The notes beneath the pieces are model-generated. The model did no database searches, was not told the DNA's origin, and saw only the letters and a list, made by a program, of their open reading frames with translations. Positions 1-64,000 of a stretch of DNA of 64,000 bases are shown one piece after another (positions within the stretch are counted from its first letter, which is position 1; every line of letters starts with the position of its first letter). The position numbers and the translations under genes are program-made. The stretch is from Aquimarina litoralis (lineage in GTDB: Bacteria > Bacteroidota > Bacteroidia > Flavobacteriales > Flavobacteriaceae), in assembly GCF_019295435.1 (NCBI RefSeq), contig NZ_WEKL01000010.1:62001-126000 (forward strand), written 5' to 3'.

Positions 1-1098
1 AATAGGGAGCATAGTATCGTTCATAACACTCGTTTTGATCTTCTTAGAACGATTTTTATATACTTCTACCGCTGTTTCTATCGCTTTAAAGATACGTTGC
101 TTGGTTAATGCAGAGATAAATACAATAGGTACATCTGTAAATGGCTCTATTTGTTTCCGGATATATTTTTCAAAATCTTTAAGTGTATTGCTTTCCTTAT
201 TTTCGATGAGATCCCACTTATTTACCAGAATCACAATTCCTTTTCGGTTACGTTCTGCTAACCAAAATATATTCTGTACTTGCGAATCAAATCCTCGTGT
301 CGCATCTAGCAATAATAAACAGACATCACTATGCTCTATAGCTCTTACAGATCTCATTACGGAATAAAACTCCAAATCTTCTTTCACCTTTGATTTACGA
401 CGTATTCCTGCAGTATCTACTAGGTTAAATTCAAATCCAAAGCGATTGTACTTAGTATCAATAGCGTCTCTAGTCGTTCCGGCAATATCGGTAACGATGT
501 ATCGATCTTCGCCTATAAGAGCATTGATAAATGAGGATTTTCCTGCATTTGGCCTTCCTACTACAGCAAAACGTGGTAGTTCAGAAACCTCTTCTTCTTC
601 CTGTTCTGGCAAGGCCTCTACTAATGCATCTAGTAATTCTCCAGTACCACTTCCATTTATACTAGCGATGGTATAATATTCTCCTAATCCCAGATTATAG
701 AACTCAACAGCATCGGCAGCTCTTTTGGCATTATCGACCTTATTTACAGCTACAAAAATGGGCTTATCTACTTTACGTAAAAGATTAGCCACTTCTTCAT
801 CCATACCAGTAATACCAGATTCTACATCTACCATAAAGATGATAGCATCTGCTTCATCAATAGCAAGTTCTACTTGTTTATCGATCTCTGCTTCGAAGAT
901 ATCATCACTACCTACTACATAACCACCTGTATCGATCAAAGAGAATTCTTTTCCATTCCAATCACTCTTACCATAGTGACGATCACGAGTAACTCCGCTC
1001 ACCGCATCTACGATAGCTTCTCTCCGTTGGATCAGTCTATTAAAAAAAGTAGATTTTCCTACATTAGGTCTCCCTACAATTGCCACTATATTGCTCAT
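1..1098 (-). CDS. der: Ribosome-assembly GTPase Der (EngA), 3' end cut by window edge
   Basis: Tandem-GTPase protein needed for maturation of the 50S ribosomal subunit in the cytoplasm. The reading frame starts at an ATG at 1098 and stays open to base 1, giving 366 residues of the usual ~435. Two full G domains are visible. The first has P-loop GRPNVGKS near residue 9, DTGG, and NKVD. The second has [12 protein letters not shown] and NKWD. The missing part is the C-terminal KH-like domain, which lies outside the window. A TAATTTTG box (1130-1123) sits about 25 bases before the start. The family call is certain; only the end is missing because of the window boundary, not because of mutation. 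Confidence 0.97.
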
Positions 1099-1122
1099 TA
1101 TCCTGAATTTCTAAAATTTGTG

Positions 1123-1130
1123 CAAAATTA
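1123..1130 (-). promoter_or_regulatory. Putative -7 promoter box for der
   Basis: TAATTTTG matches the Bacteroidota -7 consensus TAnnTTTG and lies 24 bases before the der ATG. A TTTAG about 17 bases upstream could be a weak -33 element. Pattern match only. Confidence 0.5.
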
Positions 1131-1206
1131 GTCTTTTTATTCTTCCTAAACTATTGATCCTGTAAGATGAAGTAAATAAAATGTGATGAAATAGGTACAA
1201 AAAACG

Positions 1207-1247
1207 AAAAAGCTCAACGGTCAGCGCATCGACCTATTGAACTTTTT
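1207..1247 (-). terminator. Intrinsic terminator after the choice-of-anchor I gene
   Basis: Imperfect inverted repeat with arms starting AAAAAG and ending CTTTTT. Read on the minus strand it gives a stem with GGTC/GACC near the loop and a T-rich tail. It lies about 100 bases past the stop of the upstream minus-strand gene and before der. Confidence 0.6.
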
Positions 1248-1349
1248 CATAATTGATAGTCAGTCAGTGAAATAATTACTTATCTCAAAGATATAAACAA
1301 ATCTATATAAGTTGGTTACTGTAAAACATCAAAATTTTTATGGACGTTT

Positions 1350-2876
1350 TTATTTCACTTCATAAATCGCTACAGAGTTTGAAACTTCATGTGTAACAAT
1401 CACTAAAGCATTACCTGTTGGGCTATCTTCAGCTTTTACAGTAATTAATCCTTCTGGAGAGATATCTGATGCATCTCGTAACCAATCTATAAATCTAGGA
1501 CTAATTGGGTTAGAAATATCATATACCATTATACCTCCTGTTCTTTCTAATCCTACAAACAACAATGTGTTTCCATCAACTTTTAGCACCTCTACAGCTT
1601 CTGGTTCTGCACCCTTATCATCGGATCTATTATCTACTCCGCTACCTTCATTACTATTAAAAACACTAGGATCAAATTCAAACACAGTTCTAGCAATCTG
1701 ATCACCACTATCGTATACCTTCACTCCTGTTGTTGTCCAAATAGTAAAAGATCTTCCTCCATATGCATAGATTTGATCAATATCACCATCACCGTCCGTA
1801 TCACCATTAGCAGTAGTAGTTTTTAAACGCCCAAGATTTTCATCTAATTGTAATGTTTCAGCATCTGGATATGCGATTGGATCCAAAGTTAAATCCTTAA
1901 CTCTTTCTTCTTCTGAGTATCCATCATAATCTCTGGCATCACCTTCATTTGCAGTAATTAAAAATCTTGCTCCTCTTATTTTGGCAAAAGTCATAGCATC
2001 TGGATGATAATATCCTAATACTGGCCAATTCTGAAAGTTCCCTACGATATCATCTCTATCACTCGCATCAATTTGATTTTCTGGCAGTGAGTAATCCTTT
2101 ACTCCTAGACCGGTAATATATCGTACAGTTTTAGTTCTTAAATCAATTACAGCGATCCCATTATTTTCTTGTAAAGCTACATAAGCGGTTCTTGAATCAT
2201 CAGAGACTGCAATGTATTCTGGTTCTATATCTTGGGCTAATGTTGCGTTTGGACCAAATACTCTAAAATCTTTTCCAATAGTACTACCATTAAACCTTGT
2301 AAAATCTACTTGACTTACTTGCCCTGTAGCAACCTCGATGATAGTAACAGAACCTTCGGGATCTACTGTATATTCATCATTAGGTTCTCCTTCGTTTGCT
2401 GCGATGATATATTTACCATTTGGACTAAATGTAACCATATCCGGTAATGCTCCAGCAGTATATGTTTCTAATAGCGTTTGCGAATCTGCATCGTATGTTG
2501 CAATGGTACCGTCTGCCTGTTTATTTGCTGCATTTTCTAATGCTACCGCCACTAACCCATCATGAACTGCCACACTATTTGGAATTCCATTTAAGGTAAT
2601 ATCTGAACCTGCTACAGGAGTAGAAGGGTTCGAAAGATCCCATACGGAAAGTTCTACATCATTAGGATTCACGACAAACAGTTTTGCAGTTTCTGGATCA
2701 AAAGCAGAAATTTCAGCAAAACCTTCATCTCCAGTTCCATTTATAAAACCTCCAATTTTGTTAAACGTAAGTTCGTCTGTAGTACCTCCACCTCCTTGAT
2801 AATCGTCAAGGTTACAAGAATAAAATAATCCTAAAGTCCCAATTACAACAAGACTTGATTTGTTAAAGATTTTCAT
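1350..2876 (-). CDS. Choice-of-anchor I domain lipoprotein
   Basis: Predicted exported lipoprotein of 508 residues. The N-terminus is a short hydrophobic signal ending in a lipobox-like FYSC (Cys about residue 21), followed by acidic and glycine-rich linker residues. The rest resembles the choice-of-anchor I domain, a beta-propeller-like fold also found in secreted alkaline phosphatases and nucleases. Visible hallmarks are ANEGEPND, ANEGDARDY, the RSFTIW segment, DKGAEPEA and the terminal ERTGGIMVYDI motif. No nuclease or phosphatase catalytic domain is attached, so this is the stand-alone form and its substrate is unknown. It is monocistronic, with its own terminator and a palindrome just upstream. 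There is no T9SS tail. Confidence 0.85.
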   Translation of the reverse strand: MKIFNKSSLVVIGTLGLFYSCNLDDYQGGGGTTDELTFNKIGGFINGTGDEGFAEISAFDPETAKLFVVNPNDVELSVWDLSNPSTPVAGSDITLNGIPNSVAVHDGLVAVALENAANKQADGTIATYDADSQTLLETYTAGALPDMVTFSPNGKYIIAANEGEPNDEYTVDPEGSVTIIEVATGQVSQVDFTRFNGSTIGKDFRVFGPNATLAQDIEPEYIAVSDDSRTAYVALQENNGIAVIDLRTKTVRYITGLGVKDYSLPENQIDASDRDDIVGNFQNWPVLGYYHPDAMTFAKIRGARFLITANEGDARDYDGYSEEERVKDLTLDPIAYPDAETLQLDENLGRLKTTTANGDTDGDGDIDQIYAYGGRSFTIWTTTGVKVYDSGDQIARTVFEFDPSVFNSNEGSGVDNRSDDKGAEPEAVEVLKVDGNTLLFVGLERTGGIMVYDISNPISPRFIDWLRDASDISPEGLITVKAEDSPTGNALVIVTHEVSNSVAIYEVK

Positions 2877-2893
2877 TATTAATTTGATTTGCG

Positions 2894-2905
2894 TTAGCTA
2901 GCTAA
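2894..2905. promoter_or_regulatory. 12-bp perfect palindrome upstream of the lipoprotein gene
   Basis: TTAGCTAGCTAA is its own reverse complement and lies 18 bases before the ATG at 2876. This is a typical place for a repressor site, but the cognate protein is unknown and a chance palindrome is possible. Confidence 0.3.
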
Positions 2906-2996
2906 ATTCAATAATGTGTATATCCTTAATGTTACGAAAAGAATAAATTAAATCAACTTTATAAATTCTTATGGTTAAGAAATTGTTAGATATAAA

Positions 2997-3027
2997 AAGC
3001 CCATTCGCTCTTAAAGCAAATGGGCTT
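2997..3027 (-). terminator. Intrinsic terminator after the giant surface protein
   Basis: Stem AAGCCCATT/AATGGGCTT with an additional inner GC pair. On the minus strand it is followed by TTTTTATA. It begins about 24 bases after the stop codon at 3051. Confidence 0.8.
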
Positions 3028-3050
3028 GTCTTATGATAGTTTGAAATAAA

Positions 3051-6000
3051 TTATTTCACAACGATCTTTTTCATTATTTCTCCTTCAGCATTCGAGATTT
3101 TTACTAAATACATTCCAGCAGATAATGTTCCTACCGTACTTAGATCTACCTCAAGTGTATTCTTTCCTTTTTGAATATTCATTACTGTTGTTTTCGACAT
3201 AAATCTTCCAGATAAACTATAGAAAGTAACCTGAACATCATCTTTATCTCTTGTTGTAAACATATCTAATGAAACTTTATCTGTTGAGCTTACTACAGTA
3301 GGATATAAAGCATTCACACTTGTTGGGCTTCCACCAAGTCCAAGTCCTCCACCACAATCATCTACAAATACAGTAACTTCATCTCTATCTAAACAACCAT
3401 TTCTAATAATCGTAAGAATGTAAGTTGTAGTAACGGTTGGCGTAACTGTAACAGATTGCGTATTTCCGGCAGACCCTGATGGTGATGACCATAAGAAAAT
3501 ATCTCCATCGGAGGCTGTTAATACTGCAGATTCACCTAAACAAATTGTTTGGTCTGGTCCTGCATCAGCAGTTCCTACACAACCAATCAGTACTCTAACA
3601 CTATCAGTATCTGAACATTCTCCTCTAAACGCAGTCACGGAATACGTTGTAGTTACTGTAGGAGCAACTGTAATAGACTGTGTAGTCTCTCCAGTTGACC
3701 AAAGGTAGGTATCTCCTCCTGTAGCTGTTAACACTACCAAAGCACCAGCTGTGCTTTCTACATCAATTCCTGCGTTTGCATCTATATCCACCACAAACAC
3801 GGTTACATCATCACTATCAGTGCATCCATCTTTTGTAACTTCAACAGTATATGTGGTAGTAACTGTAGGTTCTACAATAATAGATTGCGTTGTTTCTCCA
3901 GTTGACCAAAGATAGGTATCTCCTCCTGTAGCTGTTAAAACAACAGATTCCATCATACTTTTAGCAATACCATCTGAATTAATTTCTGTAGGGTTGCTAT
4001 CAGAAACATTACAAATAGTTTGATCTGGTCCTGCATCGGCTACCACTGTACAACCTTCTACGAATACAGTTACATCATCTGTAGCAGTACAACCATTTGA
4101 AGACGCCGTAACAGTATAGGTTGTAGTCGCATCTGGAGAAACATCAATTGTTGCCGTAGTCTCTCCGGTTGACCAAAGGTATGTATCTCCTCCAGTAGCA
4201 GTAAGTGTTGCTGTTTCTCCAGGAGCAATTGTTTGATCTTCTCCGGCATCTGCAGTTACAGAATTTACTGTTACAGTAACTTCATCCGTTGCAGAACAAT
4301 TTCCATTAGTTACTTCTACTGTATATGTTGTAGTAGCATCTGGTGAAACTTCAATGCTAGCAGTAGTTTCTCCTGTAGACCATAAAATATCTCCGGTTCC
4401 AACTACAGTAAGTGTTGTAGTTTCTCCAACACAAATATCCTGATCTTCTCCAGCATCCGCAGTTGCAGAATTAACTGTTACAGTAACCTCATCTGTTGCA
4501 GAGCAATCTCCGTTAGTAACTTCTACTGTATATGTTGTAGTAGTATCCGGTGAAACTTCAATGCTAGCAGTAGTTTCTCCTGTAGACCATAAAATATCTC
4601 CAGTTCCAACTACAGTAAGTATAGCGGTTTCTCCAACACAAATATCCTGATCTTCTCCAGCATCCGCAGTTGCAGAATTAACTGTTACAGTAACCTCATC
4701 TGTTGCTGAGCAATCTCCATTAGTAACTTCTACTGTATATGTTGTAGTAGTATCCGGTGAAACTTCAATGCTAGTAGTAGTTTCTCCTGTAGACCATAAA
4801 ATATCTCCGGTTCCAACTACAGTAAGTGTAGCAGTTTCTCCAACACAAATATCCTGATCTTCTCCAGCATCTGCCGTTGCAGAATTAACTGTTACAGTAA
4901 CCTCATCTGTTGCTGAGCAATCACCATTAGTAACTTCTACTGTATATGTAGTTGTAGTATCTGGTGAAACTTCAATGCTAGCAGTAGTTTCTCCCGTAGA
5001 CCATAAAATATCTCCAGTTCCAACTACAGTAAGTGTAGCAGTTTCTCCAACACAAATATCCTGATCTTCTACAGCATCTGCCGTTGCAGAATTTACAATT
5101 ACTGTTACTTCATCCTCACCAACACATTCAGTACAACCGGTTACTGTCACTGTATATGTAGTATCTTCTTCTGGTGAAACTGTAATGCTTTGTGTAGTTT
5201 CTCCTGTAGACCATAAATATTGAACTTGTCCTTCTTCTTGAGAAATACAATCCCCAATATTAATATTAAAATCTCCAAATGAATCAGGGTTTCCTTCTAA
5301 GTTAAACCATCCTGATCCTCCATAAACTGCCGGAGTATATTCAAATACATTTGCTCCATTTCCAACTTGGAATGCTTCTCCTCTTCTGGAAATATCATAG
5401 CTTAATGCTCCGTCTATTTGTGTAATAGTTCCGCTAATTCCTGTGTAATATATCCAACCAGTTGGATCTTCAGTCTGGCAAGAACTTGCTTTAGGACTTC
5501 CTGCAGGTGGTACATCTGTAAATCCAGTAAAAGTAGCATCTACCATAAAGGATGTGTTTGTAGAATTGTACTCAAAAACTTCTCCTTTTAAAGTAGCAGT
5601 TCCATCTATGGCATTTTCACTCCAAACTAGATCTACATTTCTAAACCATAATCTGGTACCATTATCATTTATAAATACTACGAATTGGTGATGTCTTCCT
5701 CTACAATAGTCTGTATCTTTAATTCCAAACTCTACGCAATCACCACAATTATCAATTCCTGTAGCTTGCGCTGTTAACGTTACTTCTTCTCCTAAGCAAA
5801 TTTCTTGATCTTCACCTGCATCAACAATTACAGGATCATTTACAACAACTGTTACAGAATCAGTTGCTTCACAACTACCGCTAGTTGCTGTCACTGTATA
5901 GGTTGTCGTTTCTGTTGGAGATACTGTAATACTTTCAGTAGTTTCTCCTGTAGACCAAATAAATGTACCTTCACCCGTAGCTGTTAATGTTACCTCTTCA

Positions 6001-8573
6001 CCTAAACATACATTTTGATCATCTCCAGCATCTACGACAGCAGACTTAACTATAACTTTTACCTCATCTGTAGCTGTACAACCGTTACAATTGGTAACAG
6101 TAACTGTATAAACTGTATCTTCCTCTGGAGATACTGTTATTGATTCCGTTGTTTCTCCTGTAGACCATAAGAAAGTTGTATCATTTGTTTCAGAACTAAT
6201 ACAATCTCCAAAGTTAAAATTGAAATCTCCAACTGGATATTCATTATTATCAGTATCAAACCAACCACAAGCTCCGAATTTTCCTAATTCAGTTTCTGTT
6301 TGATTAGCACCGTTACCCATTTGGAAAGCAGGGCCTCTTCTAGTTAAAGTAGTAGACCAAGATCCATCTTCACTTATAATCGTTCCTGTAAATTCTGTGT
6401 AATATTCCCATCCTGATTCATCTTCATCATTACAAATGTGAGATTTTGGGCTATTAGCAGGCGCTGTAGTTACTTTTCCTGTAAATACTACATCTACTTC
6501 ATAATTAGATTGAGTAATTGTATAATCGAATACTGTCCCTTTTAAGGTAGCAGTTCCATCGGCTAACTCATTCCATTCTAAATCAACATTCGAGAAAAAT
6601 CTTCCTCCATCCAACCACAATACGTAGTTCTGATCTCCACGACAATAATCTGTATCTTGAACACCATATTCGATACAACTTTCACAACTTTCATTATTGT
6701 TAGTAGTTGCAGTTAACGTAACTTCGTCTCCAAGACAGATTTCCTGATCTTCTCCAGCTTCAACTTGTGGCGCATCGTTTATAACAACCTCTACTGAATC
6801 AGAAGCTTCACAATCTTCACAATCTTTAACGGTAACTGTATATGTTCCTCCTTCGTTAACTGTAATGGAAGGTGTTGTTTCTCCAGTAGACCATAAATAA
6901 CTTACTTCTGTGTTTGTAGTTGTTACACAATCTCCAAGGTTAAAATTGAAGTCTCCTCTATTATATTGACCATCGGTAGTATCAAACCAACCACAAGCTC
7001 CGAACTTTCCTAATTCAGTTTCTGTTTGATTCGCACCATTACCCATTTGGAAAGCAGGACCTCTTCTAGATAAATTAATAGACCACGATCCATCTGTACT
7101 TGTTACGGTACCTGTTAATCCTGTATAATAAATCCACCCATTCTCATCCTCATCATTACACACATGAGCCTTAGGACTATTTGCAGGTGTTGTGCTTGTT
7201 CTTCCAGAGAATACAGCATTAACTTCATATGTAGTTTGTGTTAATGTATGGTCAAAAATAGTACCTGTAAGTGTCGCCGTTCCATCTGCTAACTCAATCC
7301 ATTCTAAATCTACATTAGAGAACCATCTTGGATTGTTTCCATCAGTTAACCACATTACATAATCTTGATCTCTTCTACAGTTATTCGTATTTGCTACATC
7401 ATATGTCCCAATACAATCTTCACATTCAGAAGCTCCTCCCACAGTAGCTGTAAGTGTTACTTCTCCTTCTCCGCAAAATTCAGAATCTTCTCCTGCATCA
7501 ACCGTAAGTTCACAAATATCATTATCAGTACAAGCATCAAAAACATGTTGATGTAACTCTCCTTGAACATGATAATAATTAGCTGCTATAACCTGTCCAT
7601 TGATATTACCAGATGAATCCTTTGTAACATCAGATTTTGGAGCAAATAAACTTCCTACAATTGTTGAACCACCTTTTAGCGTTAAACTTGTATTGTTATA
7701 AAAATTCCATATAATAAAAGCTCCCTGAGGATCTCCGATACCTGCAAGATTTAGAATATTCCATTCAAAACTACCAGGTGCGTCTACGTTAATAATTAAA
7801 GGAGTATCTTGACTTGGAGCATTTTCAAATGTTAAATATGGAAGTGCTTGTAATTCTGTTCCTGTAAGGTTTAGAACATTTACTGTGTTTTGCGTTAGGG
7901 AAATTTTATTATCGCTACTCACCGTTAAATTTGGTGCCGTAGTGCTATAATTAGCCGAAACAGCTTCAAATTCAGTAAAAGCAGCCTCAAAGTCAATTAA
8001 ATTTCCATTACCTACAGAACCTTCTACCTGTTTTCTTTGTACTTGAACTCTTGGTTTAGCATCATAACTACCCGAAGTAACTCTTGTATTTACGGATGCA
8101 TTATTTCTATCTAAATCAAAAACTGATGACCCATTTAGATCTCCAACTTTTACATATCCTTGATTTAAATGAATCCCTTCTCCAGAAGTATAGATAATTC
8201 TTCCATTTACCACTAATGATGATGGCTGATCATCACCATTAAAAAAATTAGAACCTGCAGTTTGCGCTGCTACAGTAATAATTCCTTCCATAGTTAAATT
8301 TCCTCCTAGAGCAATAGGGCCTTCAGTATCACCACCTTTAAGAATGGTGTTATATCTAACAAACGCATTATATCCTAAAGCGTTTGTTAAAGGATTTTCA
8401 CATACTGGAGTTGAGGTAAAATTACTTTTACCTTTTTCTGCTACAGTATTAAATCCTGATGTCATTATAAAAATGACGATCATAGCTACGCTAAAGAGAG
8501 AAAACCCCATCTTTTGACGTAACGAGTTAAACTTGTTAGTAAATTTTGACATTGTGTAGTTTGTTTTTTTCAT
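3051..8573 (-). CDS. Giant T9SS-exported surface protein: choice-of-anchor A domain plus Ig-like repeats
   Basis: About 1840 residues from the ATG at 8573; a TTG six codons upstream is less likely because a signal peptide follows the ATG closely. Order: signal peptide (hydrophobic stretch near residue 30-40); choice-of-anchor A domain (about 55-345); three long modules (about 358-604, 604-848, 918-1161), each an Ig-like PKD/SprB-type strand pattern interrupted by a ~150-residue domain beginning at a CxxC pair; four near-identical 69-residue Ig repeats (about 1161-1438) built around the motif LWSTGETT; three more divergent copies; and a C-terminal T9SS type A sorting domain ending in MKKIVVK. 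The architecture points to a cell-surface adhesin or filament. No catalytic motif was seen. It is monocistronic, between der-side genes and era. Confidence 0.85.
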   Translation of the reverse strand: MKKTNYTMSKFTNKFNSLRQKMGFSLFSVAMIVIFIMTSGFNTVAEKGKSNFTSTPVCENPLTNALGYNAFVRYNTILKGGDTEGPIALGGNLTMEGIITVAAQTAGSNFFNGDDQPSSLVVNGRIIYTSGEGIHLNQGYVKVGDLNGSSVFDLDRNNASVNTRVTSGSYDAKPRVQVQRKQVEGSVGNGNLIDFEAAFTEFEAVSANYSTTAPNLTVSSDNKISLTQNTVNVLNLTGTELQALPYLTFENAPSQDTPLIINVDAPGSFEWNILNLAGIGDPQGAFIIWNFYNNTSLTLKGGSTIVGSLFAPKSDVTKDSSGNINGQVIAANYYHVQGELHQHVFDACTDNDICELTVDAGEDSEFCGEGEVTLTATVGGASECEDCIGTYDVANTNNCRRDQDYVMWLTDGNNPRWFSNVDLEWIELADGTATLTGTIFDHTLTQTTYEVNAVFSGRTSTTPANSPKAHVCNDEDENGWIYYTGLTGTVTSTDGSWSINLSRRGPAFQMGNGANQTETELGKFGACGWFDTTDGQYNRGDFNFNLGDCVTTTNTEVSYLWSTGETTPSITVNEGGTYTVTVKDCEDCEASDSVEVVINDAPQVEAGEDQEICLGDEVTLTATTNNNESCESCIEYGVQDTDYCRGDQNYVLWLDGGRFFSNVDLEWNELADGTATLKGTVFDYTITQSNYEVDVVFTGKVTTAPANSPKSHICNDEDESGWEYYTEFTGTIISEDGSWSTTLTRRGPAFQMGNGANQTETELGKFGACGWFDTDNNEYPVGDFNFNFGDCISSETNDTTFLWSTGETTESITVSPEEDTVYTVTVTNCNGCTATDEVKVIVKSAVVDAGDDQNVCLGEEVTLTATGEGTFIWSTGETTESITVSPTETTTYTVTATSGSCEATDSVTVVVNDPVIVDAGEDQEICLGEEVTLTAQATGIDNCGDCVEFGIKDTDYCRGRHHQFVVFINDNGTRLWFRNVDLVWSENAIDGTATLKGEVFEYNSTNTSFMVDATFTGFTDVPPAGSPKASSCQTEDPTGWIYYTGISGTITQIDGALSYDISRRGEAFQVGNGANVFEYTPAVYGGSGWFNLEGNPDSFGDFNINIGDCISQEEGQVQYLWSTGETTQSITVSPEEDTTYTVTVTGCTECVGEDEVTVIVNSATADAVEDQDICVGETATLTVVGTGDILWSTGETTASIEVSPDTTTTYTVEVTNGDCSATDEVTVTVNSATADAGEDQDICVGETATLTVVGTGDILWSTGETTTSIEVSPDTTTTYTVEVTNGDCSATDEVTVTVNSATADAGEDQDICVGETAILTVVGTGDILWSTGETTASIEVSPDTTTTYTVEVTNGDCSATDEVTVTVNSATADAGEDQDICVGETTTLTVVGTGDILWSTGETTASIEVSPDATTTYTVEVTNGNCSATDEVTVTVNSVTADAGEDQTIAPGETATLTATGGDTYLWSTGETTATIDVSPDATTTYTVTASSNGCTATDDVTVFVEGCTVVADAGPDQTICNVSDSNPTEINSDGIAKSMMESVVLTATGGDTYLWSTGETTQSIIVEPTVTTTYTVEVTKDGCTDSDDVTVFVVDIDANAGIDVESTAGALVVLTATGGDTYLWSTGETTQSITVAPTVTTTYSVTAFRGECSDTDSVRVLIGCVGTADAGPDQTICLGESAVLTASDGDIFLWSSPSGSAGNTQSVTVTPTVTTTYILTIIRNGCLDRDEVTVFVDDCGGGLGLGGSPTSVNALYPTVVSSTDKVSLDMFTTRDKDDVQVTFYSLSGRFMSKTTVMNIQKGKNTLEVDLSTVGTLSAGMYLVKISNAEGEIMKKIVVK
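4258..5085 (-). repeat. Four tandem 207-bp coding repeats
   Basis: Equivalent points recur at 4258, 4465, 4672, 4879 and 5086, an exact 207-bp (69-codon) period. Neighbouring units are almost identical at DNA level, including silent positions, which suggests recent expansion or gene conversion inside the surface-protein gene. Confidence 0.95.
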
Positions 8574-8939
8574 TTGAATTCGAAAATTCAAATTGGTTAA
8601 TTATTTTGGGTTTGTTCCATAAACAATAATCGACATAAATCCATCCATCAATTCTGAATCATGGTTTTGTGTGATTTATTATTTATTTGATTTTAAAAGT
8701 AAGCCGTTATAGAAAAACGTGTGAAGATAAAGTAAGTTTCATATCATATTTTGAGGGCTTTAGATATTATTAAGAATGCTAAATTAGCTGATTCACACCA
8801 AAAAAGCATAAAAAAAAGTATAAAAACGTTTAAATGCAGGATTTTATCTTCAAAATACAGTTTTCCCGTAATTGACGAAATTGAAAAACTCAAAAAAATC
8901 TTACAAACTAATTCCTAGGGAAATTTCACAAGTTTACAA
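8574..8939. other. 366-bp AT-rich intergenic stretch
   Basis: This lies between the start of the giant surface protein and the end of era, both on the minus strand. I found no convincing ORF, exact TAnnTTTG box or strong hairpin in it. Confidence 0.6.
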
Positions 8940-9821
8940 TTATTGGTTGTAGCCAAATCGTTTTAACTGTCTTTCGTTGTTTCGCCAGTTTTTATTGACT
9001 TTTACATACAGCTCTAGATAAATTTGTTTTCCAAAAAACTTCTCTAATTCTTTCCTAGCCTCTACTCCTACTCTTTTTAGTGCAGATCCCTTATGTCCTA
9101 TAATAATTCCTTTTTGGGAGTCCCTTTCCACCATAATTACAGACCTCATCCTAATGATTTTTTCATCTTCAAAAAACTCTTCCGTTTCCACCTCTACGGC
9201 ATATGGAATTTCCTTCTTGTAATGCAAAAGAATCTTTTCACGAATTGCTTCATTCACAAAAAATCGTTCAGGTCTATCTGTTAACTGGTCTTTAGGATAA
9301 AATGGAGGGGATTCTGGTAGTAATTCTATGATTCTGTCAAAAACTTCACGAACATTAAAATTTTCTAAGGCAGAGATTGGATACAATTCTGCATTAGGAA
9401 CTTTATCCGACCAAAACTGTACCTGCTCTTCTAATTGTTCCTGATTAGATTGATCTATCTTATTCAAAAGTAAAAACACAGGGATTTTTGCATTTTTTAT
9501 CTTATTAAAAAATGCTTCATCTTTAAGTTCTTTCTCTCCTATTTCTACCATGTAAATAAGAACATCCGCATCTTCAAAAGCAGATTTTACAAATCCCATC
9601 ATAGATTCTTGTAATTCATACGCAGGCTTTATAATACCAGGTGTATCCGATAAAATAACTTGAAAATCATCCCCATTTACGATTCCCAAAATTCTATGTC
9701 TGGTGGTTTGCGCTTTTGAAGTAATTATAGATAATCGCTCCCCTACAAAAGCATTCATTAATGTCGACTTTCCAACATTAGGATTCCCGATGATATTAAC
9801 AAAACCAGCTTTATGACTCAT
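8940..9821 (-). CDS. era: GTPase Era
   Basis: Small-subunit ribosome assembly GTPase that binds the 3' end of 16S rRNA. It has 293 residues, the normal length. The N-terminal G domain shows GNPNVGKS (about residue 12), the switch/G3 motif DTPG, and NKID. The C-terminal KH domain includes the typical IIGHKGSALKRVG segment followed by LYVKVNKNWRNN. The ATG start follows a TAACTTTG box by about 16 bases. The gene is divergent from the OmpA-family gene at 10039, so this gap holds two promoters. Nothing unusual. Confidence 0.97.
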   Translation of the reverse strand: MSHKAGFVNIIGNPNVGKSTLMNAFVGERLSIITSKAQTTRHRILGIVNGDDFQVILSDTPGIIKPAYELQESMMGFVKSAFEDADVLIYMVEIGEKELKDEAFFNKIKNAKIPVFLLLNKIDQSNQEQLEEQVQFWSDKVPNAELYPISALENFNVREVFDRIIELLPESPPFYPKDQLTDRPERFFVNEAIREKILLHYKKEIPYAVEVETEEFFEDEKIIRMRSVIMVERDSQKGIIIGHKGSALKRVGVEARKELEKFFGKQIYLELYVKVNKNWRNNERQLKRFGYNQ

Positions 9822-9837
9822 AAATATAATTTTAATG

Positions 9838-9845
9838 CAAAGTTA
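9838..9845 (-). promoter_or_regulatory. Putative -7 box for era
   Basis: TAACTTTG on the minus strand, 16 bases before the era ATG, matches TAnnTTTG. The -33 element is not clear at the usual distance. Confidence 0.5.
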
Positions 9846-10038
9846 GTTCATTATTCCACAAATCTATCCAACCTAATAGACTATTATTTTATAGTAATAA
9901 TGGATCTTTAACCTTACCAAATTGGCAGCTATCCATCATAAAAGAAGGTTCTTTTGTTAATTTTTTGTAAATTTAATTCCAGTATATTTTCAAAACCCCA
10001 CGAAAATACATTAGTGATAACAAAATACTGGGTTCATT

Positions 10039-12045
10039 TTGGGAAACAATTCTATATCTTTTTTGACTAATTTTAAAGTACGTCCTATAACATATTTTGT
10101 TATAGCGATAGCTTTCCTATTATCTCAATATAGTTTTTCCCAGAGTACAGAAAAGCAACTCTCTAAAGCTGATAAAAATTTTGAAGCGCTAGCATATATC
10201 AATGCTCGAGATATCTACCTTGATGTTGCAAAACAAGGATACTCCTCTGCGGATTTGTTTAGAAAATTAGCCGATTCTTTCTATTTTACAGGAGAACCGG
10301 AAGCTTCAATAGAATGGTATGAGAAATTAATTTCTAATTTTTCTGACCAAGTGAAGCCTGAATATCTATTTAGATATGCACAAAGTTTAAAAAGTGCAGA
10401 GCGTTACGCCGATGCTGATGCTGTTATGGAAAAATTTAATGTAATTACTGGAAATGACAAGAGAGCGAAATCTTTTATCAATAAAAGAGACTATTTAGAT
10501 TTTATTGAAAAGCAATCCGGCAAGTATGACACCTACACCTTAAATATCAATTCAGAGTTTTCTGATTATTCGCCTAGTTTCGATCACAAAGGAAATATCG
10601 TATTTGCGTCATCAAGAAGTAAAAGTTCTAAAATTCATGAATGGAATAGAATGCCATTCTTAGATCTTTTTTCATCAAAAATAAACAAGGATAATGTCTC
10701 TACTGGCGAATCCAAAAAATTAAAAGGAAAAATAAATACTAAATATCACGAATCCTCAACCAGTTTCACCAAAGATGGGAATACAGTGTACTTTACTCGC
10801 AATAATTTTACTAATAACAAACTTGGCAAAAGCAGAAAGGGAGTTGTATTGCTAAAATTATATAAAGCTACTCTTATTAATGAAAAATGGTCTGATATCG
10901 AAGAATTACCTTTTAATAGTGATAACTATTCCATTTCTCATCCTGCATTAAATGCGGACGACACCAAATTATATTTTGCAAGTGACATGAAAGGCACTAG
11001 AGGGAAATCTGATTTGTTTGTTGTAGATATTTTACCAGGAGGAAAATATGGAAAACCTAAAAATCTGGGCGACAATATTAATACCGAAGGAAGAGAAACT
11101 TTTCCTTACATCAGTAATAATGGACGACTATACTTTGCAAGTGATGGTCATGTGGGACTTGGTGGGTTAGATGTTTTTGTTGCTGTTCCTAAAGAAAATG
11201 ACAGGTATGAAGTATTTAATGTAGGGAAACCGATTAATAGTTCTAAAGATGATTTCTCTTTTGTTATTGACGAAGAAAATAGCACAGGATATTTTGCAAG
11301 TAATCGCAAAGGAGGAAAAGGTAATGATGATATTTATAGTTTTAGACAAACTGAAGAGCTTATCACTTCTTGTAAAGAATACCTTTCTGGAATCATAACC
11401 GATAATGAAACTAGTGACACCATTGCAAATGCTGAGGTAACCTTATTAGATACCGATGGAAATATCATTGATAAGATTAAATCAGATTACGACGGAAGTT
11501 ATAGTTTTGAAGTAGAATGTGATAAACAATATATAATAAGAGTAGCTATCGAAGGATACAATCCGAATGATATTATTTTCAGATCCAAAAATACGTATGA
11601 AACACAGAATAATGTACCTATAAATTTCACTAAAGAAAAGTTACTATCCACATCTTCTGAGCCAGTTAATATTGGAGACGATATTGTAGATCCGTTGCAG
11701 TTAAATACAATATTCTTTGATTTGGACACTGATGAAATAAGACCTGATGCTATTGCAGATTTACAAAAAGTTATTACAGTAATGAAGCAAAATCCAAATC
11801 TTAAAATTGAAGTACGTTCTCATACGGATAGCAGGTCAAGCTACTGGTACAATAAAAAGCTTAGTGTGAAGCGTATGCGTGCTACTGTTCGATACATTAT
11901 ACGAAAGGGTGGTATTCACTGGAGAAGAATCCGAGGAAAAGCTTATGGTGAGAGAAGACTTAAAAACAAATGTGCAAATGGTGTTCCTTGTACAGAAGAA
12001 GAGCATCAGGAAAATAGAAGAAGTGAATTTATTGTAAGGCAATAA
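10039..12045 (+). CDS. OmpA-family protein with TPR, WD40-like propeller and regulatory-like domain (PorE-like)
   Basis: Outer-membrane-associated peptidoglycan-binding protein of up to 668 residues. Order: signal peptide (hydrophobic segment around residues 17-34), TPR-like helices (about 40-150), PD40/WD40-like beta-propeller (about 170-440, repeated YFASD and YFASNR strands), carboxypeptidase-regulatory-like domain (about 450-530) and an OmpA C-terminal domain (about 550-668) with the FFDLDTDEIRPDA and RSHTDSR motifs. This order and length match PorE, a T9SS-associated protein, although flavobacteria hold several paralogues and no PorP/SprF partner is adjacent. No ATG is available at the N-terminus: TTG at 10039 or TTG at 10063 must be used, and the second still leaves a good signal peptide. 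It could instead be a general OmpA-like structural protein. Confidence 0.8.
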   Translation: MGNNSISFLTNFKVRPITYFVIAIAFLLSQYSFSQSTEKQLSKADKNFEALAYINARDIYLDVAKQGYSSADLFRKLADSFYFTGEPEASIEWYEKLISNFSDQVKPEYLFRYAQSLKSAERYADADAVMEKFNVITGNDKRAKSFINKRDYLDFIEKQSGKYDTYTLNINSEFSDYSPSFDHKGNIVFASSRSKSSKIHEWNRMPFLDLFSSKINKDNVSTGESKKLKGKINTKYHESSTSFTKDGNTVYFTRNNFTNNKLGKSRKGVVLLKLYKATLINEKWSDIEELPFNSDNYSISHPALNADDTKLYFASDMKGTRGKSDLFVVDILPGGKYGKPKNLGDNINTEGRETFPYISNNGRLYFASDGHVGLGGLDVFVAVPKENDRYEVFNVGKPINSSKDDFSFVIDEENSTGYFASNRKGGKGNDDIYSFRQTEELITSCKEYLSGIITDNETSDTIANAEVTLLDTDGNIIDKIKSDYDGSYSFEVECDKQYIIRVAIEGYNPNDIIFRSKNTYETQNNVPINFTKEKLLSTSSEPVNIGDDIVDPLQLNTIFFDLDTDEIRPDAIADLQKVITVMKQNPNLKIEVRSHTDSRSSYWYNKKLSVKRMRATVRYIIRKGGIHWRRIRGKAYGERRLKNKCANGVPCTEEEHQENRRSEFIVRQ

Positions 12046-12048
12046 AAT

Positions 12049-13404
12049 TTATTTAAAAGAATCTGTCTTTAGTTTTTCAAAATACAATTTCGCTTGTTTA
12101 TTAACTTTAGGAGCCAATAACAGTCCTGATATCACCGTTGGAATAGCCATTAGTGCAAATGCACTATCAATAAGATTAATGGCAAAATCTATTTTTACAA
12201 CAGCAGCAACAATAATCGATAAGATATAAATGTAATTATAATACTTCCCGAATTTAGGTTTGGTCAAAAAGCCCAAACAAGTAACCCCATAATATGAAAA
12301 CGAAAATAAGGTCGAAAAAGCGAAAACAAGTACCATAATAATCATAATCACATCTCCAATACCATATGGCAACACAGAATTAAAAGCTGCTAGTGTTAAT
12401 GAAATTCCATTATCATCAGATTGTTGCCAAACACCGGTTGACAGAATTGCTAGAGCAGTTAATGTACATACCAATAGTGTATCAATAGCAGGTCCTATCA
12501 TCGCTACTAAACCTTCACGGATTGGCTCATTTGTTTTAGCAGTTCCGTGCATCATAGGAGCGGTTCCTATTCCTGCTTCGTTAGAAAAAGCAGCTCTTTT
12601 AACTCCTGTTTTTATAAGATATCCCAACGCACCTCCAGCGACGGCTTCTCCAGAAAAGGCATCCGAAAAAATCAGAACAAACATTTCGGGAACCTTATCA
12701 ATTTGTAAAACAAGAATCGTAAATACCGTAATAAAATACAAAACCACCATAAAAGGCACAAGCTTACTAGCAACCAAACCAATTCTTTTAATTCCTCCAA
12801 GAATTACAAAGGAGGCTATAATAGCAAGGGCAATACCTATATACAGTTTAGCACTATCTTCCCAATTCAATACATCTACTAATGTTTGCGTTAATTGATT
12901 GGCTGTAAACGCCGGCAATGTTCCTATTAATCCTGCAATGGCAAAGAAAACAGCTAAAGGTTTCCAACCTCTACCCAATCCCTCAACAATCACATACATT
13001 GGTCCACTAAGTGTCTTTCCTTCTTTGCTTTCTGATCTGTACATAATAGCTAGCGTACAAGTATAAAACTTAGTAGCCATTCCAATGATTGCACTTATCC
13101 ACATCCAGAATATTGCTCCTGGTCCTCCAGCTACCAAAGCCACAGCTACTCCACTGATATTTCCCATACCCACTGTTGCCGCAATGGCTGATGATAATGC
13201 CTGAAAATGACTTAACTGTCCAGGAGCTTTTTCATTATCGTATTTTCCACTAAGGATCTGTATAGCATGTCTGAAATATAAAAAAGGTGTGAACTTTGAA
13301 TAGATTAGAAAAAATGCACCTCCACCTATTAATAGAATTAATAGAGGCCAATCCCATATCCAGGAGCTAAATGAGGTTATTGCAGTTTCTAAAGTTTTAA
13401 TCAT
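12049..13404 (-). CDS. Sodium:alanine/glycine symporter, AGCS family
   Basis: Inner-membrane amino acid:Na+ symporter of 451 residues with about 10-11 hydrophobic helices. The family signature is clear: the GNISGVAVALVAGGPGAIFWMW region near residue 100 and the AAFSNEAGIGTAPMMHG stretch near residue 285. It takes up small neutral amino acids with sodium. It converges with the OmpA-family gene, stop codons only 3 bases apart. The upstream region carries the direct repeat of AAAAATTGACA-like sequence around 13434-13456, with no clear -7 box. Substrate specificity cannot be read from the sequence. Confidence 0.93.
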   Translation of the reverse strand: MIKTLETAITSFSSWIWDWPLLILLIGGGAFFLIYSKFTPFLYFRHAIQILSGKYDNEKAPGQLSHFQALSSAIAATVGMGNISGVAVALVAGGPGAIFWMWISAIIGMATKFYTCTLAIMYRSESKEGKTLSGPMYVIVEGLGRGWKPLAVFFAIAGLIGTLPAFTANQLTQTLVDVLNWEDSAKLYIGIALAIIASFVILGGIKRIGLVASKLVPFMVVLYFITVFTILVLQIDKVPEMFVLIFSDAFSGEAVAGGALGYLIKTGVKRAAFSNEAGIGTAPMMHGTAKTNEPIREGLVAMIGPAIDTLLVCTLTALAILSTGVWQQSDDNGISLTLAAFNSVLPYGIGDVIMIIMVLVFAFSTLFSFSYYGVTCLGFLTKPKFGKYYNYIYILSIIVAAVVKIDFAINLIDSAFALMAIPTVISGLLLAPKVNKQAKLYFEKLKTDSFK

Positions 13405-13578
13405 CGAATGATACTATGGAATAAATGTAGTAACAAAAATTGACAAAAATTGACAATCAAAAAGTATATAGTCATAAAATGACGAATTCTAATACTAAAC
13501 TTAAAATTTTTATTTCACGGCATTCAGTGGTTGCCAAATTCTTTATAACATCTTTATTTGTATAAAAAACAACCAGTA

Positions 13579-14361
13579 ATGAATAATATATATTTTGCTT
13601 TACTACTTAATTTAGCCTATTTTTCATCCTACTCTCAATCATCAGAAATAATTGGAAAATGGGAAACTTTAAAAATAATAGATCCTAAAAATAAGGTGAT
13701 TAAAGGCAATGTGTGGTTTCATCTATCATCCGAAGGATCAATAAAGATTGGTTTCTTAGGAAATGAAAAAGCTTTTGAAACACGCTGCTGGAATTTAGAT
13801 ACTAAAAATAACATCTTATCTTTTGATCAGGGAACAGATTTGGAAATTGAGAATCAACGACCTGATCACATTACTTTAAGAGATAAATATGATTACAGAA
13901 TATATCTGAAAAAAATAAAAAGTCTTTCAGAAAGAATAGAATTAAAAAAAGACAATGCAAATACAATAATTATTGATAAAAAAAACTTTATTGATTACCC
14001 TGCTGCTACATTAGACTTATCAACCAATAAGATTACGATCAATTATGTAGAAAAACAAAAACCTTATACGGATACACCTGGATTATTTATTGAACCTAGA
14101 GATCGTGAAGTTAGTATATCAAGAGGAAGAAATGGTAATTTTACTGGAGATTTATGTTTCTTTTCTAATAACTTAGATATTATAGATTACAATCTATTAA
14201 ATGATATTCCATTTAAAGAAAAGTACCTGCCAAAAAATGAAATAAAAAATGGGGCAATATTCGTAGTTAAAACGAACAATAATTTACTTTTTAAGTTCAA
14301 AATAGAAGCTATTAATTATGAAAAAGAGCAAATAATATTAACTTATATAAAACTAAATTAA
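13579..14361 (+). CDS. Exported protein of unknown function
   Basis: 260 residues from the ATG at 13579; a TTG at 13558 would add seven residues before the signal peptide and is less likely. The N-terminus is a signal peptide ending near SYS-Q. The following IIGKWETLKIIDPKNK segment resembles the start of lipocalin-like or DUF-type GKW proteins of Bacteroidota, but the similarity is too short to assign a family. The remainder is rich in Lys, Asn and Ile. It converges with the methyltransferase gene with one base between stop codons. No partner gene is evident. Confidence 0.7.
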   Translation: MNNIYFALLLNLAYFSSYSQSSEIIGKWETLKIIDPKNKVIKGNVWFHLSSEGSIKIGFLGNEKAFETRCWNLDTKNNILSFDQGTDLEIENQRPDHITLRDKYDYRIYLKKIKSLSERIELKKDNANTIIIDKKNFIDYPAATLDLSTNKITINYVEKQKPYTDTPGLFIEPRDREVSISRGRNGNFTGDLCFFSNNLDIIDYNLLNDIPFKEKYLPKNEIKNGAIFVVKTNNNLLFKFKIEAINYEKEQIILTYIKLN

Positions 14362-14362
14362 A

Positions 14363-14827
14363 TCACCTTATAAACCTTGGTTTATCAATTCCTCTATCAT
14401 ACATCACAATGCTACCAGCTACCGCTACGTTAATGCTAAGTTCTGAGTTGAATTTAACCAGAAAGTGAGATTTTTCGATAGCTAGTTTAGATAATCCATG
14501 ATCTTCTGCTCCTAATAAGTACACACATCGTTTGGGATGATTAAATGTTTCTAATGGAACGGCTTCTTCTGTTAACTCTACTCCTACTAACATTGCTCCT
14601 TTTGGAAGATGATTATAAAAGTCTTCAAAAGTTTTATAATGAAAATAAGGCATTGACTTTACTGCATTGTGCGTATCACAAGCTTGTTTCGCATATCGGT
14701 TACCAATTGTGAAAATATAGCTTGCTCCCATATTCTGTGCCGTCCTCCATAGAACACCCAAATTCTCGGGTGTTTTTCCATTTTGAATTCCTATACCAAA
14801 AAACTCATTCTCGAAATTATCTATCAT
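14363..14827 (-). CDS. SpoU/TrmH-family RNA 2'-O-ribose methyltransferase
   Basis: 154 residues from the ATG at 14827. An upstream start at 14890 would add 21 hydrophobic residues that do not belong to the family, so the internal ATG is chosen. All three SPOUT knot motifs are visible: NLGVLWRTAQNMGA (about residues 22-35), VYLLGAEDHGLS (about 104-115) and LSINVAVAGSIVMYDR near the C-terminus. It uses S-adenosylmethionine to methylate ribose 2'-OH of tRNA or rRNA. The length fits the short class of TrmH-like proteins. The exact RNA target cannot be named. It is divergent from the exported protein at 15025. Confidence 0.88.
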   Translation of the reverse strand: MIDNFENEFFGIGIQNGKTPENLGVLWRTAQNMGASYIFTIGNRYAKQACDTHNAVKSMPYFHYKTFEDFYNHLPKGAMLVGVELTEEAVPLETFNHPKRCVYLLGAEDHGLSKLAIEKSHFLVKFNSELSINVAVAGSIVMYDRGIDKPRFIR

Positions 14828-14922
14828 ATCGCAAAAGTAATTAGATAACCATCTAATAGCAATAAAAAGAATTTTTAGCCACCAGAACAAGTCATAATTA
14901 TGTTAAAACCGTAGTTAATGAT

Positions 14923-14956
14923 ACGAATTCTAAATTGATTCTAACGAATTCTAAAT
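14923..14956. repeat. Two 13-bp direct repeats spaced 21 bp
   Basis: ACGAATTCTAAAT occurs at 14923-14935 and again at 14944-14956, so equal points are two helical turns apart. A third partial copy (ATTCTAA) lies between. They sit 29 bases upstream of the -7 box for the gene at 15025, a position suited to an activator or repressor. Confidence 0.6.
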
Positions 14957-14984
14957 CCAGTTCATTTTAATCGTAAAGCCCCTA

Positions 14985-14992
14985 TAAATTTG
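14985..14992 (+). promoter_or_regulatory. Putative -7 box for the exported protein at 15025
   Basis: TAAATTTG fits TAnnTTTG and lies 32 bases before the ATG at 15025. Confidence 0.5.
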
Positions 14993-15024
14993 TAGCAAAT
15001 AATCAACCTCAAAATAATACTGTT

Positions 15025-15594
15025 ATGAAAAAGATCATTGTTTTTTTCATCCTAATTTTAGGATTTCAGTTTATGAAGGCGCAAAGTTTTCAGCAAACAG
15101 GAAAGTATAAGGCAGTGACCGAAATTAAAGAGAATGGGGCAGAACAACTGACTTGCATTGTTAATCTGATTCGTTTGGGGGGAATTTCGGAAAACGTTTT
15201 TACTTTCACAGTTAAAGACATTGAGCTTTTTGAGGACATCTTTATCACCACCTTAGAGAACCCAGGTCTGGAAGGGATCTCTGAGGTGATTAAGATGGAA
15301 GTAGAATATTTGGCATGTTGTGCAGAAGTAGATTCCTATTATTTCATGGTATCTGAAGAAACTAATGAACTAATTGAATTACCACAACTTACCAATGTTT
15401 ATTGTGAAAATTCGAATACTGATTCTCAATATACATTTCCTAGCCAAGAATATGGAATTGTGGGAAATATATTAGAAACAGAAACATTATATAAAGAAAC
15501 AGCAGAAATTAAATACGTAAATCTAAAACAAAGCTTTACCTGGAATGACAACAAGGTTACTACTCCAAAAAATACAGCAATTACCAGTTACTAG
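15025..15594 (+). CDS. Small exported protein of unknown function
   Basis: 189 residues with a clear Sec signal peptide (MKKIIVFFILILGFQFMKAQ, cleavage after the A-Q region). The mature part is acidic, mostly predicted beta strand, with a CC pair near residue 97 and another Cys near 133. I do not recognise a family. There is no lipobox and no T9SS sorting domain, so it is probably periplasmic. It stands alone with its own -7 box and the 13-bp direct repeats upstream, which suggests that its expression is controlled. The C-terminal 30 residues are low in hydrophobics and may be disordered. Confidence 0.75.
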   Translation: MKKIIVFFILILGFQFMKAQSFQQTGKYKAVTEIKENGAEQLTCIVNLIRLGGISENVFTFTVKDIELFEDIFITTLENPGLEGISEVIKMEVEYLACCAEVDSYYFMVSEETNELIELPQLTNVYCENSNTDSQYTFPSQEYGIVGNILETETLYKETAEIKYVNLKQSFTWNDNKVTTPKNTAITSY

Positions 15595-15705
15595 TCTATT
15601 GAATAAAAGACAATTCGGTTTTTATTATTCAATAATATTATTCTACTGCATTGTTCTATTTTTATTCTTAGTTCTATTAAGCTTTAAGATTTTATACTAG
15701 CATAT

Positions 15706-15787
15706 AAAACCATTGTATACGGCAGGCGCGTCCAATTATTTCCAATTTGTTTTTTCCCAAAAAAACTGCCTGCTTGTATACGGTTTT
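15706..15787. repeat. Small GC-rich insert bounded by 10-bp direct repeats and inverted arms
   Basis: TTGTATACGG is repeated at 15713-15722 and 15774-15783. The 51 bases between them begin CAGGC and end GCCTGC. Wider arms (AAAACC, GTATAC, GCAGGC) recur in inverted order on the other side. An inner GTTTTTT/AAAAAAC hairpin lies in the spacer. Its origin is unknown. Confidence 0.6.
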
Positions 15788-15850
15788 GTTATTTATTTCT
15801 TTTTATCACAAGTATTTTATAGGTATAGCTAACAAGAAATCCAGTTTGAT

Positions 15851-15858
15851 TATATTTG
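15851..15858 (+). promoter_or_regulatory. Putative -7 box for the sensor kinase gene
   Basis: TATATTTG matches TAnnTTTG and lies 18 bases before the chosen ATG at 15877, which also argues against the TTG start at 15856 because that codon overlaps the box. Confidence 0.5.
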
Positions 15859-15876
15859 TTATCAAACCAAAAGTTT

Positions 15877-18800
15877 ATGAGCCCCACTCGCTTTTCATAT
15901 CTACTATTCCTTTCATTATTAGTAGGAATCCACATTCCTTATAAACTATCAGCTCAGAATAATGGATTAAGAGCGTATACATTAGAAGATGGACTACCAC
16001 AATCACAAGTTTATGATATTATTCAGGATGATATTGGATATTTATGGTTAGGAACTCGTGGTGGTGGATTGAGTAGATTTAATGGTGAAGAATTTGAAAT
16101 CTGGAATGAAGATGATGGGCTTTTATCCAATTATATTCATTCACTCCAATTTGCCAATGATAGCTTATTTATTGGTACACGAAGAGGGCTTTCTATAAAA
16201 ACAAAAAAACAATTTCATAATTATGAAGGTCTACAGATTAATAAAATTTTTAGAATTCATAATAAAACGTATCTAGCATCTAATGTTGGGATCTACACAT
16301 ACAGTCCTAAAGATGGATTAAAGAAAATACAACTAGACCCAAAAATTAACACCAGTATTGTTAACGATATTGTTTATGATGGCAAATTATTTTGGATTGC
16401 TACTAATAAAGGGCTATGGAAACTAAGTGATATCCGTAAGAATGCAAAAGTAATGGTTAGGCATAGTGCTTATAAATTTACTGCGGCCTTATATCATAAA
16501 ACAAAAGTGTTTGTCGCTGCTTCAAATCAAGGAATTTTAGTACTAAATACAAACGCTAAAAGTTATGGTAATAAATGGATACAGGAATCACTAAATGTAA
16601 ACAGCATTTCTATTTTAAATAATGAGCTTTGGTTTTCAACGAGTAATGATGGAATTACCATTTTAGATGCTACAAACTATCGATTAAAGAAAAAAATAAA
16701 TAGAAAAAATGGTTTAGCAGTATCTAATATTCAAAAAAGTATTATCGATCGTCAATCTAATATTTGGATTGCCAGTTCTGGAGGAGGATTTTATAAATAT
16801 TCTCAAAACAATTTTACACATTATAATCAAGATACAGGATTAAAAGGAAATCGTGTTTATGCTGTGCATTATAGAGATAATGAAATCTGGGCATCTAATT
16901 CAGAAGCAGGTCTTATTAAAATCGACAGTGCAGGGATTCATCAGATCAAACAAGATAAAAAATTATCTGAGTTAAAAATTAAAACCTTAGCCAGTGACAG
17001 CCGTGGAAACATCTGGGCTGGAACTGAAGGAAAAGGTATCATTTTAAAAGAAATAAAGCTTAAGGATAGTATCATAACTATCAAGAAAGGCTCTAAAAGA
17101 GTTAAGAAAGATACGCTGACTAAAGAAGTTATCAAAAACTACGTCATTAATAAGAAAAAAGGACTTTCTTCAAATTGGGTTCGATCAATTCATATTAGTA
17201 ATGACACTATATGGGCAGCAACATATTCTTCAGGAATCACTCGATTTATTTATGACTATAGAAGACATAAAGTAAAATCTATACGAAAATTTGCTAAAAG
17301 ACGTGGTATAAAAGACCTGGAAATAAAGCATATGACTGCTGATGCAAAAGGTAAAATATGGTATGCTACAGAAAATGGAAGTCTTGGATATATCAGAAGA
17401 AATAAAGTAACACACCTTGGTAACGTACTAAAACAAAAAGTAGCCATTAATGCCTTTGTTTTTAAGGATAATAAAATATACCTAGGAACAGCAGGGCAAG
17501 GTATCTGGTGGGCGGATTTAAAGGAAAAAGAGCTTTCATTTAAAAAATTGAAAGGAGAAAAGAATCTATATTCTAATAATATTTATCAAATGATATTTGA
17601 TAATGAAGAAAACTTATGGATTGGTACCGAACGTGGTGTGGATCGAGTAGAAATCAATTTACTTAACCAAATTCAAGATGTTTTTCATTATGGTAGAAAT
17701 GATGGTTTTTTGGGTATTGAAACATGTTTGAACGCTATTACTAAAGATGATGATGGTAATCTATGGTTTGGAGCCATTTATGGTCTTACAAAATATGAAC
17801 CAGGAGAAATAGATAAAGCCCCTGTTAAACCGGAAATTCATTTTGAAAATGTTGAAATAGCGTATGAAACATTAGATTCTATTAACCCAGATTTGTGGGC
17901 AAAAAACAATTATGTTTTACAACTAACTCCAGAGCAAACAGAGCTATCTTTTAGCTATAAAACTATTGATCTGGATCATCCAAATGATATCGAATATCGT
18001 TACCGTTTGAATAGTACAGCTTGGAGTCCTTGGTCATCAGAAAAGAAGCAGAACTTAGCCGGGTTAGCATATGGAGCACATTCTTTTTCTGCGCAGTCCA
18101 GAAACTATCGCTGGGAAGAAAGTCAACCTATCACTTTTAATATTTTTATCGACAGTCCTATTTATGAAAAATTATGGTTCCAACTTACCATGTTAGGAAT
18201 CATATTATTAGTACTAACCATCATAGCACTTCTATATATTCGCAAAGTAAAACTAAAAAACAAAGAAGAACGAGAAAAGTTACAAATGCAGAATCATCTA
18301 CTCTCTTTAGAACAGAAAGCTTTGCGCCTTCAGATGAATCCACATTTTATTTTCAATGTATTAAATGGTATTAAAGCGATGGGAACCAGTAATCCATCTA
18401 AAATGAATAGTACTATCAATACTTTTGCTACGTTATTAAGAGAGACCTTATACAACTCCAGAAAAGATAATATCACGCTGGATCAAGAAATGAAAACACT
18501 GAAGCATTATATAGAAGTTGAGAAATTAATGGCTACTAAGCCATTTGATTATACGATTTCTATAGATTCAGAATTCGATCCTGAAGAAGTATTAATCCCA
18601 CCAATGCTCATCCAGCCTTTTGTAGAAAATGCCATACGACATGGTATTCTAAAAGGAAATAAAGATGGAAAATTAAAAGTCTTTTTTGATACTAATGAAG
18701 AATTCTTACATTGTAAAATATTAGACAATGGTATGGGAATCTTTCAATCTCAGAAAGCAAAAACTAAAACAGATCATCAATCCATGGCGCTTACTGTTAC

Positions 18801-18924
18801 AAGAGAAAGACTGGAATCCATTTCAGGAAAAGATGCATTACAAATAAAAGAAATAATAGATGAAGATTCTTCTGTAGAAGGAACAGAAATTTCGTTTAAA
18901 ATCCCTTTACTAACTGATTATTAA
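15877..18924 (+). CDS. Sensor histidine kinase with periplasmic two-bladed-repeat propellers and LytS-type kinase domain
   Basis: Membrane sensor of 1015 residues from the ATG at 15877. Order: signal peptide; a long periplasmic sensor of Reg_prop beta-propeller repeats (about 30-690, recurring LWLGTRGGGLSRF, IWIASSGGGFYKY and LWIGTERGVDRV strands); a Y_Y_Y-type Ig domain; one membrane helix (about 767-790); a short coiled segment; then the His_kinase domain with LRLQMNPHFIFNVLNGI (phosphoacceptor His about 823) and an HATPase domain with NAIRHGIL and DNGMG. Such hybrid-like sensors detect extracellular or periplasmic ligands. The response regulator gene follows after 8 bases, so the two form an operon. 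It is not linked to glycan genes here, so the ligand is open. Confidence 0.9.
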   Translation: MSPTRFSYLLFLSLLVGIHIPYKLSAQNNGLRAYTLEDGLPQSQVYDIIQDDIGYLWLGTRGGGLSRFNGEEFEIWNEDDGLLSNYIHSLQFANDSLFIGTRRGLSIKTKKQFHNYEGLQINKIFRIHNKTYLASNVGIYTYSPKDGLKKIQLDPKINTSIVNDIVYDGKLFWIATNKGLWKLSDIRKNAKVMVRHSAYKFTAALYHKTKVFVAASNQGILVLNTNAKSYGNKWIQESLNVNSISILNNELWFSTSNDGITILDATNYRLKKKINRKNGLAVSNIQKSIIDRQSNIWIASSGGGFYKYSQNNFTHYNQDTGLKGNRVYAVHYRDNEIWASNSEAGLIKIDSAGIHQIKQDKKLSELKIKTLASDSRGNIWAGTEGKGIILKEIKLKDSIITIKKGSKRVKKDTLTKEVIKNYVINKKKGLSSNWVRSIHISNDTIWAATYSSGITRFIYDYRRHKVKSIRKFAKRRGIKDLEIKHMTADAKGKIWYATENGSLGYIRRNKVTHLGNVLKQKVAINAFVFKDNKIYLGTAGQGIWWADLKEKELSFKKLKGEKNLYSNNIYQMIFDNEENLWIGTERGVDRVEINLLNQIQDVFHYGRNDGFLGIETCLNAITKDDDGNLWFGAIYGLTKYEPGEIDKAPVKPEIHFENVEIAYETLDSINPDLWAKNNYVLQLTPEQTELSFSYKTIDLDHPNDIEYRYRLNSTAWSPWSSEKKQNLAGLAYGAHSFSAQSRNYRWEESQPITFNIFIDSPIYEKLWFQLTMLGIILLVLTIIALLYIRKVKLKNKEEREKLQMQNHLLSLEQKALRLQMNPHFIFNVLNGIKAMGTSNPSKMNSTINTFATLLRETLYNSRKDNITLDQEMKTLKHYIEVEKLMATKPFDYTISIDSEFDPEEVLIPPMLIQPFVENAIRHGILKGNKDGKLKVFFDTNEEFLHCKILDNGMGIFQSQKAKTKTDHQSMALTVTRERLESISGKDALQIKEIIDEDSSVEGTEISFKIPLLTDY

Positions 18925-18932
18925 CTAAACCT

Positions 18933-19682
18933 ATGCTTACAGCAATTATTGTAGAAGATATGCCAGACGCTCTTCAGCTTTTAAAGAGTGATTTGGAAAC
19001 TAACCACCCCGAAATAAAAATCATTGATACTGCTCGAAGCGTAGTAGAAGCTGCAAAATCATTAAGAACGCATAAACCAGATATTTTATTCTTAGACATT
19101 ATGCTTGGCGATGGTACTGGTTTTGATGTATTGGAAATATTTCCAGAACTAAAATCCAAAATCATCTTTGTGACAGCAAGTGATGAATATGCTATAAGAG
19201 CTTTTAAGTTTGCAGCTATAGATTATGTACTAAAACCTTATTCTAATGAAGAGCTTGCACAAGCAATTAGCAAAGCCAAACAACAAATTCAACCTAATAA
19301 AGAACGACTTAACATTCTTAAAGATACCTTATCAGCTCCAGAGCAAAAACCTGATAAAATATCGCTACACACCTTAGATAAGATTATCATTGTTAGTCTT
19401 GATGATATTGTAAGATGTGAATCGGATAGTAACAATACAATATTCTATCTGCAGGATGGTCAAAAAGTTTTTGTGACTAAGACTTTAAAATATTTTGCAG
19501 ACATGCTTAAGAACTATCAATTCTTACGTGTCCATCAAAGTCATTTGATCAATTTGCAATGTATCAGTGCTTTTATAAAAGCTGATGGTGGTTATCTTAT
19601 GCTAAAAAATGGTGAAAATGTGCCCGTTTCTGTTAGAAAGAAAGTAGAGGTAATGGAAATTCTAGATAGAATGCACCGTTAA
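18933..19682 (+). CDS. LytTR-family response regulator
   Basis: 249 residues. N-terminal receiver domain (about 1-120) with acidic pocket VEDM, phosphoacceptor Asp in LFLDIMLGDG (about residue 54), Thr in FVTAS and Lys in VLKPY. The C-terminal LytTR DNA-binding domain (about 145-245) shows IVRCESDSNNTIFYL and FLRVHQSHLINL. It is the partner of the sensor kinase 8 bases upstream: the LytS-type kinase would phosphorylate the Asp to control DNA binding. A strong terminator follows. Target genes are not evident, but regulators of this class often act on nearby genes. Confidence 0.93.
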   Translation: MLTAIIVEDMPDALQLLKSDLETNHPEIKIIDTARSVVEAAKSLRTHKPDILFLDIMLGDGTGFDVLEIFPELKSKIIFVTASDEYAIRAFKFAAIDYVLKPYSNEELAQAISKAKQQIQPNKERLNILKDTLSAPEQKPDKISLHTLDKIIIVSLDDIVRCESDSNNTIFYLQDGQKVFVTKTLKYFADMLKNYQFLRVHQSHLINLQCISAFIKADGGYLMLKNGENVPVSVRKKVEVMEILDRMHR

Positions 19683-19703
19683 AAAAATATACAAAACTGT
19701 ACA

Positions 19704-19738
19704 AAAAAGCCTTTCAATATGAAATTGAAAGGCTTTTT
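19704..19738. terminator. Bidirectional intrinsic terminator
   Basis: Perfect 15-bp stem (AAAAAGCCTTTCAAT / ATTGAAAGGCTTTTT) with a 5-base loop, between convergent genes. The A and T runs on both sides let it act in both directions. Confidence 0.93.
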
Positions 19739-19763
19739 CATTTTATTTAATATGATATGTTTA

Positions 19764-20618
19764 TTATTCTTTCACTAGCTTAATCGTTTTAACTGCATTC
19801 TGTGAGGTAAGCTGCACAAAATAAACTCCCGCTGCCATTTCCTTAACAGATACCGATTCTGCAACGATATTCTCAGAAATTGATTTTACCAATCCTCCAT
19901 TAATATCAAAAATTTTGATATCGTCAATGATTCCATTTGCTCCTTTAATGGCAAAACTAGTAATTGCAGGATTTGGAACAACTGTAATATCACTAGAAAA
20001 AGCCACCTCTTCTACGTTAAGTAGTGGATCTGCCAATTCATAAAACACTAGACCTGCAAAGTTATTTCCATAAAACTCTGAATCCATAATAGGTGTGCCA
20101 TCAATGTCTGCCGGAAAAGTATTTGAAAAATTAAATCCACCAGAAGAGTTTGTAGCTAAATCCACAATAGTTGCATCCGTATTTTCTGTTAAGGTAATAT
20201 CTCCTGTTGTTGGCATATTATCTACAACAAATGAAAATAAAGGAATTTGCTGTCCTGTAGTATGAGAAGCTATGTTTAATGGAGAATCAGAAGTTCTATT
20301 AAATGCCCATAGATCTCGTGTTCCATCTCCAGCAGAAAAGGAATTTAGATTAGCTGCATTAAAAACTGTGCTCTGCCAATTATTCCCATTTATCTGTGTG
20401 AAATTGCTAAAAGTATTCCCTGCTGTTATAGAAATAGTAATTTGAGCAGCGCCTACCAAGACATTTCCATTATCAAAATCTGGAATTATTACGAATGTAA
20501 ACTCATAATTTGCTCCTGTATTGTTATAATCTCTAACCAATCCATATCGATAACTCTGTGCAGAAATCGTCCATATAGAAAAGAATAATATAGCTAAACT
20601 TAGTAGTTGTTTCTTCAT
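19764..20618 (-). CDS. T9SS-secreted protein with type A sorting domain, unknown function
   Basis: 284 residues. Signal peptide (MKKQLLSLAILFFSIWTISAQ). The central part (about 22-195) is predicted all-beta and resembles the generic cohesin-like or adhesion modules common in secreted flavobacterial proteins, with phrases such as VLVGAAQITISI and PLFSFVVDN, but no family can be assigned firmly. The C-terminal ~75 residues are a T9SS type A domain: VVPNPA, IKIFDINGG and AAGVYFVQL motifs with a final KTIKLVKE. It is exported across the outer membrane and probably attached to or released from the surface. It converges with the LytTR operon at a shared terminator. Confidence 0.8.
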   Translation of the reverse strand: MKKQLLSLAILFFSIWTISAQSYRYGLVRDYNNTGANYEFTFVIIPDFDNGNVLVGAAQITISITAGNTFSNFTQINGNNWQSTVFNAANLNSFSAGDGTRDLWAFNRTSDSPLNIASHTTGQQIPLFSFVVDNMPTTGDITLTENTDATIVDLATNSSGGFNFSNTFPADIDGTPIMDSEFYGNNFAGLVFYELADPLLNVEEVAFSSDITVVPNPAITSFAIKGANGIIDDIKIFDINGGLVKSISENIVAESVSVKEMAAGVYFVQLTSQNAVKTIKLVKE

Positions 20619-20730
20619 AATTTCTAAAATTACTGAGGTTCTAAGGATATAGCAGTACGCTTATGTTATCCATTAATCGTATCATCTTCGATTTACTAAT
20701 GAAAAATCTTAAGCTGTATCACATGCCTTT

Positions 20731-20862
20731 TTAAGAAGTAACTCTTACGTATAACATTTTATAATTCTTTGGTGAAGCAGAAAGCTTTGAAGCAGTTTGT
20801 AAAGCTATTCTTACATAACTAAAAAGAATAGTAAATACTAAAAGTGTAAAAGTTATGATCAT
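20731..20862 (-). CDS. Possible 43-residue small membrane peptide
   Basis: ATG at 20862, TAA at 20731. The product has a hydrophobic N-terminal half (about residues 2-21, one possible membrane helix) and a basic, Ser/Lys-rich C-terminal half. It lies alone in a 388-base gap between minus-strand genes. No ribosome-binding site or exact -7 box supports it, so it may be chance. The rest of this gap (20619-21006) shows nothing else. Confidence 0.3.
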   Translation of the reverse strand: MIITFTLLVFTILFSYVRIALQTASKLSASPKNYKMLYVRVTS

Positions 20863-21006
20863 ATATACTGTGTTTGGGGGTTTCTTAATTTTATGCTAAA
20901 ATAGCCAATTAATTGATAAAACCTTCAAAATAAGGAATATAATCGATAAACGACACCTGTAAAGTACAGTTATCCACTCATTTATTCGATTAAATAGTTG
21001 TCAATA

Positions 21007-21762
21007 TCAAAATGAATAGGTCAAACCATTGGTCCATTCATACTGTGTATCAGGTATACCAGTAGCAGGAAAAGAATCAAATAGCAAGGTAAAGGTAGAT
21101 TTAAAGGCAAAATCCTTGAAAATACCGAATACAAAAGAAGTTTCCGTAGAAATACGATAATCCTTAAGTAAATTTACTTTAGGTTGGTAATACGTAGTGC
21201 TTATGATAGAAACTTGATCCGACGGATACAGATTTACCGAAATATAGGTACTTCCTCGTACATCAGAATTCGTAATGATTTGATCTGACTCTTCGGTTTC
21301 TTCATATTCATACATGACTAATGTTCCCACATAAAAGCTATGTTTTGTAGAAGGAATTACTTTAAATCTTGGACCAGATCCTAACAATCCTCTAAATTCA
21401 ATATTAGAAACAGGATCATACTGCGATTGTGCGAAAACTTCCCAAGCGATTCTAGGATGAAATTTGTAGTTGTACCGTAGATGCTGAATTCCTCTATTTA
21501 CAAATCTTTCAGAATCTAATTGCTGCAAATTAAGGTCATTAATGAAAAGAACTAAATGCTTATTCGTTTTGTATTGAATATGCGTCCTATTAGCTATTTT
21601 AAAAATATCCCTTTTATTTTTTATCAATGCGACATCCAAACTTACAAATCCATACCATCGAGAAGTATCCGACACTTTTCGTAGGGATTCTACATTAACA
21701 ATTTGACTGCTAGCAGATAAACAAAAACAACTAAAAATAAAAAGTAAATACTTTTTCAGCAT
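21007..21762 (-). CDS. DUF481-type outer-membrane beta-barrel protein
   Basis: 251 residues with a signal peptide (cleavage near ASSQ, residue ~20). The mature protein is made of alternating amphipathic strands typical of an outer-membrane barrel and ends in LTYSF, with the aromatic C-terminal residue recognised by the BAM complex. The strand order RTHIQYKTNKHLVLFIND, GIQHLRYNYKFHPRIAWEVF and LGSGPRF resembles DUF481 proteins. The function of that family is not established. The gene is monocistronic. The family assignment is by eye and moderately sure; the barrel nature is more certain. Confidence 0.78.
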   Translation of the reverse strand: MLKKYLLFIFSCFCLSASSQIVNVESLRKVSDTSRWYGFVSLDVALIKNKRDIFKIANRTHIQYKTNKHLVLFINDLNLQQLDSERFVNRGIQHLRYNYKFHPRIAWEVFAQSQYDPVSNIEFRGLLGSGPRFKVIPSTKHSFYVGTLVMYEYEETEESDQIITNSDVRGSTYISVNLYPSDQVSIISTTYYQPKVNLLKDYRISTETSFVFGIFKDFAFKSTFTLLFDSFPATGIPDTQYEWTNGLTYSF

Positions 21763-21969
21763 ATACCATGCATTTAATCAAATAAGGATTCCAAATTTAA
21801 AACTGAATAAAGAACACATTAAAAATGTTACTCAATATTGTCGCAAAACTAGCCATATAACTATAGGCGACCAAAAATATATAAAATCAAAATTTATTGG
21901 GTACACTCATCTTGATTATAGAGTGAAAAAGCACATATAAATCGACAAAAACTTACCAGAATTTTCGAG

Positions 21970-21977
21970 TATCTTTG
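21970..21977 (+). promoter_or_regulatory. -7 box immediately before a start codon
   Basis: TATCTTTG lies only 5 bases from the ATG at 21983, so a transcript from it would have almost no leader. No -33 element is clear. Confidence 0.4.
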
Positions 21978-21982
21978 AATGT

Positions 21983-22354
21983 ATGATTGCTAATAGAAAA
22001 ACAGAAAGGTGTACTTTTTCTTCTATCTTATATATACCATATAGGCGTAGCATCTATTCTTTACTATTTGTTTTATCTTTTTTAACCGGCTGTAGCTCCA
22101 AAGAACATATACCTCCAAAAATAGAAAATGCAACTATCGAAATCTCTGACTGGGATTTTAATAAACAGCCAAATCTTACCAAAAACGGATCTGGAGATTT
22201 GTTCTTATTTGAGAATGTCTTTTTGGATAGAAAAGAAATAGCTCGTTTACGCTTTACATCAACAGAAGCTGTAAAAAAATCCAGAAGTCGTTTACGAAAA
22301 CGAATGCATCTTCAGGAAAAAGAAAGCTTGGAGAATTATATTAAATCTATTTGA
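21983..22354 (+). pseudogene. Remnant of a signal-peptide/7TMR-DISM-type regulator fused to its own HTH tail
   Basis: A 123-codon frame made of two ends of a larger protein. Residues ~25-60 are a lipoprotein-type signal (LSFLTGCSS) followed by IEISDWDFNKQPNLT, the phrase that opens 7TMR-DISM extracellular domains. Residues ~81-123 are the last 43 residues of a LuxR-like helix-turn-helix: aligned without gaps to the end of the glucan-locus regulator at 39466 they agree at 20 of 43 positions, including KEIA, RLRK and NYI. The middle (sensor, membrane helices, first helices of the HTH) is absent while the frame stays open, as expected from an in-frame internal deletion. The stop abuts the stop of the GH17 gene. 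It could still be expressed, but it lacks a complete DNA-binding domain. Confidence 0.55.
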
Positions 22355-23239
22355 TTAAAATTTTAACTGTTCATCTCTGTCCCAAATTCCCCAATAGGCA
22401 CCAACATCACCTTCTGCTCCTACTTTCCAGGATTCATCAAAGGATGAGAAATAAAACAACTCTATATCCTCTTCTGCCACCCACTTTTGAGTATTCATAA
22501 AGTACTTCATAGCATTTTCATAGGATGGAAAAGCACCTTCTAGATTAGTTCCTTCACTAGGCCAGCCTGTTTCTGAGATAATTACCTTTTTACCTCTCCC
22601 AGCCCGCAAAGCTCTCTGATACATATCTTTCATATATAACAAGGAATAGTCCAAATCACAGCCTTCCCAAAAAGGGTAGCAATTGGCAAGAATAACATCA
22701 CAGGCATCACTAATTTTTGGATGATCCACGAACTCATAATAGGCATCGACATAACCCACAGGAACATTTTTAATATTGGATTTTGCATATTGTATAAAGT
22801 TCAACAACTGATGCTCTGTTAGATCACCTCTATATAGTACTTCATTTCCAACTGCAGCAATATCTACAAATCCTTCATTACATAATTTGATAAGCCCTTC
22901 AACTTCTTTTTGATTGGTCTCATCATCATCTCCTAACCAAGCACCTACTAAGGATTGTATACCAAACTCCTTAGCTATTTTTGGAATTAGCTCATTTCCT
23001 TCTGTAGTAGAAAACGAACGCACCCATTTGGTATAAGGCGCTATAATTTTCATACGATGACGTATTTGATCTTCAGACAATTGATCTCCTGGTTGTTGTC
23101 CTTCTTCGTATGGGCTAAAACATATTCCATGCATTCCTTGAGCCAAAAACTTTCGAAATAAAACTTGTAATTCTTCTGTACTCTTTCCTGCATAATCCGT
23201 AGATGCTAGTGCTAAAAATTTCTCAGTTCTGATTGACAT
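22355..23239 (-). CDS. Glycoside hydrolase family 17, without signal peptide (cytosolic)
   Basis: Beta-1,3-glucan hydrolase or transglycosylase of 294 residues. The TIM-barrel catalytic pair is visible: Glu133 in VGNEVLYRG (acid/base) and Glu223 in ISETGWPSEG (nucleophile). The C-terminus keeps the GH17 YFSSFDESWK segment. Unlike its neighbour at 26192 it starts directly with MSIRTEKFLALASTD and has no signal peptide or lipobox, so it should act in the cytoplasm on imported oligosaccharides. It is the last gene of the operon, 24 bases after the transporter. Exact activity (endo-hydrolysis, exo-hydrolysis or transfer) is not decided by sequence. Confidence 0.9.
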   Translation of the reverse strand: MSIRTEKFLALASTDYAGKSTEELQVLFRKFLAQGMHGICFSPYEEGQQPGDQLSEDQIRHRMKIIAPYTKWVRSFSTTEGNELIPKIAKEFGIQSLVGAWLGDDDETNQKEVEGLIKLCNEGFVDIAAVGNEVLYRGDLTEHQLLNFIQYAKSNIKNVPVGYVDAYYEFVDHPKISDACDVILANCYPFWEGCDLDYSLLYMKDMYQRALRAGRGKKVIISETGWPSEGTNLEGAFPSYENAMKYFMNTQKWVAEEDIELFYFSSFDESWKVGAEGDVGAYWGIWDRDEQLKF

Positions 23240-23263
23240 GGCTGTAGGTTATCTTTTTTAGGT

Positions 23264-24700
23264 TTATAACTCTCCTCTTCTTTTTACTAATTCTGCTTTA
23301 ATTTCTCTGGCTCTATTTTCTGTCAAGCTGTATTTCCACATTACCCAAATCGCTAAGGCTGCAGTAACTGCGGGTAACACAATATCAGTAATACGCATTC
23401 CTGTTAATGCTTCTGCAGTTTGCGTAGATGCTGTAGGATCGTACCCCAGTAATTTTAAAATAATTCCAGAAAAAACTAATGCAATTCCTTGACCCACTTT
23501 TATCATCCACCAATAAATGGCTCCAAAGGTTCCCTCTTTACGTGGCATTCCATTCTCTAATTCATCTAGGTCACAAACATCTGCAGTCATGGACATCATT
23601 AAAGTGAATAAACACCCCATACCAAAAGCCATTAAGGGAATCGGAAGAAAAATCATGTAGTAATTTTCAGGATCAAATCCCCACCATTTTAAAATATATC
23701 CTACTATAGAAATAACAGTCGCATAGATAAAGGCTTTTCGCTTTCCCATTTTATTAGCCATCCAGTTAATAATAGGAATAGCAATAAACGCGGTATAAGC
23801 AGCAGTTACTGAAGGAAACAGTGCTACCCACCATTTTGAAGCACCCCAATCCCCATCAAACATATAAAAGTTGATAATGAAAACTCCAAATTCTGACACT
23901 ATCTGAAAACCGTTAAATACTAGAAATGTCGCAAGACATAATTTTACAAAGGGTTTGTTTTTAAGAACCAATCGGATTCCTTTAAAAATTTTCCCTGTAC
24001 TATTGAAAACACTTTTGAACGTAATTTCTTCTCTACCAGCCATTTTACTAGCATCAATTCCTCGACAAAAAATAGCAGGCAAGATTCCTAAAATTATAAT
24101 CACAAATCCTGCGATTAAGGCTATCGTACGGACTCCTTCTGGTTGTGATGCAAATAGATCACCATCTGGTATTAAAACATATAAAAAAGGTACTAACATC
24201 CACGCGATTTGACCAATCGTATTGGCAAAACTCATTAGGCGTGTGCGTTCATTATAATCCGATGTCATTTCATACCCCAACGCTATCAAAGGCGTAGAAA
24301 AAATGGTGTTCCCGAAAATTAGTAAAATAGAAAAAATAAGAAGGTACCAGAAATTATACATCTCTGGATTGGTATCATGTACTTGCCATAGAATCATAAA
24401 GATAATACCAGATAAAATAGCACCTATAAAAATATAAGGCCTTCTTCTTCCAAAATGGGAACTCGTATTATCCGAAATATATCCCATTACTGGGTCTGTA
24501 ATGGCATCAAACAATCTTGGAACACCAACTATAAGCCCTGCAAGGACAGTATCCATCCCAAACCCATCAGCAGATTTTAGGATTACTACAAAAACTCCTA
24601 AAATACCTGGTATTAGATTATTAATTAAATGACCCGCACCAAAGGCAGCCTTTTGACCAACGGGAACTTTATCTTTTGCAGCAGTTTGAATAGTTGACAT
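23264..24700 (-). CDS. GPH-type (glycoside-pentoside-hexuronide:cation) MFS sugar symporter
   Basis: Inner-membrane carrier of 478 residues from the ATG at 24700; the upstream TTG at 24721 would overlap the GH30 gene. About 12 helices. Family marks are DAITDPVMGYISDNTSSHFGRRRPYIFIG after helix 2 and the SMTADVCDLDELENG...RKEGTFGA stretch in the second half. It imports sugars or short oligosaccharides with Na+ or H+. Its place between GH30 and cytosolic GH17 indicates beta-gluco-oligosaccharides or glucose as cargo. In this locus it is the only recognisable inner-membrane transporter. Confidence 0.92.
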   Translation of the reverse strand: MSTIQTAAKDKVPVGQKAAFGAGHLINNLIPGILGVFVVILKSADGFGMDTVLAGLIVGVPRLFDAITDPVMGYISDNTSSHFGRRRPYIFIGAILSGIIFMILWQVHDTNPEMYNFWYLLIFSILLIFGNTIFSTPLIALGYEMTSDYNERTRLMSFANTIGQIAWMLVPFLYVLIPDGDLFASQPEGVRTIALIAGFVIIILGILPAIFCRGIDASKMAGREEITFKSVFNSTGKIFKGIRLVLKNKPFVKLCLATFLVFNGFQIVSEFGVFIINFYMFDGDWGASKWWVALFPSVTAAYTAFIAIPIINWMANKMGKRKAFIYATVISIVGYILKWWGFDPENYYMIFLPIPLMAFGMGCLFTLMMSMTADVCDLDELENGMPRKEGTFGAIYWWMIKVGQGIALVFSGIILKLLGYDPTASTQTAEALTGMRITDIVLPAVTAALAIWVMWKYSLTENRAREIKAELVKRRGEL

Positions 24701-24710
24701 AATTGTAATT

Positions 24711-26189
24711 TTAGTTGGCAATAACTATTGTTTGAATAGCCTTTGCGTTAATAGAAATATCTTTTATTTTTTCATGGAGCATTAAAGAGAATTGTTTTGT
24801 TTTTTCAGTAGGATTAAAAACGATCACTGCAATCGATCCATCAAGATTTTTAGCTGCAGTGGTCATAAGTTCTGAATCCGAATTTTCGACCTCAATGATC
24901 ATAGCTTCAGGACGTATGTATTTACTGAAATGCGCCATGATATAGTACAATGGTGTAAAATACACCTCATCATTTTCAGGGTCTACAAGTACAGGAGCAA
25001 CACACCAATTTTTAAACCAGTTAGGTCCTCCTTGTCTATCCAATACCATATTCCAATCTACCCATCCATCAACCCAATTATTTAAGCAACCTATGATATC
25101 CCTTGCATACCGATACGTAGGAACATACTTGGGATGTAAATATTTTTGTTCTTCTGGCGCCCAATCCCAACCCCAATCGGTTGCTTCTTTGGTCCAGTAC
25201 CAATCATCATCCTTCCATTTAGGGACTTCTGCATCGATACAAGCTTCGGTTTGAATCAAATATTTGTTCGGTGCTTTTTGATGAGCATATTGCAATGCTT
25301 CTGGAAAAACTTCATATGTACTTTCATACCAATGGATAGCAGTACCATCATAATATTGTGAAGATGCTTTATCTTTAAACATTACATCTACCCATTCCTT
25401 TAATCCTTCTCTATTCTGGTCATATCCCAAAACTTTTATGGCTCCTTTGCCATCTTTCTCTAATTGTGGCCCTAAGTGATTTTGCACAAAGTCTGTCATT
25501 TCTTGTGGTGTAAAATGCATACTTTCCCAATTATCTCCATTTCCATGAGGTTCATTTTCTACCGTAAAACCCCAAATGTTTATTCCTTGCTTTTGATATG
25601 CATCTACATACTTTGAAAAAAATAGTGCCCAAGTATCATAATGCTCTGGCAAAAGTTTCCCTCCTACCCAATCTTTGTTGTCTTTCATCCATGGTGGAGC
25701 CGTCCAAGGAGACGCGAAAATTTTAAAGCCATCTTCAGAAATAGCCAGCGCATCTTTAATCATTGGGATGAGATCATCCATATCTTCTTGCACTGAAAAA
25801 TCTTTGAGTTCTTTATCTTCCTTTGGAGCATACGAATACTGACTTAAAGAAAAATCGCAGGAATTCATATGTGTTCTGGTGAGTGAATAATTAGCTCCTT
25901 CTTTTCCGAAATACGCCGTCAAAATCTTATCTCGATTTTTAGGGCTTACCTTATTCAATAAATAGGCTGAAGATTCTGTAAAAGCTCCTCCAAAACCGGT
26001 GATTTTTTGAAATGTTTTAATTGGGTTTACAACAATACTAGCCTTTACTTCAGTGATAGGGAACTCGGTAATTTCAGATAATTGATGACCACTTGCAGAA
26101 GTCTCATAAACAGCCACTTCCAAACTTTGTTCTTTCGCACATGAACTCATAATTAAAAAAACTAATATTATGTAAATCGTTTTTTTCAT
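24711..26189 (-). CDS. Glycoside hydrolase family 30 lipoprotein (beta-glucosidase / beta-1,6-glucanase type)
   Basis: 492 residues. Lipoprotein signal with lipobox IMSSC (Cys17). GH30 TIM barrel: ITGFGGAFTESSA near residue 64, acid/base Glu213 in TVENEPHG, nucleophile Glu315 in LIQTEACIDA, and the FKNWCVAPVLVDP loop. A short C-terminal beta domain follows. GH30 members of marine laminarin loci remove or cut beta-1,6-linked glucose branches, which suits a debranching role beside the GH16/GH17 enzymes. The stop is 10 bases before the transporter start; the upstream GH17 gene ends 2 bases before this ATG, so translation is probably coupled. Confidence 0.93.
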   Translation of the reverse strand: MKKTIYIILVFLIMSSCAKEQSLEVAVYETSASGHQLSEITEFPITEVKASIVVNPIKTFQKITGFGGAFTESSAYLLNKVSPKNRDKILTAYFGKEGANYSLTRTHMNSCDFSLSQYSYAPKEDKELKDFSVQEDMDDLIPMIKDALAISEDGFKIFASPWTAPPWMKDNKDWVGGKLLPEHYDTWALFFSKYVDAYQKQGINIWGFTVENEPHGNGDNWESMHFTPQEMTDFVQNHLGPQLEKDGKGAIKVLGYDQNREGLKEWVDVMFKDKASSQYYDGTAIHWYESTYEVFPEALQYAHQKAPNKYLIQTEACIDAEVPKWKDDDWYWTKEATDWGWDWAPEEQKYLHPKYVPTYRYARDIIGCLNNWVDGWVDWNMVLDRQGGPNWFKNWCVAPVLVDPENDEVYFTPLYYIMAHFSKYIRPEAMIIEVENSDSELMTTAAKNLDGSIAVIVFNPTEKTKQFSLMLHEKIKDISINAKAIQTIVIAN

Positions 26190-26191
26190 TT

Positions 26192-27478
26192 TTAATGATT
26201 CGTTACCGTCATTTCTTTGATCGCTGGTAATTCTACGTCATTCATCATTGCACTTTTATCTCCACCGTACGTTTTTGTAATAGGATTACCTCCTCTGGTT
26301 AGTCCTTCAAAAACACCTTCATCTAATTTATCCCATAATGCGTATTTAGCTTTTCCATCTACGGTTATCAGACCAAAATGATTTTCTGAACCCTTTTGAT
26401 TATGAGCATCTTTCCAAGGTTCATCAAAAGCTTCAAAATAAAAACAGGATATTCCTTCTTTTGTCGTCCATTCTCTCATGTATTGATGATAGAGCGCTTC
26501 TTTAAATTCATCAGTAGCTTTGGATCCATTAGGCCCATAATGTCCATTAGAAATGGTAGCCCAACCGGTTTCTCCGATATGAATAGGTTTTTGAACTCCT
26601 AAACTGGCTACATATTCAGAAACTGCCTTGTATTGTGATTGTGCAAATTGCAAGGCTCTTTTCATAGCAGCTTCTATTTTTTCTTCGTCGGTTAGACTTT
26701 CTTCTGTTACATCAATTCCCCAAAACTTAGGATTATAGTGGGTATTATGATAGGGATACGTGTGCATTGATATGTAATCTACCGCTTTGATTAGATCTTC
26801 TAAATCTTTTACGTGGTAACTTTCTTCTCCACCACCCCAAGAGGCAAAGTCATCTGATGAGGTGATCCATACATCCTTAGAAAGTTTTCCTTCCTTTTTT
26901 AAATTTTGTAGATAGTTCACCCATTTTAGTATTACATTAGGTTGTACATAATAACTTGTAGCCCATCGGATCATAGCTTCGTTACCAACTGCAATAATCT
27001 TTACAATGTCTGGATATTCATTTGCTAAGGCTACAGCCCGTTTAATCTCTCCTTCATTTTGTTCACTTTCTACCGTATGATCCGGCTTTTTATCAGTCCA
27101 TGCATTTTTGCAATCAATCCAGGCACCTAACATCACATACATTTCAAAAGTTTCATCTTCTTTCTTTAGCTGCCTGATCGCTTTTAACAAATTAGAAGCT
27201 TGCGCTAGTTGAACATTATATGTTCTTAAAACTTTGATGTTCATAGCCTGAAGAATTTTCATATCTTCTTTAAGCTGAGCTACAGTAGGTTGATACTCTC
27301 TTGAAGATTTTCGATAACCTCCATAAGATATCGCCTGATACTCTGGGTTTCCCAATATATCTTTTGCCGAAATACTTTTTTGGGGATGCATAGGTGGTTC
27401 GGTTTTTTGTTTTTGATTACAAGACAGCATAAGTACTGCAAATACTAATAATCGTACTATGTTTTGTCTTAACTTCAT
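26192..27478 (-). CDS. Glycoside hydrolase family 17 lipoprotein
   Basis: 428 residues. Lipobox MLSC with Cys20, then a basic linker, so it is anchored in the cell envelope. The GH17 barrel has NIKVLRTYNVQ, acid/base Glu167 in AVGNEAMIRW and nucleophile Glu303 in HIGETGWATIS, with the YFEAFDEPWK segment near the C-terminus. It would cut beta-1,3-glucan chains outside the inner membrane, complementing the leaderless GH17 at 22355 (the two are clearly distinct in length and sequence). It starts 4 bases after the phosphorylase gene and ends 2 bases before GH30. Confidence 0.92.
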   Translation of the reverse strand: MKLRQNIVRLLVFAVLMLSCNQKQKTEPPMHPQKSISAKDILGNPEYQAISYGGYRKSSREYQPTVAQLKEDMKILQAMNIKVLRTYNVQLAQASNLLKAIRQLKKEDETFEMYVMLGAWIDCKNAWTDKKPDHTVESEQNEGEIKRAVALANEYPDIVKIIAVGNEAMIRWATSYYVQPNVILKWVNYLQNLKKEGKLSKDVWITSSDDFASWGGGEESYHVKDLEDLIKAVDYISMHTYPYHNTHYNPKFWGIDVTEESLTDEEKIEAAMKRALQFAQSQYKAVSEYVASLGVQKPIHIGETGWATISNGHYGPNGSKATDEFKEALYHQYMREWTTKEGISCFYFEAFDEPWKDAHNQKGSENHFGLITVDGKAKYALWDKLDEGVFEGLTRGGNPITKTYGGDKSAMMNDVELPAIKEMTVTNH

Positions 27479-27482
27479 CTCT

Positions 27483-30400
27483 CTACTTTAAAATAGTTTT
27501 GTCAATATTTACTTTCACACTTTCTATTTCTCCAGTTCTTTTAAATAGTTTTTGAGAGATATCTACAGGTAATCTTACATCTGGATACGTAACCAGAGAT
27601 CCATCTACATAAGTAATTTCTATACCTTTTTCTGCGGATAATCCATAAACAATTGGTACCTGACAATAGGTAAAAGCTAATTCGTGTCTATATAATTGTA
27701 ACTGTCTTCTATTCAGATGTACATCTACATATTCGAACATCTTTGGATCCTTTATAAACTCTCCTATTCTTAATAAACTGGGATAGAATTTTAGCGTTCC
27801 TTCCTTTACCGAAATTCCTAGTTCGCCCATTCGACTAAGAATATCTTCTTTTACTTGCCCAGTCATTCCAGGCTGTTGAGCTCCTTTTCCTTGTGGTGTA
27901 TGAGAGTATGGATCTGTTGGAAAAGCTCCGTACAATTCTGGAGATTTATGAACTCCAATACCTTCATTTATTTCATAATAATGCTCTAATAATCTTCCAA
28001 TGATCTCAGCACTTTCATTTTCTTCTATAGCTTTTAAGCAACATTCTTGTACCGCTAATAGTAATTTGGATACCATATGCCAGTAAATAGATCCTAAACC
28101 TTCATATCCAAAAAAAGTACCTGATCTACCGGTAAATGCTTTATGATTAAAAACTTCTTCGAAAATTTCCAATACCAGTGATTCATCTTTTTCTATTAAA
28201 CTATGATACCCTTTTAAAGCAAGTTTTTCTAATGCTTGTTTTAAACTATCTGCATTATTAAAATTTCCATTAAAATGAAAATTACCTTGTATATCTTTTT
28301 CTATTATTTGTGCATTTCCATCGGCCAATAATTGCTTTAGTAATACAGATTTCTCTATTTGATTTTCTGAAACAACATTCTTCTCTATAAACTTTGGTAA
28401 TTCTTTATTTGGGTATAATAAATAGCTGTATTGATCTTCTCTGAATAATGCGCTTCTTTTTAAGGCATCTAAAACAAGAAGATTTTCTTTAGATGACAAA
28501 TATCCTGAGCTAAGCACGGCAACCTGTCCTTCTAACATTTCACTTAGATATGAAATTGAAATTTCTTCATCGTTAGTAACAGTCATTAAATTGTAAGCAT
28601 GATATAGGTTATCAACTCTCTTATTGGCTTCTATCGAATGTTCCAAATACAAAAGACTAAGACTCACAAAATTTCTAAGATCTTGAGCTACTATTTTCTC
28701 CTTTTTACCAGAGAATCCATGATTATAAACATGTAATCTATAATCACTTCCGGCAGTACCTAGTTTATCTAAAATGAGTCTTCTGTCAGTATCTGATATT
28801 TTACCTGAAAGTATCGATTGAGAGTTATCAAAAGTTTCATACACTTCTATAAAAAAATCTTTTAATTCTGTGGAAATTTCAATTTCTTCAATCGATGATG
28901 TTGCCAATAATTCTTTAAAAAAGAAAAGAAACCTTCGTAAATAATATAATGTTACCATAGAAACTCCATTACCAACTAGAGCATTATTAGCATCATTCCA
29001 TTCTGGACGTTGCGTATTGAGCCAAATACCGGCTTCGGGAATAAAATTAGAGAGCTTGGCAAGCATTGTCACTAAGATTTTCTCAATGAAATTCACATGA
29101 TGGATAGTCTTATGGTTACTTAGTAACAATGCTCCGTCGGCACCAAGCTCAGTTCTTTTGTTTCGTATACTTCTATCAAGTTCATAATCAAACACTATTG
29201 TATCTTTTGGATCCTGTAAAAGTTCTTGATATGGTTTAATCTTATAAGGTACATTAGCGTATACGAACATATCTTGACCTAAAAAGTCTTGTAATCTATT
29301 TGGATAATAGTCTTGAAAAAATTCTAAAAACTTTAATAGGTAAATAATTTGATGATCACCCCAATAGCCGATGTATGACCATGGATCGTGTTCTTCAACA
29401 ATTTCCCAATCGATACCACCTTTTGTAATTCTATAAGGATTATACCCGTCAAAAGTGCTGGCATTTAAAAATTTGTGAATCATACTTTCCACAAATTCGG
29501 GATACGAATGCGCTAAAGCTTCCCAGTTCTGAAAAATATCTCTCCAGTTCCCCTCATAATCTAGGATTTTGGACCCGTCTATTTCGCTTTGAGTATTTAT
29601 TGAGAATCTATTCCAAGGGCGACTTGGATCACCATGCCTTCTACTAAATTTTAAAGGCATATATTCTAAGGCAAGTCTAATAAAGTCTTTGTCATTATTT
29701 TTGTACGCTACCTCTTTTAGTTCAAATAGCGTAAATACATCTGGAAAATCTTTTAAAAGCACTTCACTTTTATTGTACACATCTGTATTAGCAGTTTCCA
29801 GATAATTGGTGAAATCTATTTTTTCTATGGTATAGTTAAAATCAAAAATACCACCTCTCATTATATTAAATAAGGCATTAGAATAATGCCTAGCATTTCT
29901 TCTTTTATCTGCTGTAAGCTGAAAACCGTCTGATGCAGAAACTAGATTTATTAGTTGTTCATTTCCTAACGAAATATCATTATGTATTTCTTGGATAATA
30001 TCATCATTCAAGTAGAGCTTTTTGGAAATCTCTGCTACCTGTGATGGCCCTTGATTGACATTCGCGACAGTTATCCAGTTTTTAGTATTATTTGATTCTA
30101 AATTGATCGTACTATTGATAAAATACGCTCCTTTTTCTGCCTTTATATCAATTTCTTCAAGGATATCTTCTCCTTTTCTATAAGCATCTAGTTGTAATGA
30201 TGATACTAAGTATTTAGGCTTTTCTAGACCTTTAGACCAAACTATATTTGCTTTTAAGGCTTCACTAGGCTCCGCTCGATCAACTATAATGGCACTTAAA
30301 GTATAAATACCAAGACCGCTTGTTTTTACAAGTTCATTTCTCTTATAAGCATCAACAAGGTTGCTTCTTATAGCTTGTAAATCGGTATGAACTCCATAAG

Positions 30401-30947
30401 GCATTATGTTTTGTAATCCATCTAATATTTCTATTTCAATGGCATGATCAGAGTTATTAATCAACGAACTTTTCTTTACAAAACCATATTTATTGCTAGA
30501 ACACCACATATAGGTATATGTAATCTCTAAATCATGATTTATTTCTTCAAATAACACCTTATTTCCATATACACTTTTATAAATATTTCTAGAATACTTA
30601 TAAACTCCTGTATACCTTTCGGAAAACGGCTCCCATATATGTACTCTTCCCTCCTTTTGCAGTCTGAAAATCGATTTACTACCTGTAATATCCGATGATT
30701 CAGTAATCTTATCATCGGTATAATACGGAAAAATGGAATGATCAGAATCTTTTCTTCCTGCTGATAATCCTCCGTTGCTAGATATAAACATCCAATGATT
30801 GGAATCGCTAACAATACTCATAAAAAAGGGGCGCATGATATCATTATTAGCTATCATATAAAATAGCTCATTATCTATCGTAACGCTTTGAAGTTTTACC
30901 TCTTTAGTTCCTATTCCTTCTGGTAATATTACTGCATCTTTTACCAT
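27483..30947 (-). CDS. Large cytosolic GH149-type beta-1,3-oligoglucan phosphorylase
   Basis: 1154 residues, no signal peptide. The layout fits GH94-like inverting phosphorylases of families GH149/GH161: an N-terminal beta-sandwich (RPFFMSIVSDSNHWMFISSNGG and GRKDSDHSIFPYYTDDKI), then an (alpha/alpha)6 barrel with EEHDPWSYIGYWGDHQIIYL (about residue 515) and the GKGAQQPGMTGQVKED segment (about 1030). Such enzymes split beta-1,3-gluco-oligosaccharides with phosphate and give glucose-1-phosphate. Length (~1100) and the N-terminal phrase favour GH149, but GH161 cannot be excluded by eye. The gene sits between a surface binding protein and GH17; a hairpin separates it from the upstream gene. Confidence 0.7.
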   Translation of the reverse strand: MVKDAVILPEGIGTKEVKLQSVTIDNELFYMIANNDIMRPFFMSIVSDSNHWMFISSNGGLSAGRKDSDHSIFPYYTDDKITESSDITGSKSIFRLQKEGRVHIWEPFSERYTGVYKYSRNIYKSVYGNKVLFEEINHDLEITYTYMWCSSNKYGFVKKSSLINNSDHAIEIEILDGLQNIMPYGVHTDLQAIRSNLVDAYKRNELVKTSGLGIYTLSAIIVDRAEPSEALKANIVWSKGLEKPKYLVSSLQLDAYRKGEDILEEIDIKAEKGAYFINSTINLESNNTKNWITVANVNQGPSQVAEISKKLYLNDDIIQEIHNDISLGNEQLINLVSASDGFQLTADKRRNARHYSNALFNIMRGGIFDFNYTIEKIDFTNYLETANTDVYNKSEVLLKDFPDVFTLFELKEVAYKNNDKDFIRLALEYMPLKFSRRHGDPSRPWNRFSINTQSEIDGSKILDYEGNWRDIFQNWEALAHSYPEFVESMIHKFLNASTFDGYNPYRITKGGIDWEIVEEHDPWSYIGYWGDHQIIYLLKFLEFFQDYYPNRLQDFLGQDMFVYANVPYKIKPYQELLQDPKDTIVFDYELDRSIRNKRTELGADGALLLSNHKTIHHVNFIEKILVTMLAKLSNFIPEAGIWLNTQRPEWNDANNALVGNGVSMVTLYYLRRFLFFFKELLATSSIEEIEISTELKDFFIEVYETFDNSQSILSGKISDTDRRLILDKLGTAGSDYRLHVYNHGFSGKKEKIVAQDLRNFVSLSLLYLEHSIEANKRVDNLYHAYNLMTVTNDEEISISYLSEMLEGQVAVLSSGYLSSKENLLVLDALKRSALFREDQYSYLLYPNKELPKFIEKNVVSENQIEKSVLLKQLLADGNAQIIEKDIQGNFHFNGNFNNADSLKQALEKLALKGYHSLIEKDESLVLEIFEEVFNHKAFTGRSGTFFGYEGLGSIYWHMVSKLLLAVQECCLKAIEENESAEIIGRLLEHYYEINEGIGVHKSPELYGAFPTDPYSHTPQGKGAQQPGMTGQVKEDILSRMGELGISVKEGTLKFYPSLLRIGEFIKDPKMFEYVDVHLNRRQLQLYRHELAFTYCQVPIVYGLSAEKGIEITYVDGSLVTYPDVRLPVDISQKLFKRTGEIESVKVNIDKTILK

Positions 30948-30970
30948 TATTGTCTTTGATTTTGGTATTT

Positions 30971-31006
30971 AAATAAGGCCAAGTGTGTTAGCTCTCAGCC
31001 TTATTT
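30971..31006 (-). other. Hairpin inside the glucan operon before the phosphorylase gene
   Basis: Arms AAATAAGGC (30971-30979) and GCCTTATTT (30998-31006) enclose an 18-base loop. No U-run follows on the minus strand, so an mRNA-processing or partial attenuation role fits better than full termination. It separates surface genes from cytoplasmic ones. Confidence 0.4.
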
Positions 31007-31025
31007 TGTTCGAAAATTTAAAATA

Positions 31026-33305
31026 TTAATTTGGGGTAATGTTAAAATCATCTAAGTAGAAAGTAACATCTGCTGGTGTTGTTCCTGGATCTACATTTCC
31101 AGGTTTTACAACAAGCATGGTATACACAGATTCATCAGCAGTATTCGGAAATCCGTTGGCTGATAAATCAAAAGACATTTCCACCCAGTCATTATCAGTG
31201 GTAAGTGTTTGAATATACGGTGCCGGATTTCCAATAGAACCATCATTAGGAATCGCTACAATTTCTAAACGAATTTCTTGGTTTGGTAACGTAGCATATA
31301 TCTTAAAGGTAATGGTTGCATTGTTTGAAAAACTACCAGCTGCAAAAATATTTTGAAAACCTCCAAAACCATCTGCTCCTGCAAGTTTTGTAAATCGATA
31401 TACTTTATCAGAAGTATTGATTCCTCCAGAAACAGGATTGTCTATAATTTCTCTAGATTGATTTGCTCCAAAGGAAATATTAAAGCCTTCACAATTTTCG
31501 AAATCTACAGGAAAAGAGGTCACATCTGCATTAGGTCCTCCAGTACAACCACCTCCAGTACCTCCAGAACTATATAATCTAAAGTCATCTATAAAATAGG
31601 TTTCGGTGGTATTAGTATTTAATTCAAAGAACAATATAATTTTATCATATTTCCCGCTTTCTCCAGGAGCAAAATCAAAGGTCAATTCTTCCCAGCCACT
31701 TGCTACAGTGGTTACCGCACCAACCTCGATATTAATGGCAGCATTCGCTTTATCTTCTAATTTTACAAGCACATTGGTACCAGCATTAGGAGACCATACT
31801 TTCAATCTAAAGCCAGAATTTGCATTAAAGTCAAACTTTGAATCAAAATCAATTTGATTATTGGCAAATAATGCAGCTCCTGATCGATCGATTTGACCAA
31901 CTTTACAAGATTTATTTACGTTATTATCAAAATCAGGATTATCTACCCAAGATAAACCAGCATCAAAGGAGCCAATACTTGCCGTTGGATCAGTTTGGAA
32001 TGTAAGATCAAAATCAGCAGCATTTAGAGATTGACTAGTTTCAGGGACACAAGGATCCGCAATCATAACAGAAACTTGCTCAATATCATCTACATAAAAA
32101 GTTCCAGCTGCCGTACCTGGACCATCCACAAAAATTACCATATCATTATAAGAAGCAGAAGAATTTAATGTGAATGTCAATTCTTCCCAACCGGTACCTC
32201 CATGATTCTGTGCATTTTCTACTGGGGCCTCGGTACCATCCTCAAATTTTAATAAAATTGGTAGCGCCTGATTAGAAAACAATTTCATTCGTATTCCTTT
32301 ATCTGATGAAAAATCAACAGCTGTATCTAGATTGAAAAAAGCATTTTCCCAATTTGCACCTACATTAGTGATTTGTCCAACCATGGTTGGTTCACTATTG
32401 ACTCCTGATAACTCAGGATTTTCAACCACTGTAAAGGATACGTTACCCACAATTTTCGTTGCATAATCGATTCCATTGCAATCAAAATCTATTGGAATTT
32501 CTAACAAAGTCTCTGTACAAGGAATATCTGCCGTATCAACTTGTGAAATATCATCTATATAAAAGGTTCCAGATGTGGTACCAGGTCCATCTACAAACAT
32601 CGTAAACCTTGAAAACGAATCTCCAGAATCAAACGTAAAATATATTTCTTCCCATCCAGTTCCTCCATGACTCGCTGTGGTTTCCACATCTCCACCAGTT
32701 CCTTCTTCGAGCTTCAATAAAACATCGATTGGAATATTCGACCAGAATATCACTTTTACAGATTTTTGTTCTGCTAAACTTAAGGGTTCTCCTAAATTAA
32801 AAAAGAAACCTTCAAACGCAGCTCCGCTATTTGTAATTTGTCCTACATTTGATGTACTTGGATTTGCTCCAGTAGGATCTGGATTTTCGACAATTTCGAA
32901 TGCTGCTCCATTGAATGTAGTAACATCATAATTGACATTGGTATCATCAAAATTAATAGGAAATGTAATGGGCAAAGGAATATTTATAAATATTTCATCT
33001 TCAAAAGTACCTTCTGCCCCAGCTACATTTTTTGCAGTTAATATTACAGTATAGTTTCCTGTTGGATATATTTTAGTTGGATTAATTTCGGTAGAAGTTG
33101 TACCATCTCCAAAATTCCAAGTATAACTATCAGCATTTTCCGAGAGATTGATAAAAGATACAACACCTGTGTCTTGGTTGATAGTTTGTGCGAAACTTGC
33201 AGTAACCTGTGGTAAGCTAGCATCATCATCATCTTCGCATCCCAAAAAAGCAACAGCCACTATTAAAATCCAAATTATCTTTGTTTTTGTGATAAACTGT
33301 TTCAT
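31026..33305 (-). CDS. Surface glycan-binding lipoprotein: PKD domain plus four carbohydrate-binding-like modules
   Basis: 759 residues. Lipobox FLGC (Cys about 23) followed by EDDDD, the acidic signal that sends Bacteroidota lipoproteins to the cell surface. Then a PKD domain (about 35-110, SYTWNFGDGTTSTE) and four beta-sandwich modules of 140-170 residues; the first three end in a GTFYIDDI, GTFYVDDI or ETYFIDDF strand and share GGTGWEELTFTL-like cores, and the last is more divergent. No catalytic motif. This is the structure of a non-catalytic glucan-binding protein that replaces SusE/SusF-type proteins. It lies between GH16 and the phosphorylase. Binding of laminarin is inferred from the neighbours. 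Confidence 0.82.
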   Translation of the reverse strand: MKQFITKTKIIWILIVAVAFLGCEDDDDASLPQVTASFAQTINQDTGVVSFINLSENADSYTWNFGDGTTSTEINPTKIYPTGNYTVILTAKNVAGAEGTFEDEIFINIPLPITFPINFDDTNVNYDVTTFNGAAFEIVENPDPTGANPSTSNVGQITNSGAAFEGFFFNLGEPLSLAEQKSVKVIFWSNIPIDVLLKLEEGTGGDVETTASHGGTGWEEIYFTFDSGDSFSRFTMFVDGPGTTSGTFYIDDISQVDTADIPCTETLLEIPIDFDCNGIDYATKIVGNVSFTVVENPELSGVNSEPTMVGQITNVGANWENAFFNLDTAVDFSSDKGIRMKLFSNQALPILLKFEDGTEAPVENAQNHGGTGWEELTFTLNSSASYNDMVIFVDGPGTAAGTFYVDDIEQVSVMIADPCVPETSQSLNAADFDLTFQTDPTASIGSFDAGLSWVDNPDFDNNVNKSCKVGQIDRSGAALFANNQIDFDSKFDFNANSGFRLKVWSPNAGTNVLVKLEDKANAAINIEVGAVTTVASGWEELTFDFAPGESGKYDKIILFFELNTNTTETYFIDDFRLYSSGGTGGGCTGGPNADVTSFPVDFENCEGFNISFGANQSREIIDNPVSGGINTSDKVYRFTKLAGADGFGGFQNIFAAGSFSNNATITFKIYATLPNQEIRLEIVAIPNDGSIGNPAPYIQTLTTDNDWVEMSFDLSANGFPNTADESVYTMLVVKPGNVDPGTTPADVTFYLDDFNITPN

Positions 33306-33316
33306 ATGTTCAAATT

Positions 33317-33399
33317 TTATTGTTTTTTATATGTCATATGTAATTCGCCATTAAAAACCTTGGTGAGTATTACCATTTGAATCTTATGGCTCATTTCAT
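33317..33399 (-). repeat. Upstream block A, imperfect copy of 35849-35928
   Basis: Located just before the start of the gene at 33305. Shares with the second copy the blocks TTATTGTTTTTT, GTCAnATG, AATnCGCCA-like, AGTATnnCCA and TTATGGCTyATTTCAT in the same order. Confidence 0.6.
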
Positions 33400-33504
33400 A
33401 GATATTATTGTTTTAGAAGTTACATGCAACTTACCAAGTAATCATTGTAGCGTGTATCAAGATCCTCTTTAATGGTTCGTTTCATGTTTTCGTATTGATT
33501 AATT

Positions 33505-34362
33505 TTAGTTTGTATTTATAGATTCATATACTCGTACATAGTCTACCACCATGGTTTGAGGAAAGACTGTTTCTTCGCTTGGCGGTCCAGGTAAGTTACC
33601 ACCAACTGCAAGATTTAAAATAATGTAAAACTCTCTATCGTTAAATACCCATTCTCCTTCTCCATCTGTTTCTTCATTCACTTCTTCAGGAGTAATTTGA
33701 TAGTATAATACATCATCGACATAATAGTTTATATAATTTGGTCCCCATTCTATTCCATAAATATGGAAGCCTGTGTCTACCCTATCGTTTTCTAGTGTAT
33801 ATGTTTTTGATATAGAGCTTGCCGCCGAGTAACCTGGTCCGTGGACTGTTCCAAATATTTCTGTAGGGGCATCACCAGTATTCTCCATAATATCGATCTC
33901 ACCTATCTGTGGCCAAACGCTACCGTCGCTATCATCTCCTAAAAGCCAAAAGGCAGGCCACATTCCCTGACCAAATGGTAATCGGATGCGCGCTTCAAAA
34001 CGCCCATAACGCTGTTGGATTTTTCCTTTGGTTTGTAATCTTGCAGAGGTATATTGTGCTCCATTAAAATCTTCTTCTTGAGCTGTAATCAACAAAAAAC
34101 CGTTCTCTACAGTTACATTTTCGGGTCGATCTGTATAAAATTGCAACTCATTATTTCCCCATCCGGGAAGCCCTTGTTCTGAGCCATCACCAATGTCAAA
34201 ATTCCAAAAAGACGTATCAATCTGGCCATCTATATCAAAATTATCTTCTGCTACCAAATTATTAAATCTGGCTACCGTTTGAGTATCATCAGTTCCACAG
34301 CCAATTAAGAAAAGACACGGTATAAAAAGAGCTCCTATTATTTTATTTAAATTCTTATTCAT
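33505..34362 (-). CDS. Glycoside hydrolase family 16 laminarinase lipoprotein
   Basis: Endo-beta-1,3-glucanase of 285 residues from the ATG at 34362; an upstream TTG-type start at 34404 would run into the previous gene and precede the signal peptide. Lipobox LIGC (Cys22). The jelly-roll catalytic motif is GEIDIMENTG with Glu155 (nucleophile), Asp157 and Glu160 (acid/base). WPAFWLLGDD and the HGPGYS strand are also typical of GH16 laminarinases. It begins 13 bases after the upstream binding-protein gene. Probably surface-attached; first cutter of the glucan chain. Confidence 0.95.
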   Translation of the reverse strand: MNKNLNKIIGALFIPCLFLIGCGTDDTQTVARFNNLVAEDNFDIDGQIDTSFWNFDIGDGSEQGLPGWGNNELQFYTDRPENVTVENGFLLITAQEEDFNGAQYTSARLQTKGKIQQRYGRFEARIRLPFGQGMWPAFWLLGDDSDGSVWPQIGEIDIMENTGDAPTEIFGTVHGPGYSAASSISKTYTLENDRVDTGFHIYGIEWGPNYINYYVDDVLYYQITPEEVNEETDGEGEWVFNDREFYIILNLAVGGNLPGPPSEETVFPQTMVVDYVRVYESINTN

Positions 34363-34375
34363 TTTTAAATTGTTT

Positions 34376-35839
34376 TTACTCTCTGTAGAAATAAATATTA
34401 TCAACTATAAAAGAACTGCCATTTGATATCAAAGCAACTCTTGCTATATTGTTCAAATTGGGAGAACCAGCAAATCCACCTCCTGTAGGTTGGGTAAAGG
34501 AATTGATAGGTATATCTATTCCAACCCAAGTACCTTCTATTAATTCTGAGTTGGGTACAACGAATCCTCCTCCTGTATCATCTCCACCTCCATCTGCGTC
34601 ATTAGCTCCAAAGTCAATTAATTCAACAGTAAGTGCTGGACTTGTAGGACTACTAAGCTGTACATCTATGTGTAAATGTGTCATAGCAGATACATCATTT
34701 GTACCATCCCAACCAAGTCCAACAAAGCCTAAATTATCGTACGTAACGATCTGATCATTATTGAAATTTTGTGTTTGGACCTGTACATTTGGATCATTGA
34801 ATACAGCAAAGTTCAAGTTGTTAACACTGGTGTATGCATCACTAAATATGGATATAACATCTCCAGGATCTCGTGCTGGAGGAGTATCTGCTCCAACAAA
34901 ACTACCGAGTACCTCTAAACTCAAAGATCCCTCAGCCAAAACACCATTAAGTTGACCTGTAATGGTTGTTGTACCTTCACCAACAATTTCAATTGATCCT
35001 AATTCATTAATAAAGGCAACATCAGTATTGGAGGACGAAAAATCAAAATACCTTGGTGCAACACCTACGGTAATATCTTCTCCGGTCGGAGCATTAAAAG
35101 TTGCTCCTAAATTGTTAATTAATCTATTAGACCCTACAAAACCTTGCTCGGTTAGATCTTCACCGGAAAATATAGATGGTCTGAGTTGAGCTATTGTGCC
35201 TAGGTTCTCAAATCGTAACTCATCAATCCAAAAGGTAAAACCAATCTCATTTCCATTAGGCACTGAATCGATTATATCTAGCCCTCCAGCTGAAAAAATA
35301 AACATCCCTCTTTCTTGTATTAATTTTGAAGGATCAGGAATCGGAACAATGTATTTTCGCCAATCTGTAGATAATTGAATATTCTGTCTTTCAACTGCAA
35401 ACTTATTTTCTTCAAAATCGGTCCCAAAACCTACTAAACCTATAGTAGCAGTTACAGAGCCCTTAGCCCAAAAGGATAAAGCTGTATACCCTGTTAAATC
35501 TCTTCCTACACCTCTATCCAGAAATATACCTCCTACGAAACTCCCATTCGGATCATTTGCTGCTGGCACATCAATTCTTATGGAAGAGTTTCCTTCAAAA
35601 GCTACATCATCATCAGTTCCAAAAGCTTCGGGATTAGCGCCTAAAGCAGGGTCAAATGATCTAAAAAATTCGTCTGTAAGACTTACAGGACTATCTGTGA
35701 AAATGTCAGCAGTATTTGGAAAGGTTGCAAAAACCGCTTCGTCTGAAAGGTTTCTTTCACAGCCAACGAGTAGTACTAAAACCAATGTCAAAGAGAATAT
35801 GGTTTTCAAGTTAATCTGTTTTCTATTCTTCATTTTCAT
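34376..35839 (-). CDS. Glycan-binding lipoprotein with beta-sandwich modules and Ig-like (Big_2) domain
   Basis: 487 residues, with two possible ATG starts six bases apart (35839, 35833). Lipobox LVGC (Cys about 27). N-terminal carbohydrate-binding-like sandwich (about 40-215) with GYTALSFWAKGS and GFTFWIDELRFENLG strands, a bacterial Ig-like segment (about 220-305, SSNTDVAFINELGSIEIVGEG), and a second sandwich (about 325-487) ending in SSFIVDNIYFYRE. No catalytic residues. The layout resembles surface binding proteins of marine laminarin loci. It lies between the glycosidase-barrel fusion and GH16 in the same direction. Confidence 0.78.
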   Translation of the reverse strand: MKMKNRKQINLKTIFSLTLVLVLLVGCERNLSDEAVFATFPNTADIFTDSPVSLTDEFFRSFDPALGANPEAFGTDDDVAFEGNSSIRIDVPAANDPNGSFVGGIFLDRGVGRDLTGYTALSFWAKGSVTATIGLVGFGTDFEENKFAVERQNIQLSTDWRKYIVPIPDPSKLIQERGMFIFSAGGLDIIDSVPNGNEIGFTFWIDELRFENLGTIAQLRPSIFSGEDLTEQGFVGSNRLINNLGATFNAPTGEDITVGVAPRYFDFSSSNTDVAFINELGSIEIVGEGTTTITGQLNGVLAEGSLSLEVLGSFVGADTPPARDPGDVISIFSDAYTSVNNLNFAVFNDPNVQVQTQNFNNDQIVTYDNLGFVGLGWDGTNDVSAMTHLHIDVQLSSPTSPALTVELIDFGANDADGGGDDTGGGFVVPNSELIEGTWVGIDIPINSFTQPTGGGFAGSPNLNNIARVALISNGSSFIVDNIYFYRE

Positions 35840-35848
35840 CTGTTTATA

Positions 35849-35928
35849 TTATTGTTTTTTCAAAGTCAGATGGAATCGCCAATAATCATTTCAATTAGTA
35901 TCCACTTCATTGTTATGGCTTATTTCAT
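35849..35928 (-). repeat. Upstream block B, imperfect copy of 33317-33399
   Basis: Located just before the gene starting at 35839, between it and the stop of the fusion protein. See the matching blocks in copy A. Duplicated leader or promoter of the two binding-protein genes. Confidence 0.6.
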
Positions 35929-35932
35929 CTGT

Positions 35933-38900
35933 TTATTTTCCTATGTTAATGTGTATGTACGTTCTGATCTCCCATTCGTTACCGTCGTCAAATCCAACTG
36001 GACTTAATATAGGTTCTGGAGGGAATGTATTTGGTGGTACTGCTGTGGGCGAATATCGAGGAGAAAACTCATTTAAAGAACGCCAAGTACCGCGAAGCCC
36101 AATTCTGGTGCTTGGTAGGATAAACCAATCTGGTTTGCCAATAGATGTTGATATATCCAACATTAATTGTACTGGATATGTTAAGTTAAAATCTCGATGA
36201 TAATCATAAGGTCCCCAATCATCTATTTGAAAGGTATGTTGAAACATCCACTTTTTATAAATCACACGTATATCTCCACCGATTCTATCGATTTCTCTAG
36301 CATCACTACCATTTGCCTGACCATTACCAGCATATACATTTGCAACCATCCCTAAATCAGGATTTATTTTAGATACGATTCGTGAACGTGCTTCCCATAA
36401 ATCTCTAGCTGGTACAGAACCAGGAAACGCAAATATGGTACGATCTGCTAAGAATCCGATGTGTGCATCCATTGTTGTAGGAAGATGCCAATAGGTAAAT
36501 CCTAAATTAAAAGCCAATTTAGCATCTTCCTTTCTGTCATTATCCCATTGATAAAACCAAGATCCAGGAGTAGGATCATAAGTAAATAATATCTCTCCTG
36601 CAGTTGTTTTTCTGTTTGCTCGCACTACAAATGGATCTACAAGAATGTTTCTTAATCTTGCGGTTCCACCTGCATCATTTGGTATCGCATCGACTAAGGG
36701 CTCTTGCCATAGAAAATTCGGTGCTATCTGCCAATTCCCAACGGTGTATGTAAAACCGGTTAGAAAACTATTTTGGTTTCCACTTCCGTTGTCTCTCAGT
36801 TTCCAACCAGCAAAAGATTGAGTTTGATCTGCTCCTCCATTTGCTACCAATCCAGTGGTAGCACCTTGGGCATACCAATTGAATTTTCCTTTAGAATATG
36901 TTATTTTTGCTTTAGCTCCCCAATTGTCTTTGCTATTTATCTTATCTTCATATACTACTCCATCTCTTATATCTTGATAGCTAATATCGTTTAACGGACT
37001 ACCTGCCCATATACCTCCGAGTGCAAAACCAAATGCGCCAAGATCTCTTTCTACTACCAACGTAGCTCTTTCGGTTGGCCAAGGTGGAATTACACCACTT
37101 CTTACCTGATTTGCATCCAATACACGGCTTCCACTTTCGTCCAATGCTATATCCGTCTCGAAATCTCTATGGTAAATACCAGTGATATCGAATTTTTTTA
37201 TGTTGGTTCGATATTTCAATAACGCAGTAGGATTAGCGCCCCACCATACTTGTGGACCAAATGCGGCTTTTAAACCATCTAAACTTCCTTTACCATTTAT
37301 TTCCATTCCCAAAATTTCACCATTATAGATATCTAGGTTTGGGCCATAGTTAGCTTCTGGGTACAATCCAAAAAAATCCCCTTCATAACCCCAATGATAG
37401 TGACCGGTTCTGTAGAATCCTTTGATGTCAGCAATTTTAGTGTTCCATTCATATTCTGCATTATACACCCGTAACCTATTAAAATCAGTTATTTCAACAC
37501 CTAAATCATTTACTCCTTCTACGCCTTCTACACCTTGCACCACCACAGGTCTCCCCACACTTTCATAGAATAATTCATTAATAGGATTTCCAGCTACATT
37601 ACCGAGGATATTAACGTTCACATTGGCACGCATATTAGGAGCGGGTCTACCTTCTACACCTACATAATAGGATTGCATATGATCAAAACCTTGTTGGTTT
37701 GGAAATACATTTGCATTAGGATCTTCATTTTCTGGAGTGGTGATCAGTTTACCACCAGTATTAAACGTAGTGAATTCCGCTCTTAACTGGCTTAATCTTA
37801 TCTTACTGCTACTTTTACCTTCGAGAGCAGCTTTATCTCCTCTTGCTCTTAGCATTGCATCAGTTATCTCAATATTGTTGAAATAATTTCTCATAAAATC
37901 AAGTGACATTCCCGATTCATAAGGATTTAATCGATGTACTTCTTTTAAAGCATAGTAAGCTGCTCTTGGATATAACTCATAAAGACCTCTTTCATTGGTG
38001 GGTCCTTTGGCACAGATACCAAACCACTCTTCATTCATATTATTATCGCCTTCTTTCCCTTGATCACGACTATAACCTCCATTTGCCCAAGAAGCTGCAT
38101 TGTCATGAACACTCAGGTTTTCAGTTTGTTTGTATTTCCACCAACCATCGCTAAATTGAAAGGTAAATCCACCTATAGAGTTCCCACTTTTTCCTAAACC
38201 AGCGGCATTTTCATAGATATCTTTCCAATTTCCAACATCATAATACGCCTGTGAATATTGATCTTCTTGATTATCTCTTGCATTAAATGCATCTGCACCA
38301 AATTCAGAAAAAAGAATAGGAAGGTTTAATTCATTTTTCACTCTTTGAAAAGCATCTCCAAAAGAAATTCCACGATACATATTGGTTCCATAGATATCAA
38401 TATCAGTACATTCTTCTTTGACAATATCTAAAAAGCCTAAATCACCGTTACAAATAGCTACTGGAGTATTCGGATCTATTTTTTTAACCTCTTTCGTAGC
38501 ATCATTAAATGCTCTGTATAAAAATCGAGCAGCCAATCTTCCAGTATCTCCTTTATCTTCTACCGGTATATCTTCGGTTTCTGCTCCTGACCAAAATAAA
38601 TGATAGTTGTTCTCATTACCGATCATGTATATTAATAAACCAGGAGTACCTTTATATGTCTTTGCCATATCTCTGGCCTCTTGCATTAATACTTTTTTAG
38701 TATCTGCATTTGCATAATCAGTTTGTGGTACCCAAGCTCCATTTATGGTAAGTCCATAGGCTCCAAACGTAATATTAAGCATTGTATAAATGCCGTAATT
38801 CTCATAAATATATTTGATCCATTTAGGTTTCAAATTATACGTTCGAATGGCATTGACTCCCATATTTTTAAGTAAAGACATTTCGCCATCTATAGCAGCT

Positions 38901-39118
38901 CTAATGATATCATCAGATTTTGCCCAAATTCCGGGATCTGTTATGGTAGAGCCAATTGGAACATAATCCCAATTAACACCATTTACCATGAAATCCTTTC
39001 CATTGACTACTAATTTTATTCCTTGTTCATTGTTTACAACAGATACTTGATTAGCTTGTGAGAAACCAAGTGTTGTTAACAAAAAGAATATGATTAATGC
39101 TAGAAAATTATTTCTCAT
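35933..39118 (-). CDS. Glycosidase (clan A TIM barrel) fused to an outer-membrane beta-barrel
   Basis: 1061 residues from the ATG at 39118; the frame continues 25 codons upstream but the signal peptide (MRNNFLALIIFFLLTTLGFS) starts here. Residues ~23-430 form a GH2/GH72-like catalytic domain: GVNAIRTYNLKPKW, IGNENNYH with Glu169 as likely acid/base, and PILFSEFGADAF with Glu272 as likely nucleophile. From ~430 to the end there are many amphipathic strands (for example NWGAKAKITYSKGKFNWYAQ and WQIAPNFLWQ), as in an outer-membrane barrel; the very end is YIHINIGK rather than a terminal aromatic. It is the first gene of the operon, upstream of binding proteins and GH16. Specificity is unknown; a beta-glucan substrate is inferred from context. 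Confidence 0.75.
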   Translation of the reverse strand: MRNNFLALIIFFLLTTLGFSQANQVSVVNNEQGIKLVVNGKDFMVNGVNWDYVPIGSTITDPGIWAKSDDIIRAAIDGEMSLLKNMGVNAIRTYNLKPKWIKYIYENYGIYTMLNITFGAYGLTINGAWVPQTDYANADTKKVLMQEARDMAKTYKGTPGLLIYMIGNENNYHLFWSGAETEDIPVEDKGDTGRLAARFLYRAFNDATKEVKKIDPNTPVAICNGDLGFLDIVKEECTDIDIYGTNMYRGISFGDAFQRVKNELNLPILFSEFGADAFNARDNQEDQYSQAYYDVGNWKDIYENAAGLGKSGNSIGGFTFQFSDGWWKYKQTENLSVHDNAASWANGGYSRDQGKEGDNNMNEEWFGICAKGPTNERGLYELYPRAAYYALKEVHRLNPYESGMSLDFMRNYFNNIEITDAMLRARGDKAALEGKSSSKIRLSQLRAEFTTFNTGGKLITTPENEDPNANVFPNQQGFDHMQSYYVGVEGRPAPNMRANVNVNILGNVAGNPINELFYESVGRPVVVQGVEGVEGVNDLGVEITDFNRLRVYNAEYEWNTKIADIKGFYRTGHYHWGYEGDFFGLYPEANYGPNLDIYNGEILGMEINGKGSLDGLKAAFGPQVWWGANPTALLKYRTNIKKFDITGIYHRDFETDIALDESGSRVLDANQVRSGVIPPWPTERATLVVERDLGAFGFALGGIWAGSPLNDISYQDIRDGVVYEDKINSKDNWGAKAKITYSKGKFNWYAQGATTGLVANGGADQTQSFAGWKLRDNGSGNQNSFLTGFTYTVGNWQIAPNFLWQEPLVDAIPNDAGGTARLRNILVDPFVVRANRKTTAGEILFTYDPTPGSWFYQWDNDRKEDAKLAFNLGFTYWHLPTTMDAHIGFLADRTIFAFPGSVPARDLWEARSRIVSKINPDLGMVANVYAGNGQANGSDAREIDRIGGDIRVIYKKWMFQHTFQIDDWGPYDYHRDFNLTYPVQLMLDISTSIGKPDWFILPSTRIGLRGTWRSLNEFSPRYSPTAVPPNTFPPEPILSPVGFDDGNEWEIRTYIHINIGK

Positions 39119-39423
39119 TATATCTATTGTTTTTAAAAATGACCGTAAAAATTGTGTAGAAACTTTGCTTTCTGTATTCGCCCCAAGTATCATGTAACAT
39201 GACTTTTAAATATTAAGTTAAGTGATTGTTTGTGATGTATTCCGTCTGTAGACTGGAGTAAACTTATTTTAAAAAAATGCGAAATCATCAAAAAACACCT
39301 CAACAAAAAGCATACAATTCAAATAAATACTTATTTTTTTGAATTATTATCACTTTAAAGCCCGTTAGTCAACGGTTTCAAAGGCACATTAAACAAGCGT
39401 TAAAAAAAAGAACAGCGTATTGC
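39119..39423. other. Intergenic region carrying the presumed operon promoter
   Basis: This region of about 300 bases should hold the promoter of the glucan operon. No exact TAnnTTTG occurs on the minus strand; TAAGTTTA is near-consensus. A short CCGTT/AACGG hairpin lies at 39362-39375, close behind the regulator gene, and may be a weak terminator. Confidence 0.4.
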
Positions 39424-39465
39424 TGTATAGGTAATGTATAGGTAAAAAATCTAGCTGTATAGGTA
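39424..39465. promoter_or_regulatory. Three direct repeats TGTATAGGTA between regulator and operon
   Basis: Copies at 39424-39433, 39435-39444 and 39456-39465, spaced 11 and 21 bases, which is one and two DNA turns. They abut the regulator stop codon and lie about 300 bases upstream of the operon start. Candidate binding site of the HTH regulator. Confidence 0.5.
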
Positions 39466-42303
39466 TTATAATTGTAGGATATAGTTTACAAGATTCTCTT
39501 CGTGCTGTAAATTTAGTTTTTTACGGAGTCTATAACGCTTAATTTCAACACTACGAGCAGATATATTAAACAATGGAGCTATCTCTTTTGATGATAAATT
39601 AAGTCTTAGATATGCACATAACTTTAAATCATTTGGTGTTAAATCTGGATGGTGCTTTTTGAGTTTTTTCAAAAATTTTCTGTCTACATTATTAAAAGCT
39701 TCTTTAAAAAATTCCCAATTATCATTATGATTAAGATTCTCATCAATTATATCTACAACAGGTTTAATTGCTTTTTGGTCAGAAATATGTGTAAGATGAT
39801 TTTTAATTTGAGTCAGTAATTCATTCTTTTTTGCCAAATCTATTGTCGATGCAGCCAATTCTTTACTTTTTCCTTCAAATTCTTTCTCTAGCTGTTCATT
39901 TTTAATTCTGATAATTTCCTTTTCATTTTGAATATTAGTCAATTCTAATTTTCTTTTATTCTTTTCTATCAGCTCATTTTGTTTTCGTTTATAATACTGT
40001 CTATACATTGTATGCATAAAAATGGAAAACAAGATGATTCCTAATATGTAAATTCCTAGCATCAGGTTTGTGATATACCAAGGTTTGGAAATACTAAAGG
40101 AATAACTAGCAGTATTCTCAGAAATTTTATTGCCAATTTTAGAACGTACATTAAAGGTATAATCTCCAAAAGGTAGGTTTTGAAATAAGGTTGAAGATGC
40201 TTCTGACCATTCACTCCAATCATCATATATACCAACTAACTGAAATTGATATCTTGGTTTTAAATATCGATTATATTCTGGTGCATAATAGGATATTTCT
40301 AAGTTGTTTTCTGAGCTCTTAAAATCACCTTGTAACTCTTTATTAAGAAATGTTATCGTTTTATTTTGTTTCTTATTGGGTTGCTGAATAACGTTTTCCA
40401 AATAAACCTTAAAACTTTTCACATTCAATTTATTGATATCTGCTGTAATATAACCATTACTAGTTCCAAAAAAGTATGAACTTCCATCTTTGAGGCTCAT
40501 AGCACTTTCGTAACCAGTAACACAGTTTCTTTCTTCCTTGGTAAATGGTATTTTACTAACTTTTGGAGTTCTGGTTAATGTTCCTTGGGTAATAAAACTG
40601 ATATTAGACTTGGTAAAAACCCATAAGTTATTATTCGATATATCTAAAATTAACTTCCCCGAAGTGTATTCTTCCTCTGTGTATATTTTGCTCAAAACAC
40701 TGTCCTTTACGAACTGCTCTTTTTGACCATTATATTTAAAAATCCCTTCTTTAAAAGCATATAATAACTCTTCATTATACTTTATTAATCCAGAGTTTGA
40801 ACCAATGATTGTAGTATCGTTATGAATATTTTTTACCTCATAAAAACTAGAATCGACTTGTATTCTGAATACTCCTTTATATTCATGATTTACAAAAATA
40901 TCATCTCCAAAAACCTCAAAATACCTAGATGAATTATGAAACCCTTCAATCCTATTTCTTAATTGCCAATCGCTATCTGTCTTTTCTAAAATATATAAAC
41001 CATCATAGTTACCTTGTAACAAAAGGTTTGGCCTATCTTTTAATTTACGAATATTCCAAGTTCCCTGAACATTTGATATTTTTTTTGCCTGATTATTCTG
41101 AATTGTAAATGTACCGTTGTTATGACCACAAAATAATGTTCCTTCAATTTTATGTAAACACCAAACTTGCCCTTCTGTACCCTCTATAAATCGAAAATCC
41201 TCATTTCCGTTTAGTTCTTTATAAAAAAGACCTTGATTAGTTCCTAGATATAAATAATCCTGATAAATAGCTGAGGCATAAACGCTTCCTAAAACACTTC
41301 GATTATTCTTATATATCCTAAATGGAGAATCTACATTGATATAACTTATTCCGTTATCTAGTCCTAACCAAATATTTCTGTCAACATCTTCAAAAACCGA
41401 CAAAACTGTATTATTAGCTAATCCATTATTTTGATCTACTTGGTGCAACAGATCTCCATTACTATCTAAATAAATAAGTCCATCGGCAATAGTTCCAAGA
41501 ACAAAACTATTGTCTTTAGTTTTAATTGCATTATAAATACTTACTTCAGTGAGTAATTTTTCTGTTTTTGTATTCCACTTTATTAATTGGTTATTTTTGA
41601 ACTTATAAAAGCCATCATCTCTTGTTAAAATAAGTAAATCATTTGTGTTCCCTGTTATAGAAACGACCTCCTTATTTTTAACAATATCATTATCAATAAC
41701 ACGAAATCCTTTACCATTTTTTATTTGAAAAATTCCTTCTGTAAGAATCTGGAAATAAATACTATTATCAACTTTATATATTTTCGTAATTGTATGATCT
41801 GAATCTACAGTATTCACTGAAGCATTCACTACATCATAAATATAAATGCGATTTAGTGATTGAAAAACAATCCAATCTTCAATCTTAATAATATTCCAAA
41901 ATTCTTCATCTTCGATTAAGTCTACAGCAAGGTTTTGTGATAACGATGTGTATTTCAGTTCTCCCAAATCATCTTTCTCCCAGAACCCAAATTCCATGTA
42001 GCAACCCGTATAGATTCTATTTCCATCTGCTTTTACAGATCTTAAAATAGATTCGTTAGGAGAAGGATATACCTTCCATATTGCACCATTAAATTCTAAT
42101 AATCCTTTATTATTGGCTACATAGATTCGTTTGTCTGAAGATTGACAAACAGCCCAATTTTGACTCTCACCTTTATAAGTTTTTGGTGAATAATTTTGGA
42201 TAGGAGGTAATTCCTGCGCATTTAAGGACACACAGTAAAGAATAGCTAATAAAAATGATATAATTTTATGATATCCCAATGAATAAAAGAAGTATTTTAT
42301 CAT
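39466..42303 (-). CDS. One-protein sensor/regulator of the glucan locus: periplasmic propeller, Y_Y_Y, membrane helix, LuxR-like HTH
   Basis: 945 residues from the ATG at 42303 (an earlier frame start at 42336 is before the signal peptide). Signal peptide ending near SLNAQ. Long periplasmic beta-propeller sensor (about 25-640; NIWLGLDNGISYI, YLYLGTNQGLFY), Y_Y_Y domain (about 660-725), one membrane helix (about 737-757), coiled coil rich in Lys/Glu (about 760-830), and a C-terminal helix-turn-helix (about 890-945) with SSKEIAPLFNISARSVEIKRYRLRKKL. There is no kinase or receiver, so signal detection and DNA binding are in one protein anchored in the inner membrane. It sits directly upstream of the glucan operon on the same strand and most likely activates it. 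Confidence 0.9.
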   Translation of the reverse strand: MIKYFFYSLGYHKIISFLLAILYCVSLNAQELPPIQNYSPKTYKGESQNWAVCQSSDKRIYVANNKGLLEFNGAIWKVYPSPNESILRSVKADGNRIYTGCYMEFGFWEKDDLGELKYTSLSQNLAVDLIEDEEFWNIIKIEDWIVFQSLNRIYIYDVVNASVNTVDSDHTITKIYKVDNSIYFQILTEGIFQIKNGKGFRVIDNDIVKNKEVVSITGNTNDLLILTRDDGFYKFKNNQLIKWNTKTEKLLTEVSIYNAIKTKDNSFVLGTIADGLIYLDSNGDLLHQVDQNNGLANNTVLSVFEDVDRNIWLGLDNGISYINVDSPFRIYKNNRSVLGSVYASAIYQDYLYLGTNQGLFYKELNGNEDFRFIEGTEGQVWCLHKIEGTLFCGHNNGTFTIQNNQAKKISNVQGTWNIRKLKDRPNLLLQGNYDGLYILEKTDSDWQLRNRIEGFHNSSRYFEVFGDDIFVNHEYKGVFRIQVDSSFYEVKNIHNDTTIIGSNSGLIKYNEELLYAFKEGIFKYNGQKEQFVKDSVLSKIYTEEEYTSGKLILDISNNNLWVFTKSNISFITQGTLTRTPKVSKIPFTKEERNCVTGYESAMSLKDGSSYFFGTSNGYITADINKLNVKSFKVYLENVIQQPNKKQNKTITFLNKELQGDFKSSENNLEISYYAPEYNRYLKPRYQFQLVGIYDDWSEWSEASSTLFQNLPFGDYTFNVRSKIGNKISENTASYSFSISKPWYITNLMLGIYILGIILFSIFMHTMYRQYYKRKQNELIEKNKRKLELTNIQNEKEIIRIKNEQLEKEFEGKSKELAASTIDLAKKNELLTQIKNHLTHISDQKAIKPVVDIIDENLNHNDNWEFFKEAFNNVDRKFLKKLKKHHPDLTPNDLKLCAYLRLNLSSKEIAPLFNISARSVEIKRYRLRKKLNLQHEENLVNYILQL

Positions 42304-42751
42304 TACAATAATACGAATTATTAATTCAAGACTCATAGTATCAGTTTACTATTCCAAAATTCAAATTACCAATCACCACAATTAGATCACTAAAAAATAC
42401 TTCTTACAAAATCTAACTCCAATTATAAAATCTCCTACAATTTAGTCTTTATAAGTACAGTCATTTATATCAAATATGATTAAAAATCCACTCCAAAATA
42501 TATTTATTTTTTCTAAAACCTGAAGAAAAACGACCTCATTTTTAAAAAAATTATTTTTTATTAAAAATAAAAAAAGAGCTTTTACCAGCTAAAAATCTAA
42601 TATCATACAACTGTAAAAAACAAAAATAAATACAACATAAAACATTGAATATCAGATAAAAAATCAAGAAAACAGTTCACCATTAATTGAACAAAAAAAG
42701 GTTTAAATAATTTTTTGCGAAAATCACATTTTAAATATTTTTAAACAATTT

Positions 42752-42765
42752 AGCGAACGTTCGCT
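42752..42765. promoter_or_regulatory. 14-bp perfect palindrome in the aceA control region
   Basis: AGCGAACGTTCGCT is its own reverse complement and GC-rich in AT-rich surroundings. It ends 22 bases before a near-consensus -7 box (TAATATTG, 42788-42795), so it overlaps the -33 position. Likely operator of a TetR- or FadR-like repressor; no loop for a terminator. Confidence 0.5.
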
Positions 42766-42911
42766 TTTTTTATCAAAAACTTTTTTCTAATATTGTCCTG
42801 TAATTAATCTACTAATACACTTAGTAAAGAAAATTACACAGTAGGAATCTGGTTGAAGCCTGTAAGTAGCAATTAGGATTCGGATTATTAATGAATACTA
42901 AAAATTAAAAG

Positions 42912-42998
42912 ATGATGTCAACAGCAAAAACGAAAACCTTGGTCACCAACTGGGCCGTCAACAACACGATTGATTACAATTCAGAAAAAACCAAATAA
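42912..42998 (+). CDS. Possible 28-residue leader peptide upstream of isocitrate lyase
   Basis: Starts with two ATGs (42912, 42915), ends at TAA 42998, 47 bases before the aceA start. It encodes a polar peptide with TKTLVTNWAVNNTIDY. The DNA (GGTCACC, GGGCCGTC) is richer in G and C than its surroundings, as coding DNA often is here. It may be a leader, a small protein or a leftover of an older gene. The remaining gap 42304-42911 holds only AT-rich DNA with the palindrome. Confidence 0.4.
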   Translation: MMSTAKTKTLVTNWAVNNTIDYNSEKTK

Positions 42999-43045
42999 CG
43001 AAACATAAAAAAGTAAACCCTTAAATAAAATTTAAAAACAAAATT

Positions 43046-44656
43046 ATGACTACTTATAATTCAGCACTTGATACAGTACGTACGTTAAAAGCTAAATATG
43101 GAAATACTTGGGCAACTATTAGCCCAGAAAATGCTGCAAGAATTGCAGTACAAAATAGATTTAAAACAGGTTTAGACATTGCTAAATATACTGCATCGAT
43201 TATGCGAAAGGATATGGCTGAGTATGATGCTAATAGTGTTAACTATACACAATCACTTGGTTGCTGGCATGGTTTTGTGGCACAACAAAAAATGATAGCC
43301 GTAAAAAAACATAAGGGTACAACGAATAAAACCTATTTATATCTTTCTGGTTGGATGGTTGCTGCATTGCGTTCTGAGTTAGGACCTTTACCAGATCAGT
43401 CAATGCATGAAAAGACTGCTGTGGCTAACTTAATAGAAGAGATTTACACCTTTTTACGTCAAGCTGATGCTGTAGAATTAAATGATCTTTTCCGTCGTTT
43501 GGATGCAGGTGAAGATGTACAAGATGAAATTGACAATTTTGAAACACATGTAGTGCCAATCATTGCTGATATAGATGCTGGTTTTGGAAATGAAGAAGCA
43601 ACATATCTTTTGGCAAAGAAAATGATAGAAGCCGGAGCATGCGCACTTCAAATTGAAAATCAGGTTTCTGATGCAAAACAATGTGGACATCAAGATGGTA
43701 AAGTAACAGTACCTCATGAAGATTTTATTGCAAAACTAAATGCTCTTAGATACGCTTTCTTAGAATTAGGAGTAGATGATGGTATTATTGTAGCAAGAAC
43801 AGATTCTGAAGGTGCTGGTTTAACACAAAAACTACCAGTTTCTAAAGAAGAAGGTGATTTAGCTTCTCAGTATATGGATTTTGTAGAAGCTGAAGAAGTT
43901 CGCATCGATGAGGTAAATGAGAATGATGTATTATTTAAGCGTGATGGTAAATTAGTAAGACCTGTTAGATTACCTAATGGATTGTATAAATTCAAAGAAG
44001 GATCAAACATCGATAGAGTTGTATTGGATTGTATTACAAGTTTAGAAAACGGTGCTGATTTATTATGGATTGAAACTCCTACACCAAACGTGAAGCAAAT
44101 TGCACACATGGTAAATAGAGTAAAAGAACAAGTACCAAATGCTAAATTAGTATATAACAATTCTCCATCATTTAACTGGACGATCAATTTCCGTCAGCAA
44201 GCGTATGATCTTATGGTGGAAGCTGGCGAGGATACTTCAGCGTATACTCGTTCAGAGCTTATGGATGCTAAATATGATGGAACAGAATTAGCTAACAGAG
44301 CGGATGAAATGATAAGAAATTTCCAGGCAGATGCTTCTAGAGAAGCGGGTGTCTTCCATCACCTAATTACATTGCCAACATATCATACTACTGCATTACA
44401 CATGAATGATTTAGTAGAAGGCTATTTTGGTGATAAGGGAATGTTAGCATACGTAGGATCTGTTCAACGTCAGGAAATAAGAAAAGGAGTTTCTTGTGTT
44501 AAACATCAACGAATGGCAGGTTCTGATCTTGGTGATGATCACAAAACATTCTTTGCTGGTGATAAGGCTTTAAAAGCTGGTGGTGCTAAAAACACGAGTA
44601 ATCAGTTTGAAAGCAAAGCAGCTGTCAAAGAACCAGAAATGGCATTAGACAAATAA
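43046..44656 (+). CDS. aceA: Isocitrate lyase
   Basis: Glyoxylate-shunt enzyme that splits isocitrate to succinate and glyoxylate in the cytoplasm. 536 residues, the longer form found in Bacteroidota and some other bacteria. The catalytic loop appears as KQCGHQDGKVTVP, with Cys about residue 213 (commonly KKCGH). Other family segments are YLYLSGWMVAA, PIIADIDAGFGN with the metal-binding Asp, IVARTDSEGA and LVYNNSPSFNWT. There is no malate synthase gene beside it. A perfect palindrome and near-consensus -7 box lie about 260-290 bases upstream. A strong terminator follows. Confidence 0.97.
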   Translation: MTTYNSALDTVRTLKAKYGNTWATISPENAARIAVQNRFKTGLDIAKYTASIMRKDMAEYDANSVNYTQSLGCWHGFVAQQKMIAVKKHKGTTNKTYLYLSGWMVAALRSELGPLPDQSMHEKTAVANLIEEIYTFLRQADAVELNDLFRRLDAGEDVQDEIDNFETHVVPIIADIDAGFGNEEATYLLAKKMIEAGACALQIENQVSDAKQCGHQDGKVTVPHEDFIAKLNALRYAFLELGVDDGIIVARTDSEGAGLTQKLPVSKEEGDLASQYMDFVEAEEVRIDEVNENDVLFKRDGKLVRPVRLPNGLYKFKEGSNIDRVVLDCITSLENGADLLWIETPTPNVKQIAHMVNRVKEQVPNAKLVYNNSPSFNWTINFRQQAYDLMVEAGEDTSAYTRSELMDAKYDGTELANRADEMIRNFQADASREAGVFHHLITLPTYHTTALHMNDLVEGYFGDKGMLAYVGSVQRQEIRKGVSCVKHQRMAGSDLGDDHKTFFAGDKALKAGGAKNTSNQFESKAAVKEPEMALDK

Positions 44657-44674
44657 TTTATTATACATTCAATT

Positions 44675-44706
44675 AAAAAGGCGATCTAATTAAAGATCGC
44701 CTTTTT
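44675..44706 (+). terminator. Intrinsic terminator after aceA
   Basis: 13-bp perfect stem AAAAAGGCGATCT / AGATCGCCTTTTT with a 6-base loop and T-run, 19 bases after the aceA stop. Confidence 0.95.
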
Positions 44707-44735
44707 TCATCTATAAATCTTATACTATTAGAATT

Positions 44736-44843
44736 ATGAATAGAAAAAGGCTGTTTAACAGGGAAGAAACAGGCTTTTTGCAAGCAACAACTAAACAATT
44801 TATGAAAACAACACTACTACCAATTCAGTTAACCATTGTGTAG
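44736..44843 (+). CDS. Doubtful 35-codon ORF after aceA
   Basis: ATG at 44736 to TAG at 44843, downstream of the aceA terminator and overlapping the end of the convergent hibernation-factor gene by 15 bases. Basic N-terminus (NRKRLFNREE). It also spans an imperfect hairpin (GGCTGTTT/AAACAGGC-like). There is no promoter evidence and it may be noise. Confidence 0.15.
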   Translation: MNRKRLFNREETGFLQATTKQFMKTTLLPIQLTIV

Positions 44844-45134
44844 AAGTGATTTACGCTTATTGAGTTGTGTCTTTAGGCTTTTTATAGTCTCATTGAGAGC
44901 ACTTAACAAATCACTATTATGTGAAGAAGCATATAATAAAGGTCCAGGACTACTTAGTCGAATTCCACAGATGTATCCTCTCCCTTTTTCCTTCAGACTA
45001 AGTTCTTCTTTAAAAAACACATAGCTTTTTATTATAAAAGGATACTTTCTAATCAATCTTTTTAATTTCTTAGTCGCCATTGATGACACATATCCATTAC
45101 TTCTTGCGTTATGATATTCAAAAATGATTTCCAT
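44829..45134 (-). CDS. HPF/RaiA-family ribosome-associated protein
   Basis: 101 residues, the size of the short hibernation-promoting factor. The family pattern is recognisable: KLKRLIRKYPFIIKSYVFFKEE, an IRLSSPGPLLYASS strand, and a basic C-terminal helix ALNETIKSLKTQLNKRKS. These proteins bind the 30S subunit and block translation or protect ribosomes in slow growth. It lacks the extra C-terminal dimerisation domain of long HPF. It follows the SPFH lipoprotein gene after 30 bases and is likely co-transcribed, which is an unusual partner. Confidence 0.75.
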   Translation of the reverse strand: MEIIFEYHNARSNGYVSSMATKKLKRLIRKYPFIIKSYVFFKEELSLKEKGRGYICGIRLSSPGPLLYASSHNSDLLSALNETIKSLKTQLNKRKSLLHNG

Positions 45135-45164
45135 ACTTTTTTTGTTTTACATTTTACTTTTTAA

Positions 45165-45944
45165 TTAATCATCTCCCGCTATCAAAAATGGAGCCTTCCC
45201 ATCTGTAATGATCACTTTACTATTGGGAGATTCTGAAAGCTTGTTAAATGCTTCAATACTACGAATTCGAATAATTTCTTTGGTCAAACCTTCTGCTAGT
45301 ATTTTCTGAGCATCTCTTTCTCCCTTTGCATCAATGATCTTTCTATCAGCTTCTAATTTAGCCTGATCAATTACAAATTTCATTCTCATGGCATCTTGCT
45401 CTGCTTGTAATTTTCTTTCAATTGAATTTGCCAAACCTCTTGGCAATTGAATACTTTTCATTAGCACTGCAATAAGCTCAATCCCATCCGCTTGTTTCTC
45501 GAGATTTCCTTTCATCTTCACTTTGATCTCTTCTTCTATATTCGCTCTCATTCCAGAGTGCATATCTTTCGCAAAAAACTTCGCACATACATCAGAAGAA
45601 GCTGATCTGAATACACTAGTTATAATAGATTCATAATCTCTTCCCAAATTTTCCAACACACTAGGTATTTTATTTTGCTCTAATCGGTAAAGAATTGAAA
45701 TTTCAGAATTTACACTTAATCCTTCCTTACTTGGAAGACTCAATATCAACTTTATATTATTTGTCTGAGTAGACTCCTTTATTACTTTACTAATTAAAGG
45801 ATTATAAAACATCGTGCCCTGAGTAGCAACGTTATCCGACAGTTTTCCTAGCGTCTGTTTAACACCTGCTTCTCCAGGTCTTATCACCGCACAATTGGAC
45901 AAAAACAATATAAGCCCAACGTAAATTAACACTCTGATTTTCAT
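45165..45944 (-). CDS. Prohibitin/SPFH-domain lipoprotein
   Basis: 259 residues. Lipobox-like LSNC (Cys about 18) after a short hydrophobic segment. The SPFH/band 7 domain covers about residues 19-190 (VIRPGEAGVKQTLGKL, SVNSEISILYRLEQNKIPSVLENLGRDYE), followed by a long charged coiled helix (ERKLQAEQDAMRMKFVIDQAKLEADRKIIDAKGERDAQKILAEG). Such proteins oligomerise on membranes and scaffold or protect other membrane proteins. In place of the usual membrane helix it uses a lipid anchor. The gene precedes the HPF-like gene. Confidence 0.87.
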   Translation of the reverse strand: MKIRVLIYVGLILFLSNCAVIRPGEAGVKQTLGKLSDNVATQGTMFYNPLISKVIKESTQTNNIKLILSLPSKEGLSVNSEISILYRLEQNKIPSVLENLGRDYESIITSVFRSASSDVCAKFFAKDMHSGMRANIEEEIKVKMKGNLEKQADGIELIAVLMKSIQLPRGLANSIERKLQAEQDAMRMKFVIDQAKLEADRKIIDAKGERDAQKILAEGLTKEIIRIRSIEAFNKLSESPNSKVIITDGKAPFLIAGDD

Positions 45945-46320
45945 ATTACTATTCTTTTAATAAGTTAACCTTTTCCTACTAATTTACCTCTTAATATTCA
46001 TTAGTTATCATTTATATTTATTATGATTTTTATAAATATTATTAATGATAAAATTATTTATATTTTGTTTAACAGAACCTCTTGAAATATGTTAAACAAA
46101 AAAATATTAGAAATAAATTTAAACACCTTATTATCAATTATTTATATAGATAAAAAATATAAGATCGATTATAAAATGTTAATATAAAACATGAACAATT
46201 ACAAATACAACAACTCATAATTTTTAGTTATTAAAATTATGAGTTGCATAAACAAAACTAAATACAAATTAATACAGAGTTTTGATGGTGAGTCTAAAAA
46301 GTTAAAGAAATGACTATATT
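45945..46320. other. AT-rich non-coding region with two inverted repeats
   Basis: First repeat: TTTTGTTTAAC (46063-46073) and GTTAAACAAAA (46091-46101). Second: a perfect 14-bp stem CAACTCATAATTTT (46211-46224) and AAAATTATGAGTTG (46233-46246) with an 8-base loop. No ORF was found. The second hairpin lacks a flanking T-run on the plus strand. Confidence 0.6.
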
Positions 46321-46354
46321 AAAAAAGGCGATCTTTCATTAGATCGCCTTTTTA
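46321..46354 (-). terminator. Intrinsic terminator after the DUF2306/beta-lactamase gene
   Basis: Stem GGCGATCT / AGATCGCC with flanking A6 and T5 runs, functional in both directions. The GC-rich stem is identical to that of the aceA terminator at 44675. Confidence 0.9.
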
Positions 46355-46366
46355 ACTTTTAATTGC

Positions 46367-48451
46367 TTATTTCTTCTTTAATTCTTCTATTTTTTGCTTG
46401 GCAATGGAGTTGTAAGGTTCTGGATTAAACTCTAAGGATTTTTCAAATGCTTTTAATGCATCTTCTTTTCTTCCAAGTTGTATCAAACTCTCTCCATAAT
46501 AATTCAATATTCGATGTGTGAAGTAGCCGTGATTTGGATATAATTCCAAATTGAGTTCAAAAAACTTAATAGCATCTTCATGTTTTCCTTTATCCGCAAG
46601 GGATTGCCCATATTCATTAATCAAACGTTCTGAAATAGCATATTCAGAATCCTTAACGTATTCTTGTTTTATGAATGTGATTATTTCGTTAGTTGATTTG
46701 GTGGCTTCTAATTCTGAGATGTTTTTTCTAGTTAACATTAAGTTTCTTAGAATCCACCAGTATCTCCATTTTGGTGTTCTTGCTCGATCAGAGAGACCAC
46801 TTAACGTGAGTAAATCTCTAGTAGTTTTGTGCGCAATCACTACATTTCGTTTAGGGATAACAGTAATAAAATGTCCATATGCTCCAGAAGCTGTATATGC
46901 TCCTTCAAAATCTGGATTATCATAGAATCGTTCAAACGGCCACCACATATAACCATAGGAACGTTGCATTGGACTTGAAGGGTCAATTCCATATCTGCTA
47001 TTTACCGTATCTTTTGGTGTAACACTAGTTGTAATTTTCTCAATCCATTCTTCGGATATTAATTGTTTTCCTTTCCATTTCCCTTTTTGCAACATTAATT
47101 GCCCCACTTTTGCCATATCTCTTGTAGAAAGATGCATATGATGTGCCGGATATCTGGATTTTTTTCGATTTACTGTTTTCATTTGATTCTCAATATTCCA
47201 ATCTTCAAATCCTAATGGAATAGCTAATTGATTTTCGAGTTCCTGATACAAAGTATTTCCAGATTTTTTTTCCAAAATGTGGCCAGCTACATTAAAATCC
47301 CAATTATTGTACACATAATATTCACCAGGTTTTTTACTTCCTCTTTCTTTCTTGTTTTGAGGGTCATCGCCTCCATTTGCCGCTTTATGAAAAACACCAG
47401 ATCGCGATGTGATCAGATTTGTTACTGTAGCTTTCTTTTCAATCTCTAACAATCCATCATCTTCATCAATTCCAATACTTCCTATAGTTTCATTTAGATC
47501 AATAGTACCATTCATCACATATTTACCATATAACATACTCACTATACTTTTTCGAGCAGAAGCCAAATAACTAATCTCTGATACATCTCCATATTCTAGA
47601 ATAACTTTACCATTTTCTAAAACTAGCATACTGGTGGTTTCCGATTCTTCTTTAAGATAATCTTCAATCTCTATCAACTTTTCTTTTGTAAAACTAGAAC
47701 CAGAAAGAGATGCTACTTTTTCCAGAGATTCTCCTTTAAAAGCAGCTTCTTTATAGAACCAAGTATGAGCACTTGTAAAAGAAAGCAAGAAAGTTACTCC
47801 TGCTAACACTAGCAAAGTAATACTGGCTTGTTTGATATAAAATCTTCTGTAAAAAGAAATCAAAAGATCTTTTTTATGAATCGATAGATAGACTAATAAC
47901 GTACTTGGAATCCAACTTGCCCAAACAGAAATCCCATATGCTATTTTAAAACTGGTAACCAGCATCAATAATGGAAGAATTAATCGTAATACAATAGCAG
48001 CGCAAGTACCCGTATAACTGAGCATCATATATTCCTTATGCTTTTCTACATTTCCTTTTCTAATCGCACTATATCCCAGAAATGTAAATAAAATCCAAAT
48101 TAGAGCTCCAAATGTAAATCCTATTTGAGTAACTAATCCGCCATACGCAAAAAAGCCTAGATAAAATGCGAAAGGCCCACTAATTAAAATAGAGATGATA
48201 TAGATTTTCCCAATAAACCTATGGAATTTCGGATACTTCTCTCTAATTTTTTTGACAAACTGCATCCAACCAATTAGCAGTGCAATTCCTCCTAAACTGA
48301 TATGTGTATAAAAGGATATTAGATACATATAGCTATCCAGAGGTTTTGATCTTAACAAACCGACGGGATCATCAGCTAGGAAATATTTTACAGGTTGGAA
48401 ACTAAATAACAAACAGCAGCCTACAAAAACTACCCATGCAAGTTTTTTCAT
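46367..48451 (-). CDS. DUF2306 membrane domain fused to serine beta-lactamase-like hydrolase and TPR tail
   Basis: 694 residues. N-terminal membrane part (about 1-225) with 6-7 helices matching DUF2306 (HISLGGIALLIGWMQF, GPFAFYLGFFAYGG, HKEYMMLSYTGTCAAI). Then a class C beta-lactamase/D-alanyl-peptidase domain (about 260-560) with SARK as the SxxK motif (Ser about 290), YNN as the YxN motif, and a C-terminal GAYGHFITVIP strand. The tail has TPR-like repeats (about 600-694; ELNLELYPNHGYFTHRIL, FEKSLEFNPEPY). The hydrolase should face the periplasm. Substrate is unknown. A -33/-7 promoter lies upstream and a LytTR regulator gene precedes it on the same strand. Confidence 0.85.
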   Translation of the reverse strand: MKKLAWVVFVGCCLLFSFQPVKYFLADDPVGLLRSKPLDSYMYLISFYTHISLGGIALLIGWMQFVKKIREKYPKFHRFIGKIYIISILISGPFAFYLGFFAYGGLVTQIGFTFGALIWILFTFLGYSAIRKGNVEKHKEYMMLSYTGTCAAIVLRLILPLLMLVTSFKIAYGISVWASWIPSTLLVYLSIHKKDLLISFYRRFYIKQASITLLVLAGVTFLLSFTSAHTWFYKEAAFKGESLEKVASLSGSSFTKEKLIEIEDYLKEESETTSMLVLENGKVILEYGDVSEISYLASARKSIVSMLYGKYVMNGTIDLNETIGSIGIDEDDGLLEIEKKATVTNLITSRSGVFHKAANGGDDPQNKKERGSKKPGEYYVYNNWDFNVAGHILEKKSGNTLYQELENQLAIPLGFEDWNIENQMKTVNRKKSRYPAHHMHLSTRDMAKVGQLMLQKGKWKGKQLISEEWIEKITTSVTPKDTVNSRYGIDPSSPMQRSYGYMWWPFERFYDNPDFEGAYTASGAYGHFITVIPKRNVVIAHKTTRDLLTLSGLSDRARTPKWRYWWILRNLMLTRKNISELEATKSTNEIITFIKQEYVKDSEYAISERLINEYGQSLADKGKHEDAIKFFELNLELYPNHGYFTHRILNYYGESLIQLGRKEDALKAFEKSLEFNPEPYNSIAKQKIEELKKK

Positions 48452-48479
48452 TTTGATAACATTTTATGATTGATGAACT

Positions 48480-48508
48480 CAAACTTACTATCAAAAAATG
48501 ACCTCAAA
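48480..48508 (-). promoter_or_regulatory. Promoter of the DUF2306/beta-lactamase gene (-33 and -7)
   Basis: On the minus strand TTTG is followed after 17 bases by TAAGTTTG (48487-48480), 28 bases before the ATG. This is one of the clearest promoter matches in the window. Confidence 0.6.
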
Positions 48509-48526
48509 TTGTCGATCACAAGAGAA

Positions 48527-48592
48527 GGTATAAAAACGTTGTTTTTAGGTTAATTTGTAGAGCTTTGGTATAAAACCCTCTTTTTTTGGTAT
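48527..48592 (-). promoter_or_regulatory. Direct ATACC repeats, candidate LytTR binding site
   Basis: Minus-strand ATACC at 48592, 48571 and 48531. The first two extend to ATACCAAA and are 21 bases apart, the usual spacing of LytTR half-sites. They lie between the end of the LytTR gene and the promoter at 48480. Confidence 0.45.
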
Positions 48593-48597
48593 GGAAA

Positions 48598-49335
48598 TTA
48601 CAACCCTAAAAGCTGATTTTTATAGCTTTTAGAAACTGGAAGTTCAACTTGTGTTAGTACAACCGTATTTGAATCTTTCCAAGATCTGAAATGAGAAGGA
48701 TTGATTAAATGAGAACGATGAATTTGGATCAAAAAATCAAATTCTAATTGGATTTTCTTTAATGAACTTCGAATCAATTTTGTGTTTAATTGTTCGTTCT
48801 CCATAAAAAAAATCTCAACGTAGTTTTGTGAGTTAGAAATGCAGATGAGTTCTTCTTTTTTAATCTTTAAAAAGTCCTTTTTATTATCACCTTTAAGAAT
48901 CATAAATTCTTCTTCTGAAGGTATCAATTTTAGAATATATCTTCTGGCCAAGAATATAATTGGTGTCAGTATTAACGTAATAACTAGAATGATTTTGGTT
49001 ACAAACTCATATAGATTATAAAACCCATCTACTATATCACTTAAATAGTACAGATAGGTTATGAAGGTATATAAGAGATAAAACAATATATAGAAAGAAA
49101 CTTCCAACTTACGATTCCAAGAAGATAATTTCTGGTATATAATTTTCTGAAAAAAACTGATAATAATGTATGATAAGGTAATTGCAATACTAAAACCAAC
49201 ACTAACAACAATCCATTTGTTGGTGTCCATTTTTCCATGTTCAAATGGTCTTACAAAAAATCCAAATACAAAACCCCATATACCGGTTAGTAATCCGATA
49301 ATAGCATGATGTTTTATAGAAGGGTTTACTTTCAT
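48598..49335 (-). CDS. Membrane-bound LytTR transcription regulator
   Basis: 245 residues. Four predicted membrane helices (about 12-30, 42-62, 80-100, 115-135), then a linker and a LytTR DNA-binding domain (about 150-245) with EELICISNSQNYVEIFFM and FLIQIHRSHLINPSHF. There is no receiver domain, so this one-component regulator probably senses a membrane or ligand signal directly. It precedes the DUF2306/beta-lactamase gene by 146 bases, where matching 21-bp-spaced repeats occur, so control of that gene is likely. It follows the bestrophin gene by 25 bases. Confidence 0.88.
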   Translation of the reverse strand: MKVNPSIKHHAIIGLLTGIWGFVFGFFVRPFEHGKMDTNKWIVVSVGFSIAITLSYIIISFFQKIIYQKLSSWNRKLEVSFYILFYLLYTFITYLYYLSDIVDGFYNLYEFVTKIILVITLILTPIIFLARRYILKLIPSEEEFMILKGDNKKDFLKIKKEELICISNSQNYVEIFFMENEQLNTKLIRSSLKKIQLEFDFLIQIHRSHLINPSHFRSWKDSNTVVLTQVELPVSKSYKNQLLGL

Positions 49336-49360
49336 AAATTATAGAAATTACTTGCGTATT

Positions 49361-50395
49361 TTACATTAAAATATCATTCTTAATTTTTACACTTGGTGGT
49401 AAATCGGTTTCACCTAACATTTCTCTAAGATCTATTTCTATAACCCTACAAAGAGATAACATCGGAATATCATTTGCCATTCCTTGAAAAGGATTTTCAG
49501 AATAATCTCCTACAAGTTCCATCATTACATACACCCATCCAATTAATGTTGTAATCGGTACAGACAGCCAAAACCCTGTTTCTCCCAAGTTCATTAATTC
49601 AGGTATCATACTAAATGGTAATAGGAAAATAAATATCCAAACAAAAATTCTACTCATATTAGCATATTGCCTCGGTAACGGAAACTTTTTAATACGCTCA
49701 TTTTTGCCTTGTAACGTATAGAAATTTCTAAGTACATCTGCCATTTCCATATGACGGAAATCTTCAATGAGCCCTTGTTCTCTAAGTTCTTTTAAATCTC
49801 TAGATTGTTCGTTGATAATTTGTGTAGCTGTATTTACATTTGCTACTAATCGATCATGCTCCTCTTTTGGTAAAAAGTTTTTCAATTCTGTTCGTGTATA
49901 TTCATCATCTACCAAGCCTATTCCGAACTTTTTTTGATAATATTTTGCTTTTCTTGCAACATGTCCTCCTTGACTTACATGTTCCCAAGGCGTAGCAACT
50001 AATAACTGACTTCTATGTGCATACAGCCATGCTATATGTCGATAAATCAATCGTTTTTTAATCTCCTGTATTTGTTGTTTGGAAACTTCTGTTTTCGCAA
50101 ATAAACTTGTCACAAATCCATCTACATACATTCCCCAAGTACGACTATCGTTTACAATTCCACCCCATATTTTACGAGCTTCCCACATACGATCATAGGA
50201 TTGGTTATTTTTAAAACCAACATAAAAAGCAACAGCAGTACCGATGACAGAAATAGGTAGCCACGGGATACTAAATTGTATAACCTTAAAATAATACAAA
50301 GCAGCAACACCTCCAGAAAAGAGAAGTAACCAAAGTATATGAAATCCCGTCCACTTAATGATTTTAAAAAAAGAAATAGTTTTTGCTGTTTGCAT
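49361..50395 (-). CDS. Bestrophin-family anion channel
   Basis: 344 residues. Two hydrophobic helices in the N-terminal 60 residues, the bestrophin-like KNNQSYDRMWEARKIWGGIVNDSRTWG segment (about 62-88), then a helical cytoplasmic region and two more helices around 245-290. The C-terminal ENPFQGMANDIPMLSLCRVIEIDLREMLGE motif is typical of bacterial bestrophin/YneE proteins, which form pentameric chloride or cation channels in the inner membrane. It has its own promoter (TTGG and TACATTTG, spacing 19). Confidence 0.9.
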   Translation of the reverse strand: MQTAKTISFFKIIKWTGFHILWLLLFSGGVAALYYFKVIQFSIPWLPISVIGTAVAFYVGFKNNQSYDRMWEARKIWGGIVNDSRTWGMYVDGFVTSLFAKTEVSKQQIQEIKKRLIYRHIAWLYAHRSQLLVATPWEHVSQGGHVARKAKYYQKKFGIGLVDDEYTRTELKNFLPKEEHDRLVANVNTATQIINEQSRDLKELREQGLIEDFRHMEMADVLRNFYTLQGKNERIKKFPLPRQYANMSRIFVWIFIFLLPFSMIPELMNLGETGFWLSVPITTLIGWVYVMMELVGDYSENPFQGMANDIPMLSLCRVIEIDLREMLGETDLPPSVKIKNDILM

Positions 50396-50418
50396 CGTTG
50401 TATATTTTAGCTATATAA

Positions 50419-50448
50419 CAAATGTAATTTTTATAAATTTTACAGCCA
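50419..50448 (-). promoter_or_regulatory. Promoter of the bestrophin gene
   Basis: TTGG and TACATTTG (50426-50419) on the minus strand, 18-19 bases apart; the -7 box is 23 bases before the ATG at 50395. Confidence 0.55.
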
Positions 50449-50520
50449 ATTTTTGGAATTAACCACACAAAATGGAACGTTTTTGATATTGCAAAGTCCT
50501 AAAAAGAGAAAAAAAGATCC

Positions 50521-51549
50521 TTACATACTGATCCTAAAGAAATCCTCAGCTAATTTAATCGTCTCTTTGTGAATAGCTTTTCGATTTACTTTTGGAGGAT
50601 CAATTGTAAGCTCTGGTAATATTTTTTTACCAAATTCAGTGCCTTCATTCAAAAATACATAATGCCCTACTGGTGCATCGAAGAGATAAAGTGTACTTGT
50701 TTTAATTAAACGATGATAATTTTCAGCATTGTATGGAGTAGGTGTATTCTTATCTCCTTTTCCTGCTACTATAAAAATAGGAGCTATAATATCTTTGGTT
50801 TGCTCTTTAGAATGAAAACCAAAACCTATCGCAGGTGTCATTACAAAAAAAGCCTTTATCCTATCATCCTTTACCAGGTCTTTATATTTTTTATAAGATG
50901 CCAGAATTAAGGGATCTTTTTCAAAATCGATTTCTTCTTCACCTTCAGGAAACTCTGGTGGCAACTCTGGAAGTTTTGTTCGATTACTATCTCGATCTAC
51001 ATATCCTCCAGCTAGAGCAATTTGCGTATATCCTCCTAATGAAAACCCTACACCTCCAATTCGAGACTGATCAATTTTAGCTCCTATTTTTTCATCCTTA
51101 AGTACATTTGTGAGAACAAATTGAATATCAATAGCTCTTTCCCACCATTTTACAAACTCTCTCGGTATTTTATTAAAAGTAGAATTCCCATAATGATCCA
51201 GCGAAACAACTATATATCCTTTTTCTACCATAGATTTGATAAACCAGGTTAGAGAGAATCTATTCCCACCCGTTCCATGCGACACCAGAAGAATAGGGAA
51301 TTTTTCATCAGGAATTGATGCATTAGGAATTGTACGAATTGTTTGAAAAATTTCTTTTCTTGTTTCTTTTACCCTCTGTTCAGAAGGATTATCGGTTGTA
51401 GGATACCAGATTTCTACGTCTAATGGTCTATTTCGAGTTGCATCTACATAAGTTAGCGATTTTTGTCCTATTTTGTAAGCTGTATTTGCTTTTGTAGCAA
51501 CAGAAAAAAAGAAAATTATGACAAGAATTTGTATGTGATATCGTTTCAT
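50521..51549 (-). CDS. Exported alpha/beta hydrolase (dienelactone hydrolase / PAF acetylhydrolase-like)
   Basis: 342 residues with a signal peptide (cleavage near residue 20, after KA-N). The hydrolase fold shows the oxyanion strand LLVSHGTGGNRFS (about 105-118), VVSLDHYGNS, the nucleophile elbow GFSLGG (Ser about 170) and a late His in APVGHYVF. The N-terminal YKIGQKSLTYVDATRNRPLDVEIWYPT is characteristic of the PAF-AH/dienelactone-like group. Probably a periplasmic or secreted esterase. The substrate is unknown. No operon partner. Confidence 0.85.
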   Translation of the reverse strand: MKRYHIQILVIIFFFSVATKANTAYKIGQKSLTYVDATRNRPLDVEIWYPTTDNPSEQRVKETRKEIFQTIRTIPNASIPDEKFPILLVSHGTGGNRFSLTWFIKSMVEKGYIVVSLDHYGNSTFNKIPREFVKWWERAIDIQFVLTNVLKDEKIGAKIDQSRIGGVGFSLGGYTQIALAGGYVDRDSNRTKLPELPPEFPEGEEEIDFEKDPLILASYKKYKDLVKDDRIKAFFVMTPAIGFGFHSKEQTKDIIAPIFIVAGKGDKNTPTPYNAENYHRLIKTSTLYLFDAPVGHYVFLNEGTEFGKKILPELTIDPPKVNRKAIHKETIKLAEDFFRISM

Positions 51550-51683
51550 AGTATTTTGATCGATGTAGTTTACATTGTATAGATAACTAACAAACGGTTT
51601 TGTTACAGTTTAAAAAGAAATAAAATCGGAATTTTACATTTTACCCAATATTAAGTCTCAGTGAGATCAAAACTTTAATCCAA

Positions 51684-52340
51684 ATGGAACAAACACTTCA
51701 ACGAATGTTTACTAAAGAAGAGCAATCTCTTCTAGAAGAAATATTAATGCATCGTAGAGATGTGCGTGGAAATCGTTTTATTGATACCCCAATATCTGAA
51801 GATGCAATTGATAAAATTTTAAGAGCGGCATTAACGGCTCCTTCAGTAGGTTTTTCACAGCCTTGGGAGTTTGTTTTAATCACAGAAAAACAAACCAAAT
51901 TAGCTATTAAGCAGAGTTTCTCTGAGGAAACTACGATGGCTGCTGAATTGTTTTCTGATCAAAAGCAGAAAGAATACATTTCCTTAAAATTAGAAGGTAT
52001 TCTTGAAGCTCCTTTAAATATTGCCGTGTTTTACAAACCTAAGGAAGGTCCTGTCCTTGGACAAACTAGTATGCCTAATATGGGAAAATACAGCGTAGTT
52101 TGTGCAATTCAGAATATGTGGCTAATGGCACGATCACTTAATATTGGAATGGGATGGGTAAGTATTCTAGATCCTGAAAAAGTAAAGACTATACTGAACG
52201 CTCCGAAAGAAAACCAGCTTATCGGATATTTATGTTTTGGGTATACGGATATGTTCTACAACAAACCTGAACTGGAAATAAAGCAATGGGAAAGAAAAAA
52301 GAAATTACAAGAAGTAGTGTTTAAAGAAAGGTTCAAATAA
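51684..52340 (+). CDS. bluB: 5,6-dimethylbenzimidazole synthase BluB (nitroreductase family)
   Basis: 218 residues. BluB cannibalises reduced FMN to form dimethylbenzimidazole, the lower ligand of vitamin B12. The diagnostic segment RRDVRGNRF (about 24-32) and LTAPSVGFSQPWEFVLI (about 52-68) are present, as is GMGWVSILDPEKV late in the chain. No other cobalamin gene or B12 riboswitch is nearby, so this looks like a stand-alone ligand synthesis gene. A general nitroreductase remains possible, but the RRDVR...SQPW pairing favours BluB. Confidence 0.85.
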   Translation: MEQTLQRMFTKEEQSLLEEILMHRRDVRGNRFIDTPISEDAIDKILRAALTAPSVGFSQPWEFVLITEKQTKLAIKQSFSEETTMAAELFSDQKQKEYISLKLEGILEAPLNIAVFYKPKEGPVLGQTSMPNMGKYSVVCAIQNMWLMARSLNIGMGWVSILDPEKVKTILNAPKENQLIGYLCFGYTDMFYNKPELEIKQWERKKKLQEVVFKERFK

Positions 52341-52360
52341 TCCATTTTAAAACTTAGAAT

Positions 52361-53173
52361 TTAAATTAACTCTAAAGGATCCGGATGGATATAAGAGTAT
52401 CCTAATATTTTTTTACTCTTAGTGTTATCAATAATTTTATATGCAGTTATATCCTTTTGTTTAAAAGTGGGAGGAACTAAACCTATTTTAAGAGCAGCTT
52501 TTGTATAAAAATCTTTACGCAATGGATGTTGGTCAGAACAACCATTAATAATCTCTCCCCACACTTCTTTTTCTAAAATTGCGTGAATCAAACCAATGCA
52601 ATCATCCCTATGAATAATATTTACAGGGGCATCACCATTCGACACTTCTTTTTTATTGGCTAGAAATCGACCTGGAAATCGATCTTCGCCTACTAATCCA
52701 GAGAATCGCAGTATGGTTAAACGATTTCCTAATTGATTTTGTAGCTGTTGTTCTACAGCAGCTATTGCTTTACCTGATTCCTTTTCAGGTTCAATTTTTA
52801 AGGTCTCATAAACTTCATTATTCGTATTCTGATATACTGATGTAGAGCTAACAAAAATAACTTTTTGTTTTTCAGAAATATATGGAAGTATACTCTCCAT
52901 CTGTTTTTGATATATTTCTACAATATTAGGAATACGTCTTGGCGGAAAATTTATAATGACCACCTCACTGTCTCTAAGAAAATCCTTATAAATAACACTA
53001 TCTCCTTCTCCTAATGTAAAAAGAAAAGGAATTATTCCTTGTTCTCGAAAAGTTTCAATTTTACTTTCGGTTGTAGTAGACCCTTTTACTGTTACGCCTC
53101 TTGAAAGCAAATATAATGCTAATGGATATCCTAACCATCCACATCCTAGTATACTTATCTTATTGAAATTCAT
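52361..53173 (-). CDS. NAD(P)-binding epimerase-like (extended SDR) protein
   Basis: 270 residues. N-terminal Rossmann motif ILGCGWLGYPLALYL (about 8-22), a VIINFPPRR strand, and VSSTSVYQN with the Ser/Tyr of the SDR active site region. The sequence resembles the YeeZ-like atypical SDR group, in which the glycine motif is GxGWLG and the usual YxxxK is incomplete. Cytosolic; substrate unknown. It converges with bluB (20 bases between stops). A TATATTTG box about 100 bases upstream may be its promoter. Confidence 0.82.
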   Translation of the reverse strand: MNFNKISILGCGWLGYPLALYLLSRGVTVKGSTTTESKIETFREQGIIPFLFTLGEGDSVIYKDFLRDSEVVIINFPPRRIPNIVEIYQKQMESILPYISEKQKVIFVSSTSVYQNTNNEVYETLKIEPEKESGKAIAAVEQQLQNQLGNRLTILRFSGLVGEDRFPGRFLANKKEVSNGDAPVNIIHRDDCIGLIHAILEKEVWGEIINGCSDQHPLRKDFYTKAALKIGLVPPTFKQKDITAYKIIDNTKSKKILGYSYIHPDPLELI

Positions 53174-53272
53174 AAGAATCTATTCTAATTTATTAAGAGT
53201 TCATAGGTCTAATTAGTATCTCTAATCCATATAATAACAATGCTAATTATGTTACTAAAATGGTACTATTTG

Positions 53273-53280
53273 CAAATATA
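53273..53280 (-). promoter_or_regulatory. Putative -7 box for the epimerase-like gene
   Basis: TATATTTG on the minus strand, 100 bases before the ATG; leader unusually long if used. Confidence 0.3.
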
Positions 53281-53374
53281 GTCCTTTTAAAAACGGTAAA
53301 AATGACTCCTCTTTAATTTATCAGAACTTCTGAACGTGCTATTATGTATGCGTATACTATTAGGACACAACTAT

Positions 53375-54049
53375 TCATGATTCTAACACGAAACCTTTGC
53401 CATGAATATTTCTTATACTTACTTGTCCCTTAGAAAGATATTTACGTAGTCTGGAAATATAAACATCCATGGAGTTGCGAGAAAATTCATCTTGACTTTC
53501 CCACAATTGCATTAAAATTTTATTACGCTCTACTAGCTGTTCAGGATTTGATAGTAACATTTTTAATAGCAAACATTCTCGCTCAGTTAGCTGGGTTACT
53601 ATAGATTTTACTCTAAGTTCTCTTTTAACAAGGTTTAAATGCACATCGTTCCAACTGAGTTCGTTCTTTTCTGAAAAATGATGTTTATTACGAGCCAAAA
53701 TTGTTTCTATCTTAGCCAAAAGTATCTCCTCATCAATTGGCTTCGTTACATATTCCTCAGCTCCTAATTGATATCCTTTAAGTTGGTCTATTTTTAAGTC
53801 ACGCGCGGTCAAAAATATAAAGGGTAATGCAATATTTTCTTGCTTAATGGATTTAGCTATTTCGTAACCAGTAGATTGTTTTAAGTTAATATCCAAAATT
53901 GCTAAATCAAATTTTTTGGATGACCGTAGTTCAGATAATGCTTCGTTTACCGTTTCTTTCCAAATCACATTGTAATTTTTTAGTTTCATATATTCTGTCA
54001 GAACATATCCAAAACTTTTATCGTCCTCTATAAGTAGAATATTAGTCAT
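53375..54049 (-). CDS. OmpR/PhoB-family response regulator
   Basis: 224 residues. Receiver domain (about 1-120): acidic pocket IEDDKS, phosphoacceptor Asp in LAILDINLKQ (about 53), Thr in FLTAR and Lys in VTKP. Winged-helix DNA-binding domain (about 130-224): LTERECLLLKMLLSNP and SMDVYISRLRKYLS. It overlaps the sensor kinase gene by 8 bases, so the pair is translationally coupled, kinase first. Similar to the RprY class of Bacteroidota. Candidate target: the divergent gene at 55468, where repeats occur upstream. Confidence 0.94.
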   Translation of the reverse strand: MTNILLIEDDKSFGYVLTEYMKLKNYNVIWKETVNEALSELRSSKKFDLAILDINLKQSTGYEIAKSIKQENIALPFIFLTARDLKIDQLKGYQLGAEEYVTKPIDEEILLAKIETILARNKHHFSEKNELSWNDVHLNLVKRELRVKSIVTQLTERECLLLKMLLSNPEQLVERNKILMQLWESQDEFSRNSMDVYISRLRKYLSKGQVSIRNIHGKGFVLES

Positions 54050-55310
54050 TGTTAATAGGAAAATTTAATTGCACACTTAACCCCTTATTTTTAATCGAGT
54101 TCAATTCCACACTTCCAGAATGTTCTTCCATAATCCGGAAAACATATGCTAGCCCTAAGCCTTTGAACTTTTCAAGAGTAACATCTTTTTGAAATCCTAT
54201 ACCATTATCTGATATTTTAATGGATATATAATCTCCATTTTCAAAATAGTTTATGGTTAATTCGACAGGAGTTTCATTATGTTTGATAGCATTTTCCCAA
54301 ATATTAAAAAGTATCAATTGCAAATGATTTTCATCTGCAAACACCTTACAATCTTCTTCCGAAGGCACAAAATTAACTTTCGTTTTATTGGTAATGAATA
54401 CCGGTTTCATCTGTTTTAGTGAACGCTCGATAATGTCAATTACACTCAATTTCTTTTTAGTAATATGTAATCGATCGGCATCAGACTTAACCCAATGTAG
54501 TACTGTTTTAATATGACTTTCTAAGCGGTTACTTTCTGTTTGTATTATAGTTATTAACTCTTCATCTTTATCCTTTTTATCTGCCAATAGATTAGCACTT
54601 AATTTAATAGAAGACAAGGGAGTTTGAAATTGATGCGATAAATGATTCACAAATTCATCTTTCTGTTTAATGAGTCTGCTTTGTTTATAATTAAGATACA
54701 ATAACCAAATAAATAATGAAGAAAGCCCTATCAAAAAGGTAATGGGTATTACATATTGAATCAATCCTATTTTTTTAGGTTTTGGGAGTATATGTAAATA
54801 ATTTAAGCCTGAAGCATCTATCCCTCTAATATCCCGCATTTGTGCAGGTGTATGATCCAAAATATAACCAGATTCTTCTATTTCATTTTCTGTTGCCGTA
54901 TTAGGGTCTATATTTTTTACCAACCCTATCATCAATAGACAAGAGGTACAAACTTTCAGATTAGACTCTTGAAGCTTTGTATTGGTTTTATGAGTATTCA
55001 AACTAGATATGGGTTCATTTAAACCATTAAAATAACCCCAAATAATATCACTATCAAACGATGCAAAGTTTTTAACCAAAATAGAATCTGTAACTTGATG
55101 CATCCGTAAAGTATCTTTTCTGAGTGATGGATCATTATTCTCTATTTTTCTAATTTCAATTGCACTTTCGATTAAAGCCTTTTGCATTTCGGTTTTGGCC
55201 AGATCGATTTTTAGTGCATACTCATCATTAATATGATTGATCTGCCAAACCACTAAACATCCTAAAATTAGCAGTGATAATAATACTATGACGATATTTT
55301 TTCTTTTCAT
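54042..55310 (-). CDS. Sensor histidine kinase with periplasmic CxxC segment
   Basis: 422 residues. First membrane helix (about 5-25), periplasmic domain (about 26-185), second helix (about 187-207), then HisKA with HLSHQFQTPLSSIKLS (phosphoacceptor His about 226) and HATPase with NIWENAIKHN, DNGIG and GLGLAYV. The periplasmic domain contains KVCTSCLLMIG, a C-x-x-C pair that could bind metal or act as a redox switch; this is seen directly but its role is inference. RprX-like. Transcribed with the regulator; divergent from the gene at 55468 across 157 bases. Confidence 0.92.
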   Translation of the reverse strand: MKRKNIVIVLLSLLILGCLVVWQINHINDEYALKIDLAKTEMQKALIESAIEIRKIENNDPSLRKDTLRMHQVTDSILVKNFASFDSDIIWGYFNGLNEPISSLNTHKTNTKLQESNLKVCTSCLLMIGLVKNIDPNTATENEIEESGYILDHTPAQMRDIRGIDASGLNYLHILPKPKKIGLIQYVIPITFLIGLSSLFIWLLYLNYKQSRLIKQKDEFVNHLSHQFQTPLSSIKLSANLLADKKDKDEELITIIQTESNRLESHIKTVLHWVKSDADRLHITKKKLSVIDIIERSLKQMKPVFITNKTKVNFVPSEEDCKVFADENHLQLILFNIWENAIKHNETPVELTINYFENGDYISIKISDNGIGFQKDVTLEKFKGLGLAYVFRIMEEHSGSVELNSIKNKGLSVQLNFPINND

Positions 55311-55354
55311 TTCGTGATCTAAATTATAAATTCTTAAGAGATGTTTTGGCTTTT

Positions 55355-55370
55355 TTCAGTTTTCATTCAG
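55355..55370. promoter_or_regulatory. Direct repeat TTCAG-N6-TTCAG between divergent genes
   Basis: TTCAG at 55355-55359 and 55366-55370, 11 bases apart, with a third copy at 55417-55421. Eleven-base phasing is typical for OmpR-type dimers. It lies between the sensor kinase operon and the gene at 55468. Confidence 0.4.
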
Positions 55371-55433
55371 CTTTTTAGGTTTTTGTTATAAGATCTTCAT
55401 TTTCATTTCATCAAACTTCAGAATTGATCCAAA

Positions 55434-55441
55434 TAGCTTTG
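55434..55441 (+). promoter_or_regulatory. Putative -7 box for the DUF6624-like gene
   Basis: TAGCTTTG fits TAnnTTTG and lies 26 bases before the ATG at 55468. Confidence 0.5.
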
Positions 55442-55467
55442 TAGTGTAATTATAAAATCACTTTGAA

Positions 55468-56448
55468 ATGAAACGATTAACAGTATTTATCTGTTTACTT
55501 ATTACGCAAATATGTAGTTCACAGATCGACTTTGTAAAACATGCAGATCTTTTATTATCAGCACGTCGCGCTTTACAAACAAATGAAACCAAAAAAGCTC
55601 TATTCTATTACGAGCAAGCATTTGCAATCCATAATGACAACTCTATTGCTCAATATCTAAATGCTGCCAAATGCGCGGCAATAGAAAAAAATGAATCAAG
55701 CTGTAAAAAATGGATTATCCAGGCTATTGAACAGAAAAAAGCTCCTAAAAAAAGCTTATCTAAGTTCTCTGATAATAAACTTTATCAAAACTGCCTAGAA
55801 TCCATATTACCTAATTACAATACCTACCTAGCCAATTTCTACACATCCATTGATAATCCTATGATTTATTTTCAGGTACAAGAACTTATCAATAGAGATC
55901 AAGTTACTCGCAAGTTAGATGATTATTATTTGGGCATTACTAAGGAAGATCAGGAAATGGCCTTTGAGTTATGGTTAAAGGCTAAAGCAAATCAGGACAA
56001 AGATGCTATGGAAAAATACAAAGCCATATTGGCTCCGAAAATTGATAAGGAGCTTGAAGTGTACAACAGAAAGGTTATGCAGCATGCAGATAGTCTTAAT
56101 ATTGCGAGACTAATTGACATTACTAAAGAGTTTGGATGGCAAAAGGAAGCACATTTACTTTTATGGCATCAGCGAGGTACCTATGGCGAAAAAAATTGGG
56201 TATGGAGTTTTTTCAAGCCCTATATCGATAAAGAAATAGCAACCGGAAAAATAACACCTTTTTTCTGGGCATTGTTTGAAGATATCGATTCAATTTTTAA
56301 AACAGGCAAAAGTATCTACGGTTATCATCCTGGAAAGGTAGACCCAAAAACTGTAAATATAAAAAGACGAAGTATTGGACTCCCTGAACTTACTCCACAA
56401 GAAATTGAAAAAAGAAATACCGGAAGAGATAACGGAAGTGTATTCTAA
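55468..56448 (+). CDS. Exported protein with TPR-like part and DUF6624-like C-terminus
   Basis: 326 residues with a signal peptide (MKRLTVFICLLITQICSSQ). Residues ~25-110 are TPR-like helices (ALFYYEQAFAIHNDNSIAQYLNAAKCAA, two Cys nearby). The second half (about 150-326) matches the DUF6624 pattern: ELEVYNRKVMQHADSLNIARL, EFGWQKEAHLLLWHQRG, and GYHPGKVDPKTVNIKRRSIGL. DUF6624 has no assigned function. A small exported protein gene follows after 16 bases. Divergent from the two-component system, which may regulate it. Confidence 0.8.
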   Translation: MKRLTVFICLLITQICSSQIDFVKHADLLLSARRALQTNETKKALFYYEQAFAIHNDNSIAQYLNAAKCAAIEKNESSCKKWIIQAIEQKKAPKKSLSKFSDNKLYQNCLESILPNYNTYLANFYTSIDNPMIYFQVQELINRDQVTRKLDDYYLGITKEDQEMAFELWLKAKANQDKDAMEKYKAILAPKIDKELEVYNRKVMQHADSLNIARLIDITKEFGWQKEAHLLLWHQRGTYGEKNWVWSFFKPYIDKEIATGKITPFFWALFEDIDSIFKTGKSIYGYHPGKVDPKTVNIKRRSIGLPELTPQEIEKRNTGRDNGSVF

Positions 56449-56464
56449 TAAAAAACTATAGATC

Positions 56465-56893
56465 ATGAAAATAATAGTTACCATAATATTCACAATATTT
56501 ATGAATGCATTCTTAAATGCGCAGCACATTGACTTAAATTATTATCCTCCAAAAACCAATGCAACGACTGCTAAAGATTATAATAAAGGGGTTAGAGATC
56601 TAGCATATGCGTATGCCAATATTGAAGAGAACCCTAACCAGCTGCTAAATTATATAGATTATTGGCGTGTAGCTGTAGCATACATTTATATGGGTGTAGA
56701 TAAGGAGACTGTCTATTCACTTCTTTTAAAATCTAAAGCTGATAACAAAAAGGGATTTTGTATCATCTTGCATGCACAATTAGAAGCATGCGGTGAACCT
56801 CAAAAAGATTCTCGATTTTATAAATTTTTAGGAAAGACATATTTAGAAAATCTAAGCAATTGTTTGGGTGTTGATATTGAGACTTTTCGTTAA
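56465..56893 (+). CDS. Small exported protein of unknown function
   Basis: 142 residues with a signal peptide (cleavage near NAFLNAQ, residue 20). The mature protein is helical with ARDLAYAYANIEENPN-like and DKETVYSLLLKSKADNKKGF segments; two or three Cys (about 99, 110, 137). No family recognised. It follows the DUF6624-like gene with 16 bases and is in its operon. A terminator follows about 95 bases later. Confidence 0.72.
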   Translation: MKIIVTIIFTIFMNAFLNAQHIDLNYYPPKTNATTAKDYNKGVRDLAYAYANIEENPNQLLNYIDYWRVAVAYIYMGVDKETVYSLLLKSKADNKKGFCIILHAQLEACGEPQKDSRFYKFLGKTYLENLSNCLGVDIETFR

Positions 56894-56985
56894 ATTATCT
56901 GATCTTTTCAATTCCATACAACTCATCAAATGCTAACTTTGGTAAAGATCAATTATCATCCAAGTCGACAGCTGTTTTAGCCTTT

Positions 56986-57018
56986 AAAAAAGCTTCATAA
57001 CTACATTGAAGCTTTTTT
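56986..57018 (+). terminator. Intrinsic terminator
   Basis: 12-bp perfect stem AAAAAAGCTTCA / TGAAGCTTTTTT with a 9-base loop, downstream of the gene ending at 56893. The rest of the gap up to 57304 holds AT-rich DNA without a convincing ORF. Confidence 0.88.
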
Positions 57019-57304
57019 CTATATATACTATTTCAGGTTTAAAAACTATGGAATCAACTGATATAAAAACAACATCTCCTATACTATAACACATTGTCAT
57101 ACATGAATTTATGGCATTTAAAATATGGAATGTTTTGGAGATTTTTTTATCTTTCTTATCGGAAAAGTGAAAACATATACTTTTTAGTTCTTCTTTATAG
57201 TTGAATAAATAGTATTAGTAAGAGAATTGGTAAGGGATACTTTTTGCCTGAAACTCGTTATACCGGTTTAATATATTAACCAACACTTACTAATTCTTAT
57301 TTAC

Positions 57305-59161
57305 ATGAATTCACATTTTAACAATTTAACCATTTTTACAAGCAAGTATTCTTTTTCTACACTTGGAATATTAATTTGTATACTATGCATGCTAGTTCCA
57401 TTTTTAAATTATGGACAGGCAACAGATCCGTTACCAGTTACGTACAAATCATCCGATGTACGATTGGAATCACCAAATAATTTAGATAAAAGTATTACAA
57501 CCGTACTAACAGAAACCATATCGGAACCTGGTGCAATTTGGTTACGTCTTTTCTTTGATGAGATAAACTTAGGAAAAAATAGTACCCTAACCATTACATC
57601 AGACCATGATGGCGGACAACAAACGTTCACATCTTCAACAATTAAAGACTGGAAAAATTCCAGTGCCTATTTTAATGGAGATAAAGTTACTTTAACCTTA
57701 CATATAGCTCCGACAGAAAAATCAGTTGGACTTCAGATTCGTGAAATAGGAGTAGGTATCGAAAGTCCACAAGTAAAATCTCAATGTGGCCCTAATGATG
57801 ATCGTGTTGATGCAAATGACGCAGCGGTTGGTAGAATAGTTCCTATAGGCTGTACTGGTTGGATCATCAGAAACGGAAGATTAGTTACTGCTGGTCATTG
57901 TGTAGGTAGCAGAGCACAATTAATAGAATTTAACGTTCCAAAATCCAATCCTGATCGTAGTATTGTACATCCAGGACCGGAAGATCAATATCCGATAGGA
58001 AATTTTGTAACTCCTTACAGCAATAGTCCAAGTCCAGCAAATGACTGGGCTGTATTTACTGCTAGCTCAAATTCGCAAACTGGTCTTACTCCTATACAAG
58101 CACAAGGCAAATCATTTAATGTAGTTCAAAGTGCTCCCGTAGGCAATATTAGAATTACTGGTTTTGGAACAGATACAGGTATTGATAACCAAACACAACA
58201 AACACATAGTGGACCACAAACTTCAGTTAATAATACCTTTGTACGGTATAGAACCGACACTACTGGTGGAAATTCTGGAAGTCCCATTATTGATTCTCAA
58301 GGAAATGCAGTTGGAGTGCATGCATATGGAGGTTGTTCTGGATCTTCAGGATCTAATTTTGGAGAAAGAGCTACCATCCCTGCTTTTTGGCAAGCTATGG
58401 GATTAGGAAATACTGGTGGTCCTTCAGGCCCAATAGTTCGTATGGTAAAGCGTAATGCAAGTGGATTTGCATTAGATGGTGGAAATGGAGGAGCAAATGG
58501 CCAAAACGTATATCTGTGGTCTAATAATAGTACTAATCAAAATCAACATTGGATAGAAGTAAATCAAGGTAATGGGTATTATTCGTACATAAAGCGAGGT
58601 ACCAATTTTGCTCTGGATGGTGGTAATGGAGGTGCAAATAGACAAAACCTTTATTTGTGGCAATACAACCAAAATAATTTCAATCAACATTGGAGAAAAG
58701 TAAATGTGGGTGGAGGAAACTTTCGATTGGAAAAACGAAATGCTTCTGCTTTCTCTATAGATGGAAATAATGGAGGTGGCAATGGTCAAAACACCTATCT
58801 ATGGAGTTCCAACAATAATAATCAAAACCAACATTGGACATTTATTGCAGTAAATTCATTTGCTGAAAATAGCACAGAAACGATTATTTCAGAAAACGCT
58901 GAAAATACTTTGGATAATCCAAAAATGGAAATCTATCCAAATCCTGCAACTGAATCTTTCAATATACAAATAGGTAATCTTAGCAATAACTCGGTTAAAG
59001 CAACTGTTTTTTCAATCTTTGGAAAAAAACAAAAAAGTATTACACTAAAATCTGGAGTAAACAATATCAAAACTAGAGATTTAGGATTACATACAGGAAT
59101 GTATCTGATACAAGTAAATTTAGGTACCGATGTACTTGTTCGAAAATTAATTATACACTAA
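57305..59161 (+). CDS. T9SS-secreted trypsin-like serine protease with ricin-type lectin repeats
   Basis: 618 residues. Signal peptide (hydrophobic 18-37), an N-terminal beta domain (about 40-160), then a trypsin-fold domain with catalytic His198 in VTAGHC, Asp247 in NDWAV and Ser324 in GGNSGSP; conserved Cys flank the His. A ricin B-like (RICIN) lectin module follows (about 378-518) with three QNxYLW...NQHW repeats, as in beta-trefoil sugar-binding domains. The C-terminal ~80 residues are a T9SS type A sorting domain (IYPNPATESFNI, GMYLIQVNL). Likely secreted protease held to a glycan or glycoprotein by the lectin. Monocistronic. Confidence 0.92.
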   Translation: MNSHFNNLTIFTSKYSFSTLGILICILCMLVPFLNYGQATDPLPVTYKSSDVRLESPNNLDKSITTVLTETISEPGAIWLRLFFDEINLGKNSTLTITSDHDGGQQTFTSSTIKDWKNSSAYFNGDKVTLTLHIAPTEKSVGLQIREIGVGIESPQVKSQCGPNDDRVDANDAAVGRIVPIGCTGWIIRNGRLVTAGHCVGSRAQLIEFNVPKSNPDRSIVHPGPEDQYPIGNFVTPYSNSPSPANDWAVFTASSNSQTGLTPIQAQGKSFNVVQSAPVGNIRITGFGTDTGIDNQTQQTHSGPQTSVNNTFVRYRTDTTGGNSGSPIIDSQGNAVGVHAYGGCSGSSGSNFGERATIPAFWQAMGLGNTGGPSGPIVRMVKRNASGFALDGGNGGANGQNVYLWSNNSTNQNQHWIEVNQGNGYYSYIKRGTNFALDGGNGGANRQNLYLWQYNQNNFNQHWRKVNVGGGNFRLEKRNASAFSIDGNNGGGNGQNTYLWSSNNNNQNQHWTFIAVNSFAENSTETIISENAENTLDNPKMEIYPNPATESFNIQIGNLSNNSVKATVFSIFGKKQKSITLKSGVNNIKTRDLGLHTGMYLIQVNLGTDVLVRKLIIH

Positions 59162-59199
59162 TCTTAAGTTATTGGTTAAGATATTAAATGTAACGAGAG

Positions 59200-59223
59200 A
59201 AAGCCGCCTATTAAGGTGGCTTT
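59200..59223 (+). terminator. Intrinsic terminator after the protease gene
   Basis: Stem AAAGCCGCCT / AGGTGGCTTT with one G-U pair, 4-base loop and T-run, 38 bases after the stop. Confidence 0.85.
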
Positions 59224-59317
59224 TTTGATTTGCATAATTCAGATTGAACCTGAATGACGTCATTGCAATAAAATCAAATGATTAAAGTTCCAAAAAATTA
59301 GTACTCCTTACACATAA

Positions 59318-60082
59318 TTAATTCCAGATTCCATTAGACTCTGTCAAAATAATTGGAGCATTACCTGTTACAAGTATCGTATGTTCATGCTGCGTAGTGT
59401 AACCACCTTTGTTTCCTACTAAAGTCCAACCATCTTTTAATTCCACTGCAATAGTTGATTTGGTTGAAATAAATGTTTCAATAGCTACTGTAGTATTTTT
59501 TTTAAATCTTTCGCGGTTGGTTTTAACTCGGTAGTTTAAAATGTTTTCAGGTTCTTCATGTAAACTTCTGCCAACTCCATGGCCTGCCAAATTTTTAATT
59601 ACTTTATAACCAAACTTTTTAGCCTCCGTTTCTATCAAATATCCAATTTCCGAAATCTTAACTCCTCCTCTTATTTTATGAATAGCTTTATGCAAAATGT
59701 TTTTTGAAGCATCTACAAGAGGTTGATAATTATTTATGTCTTCTCCAAGCACAAAGGAACCTCCATTATCAGACCAAAATCCATTTAGTTCTGCAGAAAC
59801 ATCAATATTAACTAAATCACCTTCTTTTAATATCTTTTTCTCAGATGGTATACCATGAGCTACTTCACCATTAGTACTTATACAGGAATAACCTGGAAAT
59901 CCATAGGTTTTAAATGGAGCTGAATTTGCTCCATAACTTTTTAAAATTTCGCCTCCGTATTCGTCTAATTCTTTAGTTGACATACCCACTTTAGCATATT
60001 CTCGCATTAATTTTAATGTAGTAGCTACGACTTCACTAACCTTTTTCATTCCGATTAATTCTGATTCTTTTGTTATCGACAT
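59318..60082 (-). CDS. map: Type I methionine aminopeptidase
   Basis: Removes the initiator Met from nascent proteins. 254 residues, typical length without extra N-terminal domain. Pita-bread fold with the five metal ligands at expected places: Asp in VNIDVS, Asp in FWSDNGGSF, His in AGHGVGRSLHE, Glu in AIETFI and Glu in QHEHTI. The second Asp lies in SDNGG rather than the commonest GDTSR-type phrase, as in some Bacteroidota paralogues, so it may be a second copy; this window cannot tell. A TATATTTG box lies ~55 bases upstream. Confidence 0.92.
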   Translation of the reverse strand: MSITKESELIGMKKVSEVVATTLKLMREYAKVGMSTKELDEYGGEILKSYGANSAPFKTYGFPGYSCISTNGEVAHGIPSEKKILKEGDLVNIDVSAELNGFWSDNGGSFVLGEDINNYQPLVDASKNILHKAIHKIRGGVKISEIGYLIETEAKKFGYKVIKNLAGHGVGRSLHEEPENILNYRVKTNRERFKKNTTVAIETFISTKSTIAVELKDGWTLVGNKGGYTTQHEHTILVTGNAPIILTESNGIWN

Positions 60083-60135
60083 TTTGTTTGTTTTAATTAG
60101 CGAAAAGATCTCAACAATGTGTTGTGTGAGAGTTT

Positions 60136-60143
60136 CAAATATA
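60136..60143 (-). promoter_or_regulatory. Putative -7 box for map
   Basis: TATATTTG on the minus strand, 54 bases before the ATG at 60082. Confidence 0.4.
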
Positions 60144-60287
60144 TACAGTTTGAAATAACACTAAGCAAGTTGGTAAGTAATTTTAATATTTATTATTTTC
60201 TACTTACCAATATACAAATTATGCGTTTAGCAGAACTTATAAACTTTAGGATTTCCTTTCCACTTCGTAACATGTTTGAAATTTTCA

Positions 60288-60494
60288 TTAGTTAAAAGAA
60301 TCTCTAAATTCTAAAGGTGAAAGTTATGTTTTGGATTTGAAAAGTTTGCTAAATGCTTGAGATTGTTCAAAACCTAACCTATAAGCAATCTCATTTATTG
60401 TAAGATTTGTTGTAAATAATTTTTCTTTAGCTTTTGCTATTTGTTTTTCATGAATACGCTGCTGATTGTTTTGAATGATGTTATTACTAGTTAT
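60288..60494 (-). pseudogene. AraC-family regulator remnant with internal stop
   Basis: The minus strand encodes the C-terminal helix-turn-helix of an AraC protein: 56 codons from 60494 to 60327 with QQRIHEKQIAKAKEKL and LTINEIAYRLGFEQSQAFSKLFK, then a TAA at 60326-60324, then LSPLEFRDSFN and a second stop at 60290. In AraC proteins the text usually runs on as KT-x-LSPLEFR, so the first TAA replaces a sense codon. The frame is closed upstream by TAA at 60497 and no ATG is present, so the N-terminal part is gone. No intact gene remains. The flanks 60144-60287 and 60495-60715 show nothing else. Confidence 0.75.
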
Positions 60495-60715
60495 TTATTA
60501 GGAGAGAGAAACAAAGCCTCGTTTATCCACAATCAAAAAAATTATATTGTTCTTTTATTTTACTTTTAGTATTAATCATTTACAATCAGGATTAAATAAT
60601 TAGTTTTTCCAATCTTACGCTAAATTTTAGAAACATCCTTTATGTCCTCCGAGTAAAAGATAGAGTCATTAAAAAGTTTTAATGTAAAAGTCTAATTTCC
60701 AAAATCTTTATACCG

Positions 60716-61633
60716 TTAAAATGATTCGGTCGTTAATTCCATATTTAGAGCTGCTCCCGCCAAATTACCTGTATATACTGCATTAGCCACAGAACGCATA
60801 GGCCTTGTATTGTCACCACACGCATAAATCCCTTTAACATTGGTTCTTTGCATATCATCAACTTTTAAATATCCTTGTTCTGTAAGTTCACACCCTAATA
60901 ACATGGGGATTTTGGAATTATGTTTAAAAGGTAGACCGCTATATAAAGCATCAAAATAAATTTTTATACCATCTTCAAATACAACATTTTCAACCATACC
61001 TTCTTTATGTTCTATCTCCATGATCTCATTTTCAATAATATTAATATTATGAGATTTCAACTTCAGTATCTGTTCATTGGTAAAGTTAGCCTTCCCAGAA
61101 GTTAAAATTGTTAAGTCATTTGTTAAGTTATTTATCAATTGGGCGTAGTGAAATGCGTCATCACCATTTGATATGACACCCGTTTTACGTCCATTGAATT
61201 CGTATCCATGACAATACGGACAATGAATCGCTGAAATCCCCCAACATTCGGCAAAACCCTTAATTTCTGGCATAATATCCTTTATACCTGTTGAGAACAA
61301 TAGTTTTTTACCTAAAAACTTTTCTCCTGATTTGGTTATTATCTCAAATCCTTCACTGGTTTTATATCCATTTATTGCGATGTCATTAAACAAGGATACT
61401 GTTTTATATTTTAACACCTGACCTCTTGCCAAAGAAGATATTTCAGATGGTGTTTTTCCATCTTGTGTGAGAAAATTATGAGAATGTGGTGTCCGCTTGT
61501 TGCATGGATTTCCTGCATCAATAATTAATACTTTTTTTAGGGAACGTCCTAAAGTCATAGCGGCAGAAAGCCCCGCATAACTACCGCCAACAATTATAAC
61601 ATCATTTTTTTTTAACTCTTTTATTTCTTTCAT
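60716..61633 (-). CDS. Thioredoxin-reductase-like FAD/NAD(P) oxidoreductase with CPYC motif
   Basis: 305 residues from the ATG at 61633 (an earlier frame start at 61672 is less likely). FAD motif VIIVGGSYAGLSAAMTLGR (about 13-30), redox motif HCPYCHGYEF (about 132-141), an NAD(P) segment TGVISNGDDAFHYAQL, and the C-terminal FAD motif GIYACGDNT. The CPYC pair replaces CATC of classical thioredoxin reductase, as in low-molecular-weight thiol oxidase-type members. Cytosolic. A TetR gene lies upstream on the same strand; a copy of its presumed operator is about 156 bases before this start. Confidence 0.9.
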   Translation of the reverse strand: MKEIKELKKNDVIIVGGSYAGLSAAMTLGRSLKKVLIIDAGNPCNKRTPHSHNFLTQDGKTPSEISSLARGQVLKYKTVSLFNDIAINGYKTSEGFEIITKSGEKFLGKKLLFSTGIKDIMPEIKGFAECWGISAIHCPYCHGYEFNGRKTGVISNGDDAFHYAQLINNLTNDLTILTSGKANFTNEQILKLKSHNINIIENEIMEIEHKEGMVENVVFEDGIKIYFDALYSGLPFKHNSKIPMLLGCELTEQGYLKVDDMQRTNVKGIYACGDNTRPMRSVANAVYTGNLAGAALNMELTTESF

Positions 61634-61785
61634 TTTACTAATTTTTGGTATTGTTTTTAATCGTACTGGCATTATTATATTTGATACTGTTAAACCTATT
61701 TTTATTGCTGTATGACACCTGATATCTTTCCATTTCTCCTATAGCATCTCATTTATATAATTTAAATTATGAGTTTACTTTTAAT

Positions 61786-61813
61786 AACCATGTCTCAAAT
61801 TTGAGACATGGTT
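61786..61813. promoter_or_regulatory. 28-bp perfect palindrome, TetR operator copy 1
   Basis: Core CATGTCTC (61789-61796), AAATTT, GAGACATG (61803-61810), extended by AAC/GTT-type pairs on each side to 28 bases. It sits after the tetR stop and before the oxidoreductase gene. It may also work as a hairpin. Confidence 0.65.
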
Positions 61814-61825
61814 TTGTAAATTTTT

Positions 61826-62383
61826 TTAAGTACTTATTCCATTAATAAATGATTTCCATGCAAACTTTCTGATTTCTATTCCATTGGATTGGTCTATCTC
61901 CTTAGCATTGACTGTACTATTTATAATTCCTGCATGTAAATTCTGAATCCATTCTATGGTCATCTTTTTATCTACAATTCCTTTATTCTGCAAATCCTTA
62001 ATAATTTTTTTAAAATTACTATAGATGTAATCGTAATCTTCACAATCCTTATTACTACCAGAACGTTTATGTCCTTCTTGTTGATAGAGTTTATAAAAAA
62101 AATAGTATTTGGCTCCGCAATCGATTCCTGCATTTAGCATGTTTTCTAATTGCATTAAGGAATCATCAGAGCTTTTAATAGCAGCGATCATTGCCTTTTT
62201 ACAACTTACTTCCATTTCCCGTTCACATGTTGCAACGAGTTCATCCCTGTCCTTGAAATAACGGTGTAATGTTCTCCGTGTAACATTCGCATTATCCGCA
62301 ACTTTTTGAAGTGGAGCAGAAAAATCATGATTAAAAACATCAATTGCGGCTTGGATAATACGGTCTTTAGTTTTAGTCAACAT
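61826..62383 (-). CDS. TetR/AcrR-family transcriptional repressor
   Basis: 185 residues from the ATG at 62383; a TTG three codons earlier overlaps the -7 box and is rejected. N-terminal TetR helix-turn-helix: TKDRIIQAAIDVFNHDFSAPLQKVADNANVTRRTLHRYFKDRDEL (about 3-47, read in parts). The C-terminal ligand domain (about 60-185) has two Cys around residues 78 and 92. It most likely represses itself and the thioredoxin-reductase-like gene downstream, as the same inverted repeat stands before both. The inducer is unknown; the Cys residues and target hint at a redox or electrophile signal, which is inference. Confidence 0.9.
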   Translation of the reverse strand: MLTKTKDRIIQAAIDVFNHDFSAPLQKVADNANVTRRTLHRYFKDRDELVATCEREMEVSCKKAMIAAIKSSDDSLMQLENMLNAGIDCGAKYYFFYKLYQQEGHKRSGSNKDCEDYDYIYSNFKKIIKDLQNKGIVDKKMTIEWIQNLHAGIINSTVNAKEIDQSNGIEIRKFAWKSFINGIST

Positions 62384-62389
62384 AATGTA

Positions 62390-62397
62390 CAAAGTTA
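62390..62397 (-). promoter_or_regulatory. -7 box of the tetR gene, next to the start codon
   Basis: TAACTTTG on the minus strand, 6 bases before the ATG at 62383, so the mRNA would be nearly leaderless. The -33 region falls within the operator at 62413. Confidence 0.5.
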
Positions 62398-62412
62398 TGA
62401 ATTTTATTAGAA

Positions 62413-62434
62413 CATGTCACTATTTTGTGACATG
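62413..62434. promoter_or_regulatory. TetR operator copy 2
   Basis: CATGTCAC (62413-62420), TATTTT, GTGACATG (62427-62434). Same half-sites and 6-base spacer as the copy at 61789. It covers the expected -33 element of the tetR promoter. Confidence 0.7.
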
Positions 62435-62531
62435 TCTCTTGACTTCATATATTATTTGTAAGAAAATGAATGGATAAACTAACTTCTTAAAACACTCTTT
62501 ATATAGTATAGAATGAAATAAGAATAGAACT

Positions 62532-63083
62532 TTATTTTTTACGTAAAAAGAACCCAAACACAAGAGAAAAGAATAAAGTAAAAACAAAATTGAGAACGAG
62601 ATTTGCAAATAGCATATTCCATAAATTTCCATTTCTAGATACATGAGTATCCATATCCGCTTGAGTGTATTCCCTACCTGTCTCTTGATGACCTTCTACT
62701 AAAATAGTATAAATCTCTTCTCGATTTATTTCATAGAATTTAGTAGCCCAATCTGGTTCTATTATGAATCGAAATACTAGATTATAACTAATAATTAAAA
62801 TAGAAGCCGTAAGAAAAATCCATAATCCTAGTTTGACAATTCTTTTTAACGATAAAGCACCTATAGTTCCTTTTCTGTATATGTAAATTGCAATAAAAAG
62901 AAGCACTGGCAAAAGATATGATCTTGCTTTAGAATACGATTCTCCCAAACCATCTCCGTAATGATTATAATCTAAATGCAATCCTAATATGACCAATACA
63001 ATATTATAAATTGTAGGGATCGCTGCCAATAGGAGACCATATTTAATAGAAAACCGAAAAAGGGAATTTAGTTTTGTATTCAT
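62532..63083 (-). CDS. DUF4199-like membrane protein
   Basis: 183 residues with four predicted membrane helices (about 12-32, 55-72, 85-105, 155-178). The order, with a polar loop rich in Glu between helices 3 and 4, resembles DUF4199 inner-membrane proteins of Bacteroidota, which have no known function. Ends in the basic FFLRKK. It stands between the tetR gene and the LytS-type kinase gene, divergent from the latter. Confidence 0.7.
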   Translation of the reverse strand: MNTKLNSLFRFSIKYGLLLAAIPTIYNIVLVILGLHLDYNHYGDGLGESYSKARSYLLPVLLFIAIYIYRKGTIGALSLKRIVKLGLWIFLTASILIISYNLVFRFIIEPDWATKFYEINREEIYTILVEGHQETGREYTQADMDTHVSRNGNLWNMLFANLVLNFVFTLFFSLVFGFFLRKK

Positions 63084-63276
63084 ACTCTTTAGTGTGTTTT
63101 AAAATAAATGACACTGCTAAATAAGTTTGTAATTACTATTAATTGGAATTGAAGTGATATACTGCCGGTTTTTTGTTATAAAAATCTAAGAGTTTGTTAC
63201 TTATAGTTCGCACCCATTTTCATAACAAAAAAAGGTGGTTTCATAACACTTTCAGGTAATTAGTAACTAAGAAAGT

Positions 63277-63284
63277 TATCTTTG
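63277..63284 (+). promoter_or_regulatory. -7 box next to the start of the LytS-type kinase gene
   Basis: TATCTTTG ends 4 bases before the ATG at 63289. No -33 element is obvious. Confidence 0.4.
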
Positions 63285-63288
63285 AAGT

Positions 63289-64000
63289 ATGCAATTCTCA
63301 AGAATAGAAATAGTAGTAAACTTTATCTTCTGGATTCTCGTAACTTGGATTTTTGTATACGGAAATGCAAGTATGGATGTAGAAGGGATTCAAATTATCG
63401 ACGGACAAAAAAAGGAAATATTAGTTCGTAATCATACTAAAGTCAAAATACTTTTTGCTACGCAATTTCTCTTAGGAATCTTTTTTTATGTTGAATTATT
63501 CCTCATTCACAAACTTAAAACACCAAAAGCAATTAAAGGGTTTATTATAAAATCCATTGGTTTAATCTTTCTTACAGCGTCTCTTTATATTTCATTATTA
63601 CTATATATTGGTGTATCTAACAAAAAGGATTTACCTGATGGAAATACGATTGTATTAATTCTCTTCTTTTATATTACCGTAGTAACTTGCTATGGATTTA
63701 CCAAGAAATGGTTACAATACGAGCGAGATAAAAAAAATCTAGAATTAATTAAAAACCGAGCTGAACTAAACTTACTTAAACAACAGTTACAACCTCATTT
63801 TTTATTTAATACGATGAACAACCTTTTAGCTATGGTCAATCAAACGGATAATCCTAAATTGGCTGAAAGTATTCATAAACTCTCTGGTTTATTGCGCTAT
63901 GTTGTTTACGATACCAAAAACGAAAAAGTGCCTATCCAAGAGGAAATAATATTCATTCAGAATTTTATAGAACTTCATTTATTAAGATTCGAAGATGATG
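63289..64000 (+). CDS. LytS-type membrane histidine kinase, 5' part only
   Basis: The frame runs from ATG 63289 to the window end (237 codons). Four predicted membrane helices (first near residues 8-25, then 58-75, 85-105 and 120-140), then a coiled linker and the phosphoacceptor region LLKQQLQPHFLFNTMNNLLAM (His about 172) with HKLSGLLRYVVYDT and IPIQEEI-like continuation. The HATPase domain lies beyond the window. Such kinases pair with a LytTR response regulator, expected next. The incomplete end is due to the window edge. Confidence 0.93.
   Translation, partial: MQFSRIEIVVNFIFWILVTWIFVYGNASMDVEGIQIIDGQKKEILVRNHTKVKILFATQFLLGIFFYVELFLIHKLKTPKAIKGFIIKSIGLIFLTASLYISLLLYIGVSNKKDLPDGNTIVLILFFYITVVTCYGFTKKWLQYERDKKNLELIKNRAELNLLKQQLQPHFLFNTMNNLLAMVNQTDNPKLAESIHKLSGLLRYVVYDTKNEKVPIQEEIIFIQNFIELHLLRFEDD

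Follow-up and report, generated by a model that had tools for sequence, protein, structure and literature searches.

Laminarin accounts for one of the ocean's largest carbon flows, and its uptake by Bacteroidota is modelled on SusC/SusD, with surveys marking laminarin use by SusC/D. How might oligosaccharides then enter the cell where an operon for beta-1,3-glucan encodes neither protein? This question is raised by a stretch of 64,000 nucleotides from Aquimarina litoralis contig NZ_WEKL01000010.1 (the window), in which an earlier note had described the gene that opens a glucan operon lacking SusC/SusD as a glycosidase fused to an outer-membrane beta-barrel. Six-frame profile searches of the 64-kb window matched neither SusC nor SusD, in agreement with that description, and the SusD matches of this genome are all on other contigs, none on the 141-kb contig that carries the operon.

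The mechanically called open reading frame at 35933-39193 (minus strand) is intact and encodes 1086 aa. To judge by its homologues and signal peptide, translation begins at Met26 (window 39118), which gives a protein of 1061 aa at 35933-39118, exactly as the earlier note had delimited it (Table 1). Enzyme and barrel do share one polypeptide, both halves being in a single intact frame. The fusion is intact in about a hundred relatives, which rules out a frame error or the joint reading of two separate genes as its source. A loose lipobox pattern matched 2 of 121 homologues, a pattern that overlooks some genuine lipoboxes. The whole chain was modelled with AlphaFold2 from 91 sequences (mean pLDDT 82, pTM 0.62); an earlier model built on 31 sequences was weak (pLDDT 68, pTM 0.47), and the deeper alignment improved both values. 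The linker is the least conserved part of the protein, with a mean column entropy of 1.17 against 0.66 for the glycosidase domain and 0.73 for the barrel. The G+C content of the gene is higher in the barrel half (0.39) than in the enzyme half (0.34), that of the window being 0.33.

Table 1. Features of the fusion gene and the surrounding operon, in window positions.
Feature	Position	Strand	Evidence
Fusion protein, 1061 aa: clan GH-A glycosidase, linker, predicted 24-strand outer-membrane barrel	35933..39118	-	ORF, homologues, AlphaFold2
Sec signal peptide, type I-like, MRNNFLALIIFFLLTTLGFSQA, without lipobox	39059..39118	-	Read from sequence
Clan GH-A TIM-barrel domain, residues about 21-400	37919..39058	-	PF02836 2e-8; structural and sequence matches
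E169 codon	38612-38614	-	
E272 codon	38303-38305	-	
Variable linker, two helices, 406-414 and 418-436	37802..37918	-	AlphaFold2 model; column entropy
Predicted 24-strand outer-membrane beta-barrel, residues 440-1060, no Pfam family	35936..37801	-	AlphaFold2, Foldseek, strand statistics
Partner lipoprotein L487, lipobox Cys27 invariant; Big_2-like middle, CBM-like flanks inferred by eye	34376..35839	-	Profiles, co-occurrence
GH16 lipoprotein and likely laminarinase, its true start probably the ATG of codon 15	33505..34404	-	PF00722 8.7e-25
PKD/CBM4_9 lipoprotein, likely glucan-binding	31026..33305	-	Profile search
GH149 beta-1,3-glucan phosphorylase, without signal peptide, cytosolic	27483..30947	-	NF058639 1790.9 bits, cut-off 1150
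GH17-like lipoprotein	26192..27478	-	Profile search
GH30 lipoprotein	24711..26189	-	PF02055 2.9e-76
MFS_2/GPH sugar transporter, inner membrane	23264..24721	-	PF13347 2.2e-68
GH17 without signal peptide, cytosolic	22355..23239	-	PF00332 1.8e-14
Y_Y_Y/propeller sensor with LuxR-type DNA-binding end, upstream of fusion	39466..42336	-	Profiles; recurs in relatives
Terminator-like hairpin between regulator and fusion	39412..39426	-	1 found vs 0.1 expected; consensus match only

In the enzyme half, Glu169 (GNENN) comes directly after strand beta4 (161-166) and Glu272 (SEFGA) stands at the end of beta7 (268-273). An N-E acid/base following beta4 together with a nucleophile Glu at beta7 places the domain in clan GH-A, and the two glutamates that had been proposed as catalytic thus occupy fitting positions; all 91 homologues share N168, E169 and E272. 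These three residues correspond by fold position to N136, E137 and E220 of BuGH158, an enzyme killed by mutating them (PMC7157763). The family to which the domain belongs had been suggested to be GH2- or GH72-like. Pfam Glyco_hydro_2_C scored 34.2 bits, above its cut-off of 21 (PF02836, 2e-8), whereas Glyco_hydro_72 scored 20.7 bits, below its cut-off of 25.9; GH2 and GH72 are Pfam labels only, and GH157 and GH158 are closer. Neither Pfam nor the model contained the sugar-binding and Ig-like N-terminal domains of GH2 enzymes, only about 25 mature residues preceding the TIM-barrel region. A pure GH2 galactosidase or glucuronidase is ruled out, since those domains are absent and the operon is one for beta-1,3-glucan.

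Structural comparison of the enzyme half gave Z scores of 29.9 for GH157, 28.5 for GH2 glucuronidases and 27.7 for GH158, values among which little separates one from the next. GH158 ranked first both by Foldseek and by sequence, the best PDB sequence match being GH158 9oro (E 5.9e-6, over just 144 residues). The GH158 and GH157 endo-beta-1,3-glucanases (BuGH158 6PAL, GH158(Pro) 9ORO and LaGH157 9G4N) have the same TIM barrel, the same N-E acid/base after beta4 and beta7 nucleophile, and a beta-1,3-glucan context, although their identity to the enzyme half is only about 20%. BuGH158 ends in an Ig-like domain (PMC7157763), whereas in the fusion an outer-membrane barrel comes after the enzyme. 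By sequence and model, then, the enzyme half appears to be a clan GH-A glycosidase closest to the laminarinase families GH157/GH158.

For the remainder of the chain, the earlier note had read about 600 residues as amphipathic strands and named a barrel of 14 or more strands joined to a TIM barrel as support for the fusion. Whole-chain prediction gave 24 long amphipathic strands, with small loop hairpins, over residues 440-1060 (about 620 residues). Hydrophobic alternation along these strands was 2.74, against 1.43 in within-strand shuffles, with none of 2000 shuffles as high, whereas the strands of the TIM barrel alternate no more than their own shuffles. Residues I, F, L, Y and W are frequent at outward positions, and G, N, T, R, E and D at inward ones. 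The model and the strand alternation rule out a soluble beta-propeller or sandwich for this half. Among the Foldseek matches were outer-membrane barrels (Campylobacter MOMP, BenF-like porin, PfeA and BtuB; E about 4e-8 to 4e-9), at rmsd values of 12-15 A that make these matches evidence of barrel type only. A Pfam search of the C-terminal half matched no family, and the VIA-align structural matches cover the enzyme half alone. With a signal peptide, an even count of long amphipathic strands and alternating turns and loops, the modelled domain has the features of an outer-membrane barrel.

Loops and turns alternate around the barrel, the loops long (mean 24 aa) and the turns short (mean 5 aa), and both barrel ends are on the short-turn side. 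The loops at 570-602, 624-630 and 969-979 are near-invariant and aromatic, and some long loops have an entropy of only 0.06-0.24, against the enzyme-domain mean of 0.66. Such loops would suit a sugar-binding or pore-lining surface, and conservation of this strength would otherwise be unusual. The short turns of outer-membrane proteins face the periplasm. Given the even strand number, with both ends at short turns and the long loops opposite, the N-terminal enzyme would be on the periplasmic side, and in the model the glycosidase would hang at the periplasmic mouth of the barrel. The barrel had been proposed to serve as an anchor or as a pore; a pore is plausible, and with the enzyme periplasmic a channel bearing the enzyme at its exit is more likely than a surface anchor.

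The genes from the fusion downstream through the last GH17 are separated by gaps of 199 bp or less, and the terminator-like hairpin ahead of them would fit a separate transcript that begins with the fusion. The GH149 equivalog match points to beta-1,3-glucan as the substrate. GH16, GH149, two GH17, GH30 and an MFS transporter under a LuxR-type regulator are together the gene set of the variant B or 'variant 1' laminarin PULs of marine Flavobacteriia (PMC6298971, PMC10108472), the susCD pair of variant B (PMC6298971) not being present in the window. Loci of this kind have been reported to contain an unclassified GH0, and one PUL to lack susCD (PMC10108472). The same set, in the form of a LuxR-type regulator, 'GH2', GH16, PKD protein, GH149, GH17, GH30_1, MFS and GH17, makes up the Muricauda laminarin PUL of a 2026 paper that names strain 176CP4-71 and calls the first gene a GH2 beta-glycosidase (PMC13188888). 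That strain (SGIU01000001.1) is one of our compared loci (L144), and the fusion is there in the published gene order. The Muricauda account names no outer-membrane importer and does not mention the barrel half (PMC13188888).

Full-length relatives of the fusion are spread across the phylum, with matches somewhere in 52 of the 395 genomes sampled, from 30 of 171 genera. The barrel profile matched 36 of the 395 genomes, intact matches having open frames no shorter than about 1050 aa and the others being interrupted, contig-split or remnant copies. No stand-alone barrel, or barrel with another enzyme, was found in these 395 genomes at E 1e-3, a threshold that remoter barrels could escape. A scan of GTDB genomes gave at least 580 loci with barrel relatives. 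The best 80 of these are nearly all intact fusions, mostly from marine Flavobacteriaceae (Kordia, Winogradskyella, Flagellimonas/Muricauda, Maribacter and others), and nearly all repeat the operon gene order; some have a SusC-SusD-binding protein-GH16 block between the regulator and the fusion. SusC/SusD lie within 9 kb of the fusion in 25 of 104 fused loci, so their absence holds in the window but is not universal, about a quarter of relatives having them adjoining the fusion. Common descent links the compared loci, a few genomes being represented twice (e.g. L041/L092).

The fusion also reaches the gut, where its homologue in Bacteroides finegoldii (54% identity) is annotated 'glycoside hydrolase family 2 TIM barrel-domain containing protein'. 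In that locus (L205 11867-16325, NZ_OY725931.1) the fusion is followed by an L487 homologue, GH16 and, further on, a GH3-type BglX beta-glucosidase. The sequence NZ_OY725931.1 is called a plasmid, yet it carries a valyl-tRNA ligase gene and rpsA and may be a chromosome piece. A Persicobacter megaplasmid also encodes the fusion. The fusion is thus real, widespread, conserved and overlooked, and we found no description of an enzyme and outer-membrane barrel fusion of this kind in the open-licence literature.

The partner lipoprotein L487 adjoins the fusion in 101 of 104 fused loci and is within 9 kb in 102, both exceptions being at contig ends. It is absent from all eight intact loci in which the enzyme is unfused (L061-L067 and L069), a set that leaves out the broken or truncated L068, L070, L142, L155 and L162 and the distant outgroups L071-L073. 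From this co-occurrence and joint absence we take the barrel and L487 to be one module. In the tree the unfused forms nest within the fused clade and supported branches force at least five changes; the barrel has probably been lost several times. One unfused locus, L061 (2025-3690), retains a decayed remnant of strands 1-2 past a stop codon, followed directly by GH149; as its sequence reads, it is an intermediate of barrel loss in which barrel, lipoprotein and GH16 apparently went together. Two unfused loci, L062 and L065, have SusC/SusD, and several unfused relatives of the enzyme bear a lipobox. The fusion gene of L068 (1271-4176) is split into open pieces of 308 and 286 aa, and directly behind the latter lies an ORF that resembles a transposase (IS110-like by eye).

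The pairing of a large outer-membrane barrel with a glycan-binding-type lipoprotein in a PUL is likewise a property of SusC/SusD importers, and by this analogy L487 and the barrel may behave as SusD and SusC do. The SusC barrel has 22 strands, as against 24 predicted here. The fusion differs further from SusC and other TonB-dependent transporters in that there is no plug match and no SusC homology in the window, the enzyme replacing the plug. Joining of enzyme and transporter has a precedent in the same pathway at the inner membrane, where the MFS-GH17 fusion of Formosa (PMC6246565) also holds a transporter and a laminarin-active glycosidase in one chain; there the carrier is helical, whereas here it would be an outer-membrane beta-barrel.

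We lean towards a SusC/D-independent uptake of laminarin in which the barrel would act as the channel and a tethered periplasmic laminarinase would form part of the same protein, a reading whose transport step and membrane side we infer from sequence and model. Surface GH16 and binding lipoproteins would hold and shorten laminarin, and oligosaccharides would pass through the barrel guided by the conserved aromatic long loops. The glycosidase at the periplasmic mouth would cut them as they emerge and so prevent back-diffusion; GH17 and GH30 would complete the trimming, the MFS carrier would import the products and GH149 would phosphorolyse them in the cytosol. The fusion module would replace SusC/SusD or act beside them. 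Being wide, a pore of 24 strands would have to be narrowed by loops or by the enzyme domain. A bolder form of the proposal, in which the glycosidase sits in the plug position of a wide channel and periplasmic cutting is a catalytic ratchet replacing both TonB energy and SusC/SusD, we regard as doubtful. A channel with its enzyme in a single chain would offer a natural design and would explain oligosaccharide import by operons without SusCD, and a second conserved outer-membrane module annotated as 'GH2 TIM barrel' would mean that laminarin users have been missed.

The barrel might instead carry the glycosidase outside, as in classical autotransporters (T5aSS), with the helical linker in the pore and the enzyme at the surface beside GH16 and the binding lipoprotein. 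The order of signal, enzyme, helix and barrel matches that of classical autotransporters, the helices at 406-436 precede strand 1, and the partner proteins are lipoproteins that may be surface-exposed. However, the predicted barrel is twice as large (24 strands rather than 12) and matches no autotransporter family in Pfam, the near-invariant long loops favour handling of substrate by the barrel, and the linker that would fill the pore is the least conserved part, so that we hold surface display to be unlikely.

Quite unlikely, too, is a barrel that simply fixes a glycosidase, whether periplasmic or at the surface, to the outer membrane without conducting sugar, import being left to SusC/SusD or porins elsewhere. 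The 25 fused loci with SusC/SusD at hand agree with such a role, as do the SusD homologues elsewhere in this genome, since another transporter could serve laminarin, and the lipobox that several unfused relatives have instead suggests that anchoring matters. A lipid anchor would suffice for that purpose, however, and 620 residues constrained about as strongly as the enzyme, with invariant loops and a co-lost lipoprotein, would be a costly means to it. Participation of the barrel in beta-glucan export or synthesis, with a GH72-like glycosidase trimming or transglycosylating the product, is very improbable: a weak GH72 profile match and Gas2 among the Foldseek matches point that way, but the operon has no glycosyltransferase, its GH149, GH16, GH17 and GH30 enzymes and its sugar importer serve catabolism, and laminarin induces a similar locus in Formosa (PMC6246565, PMC13188888).

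Three other proteins in the window were also noticed. One ORF at 46367-48451 combines DUF2306, a beta-lactamase-type serine hydrolase and TPR repeats; an 1846-aa protein at 3051-8591 has an adhesive domain of ice-binding-like type as well as a T9SS sorting tail; and a trypsin-like protease at 57305-59161 carries a ricin-type lectin domain and a T9SS sorting tail.
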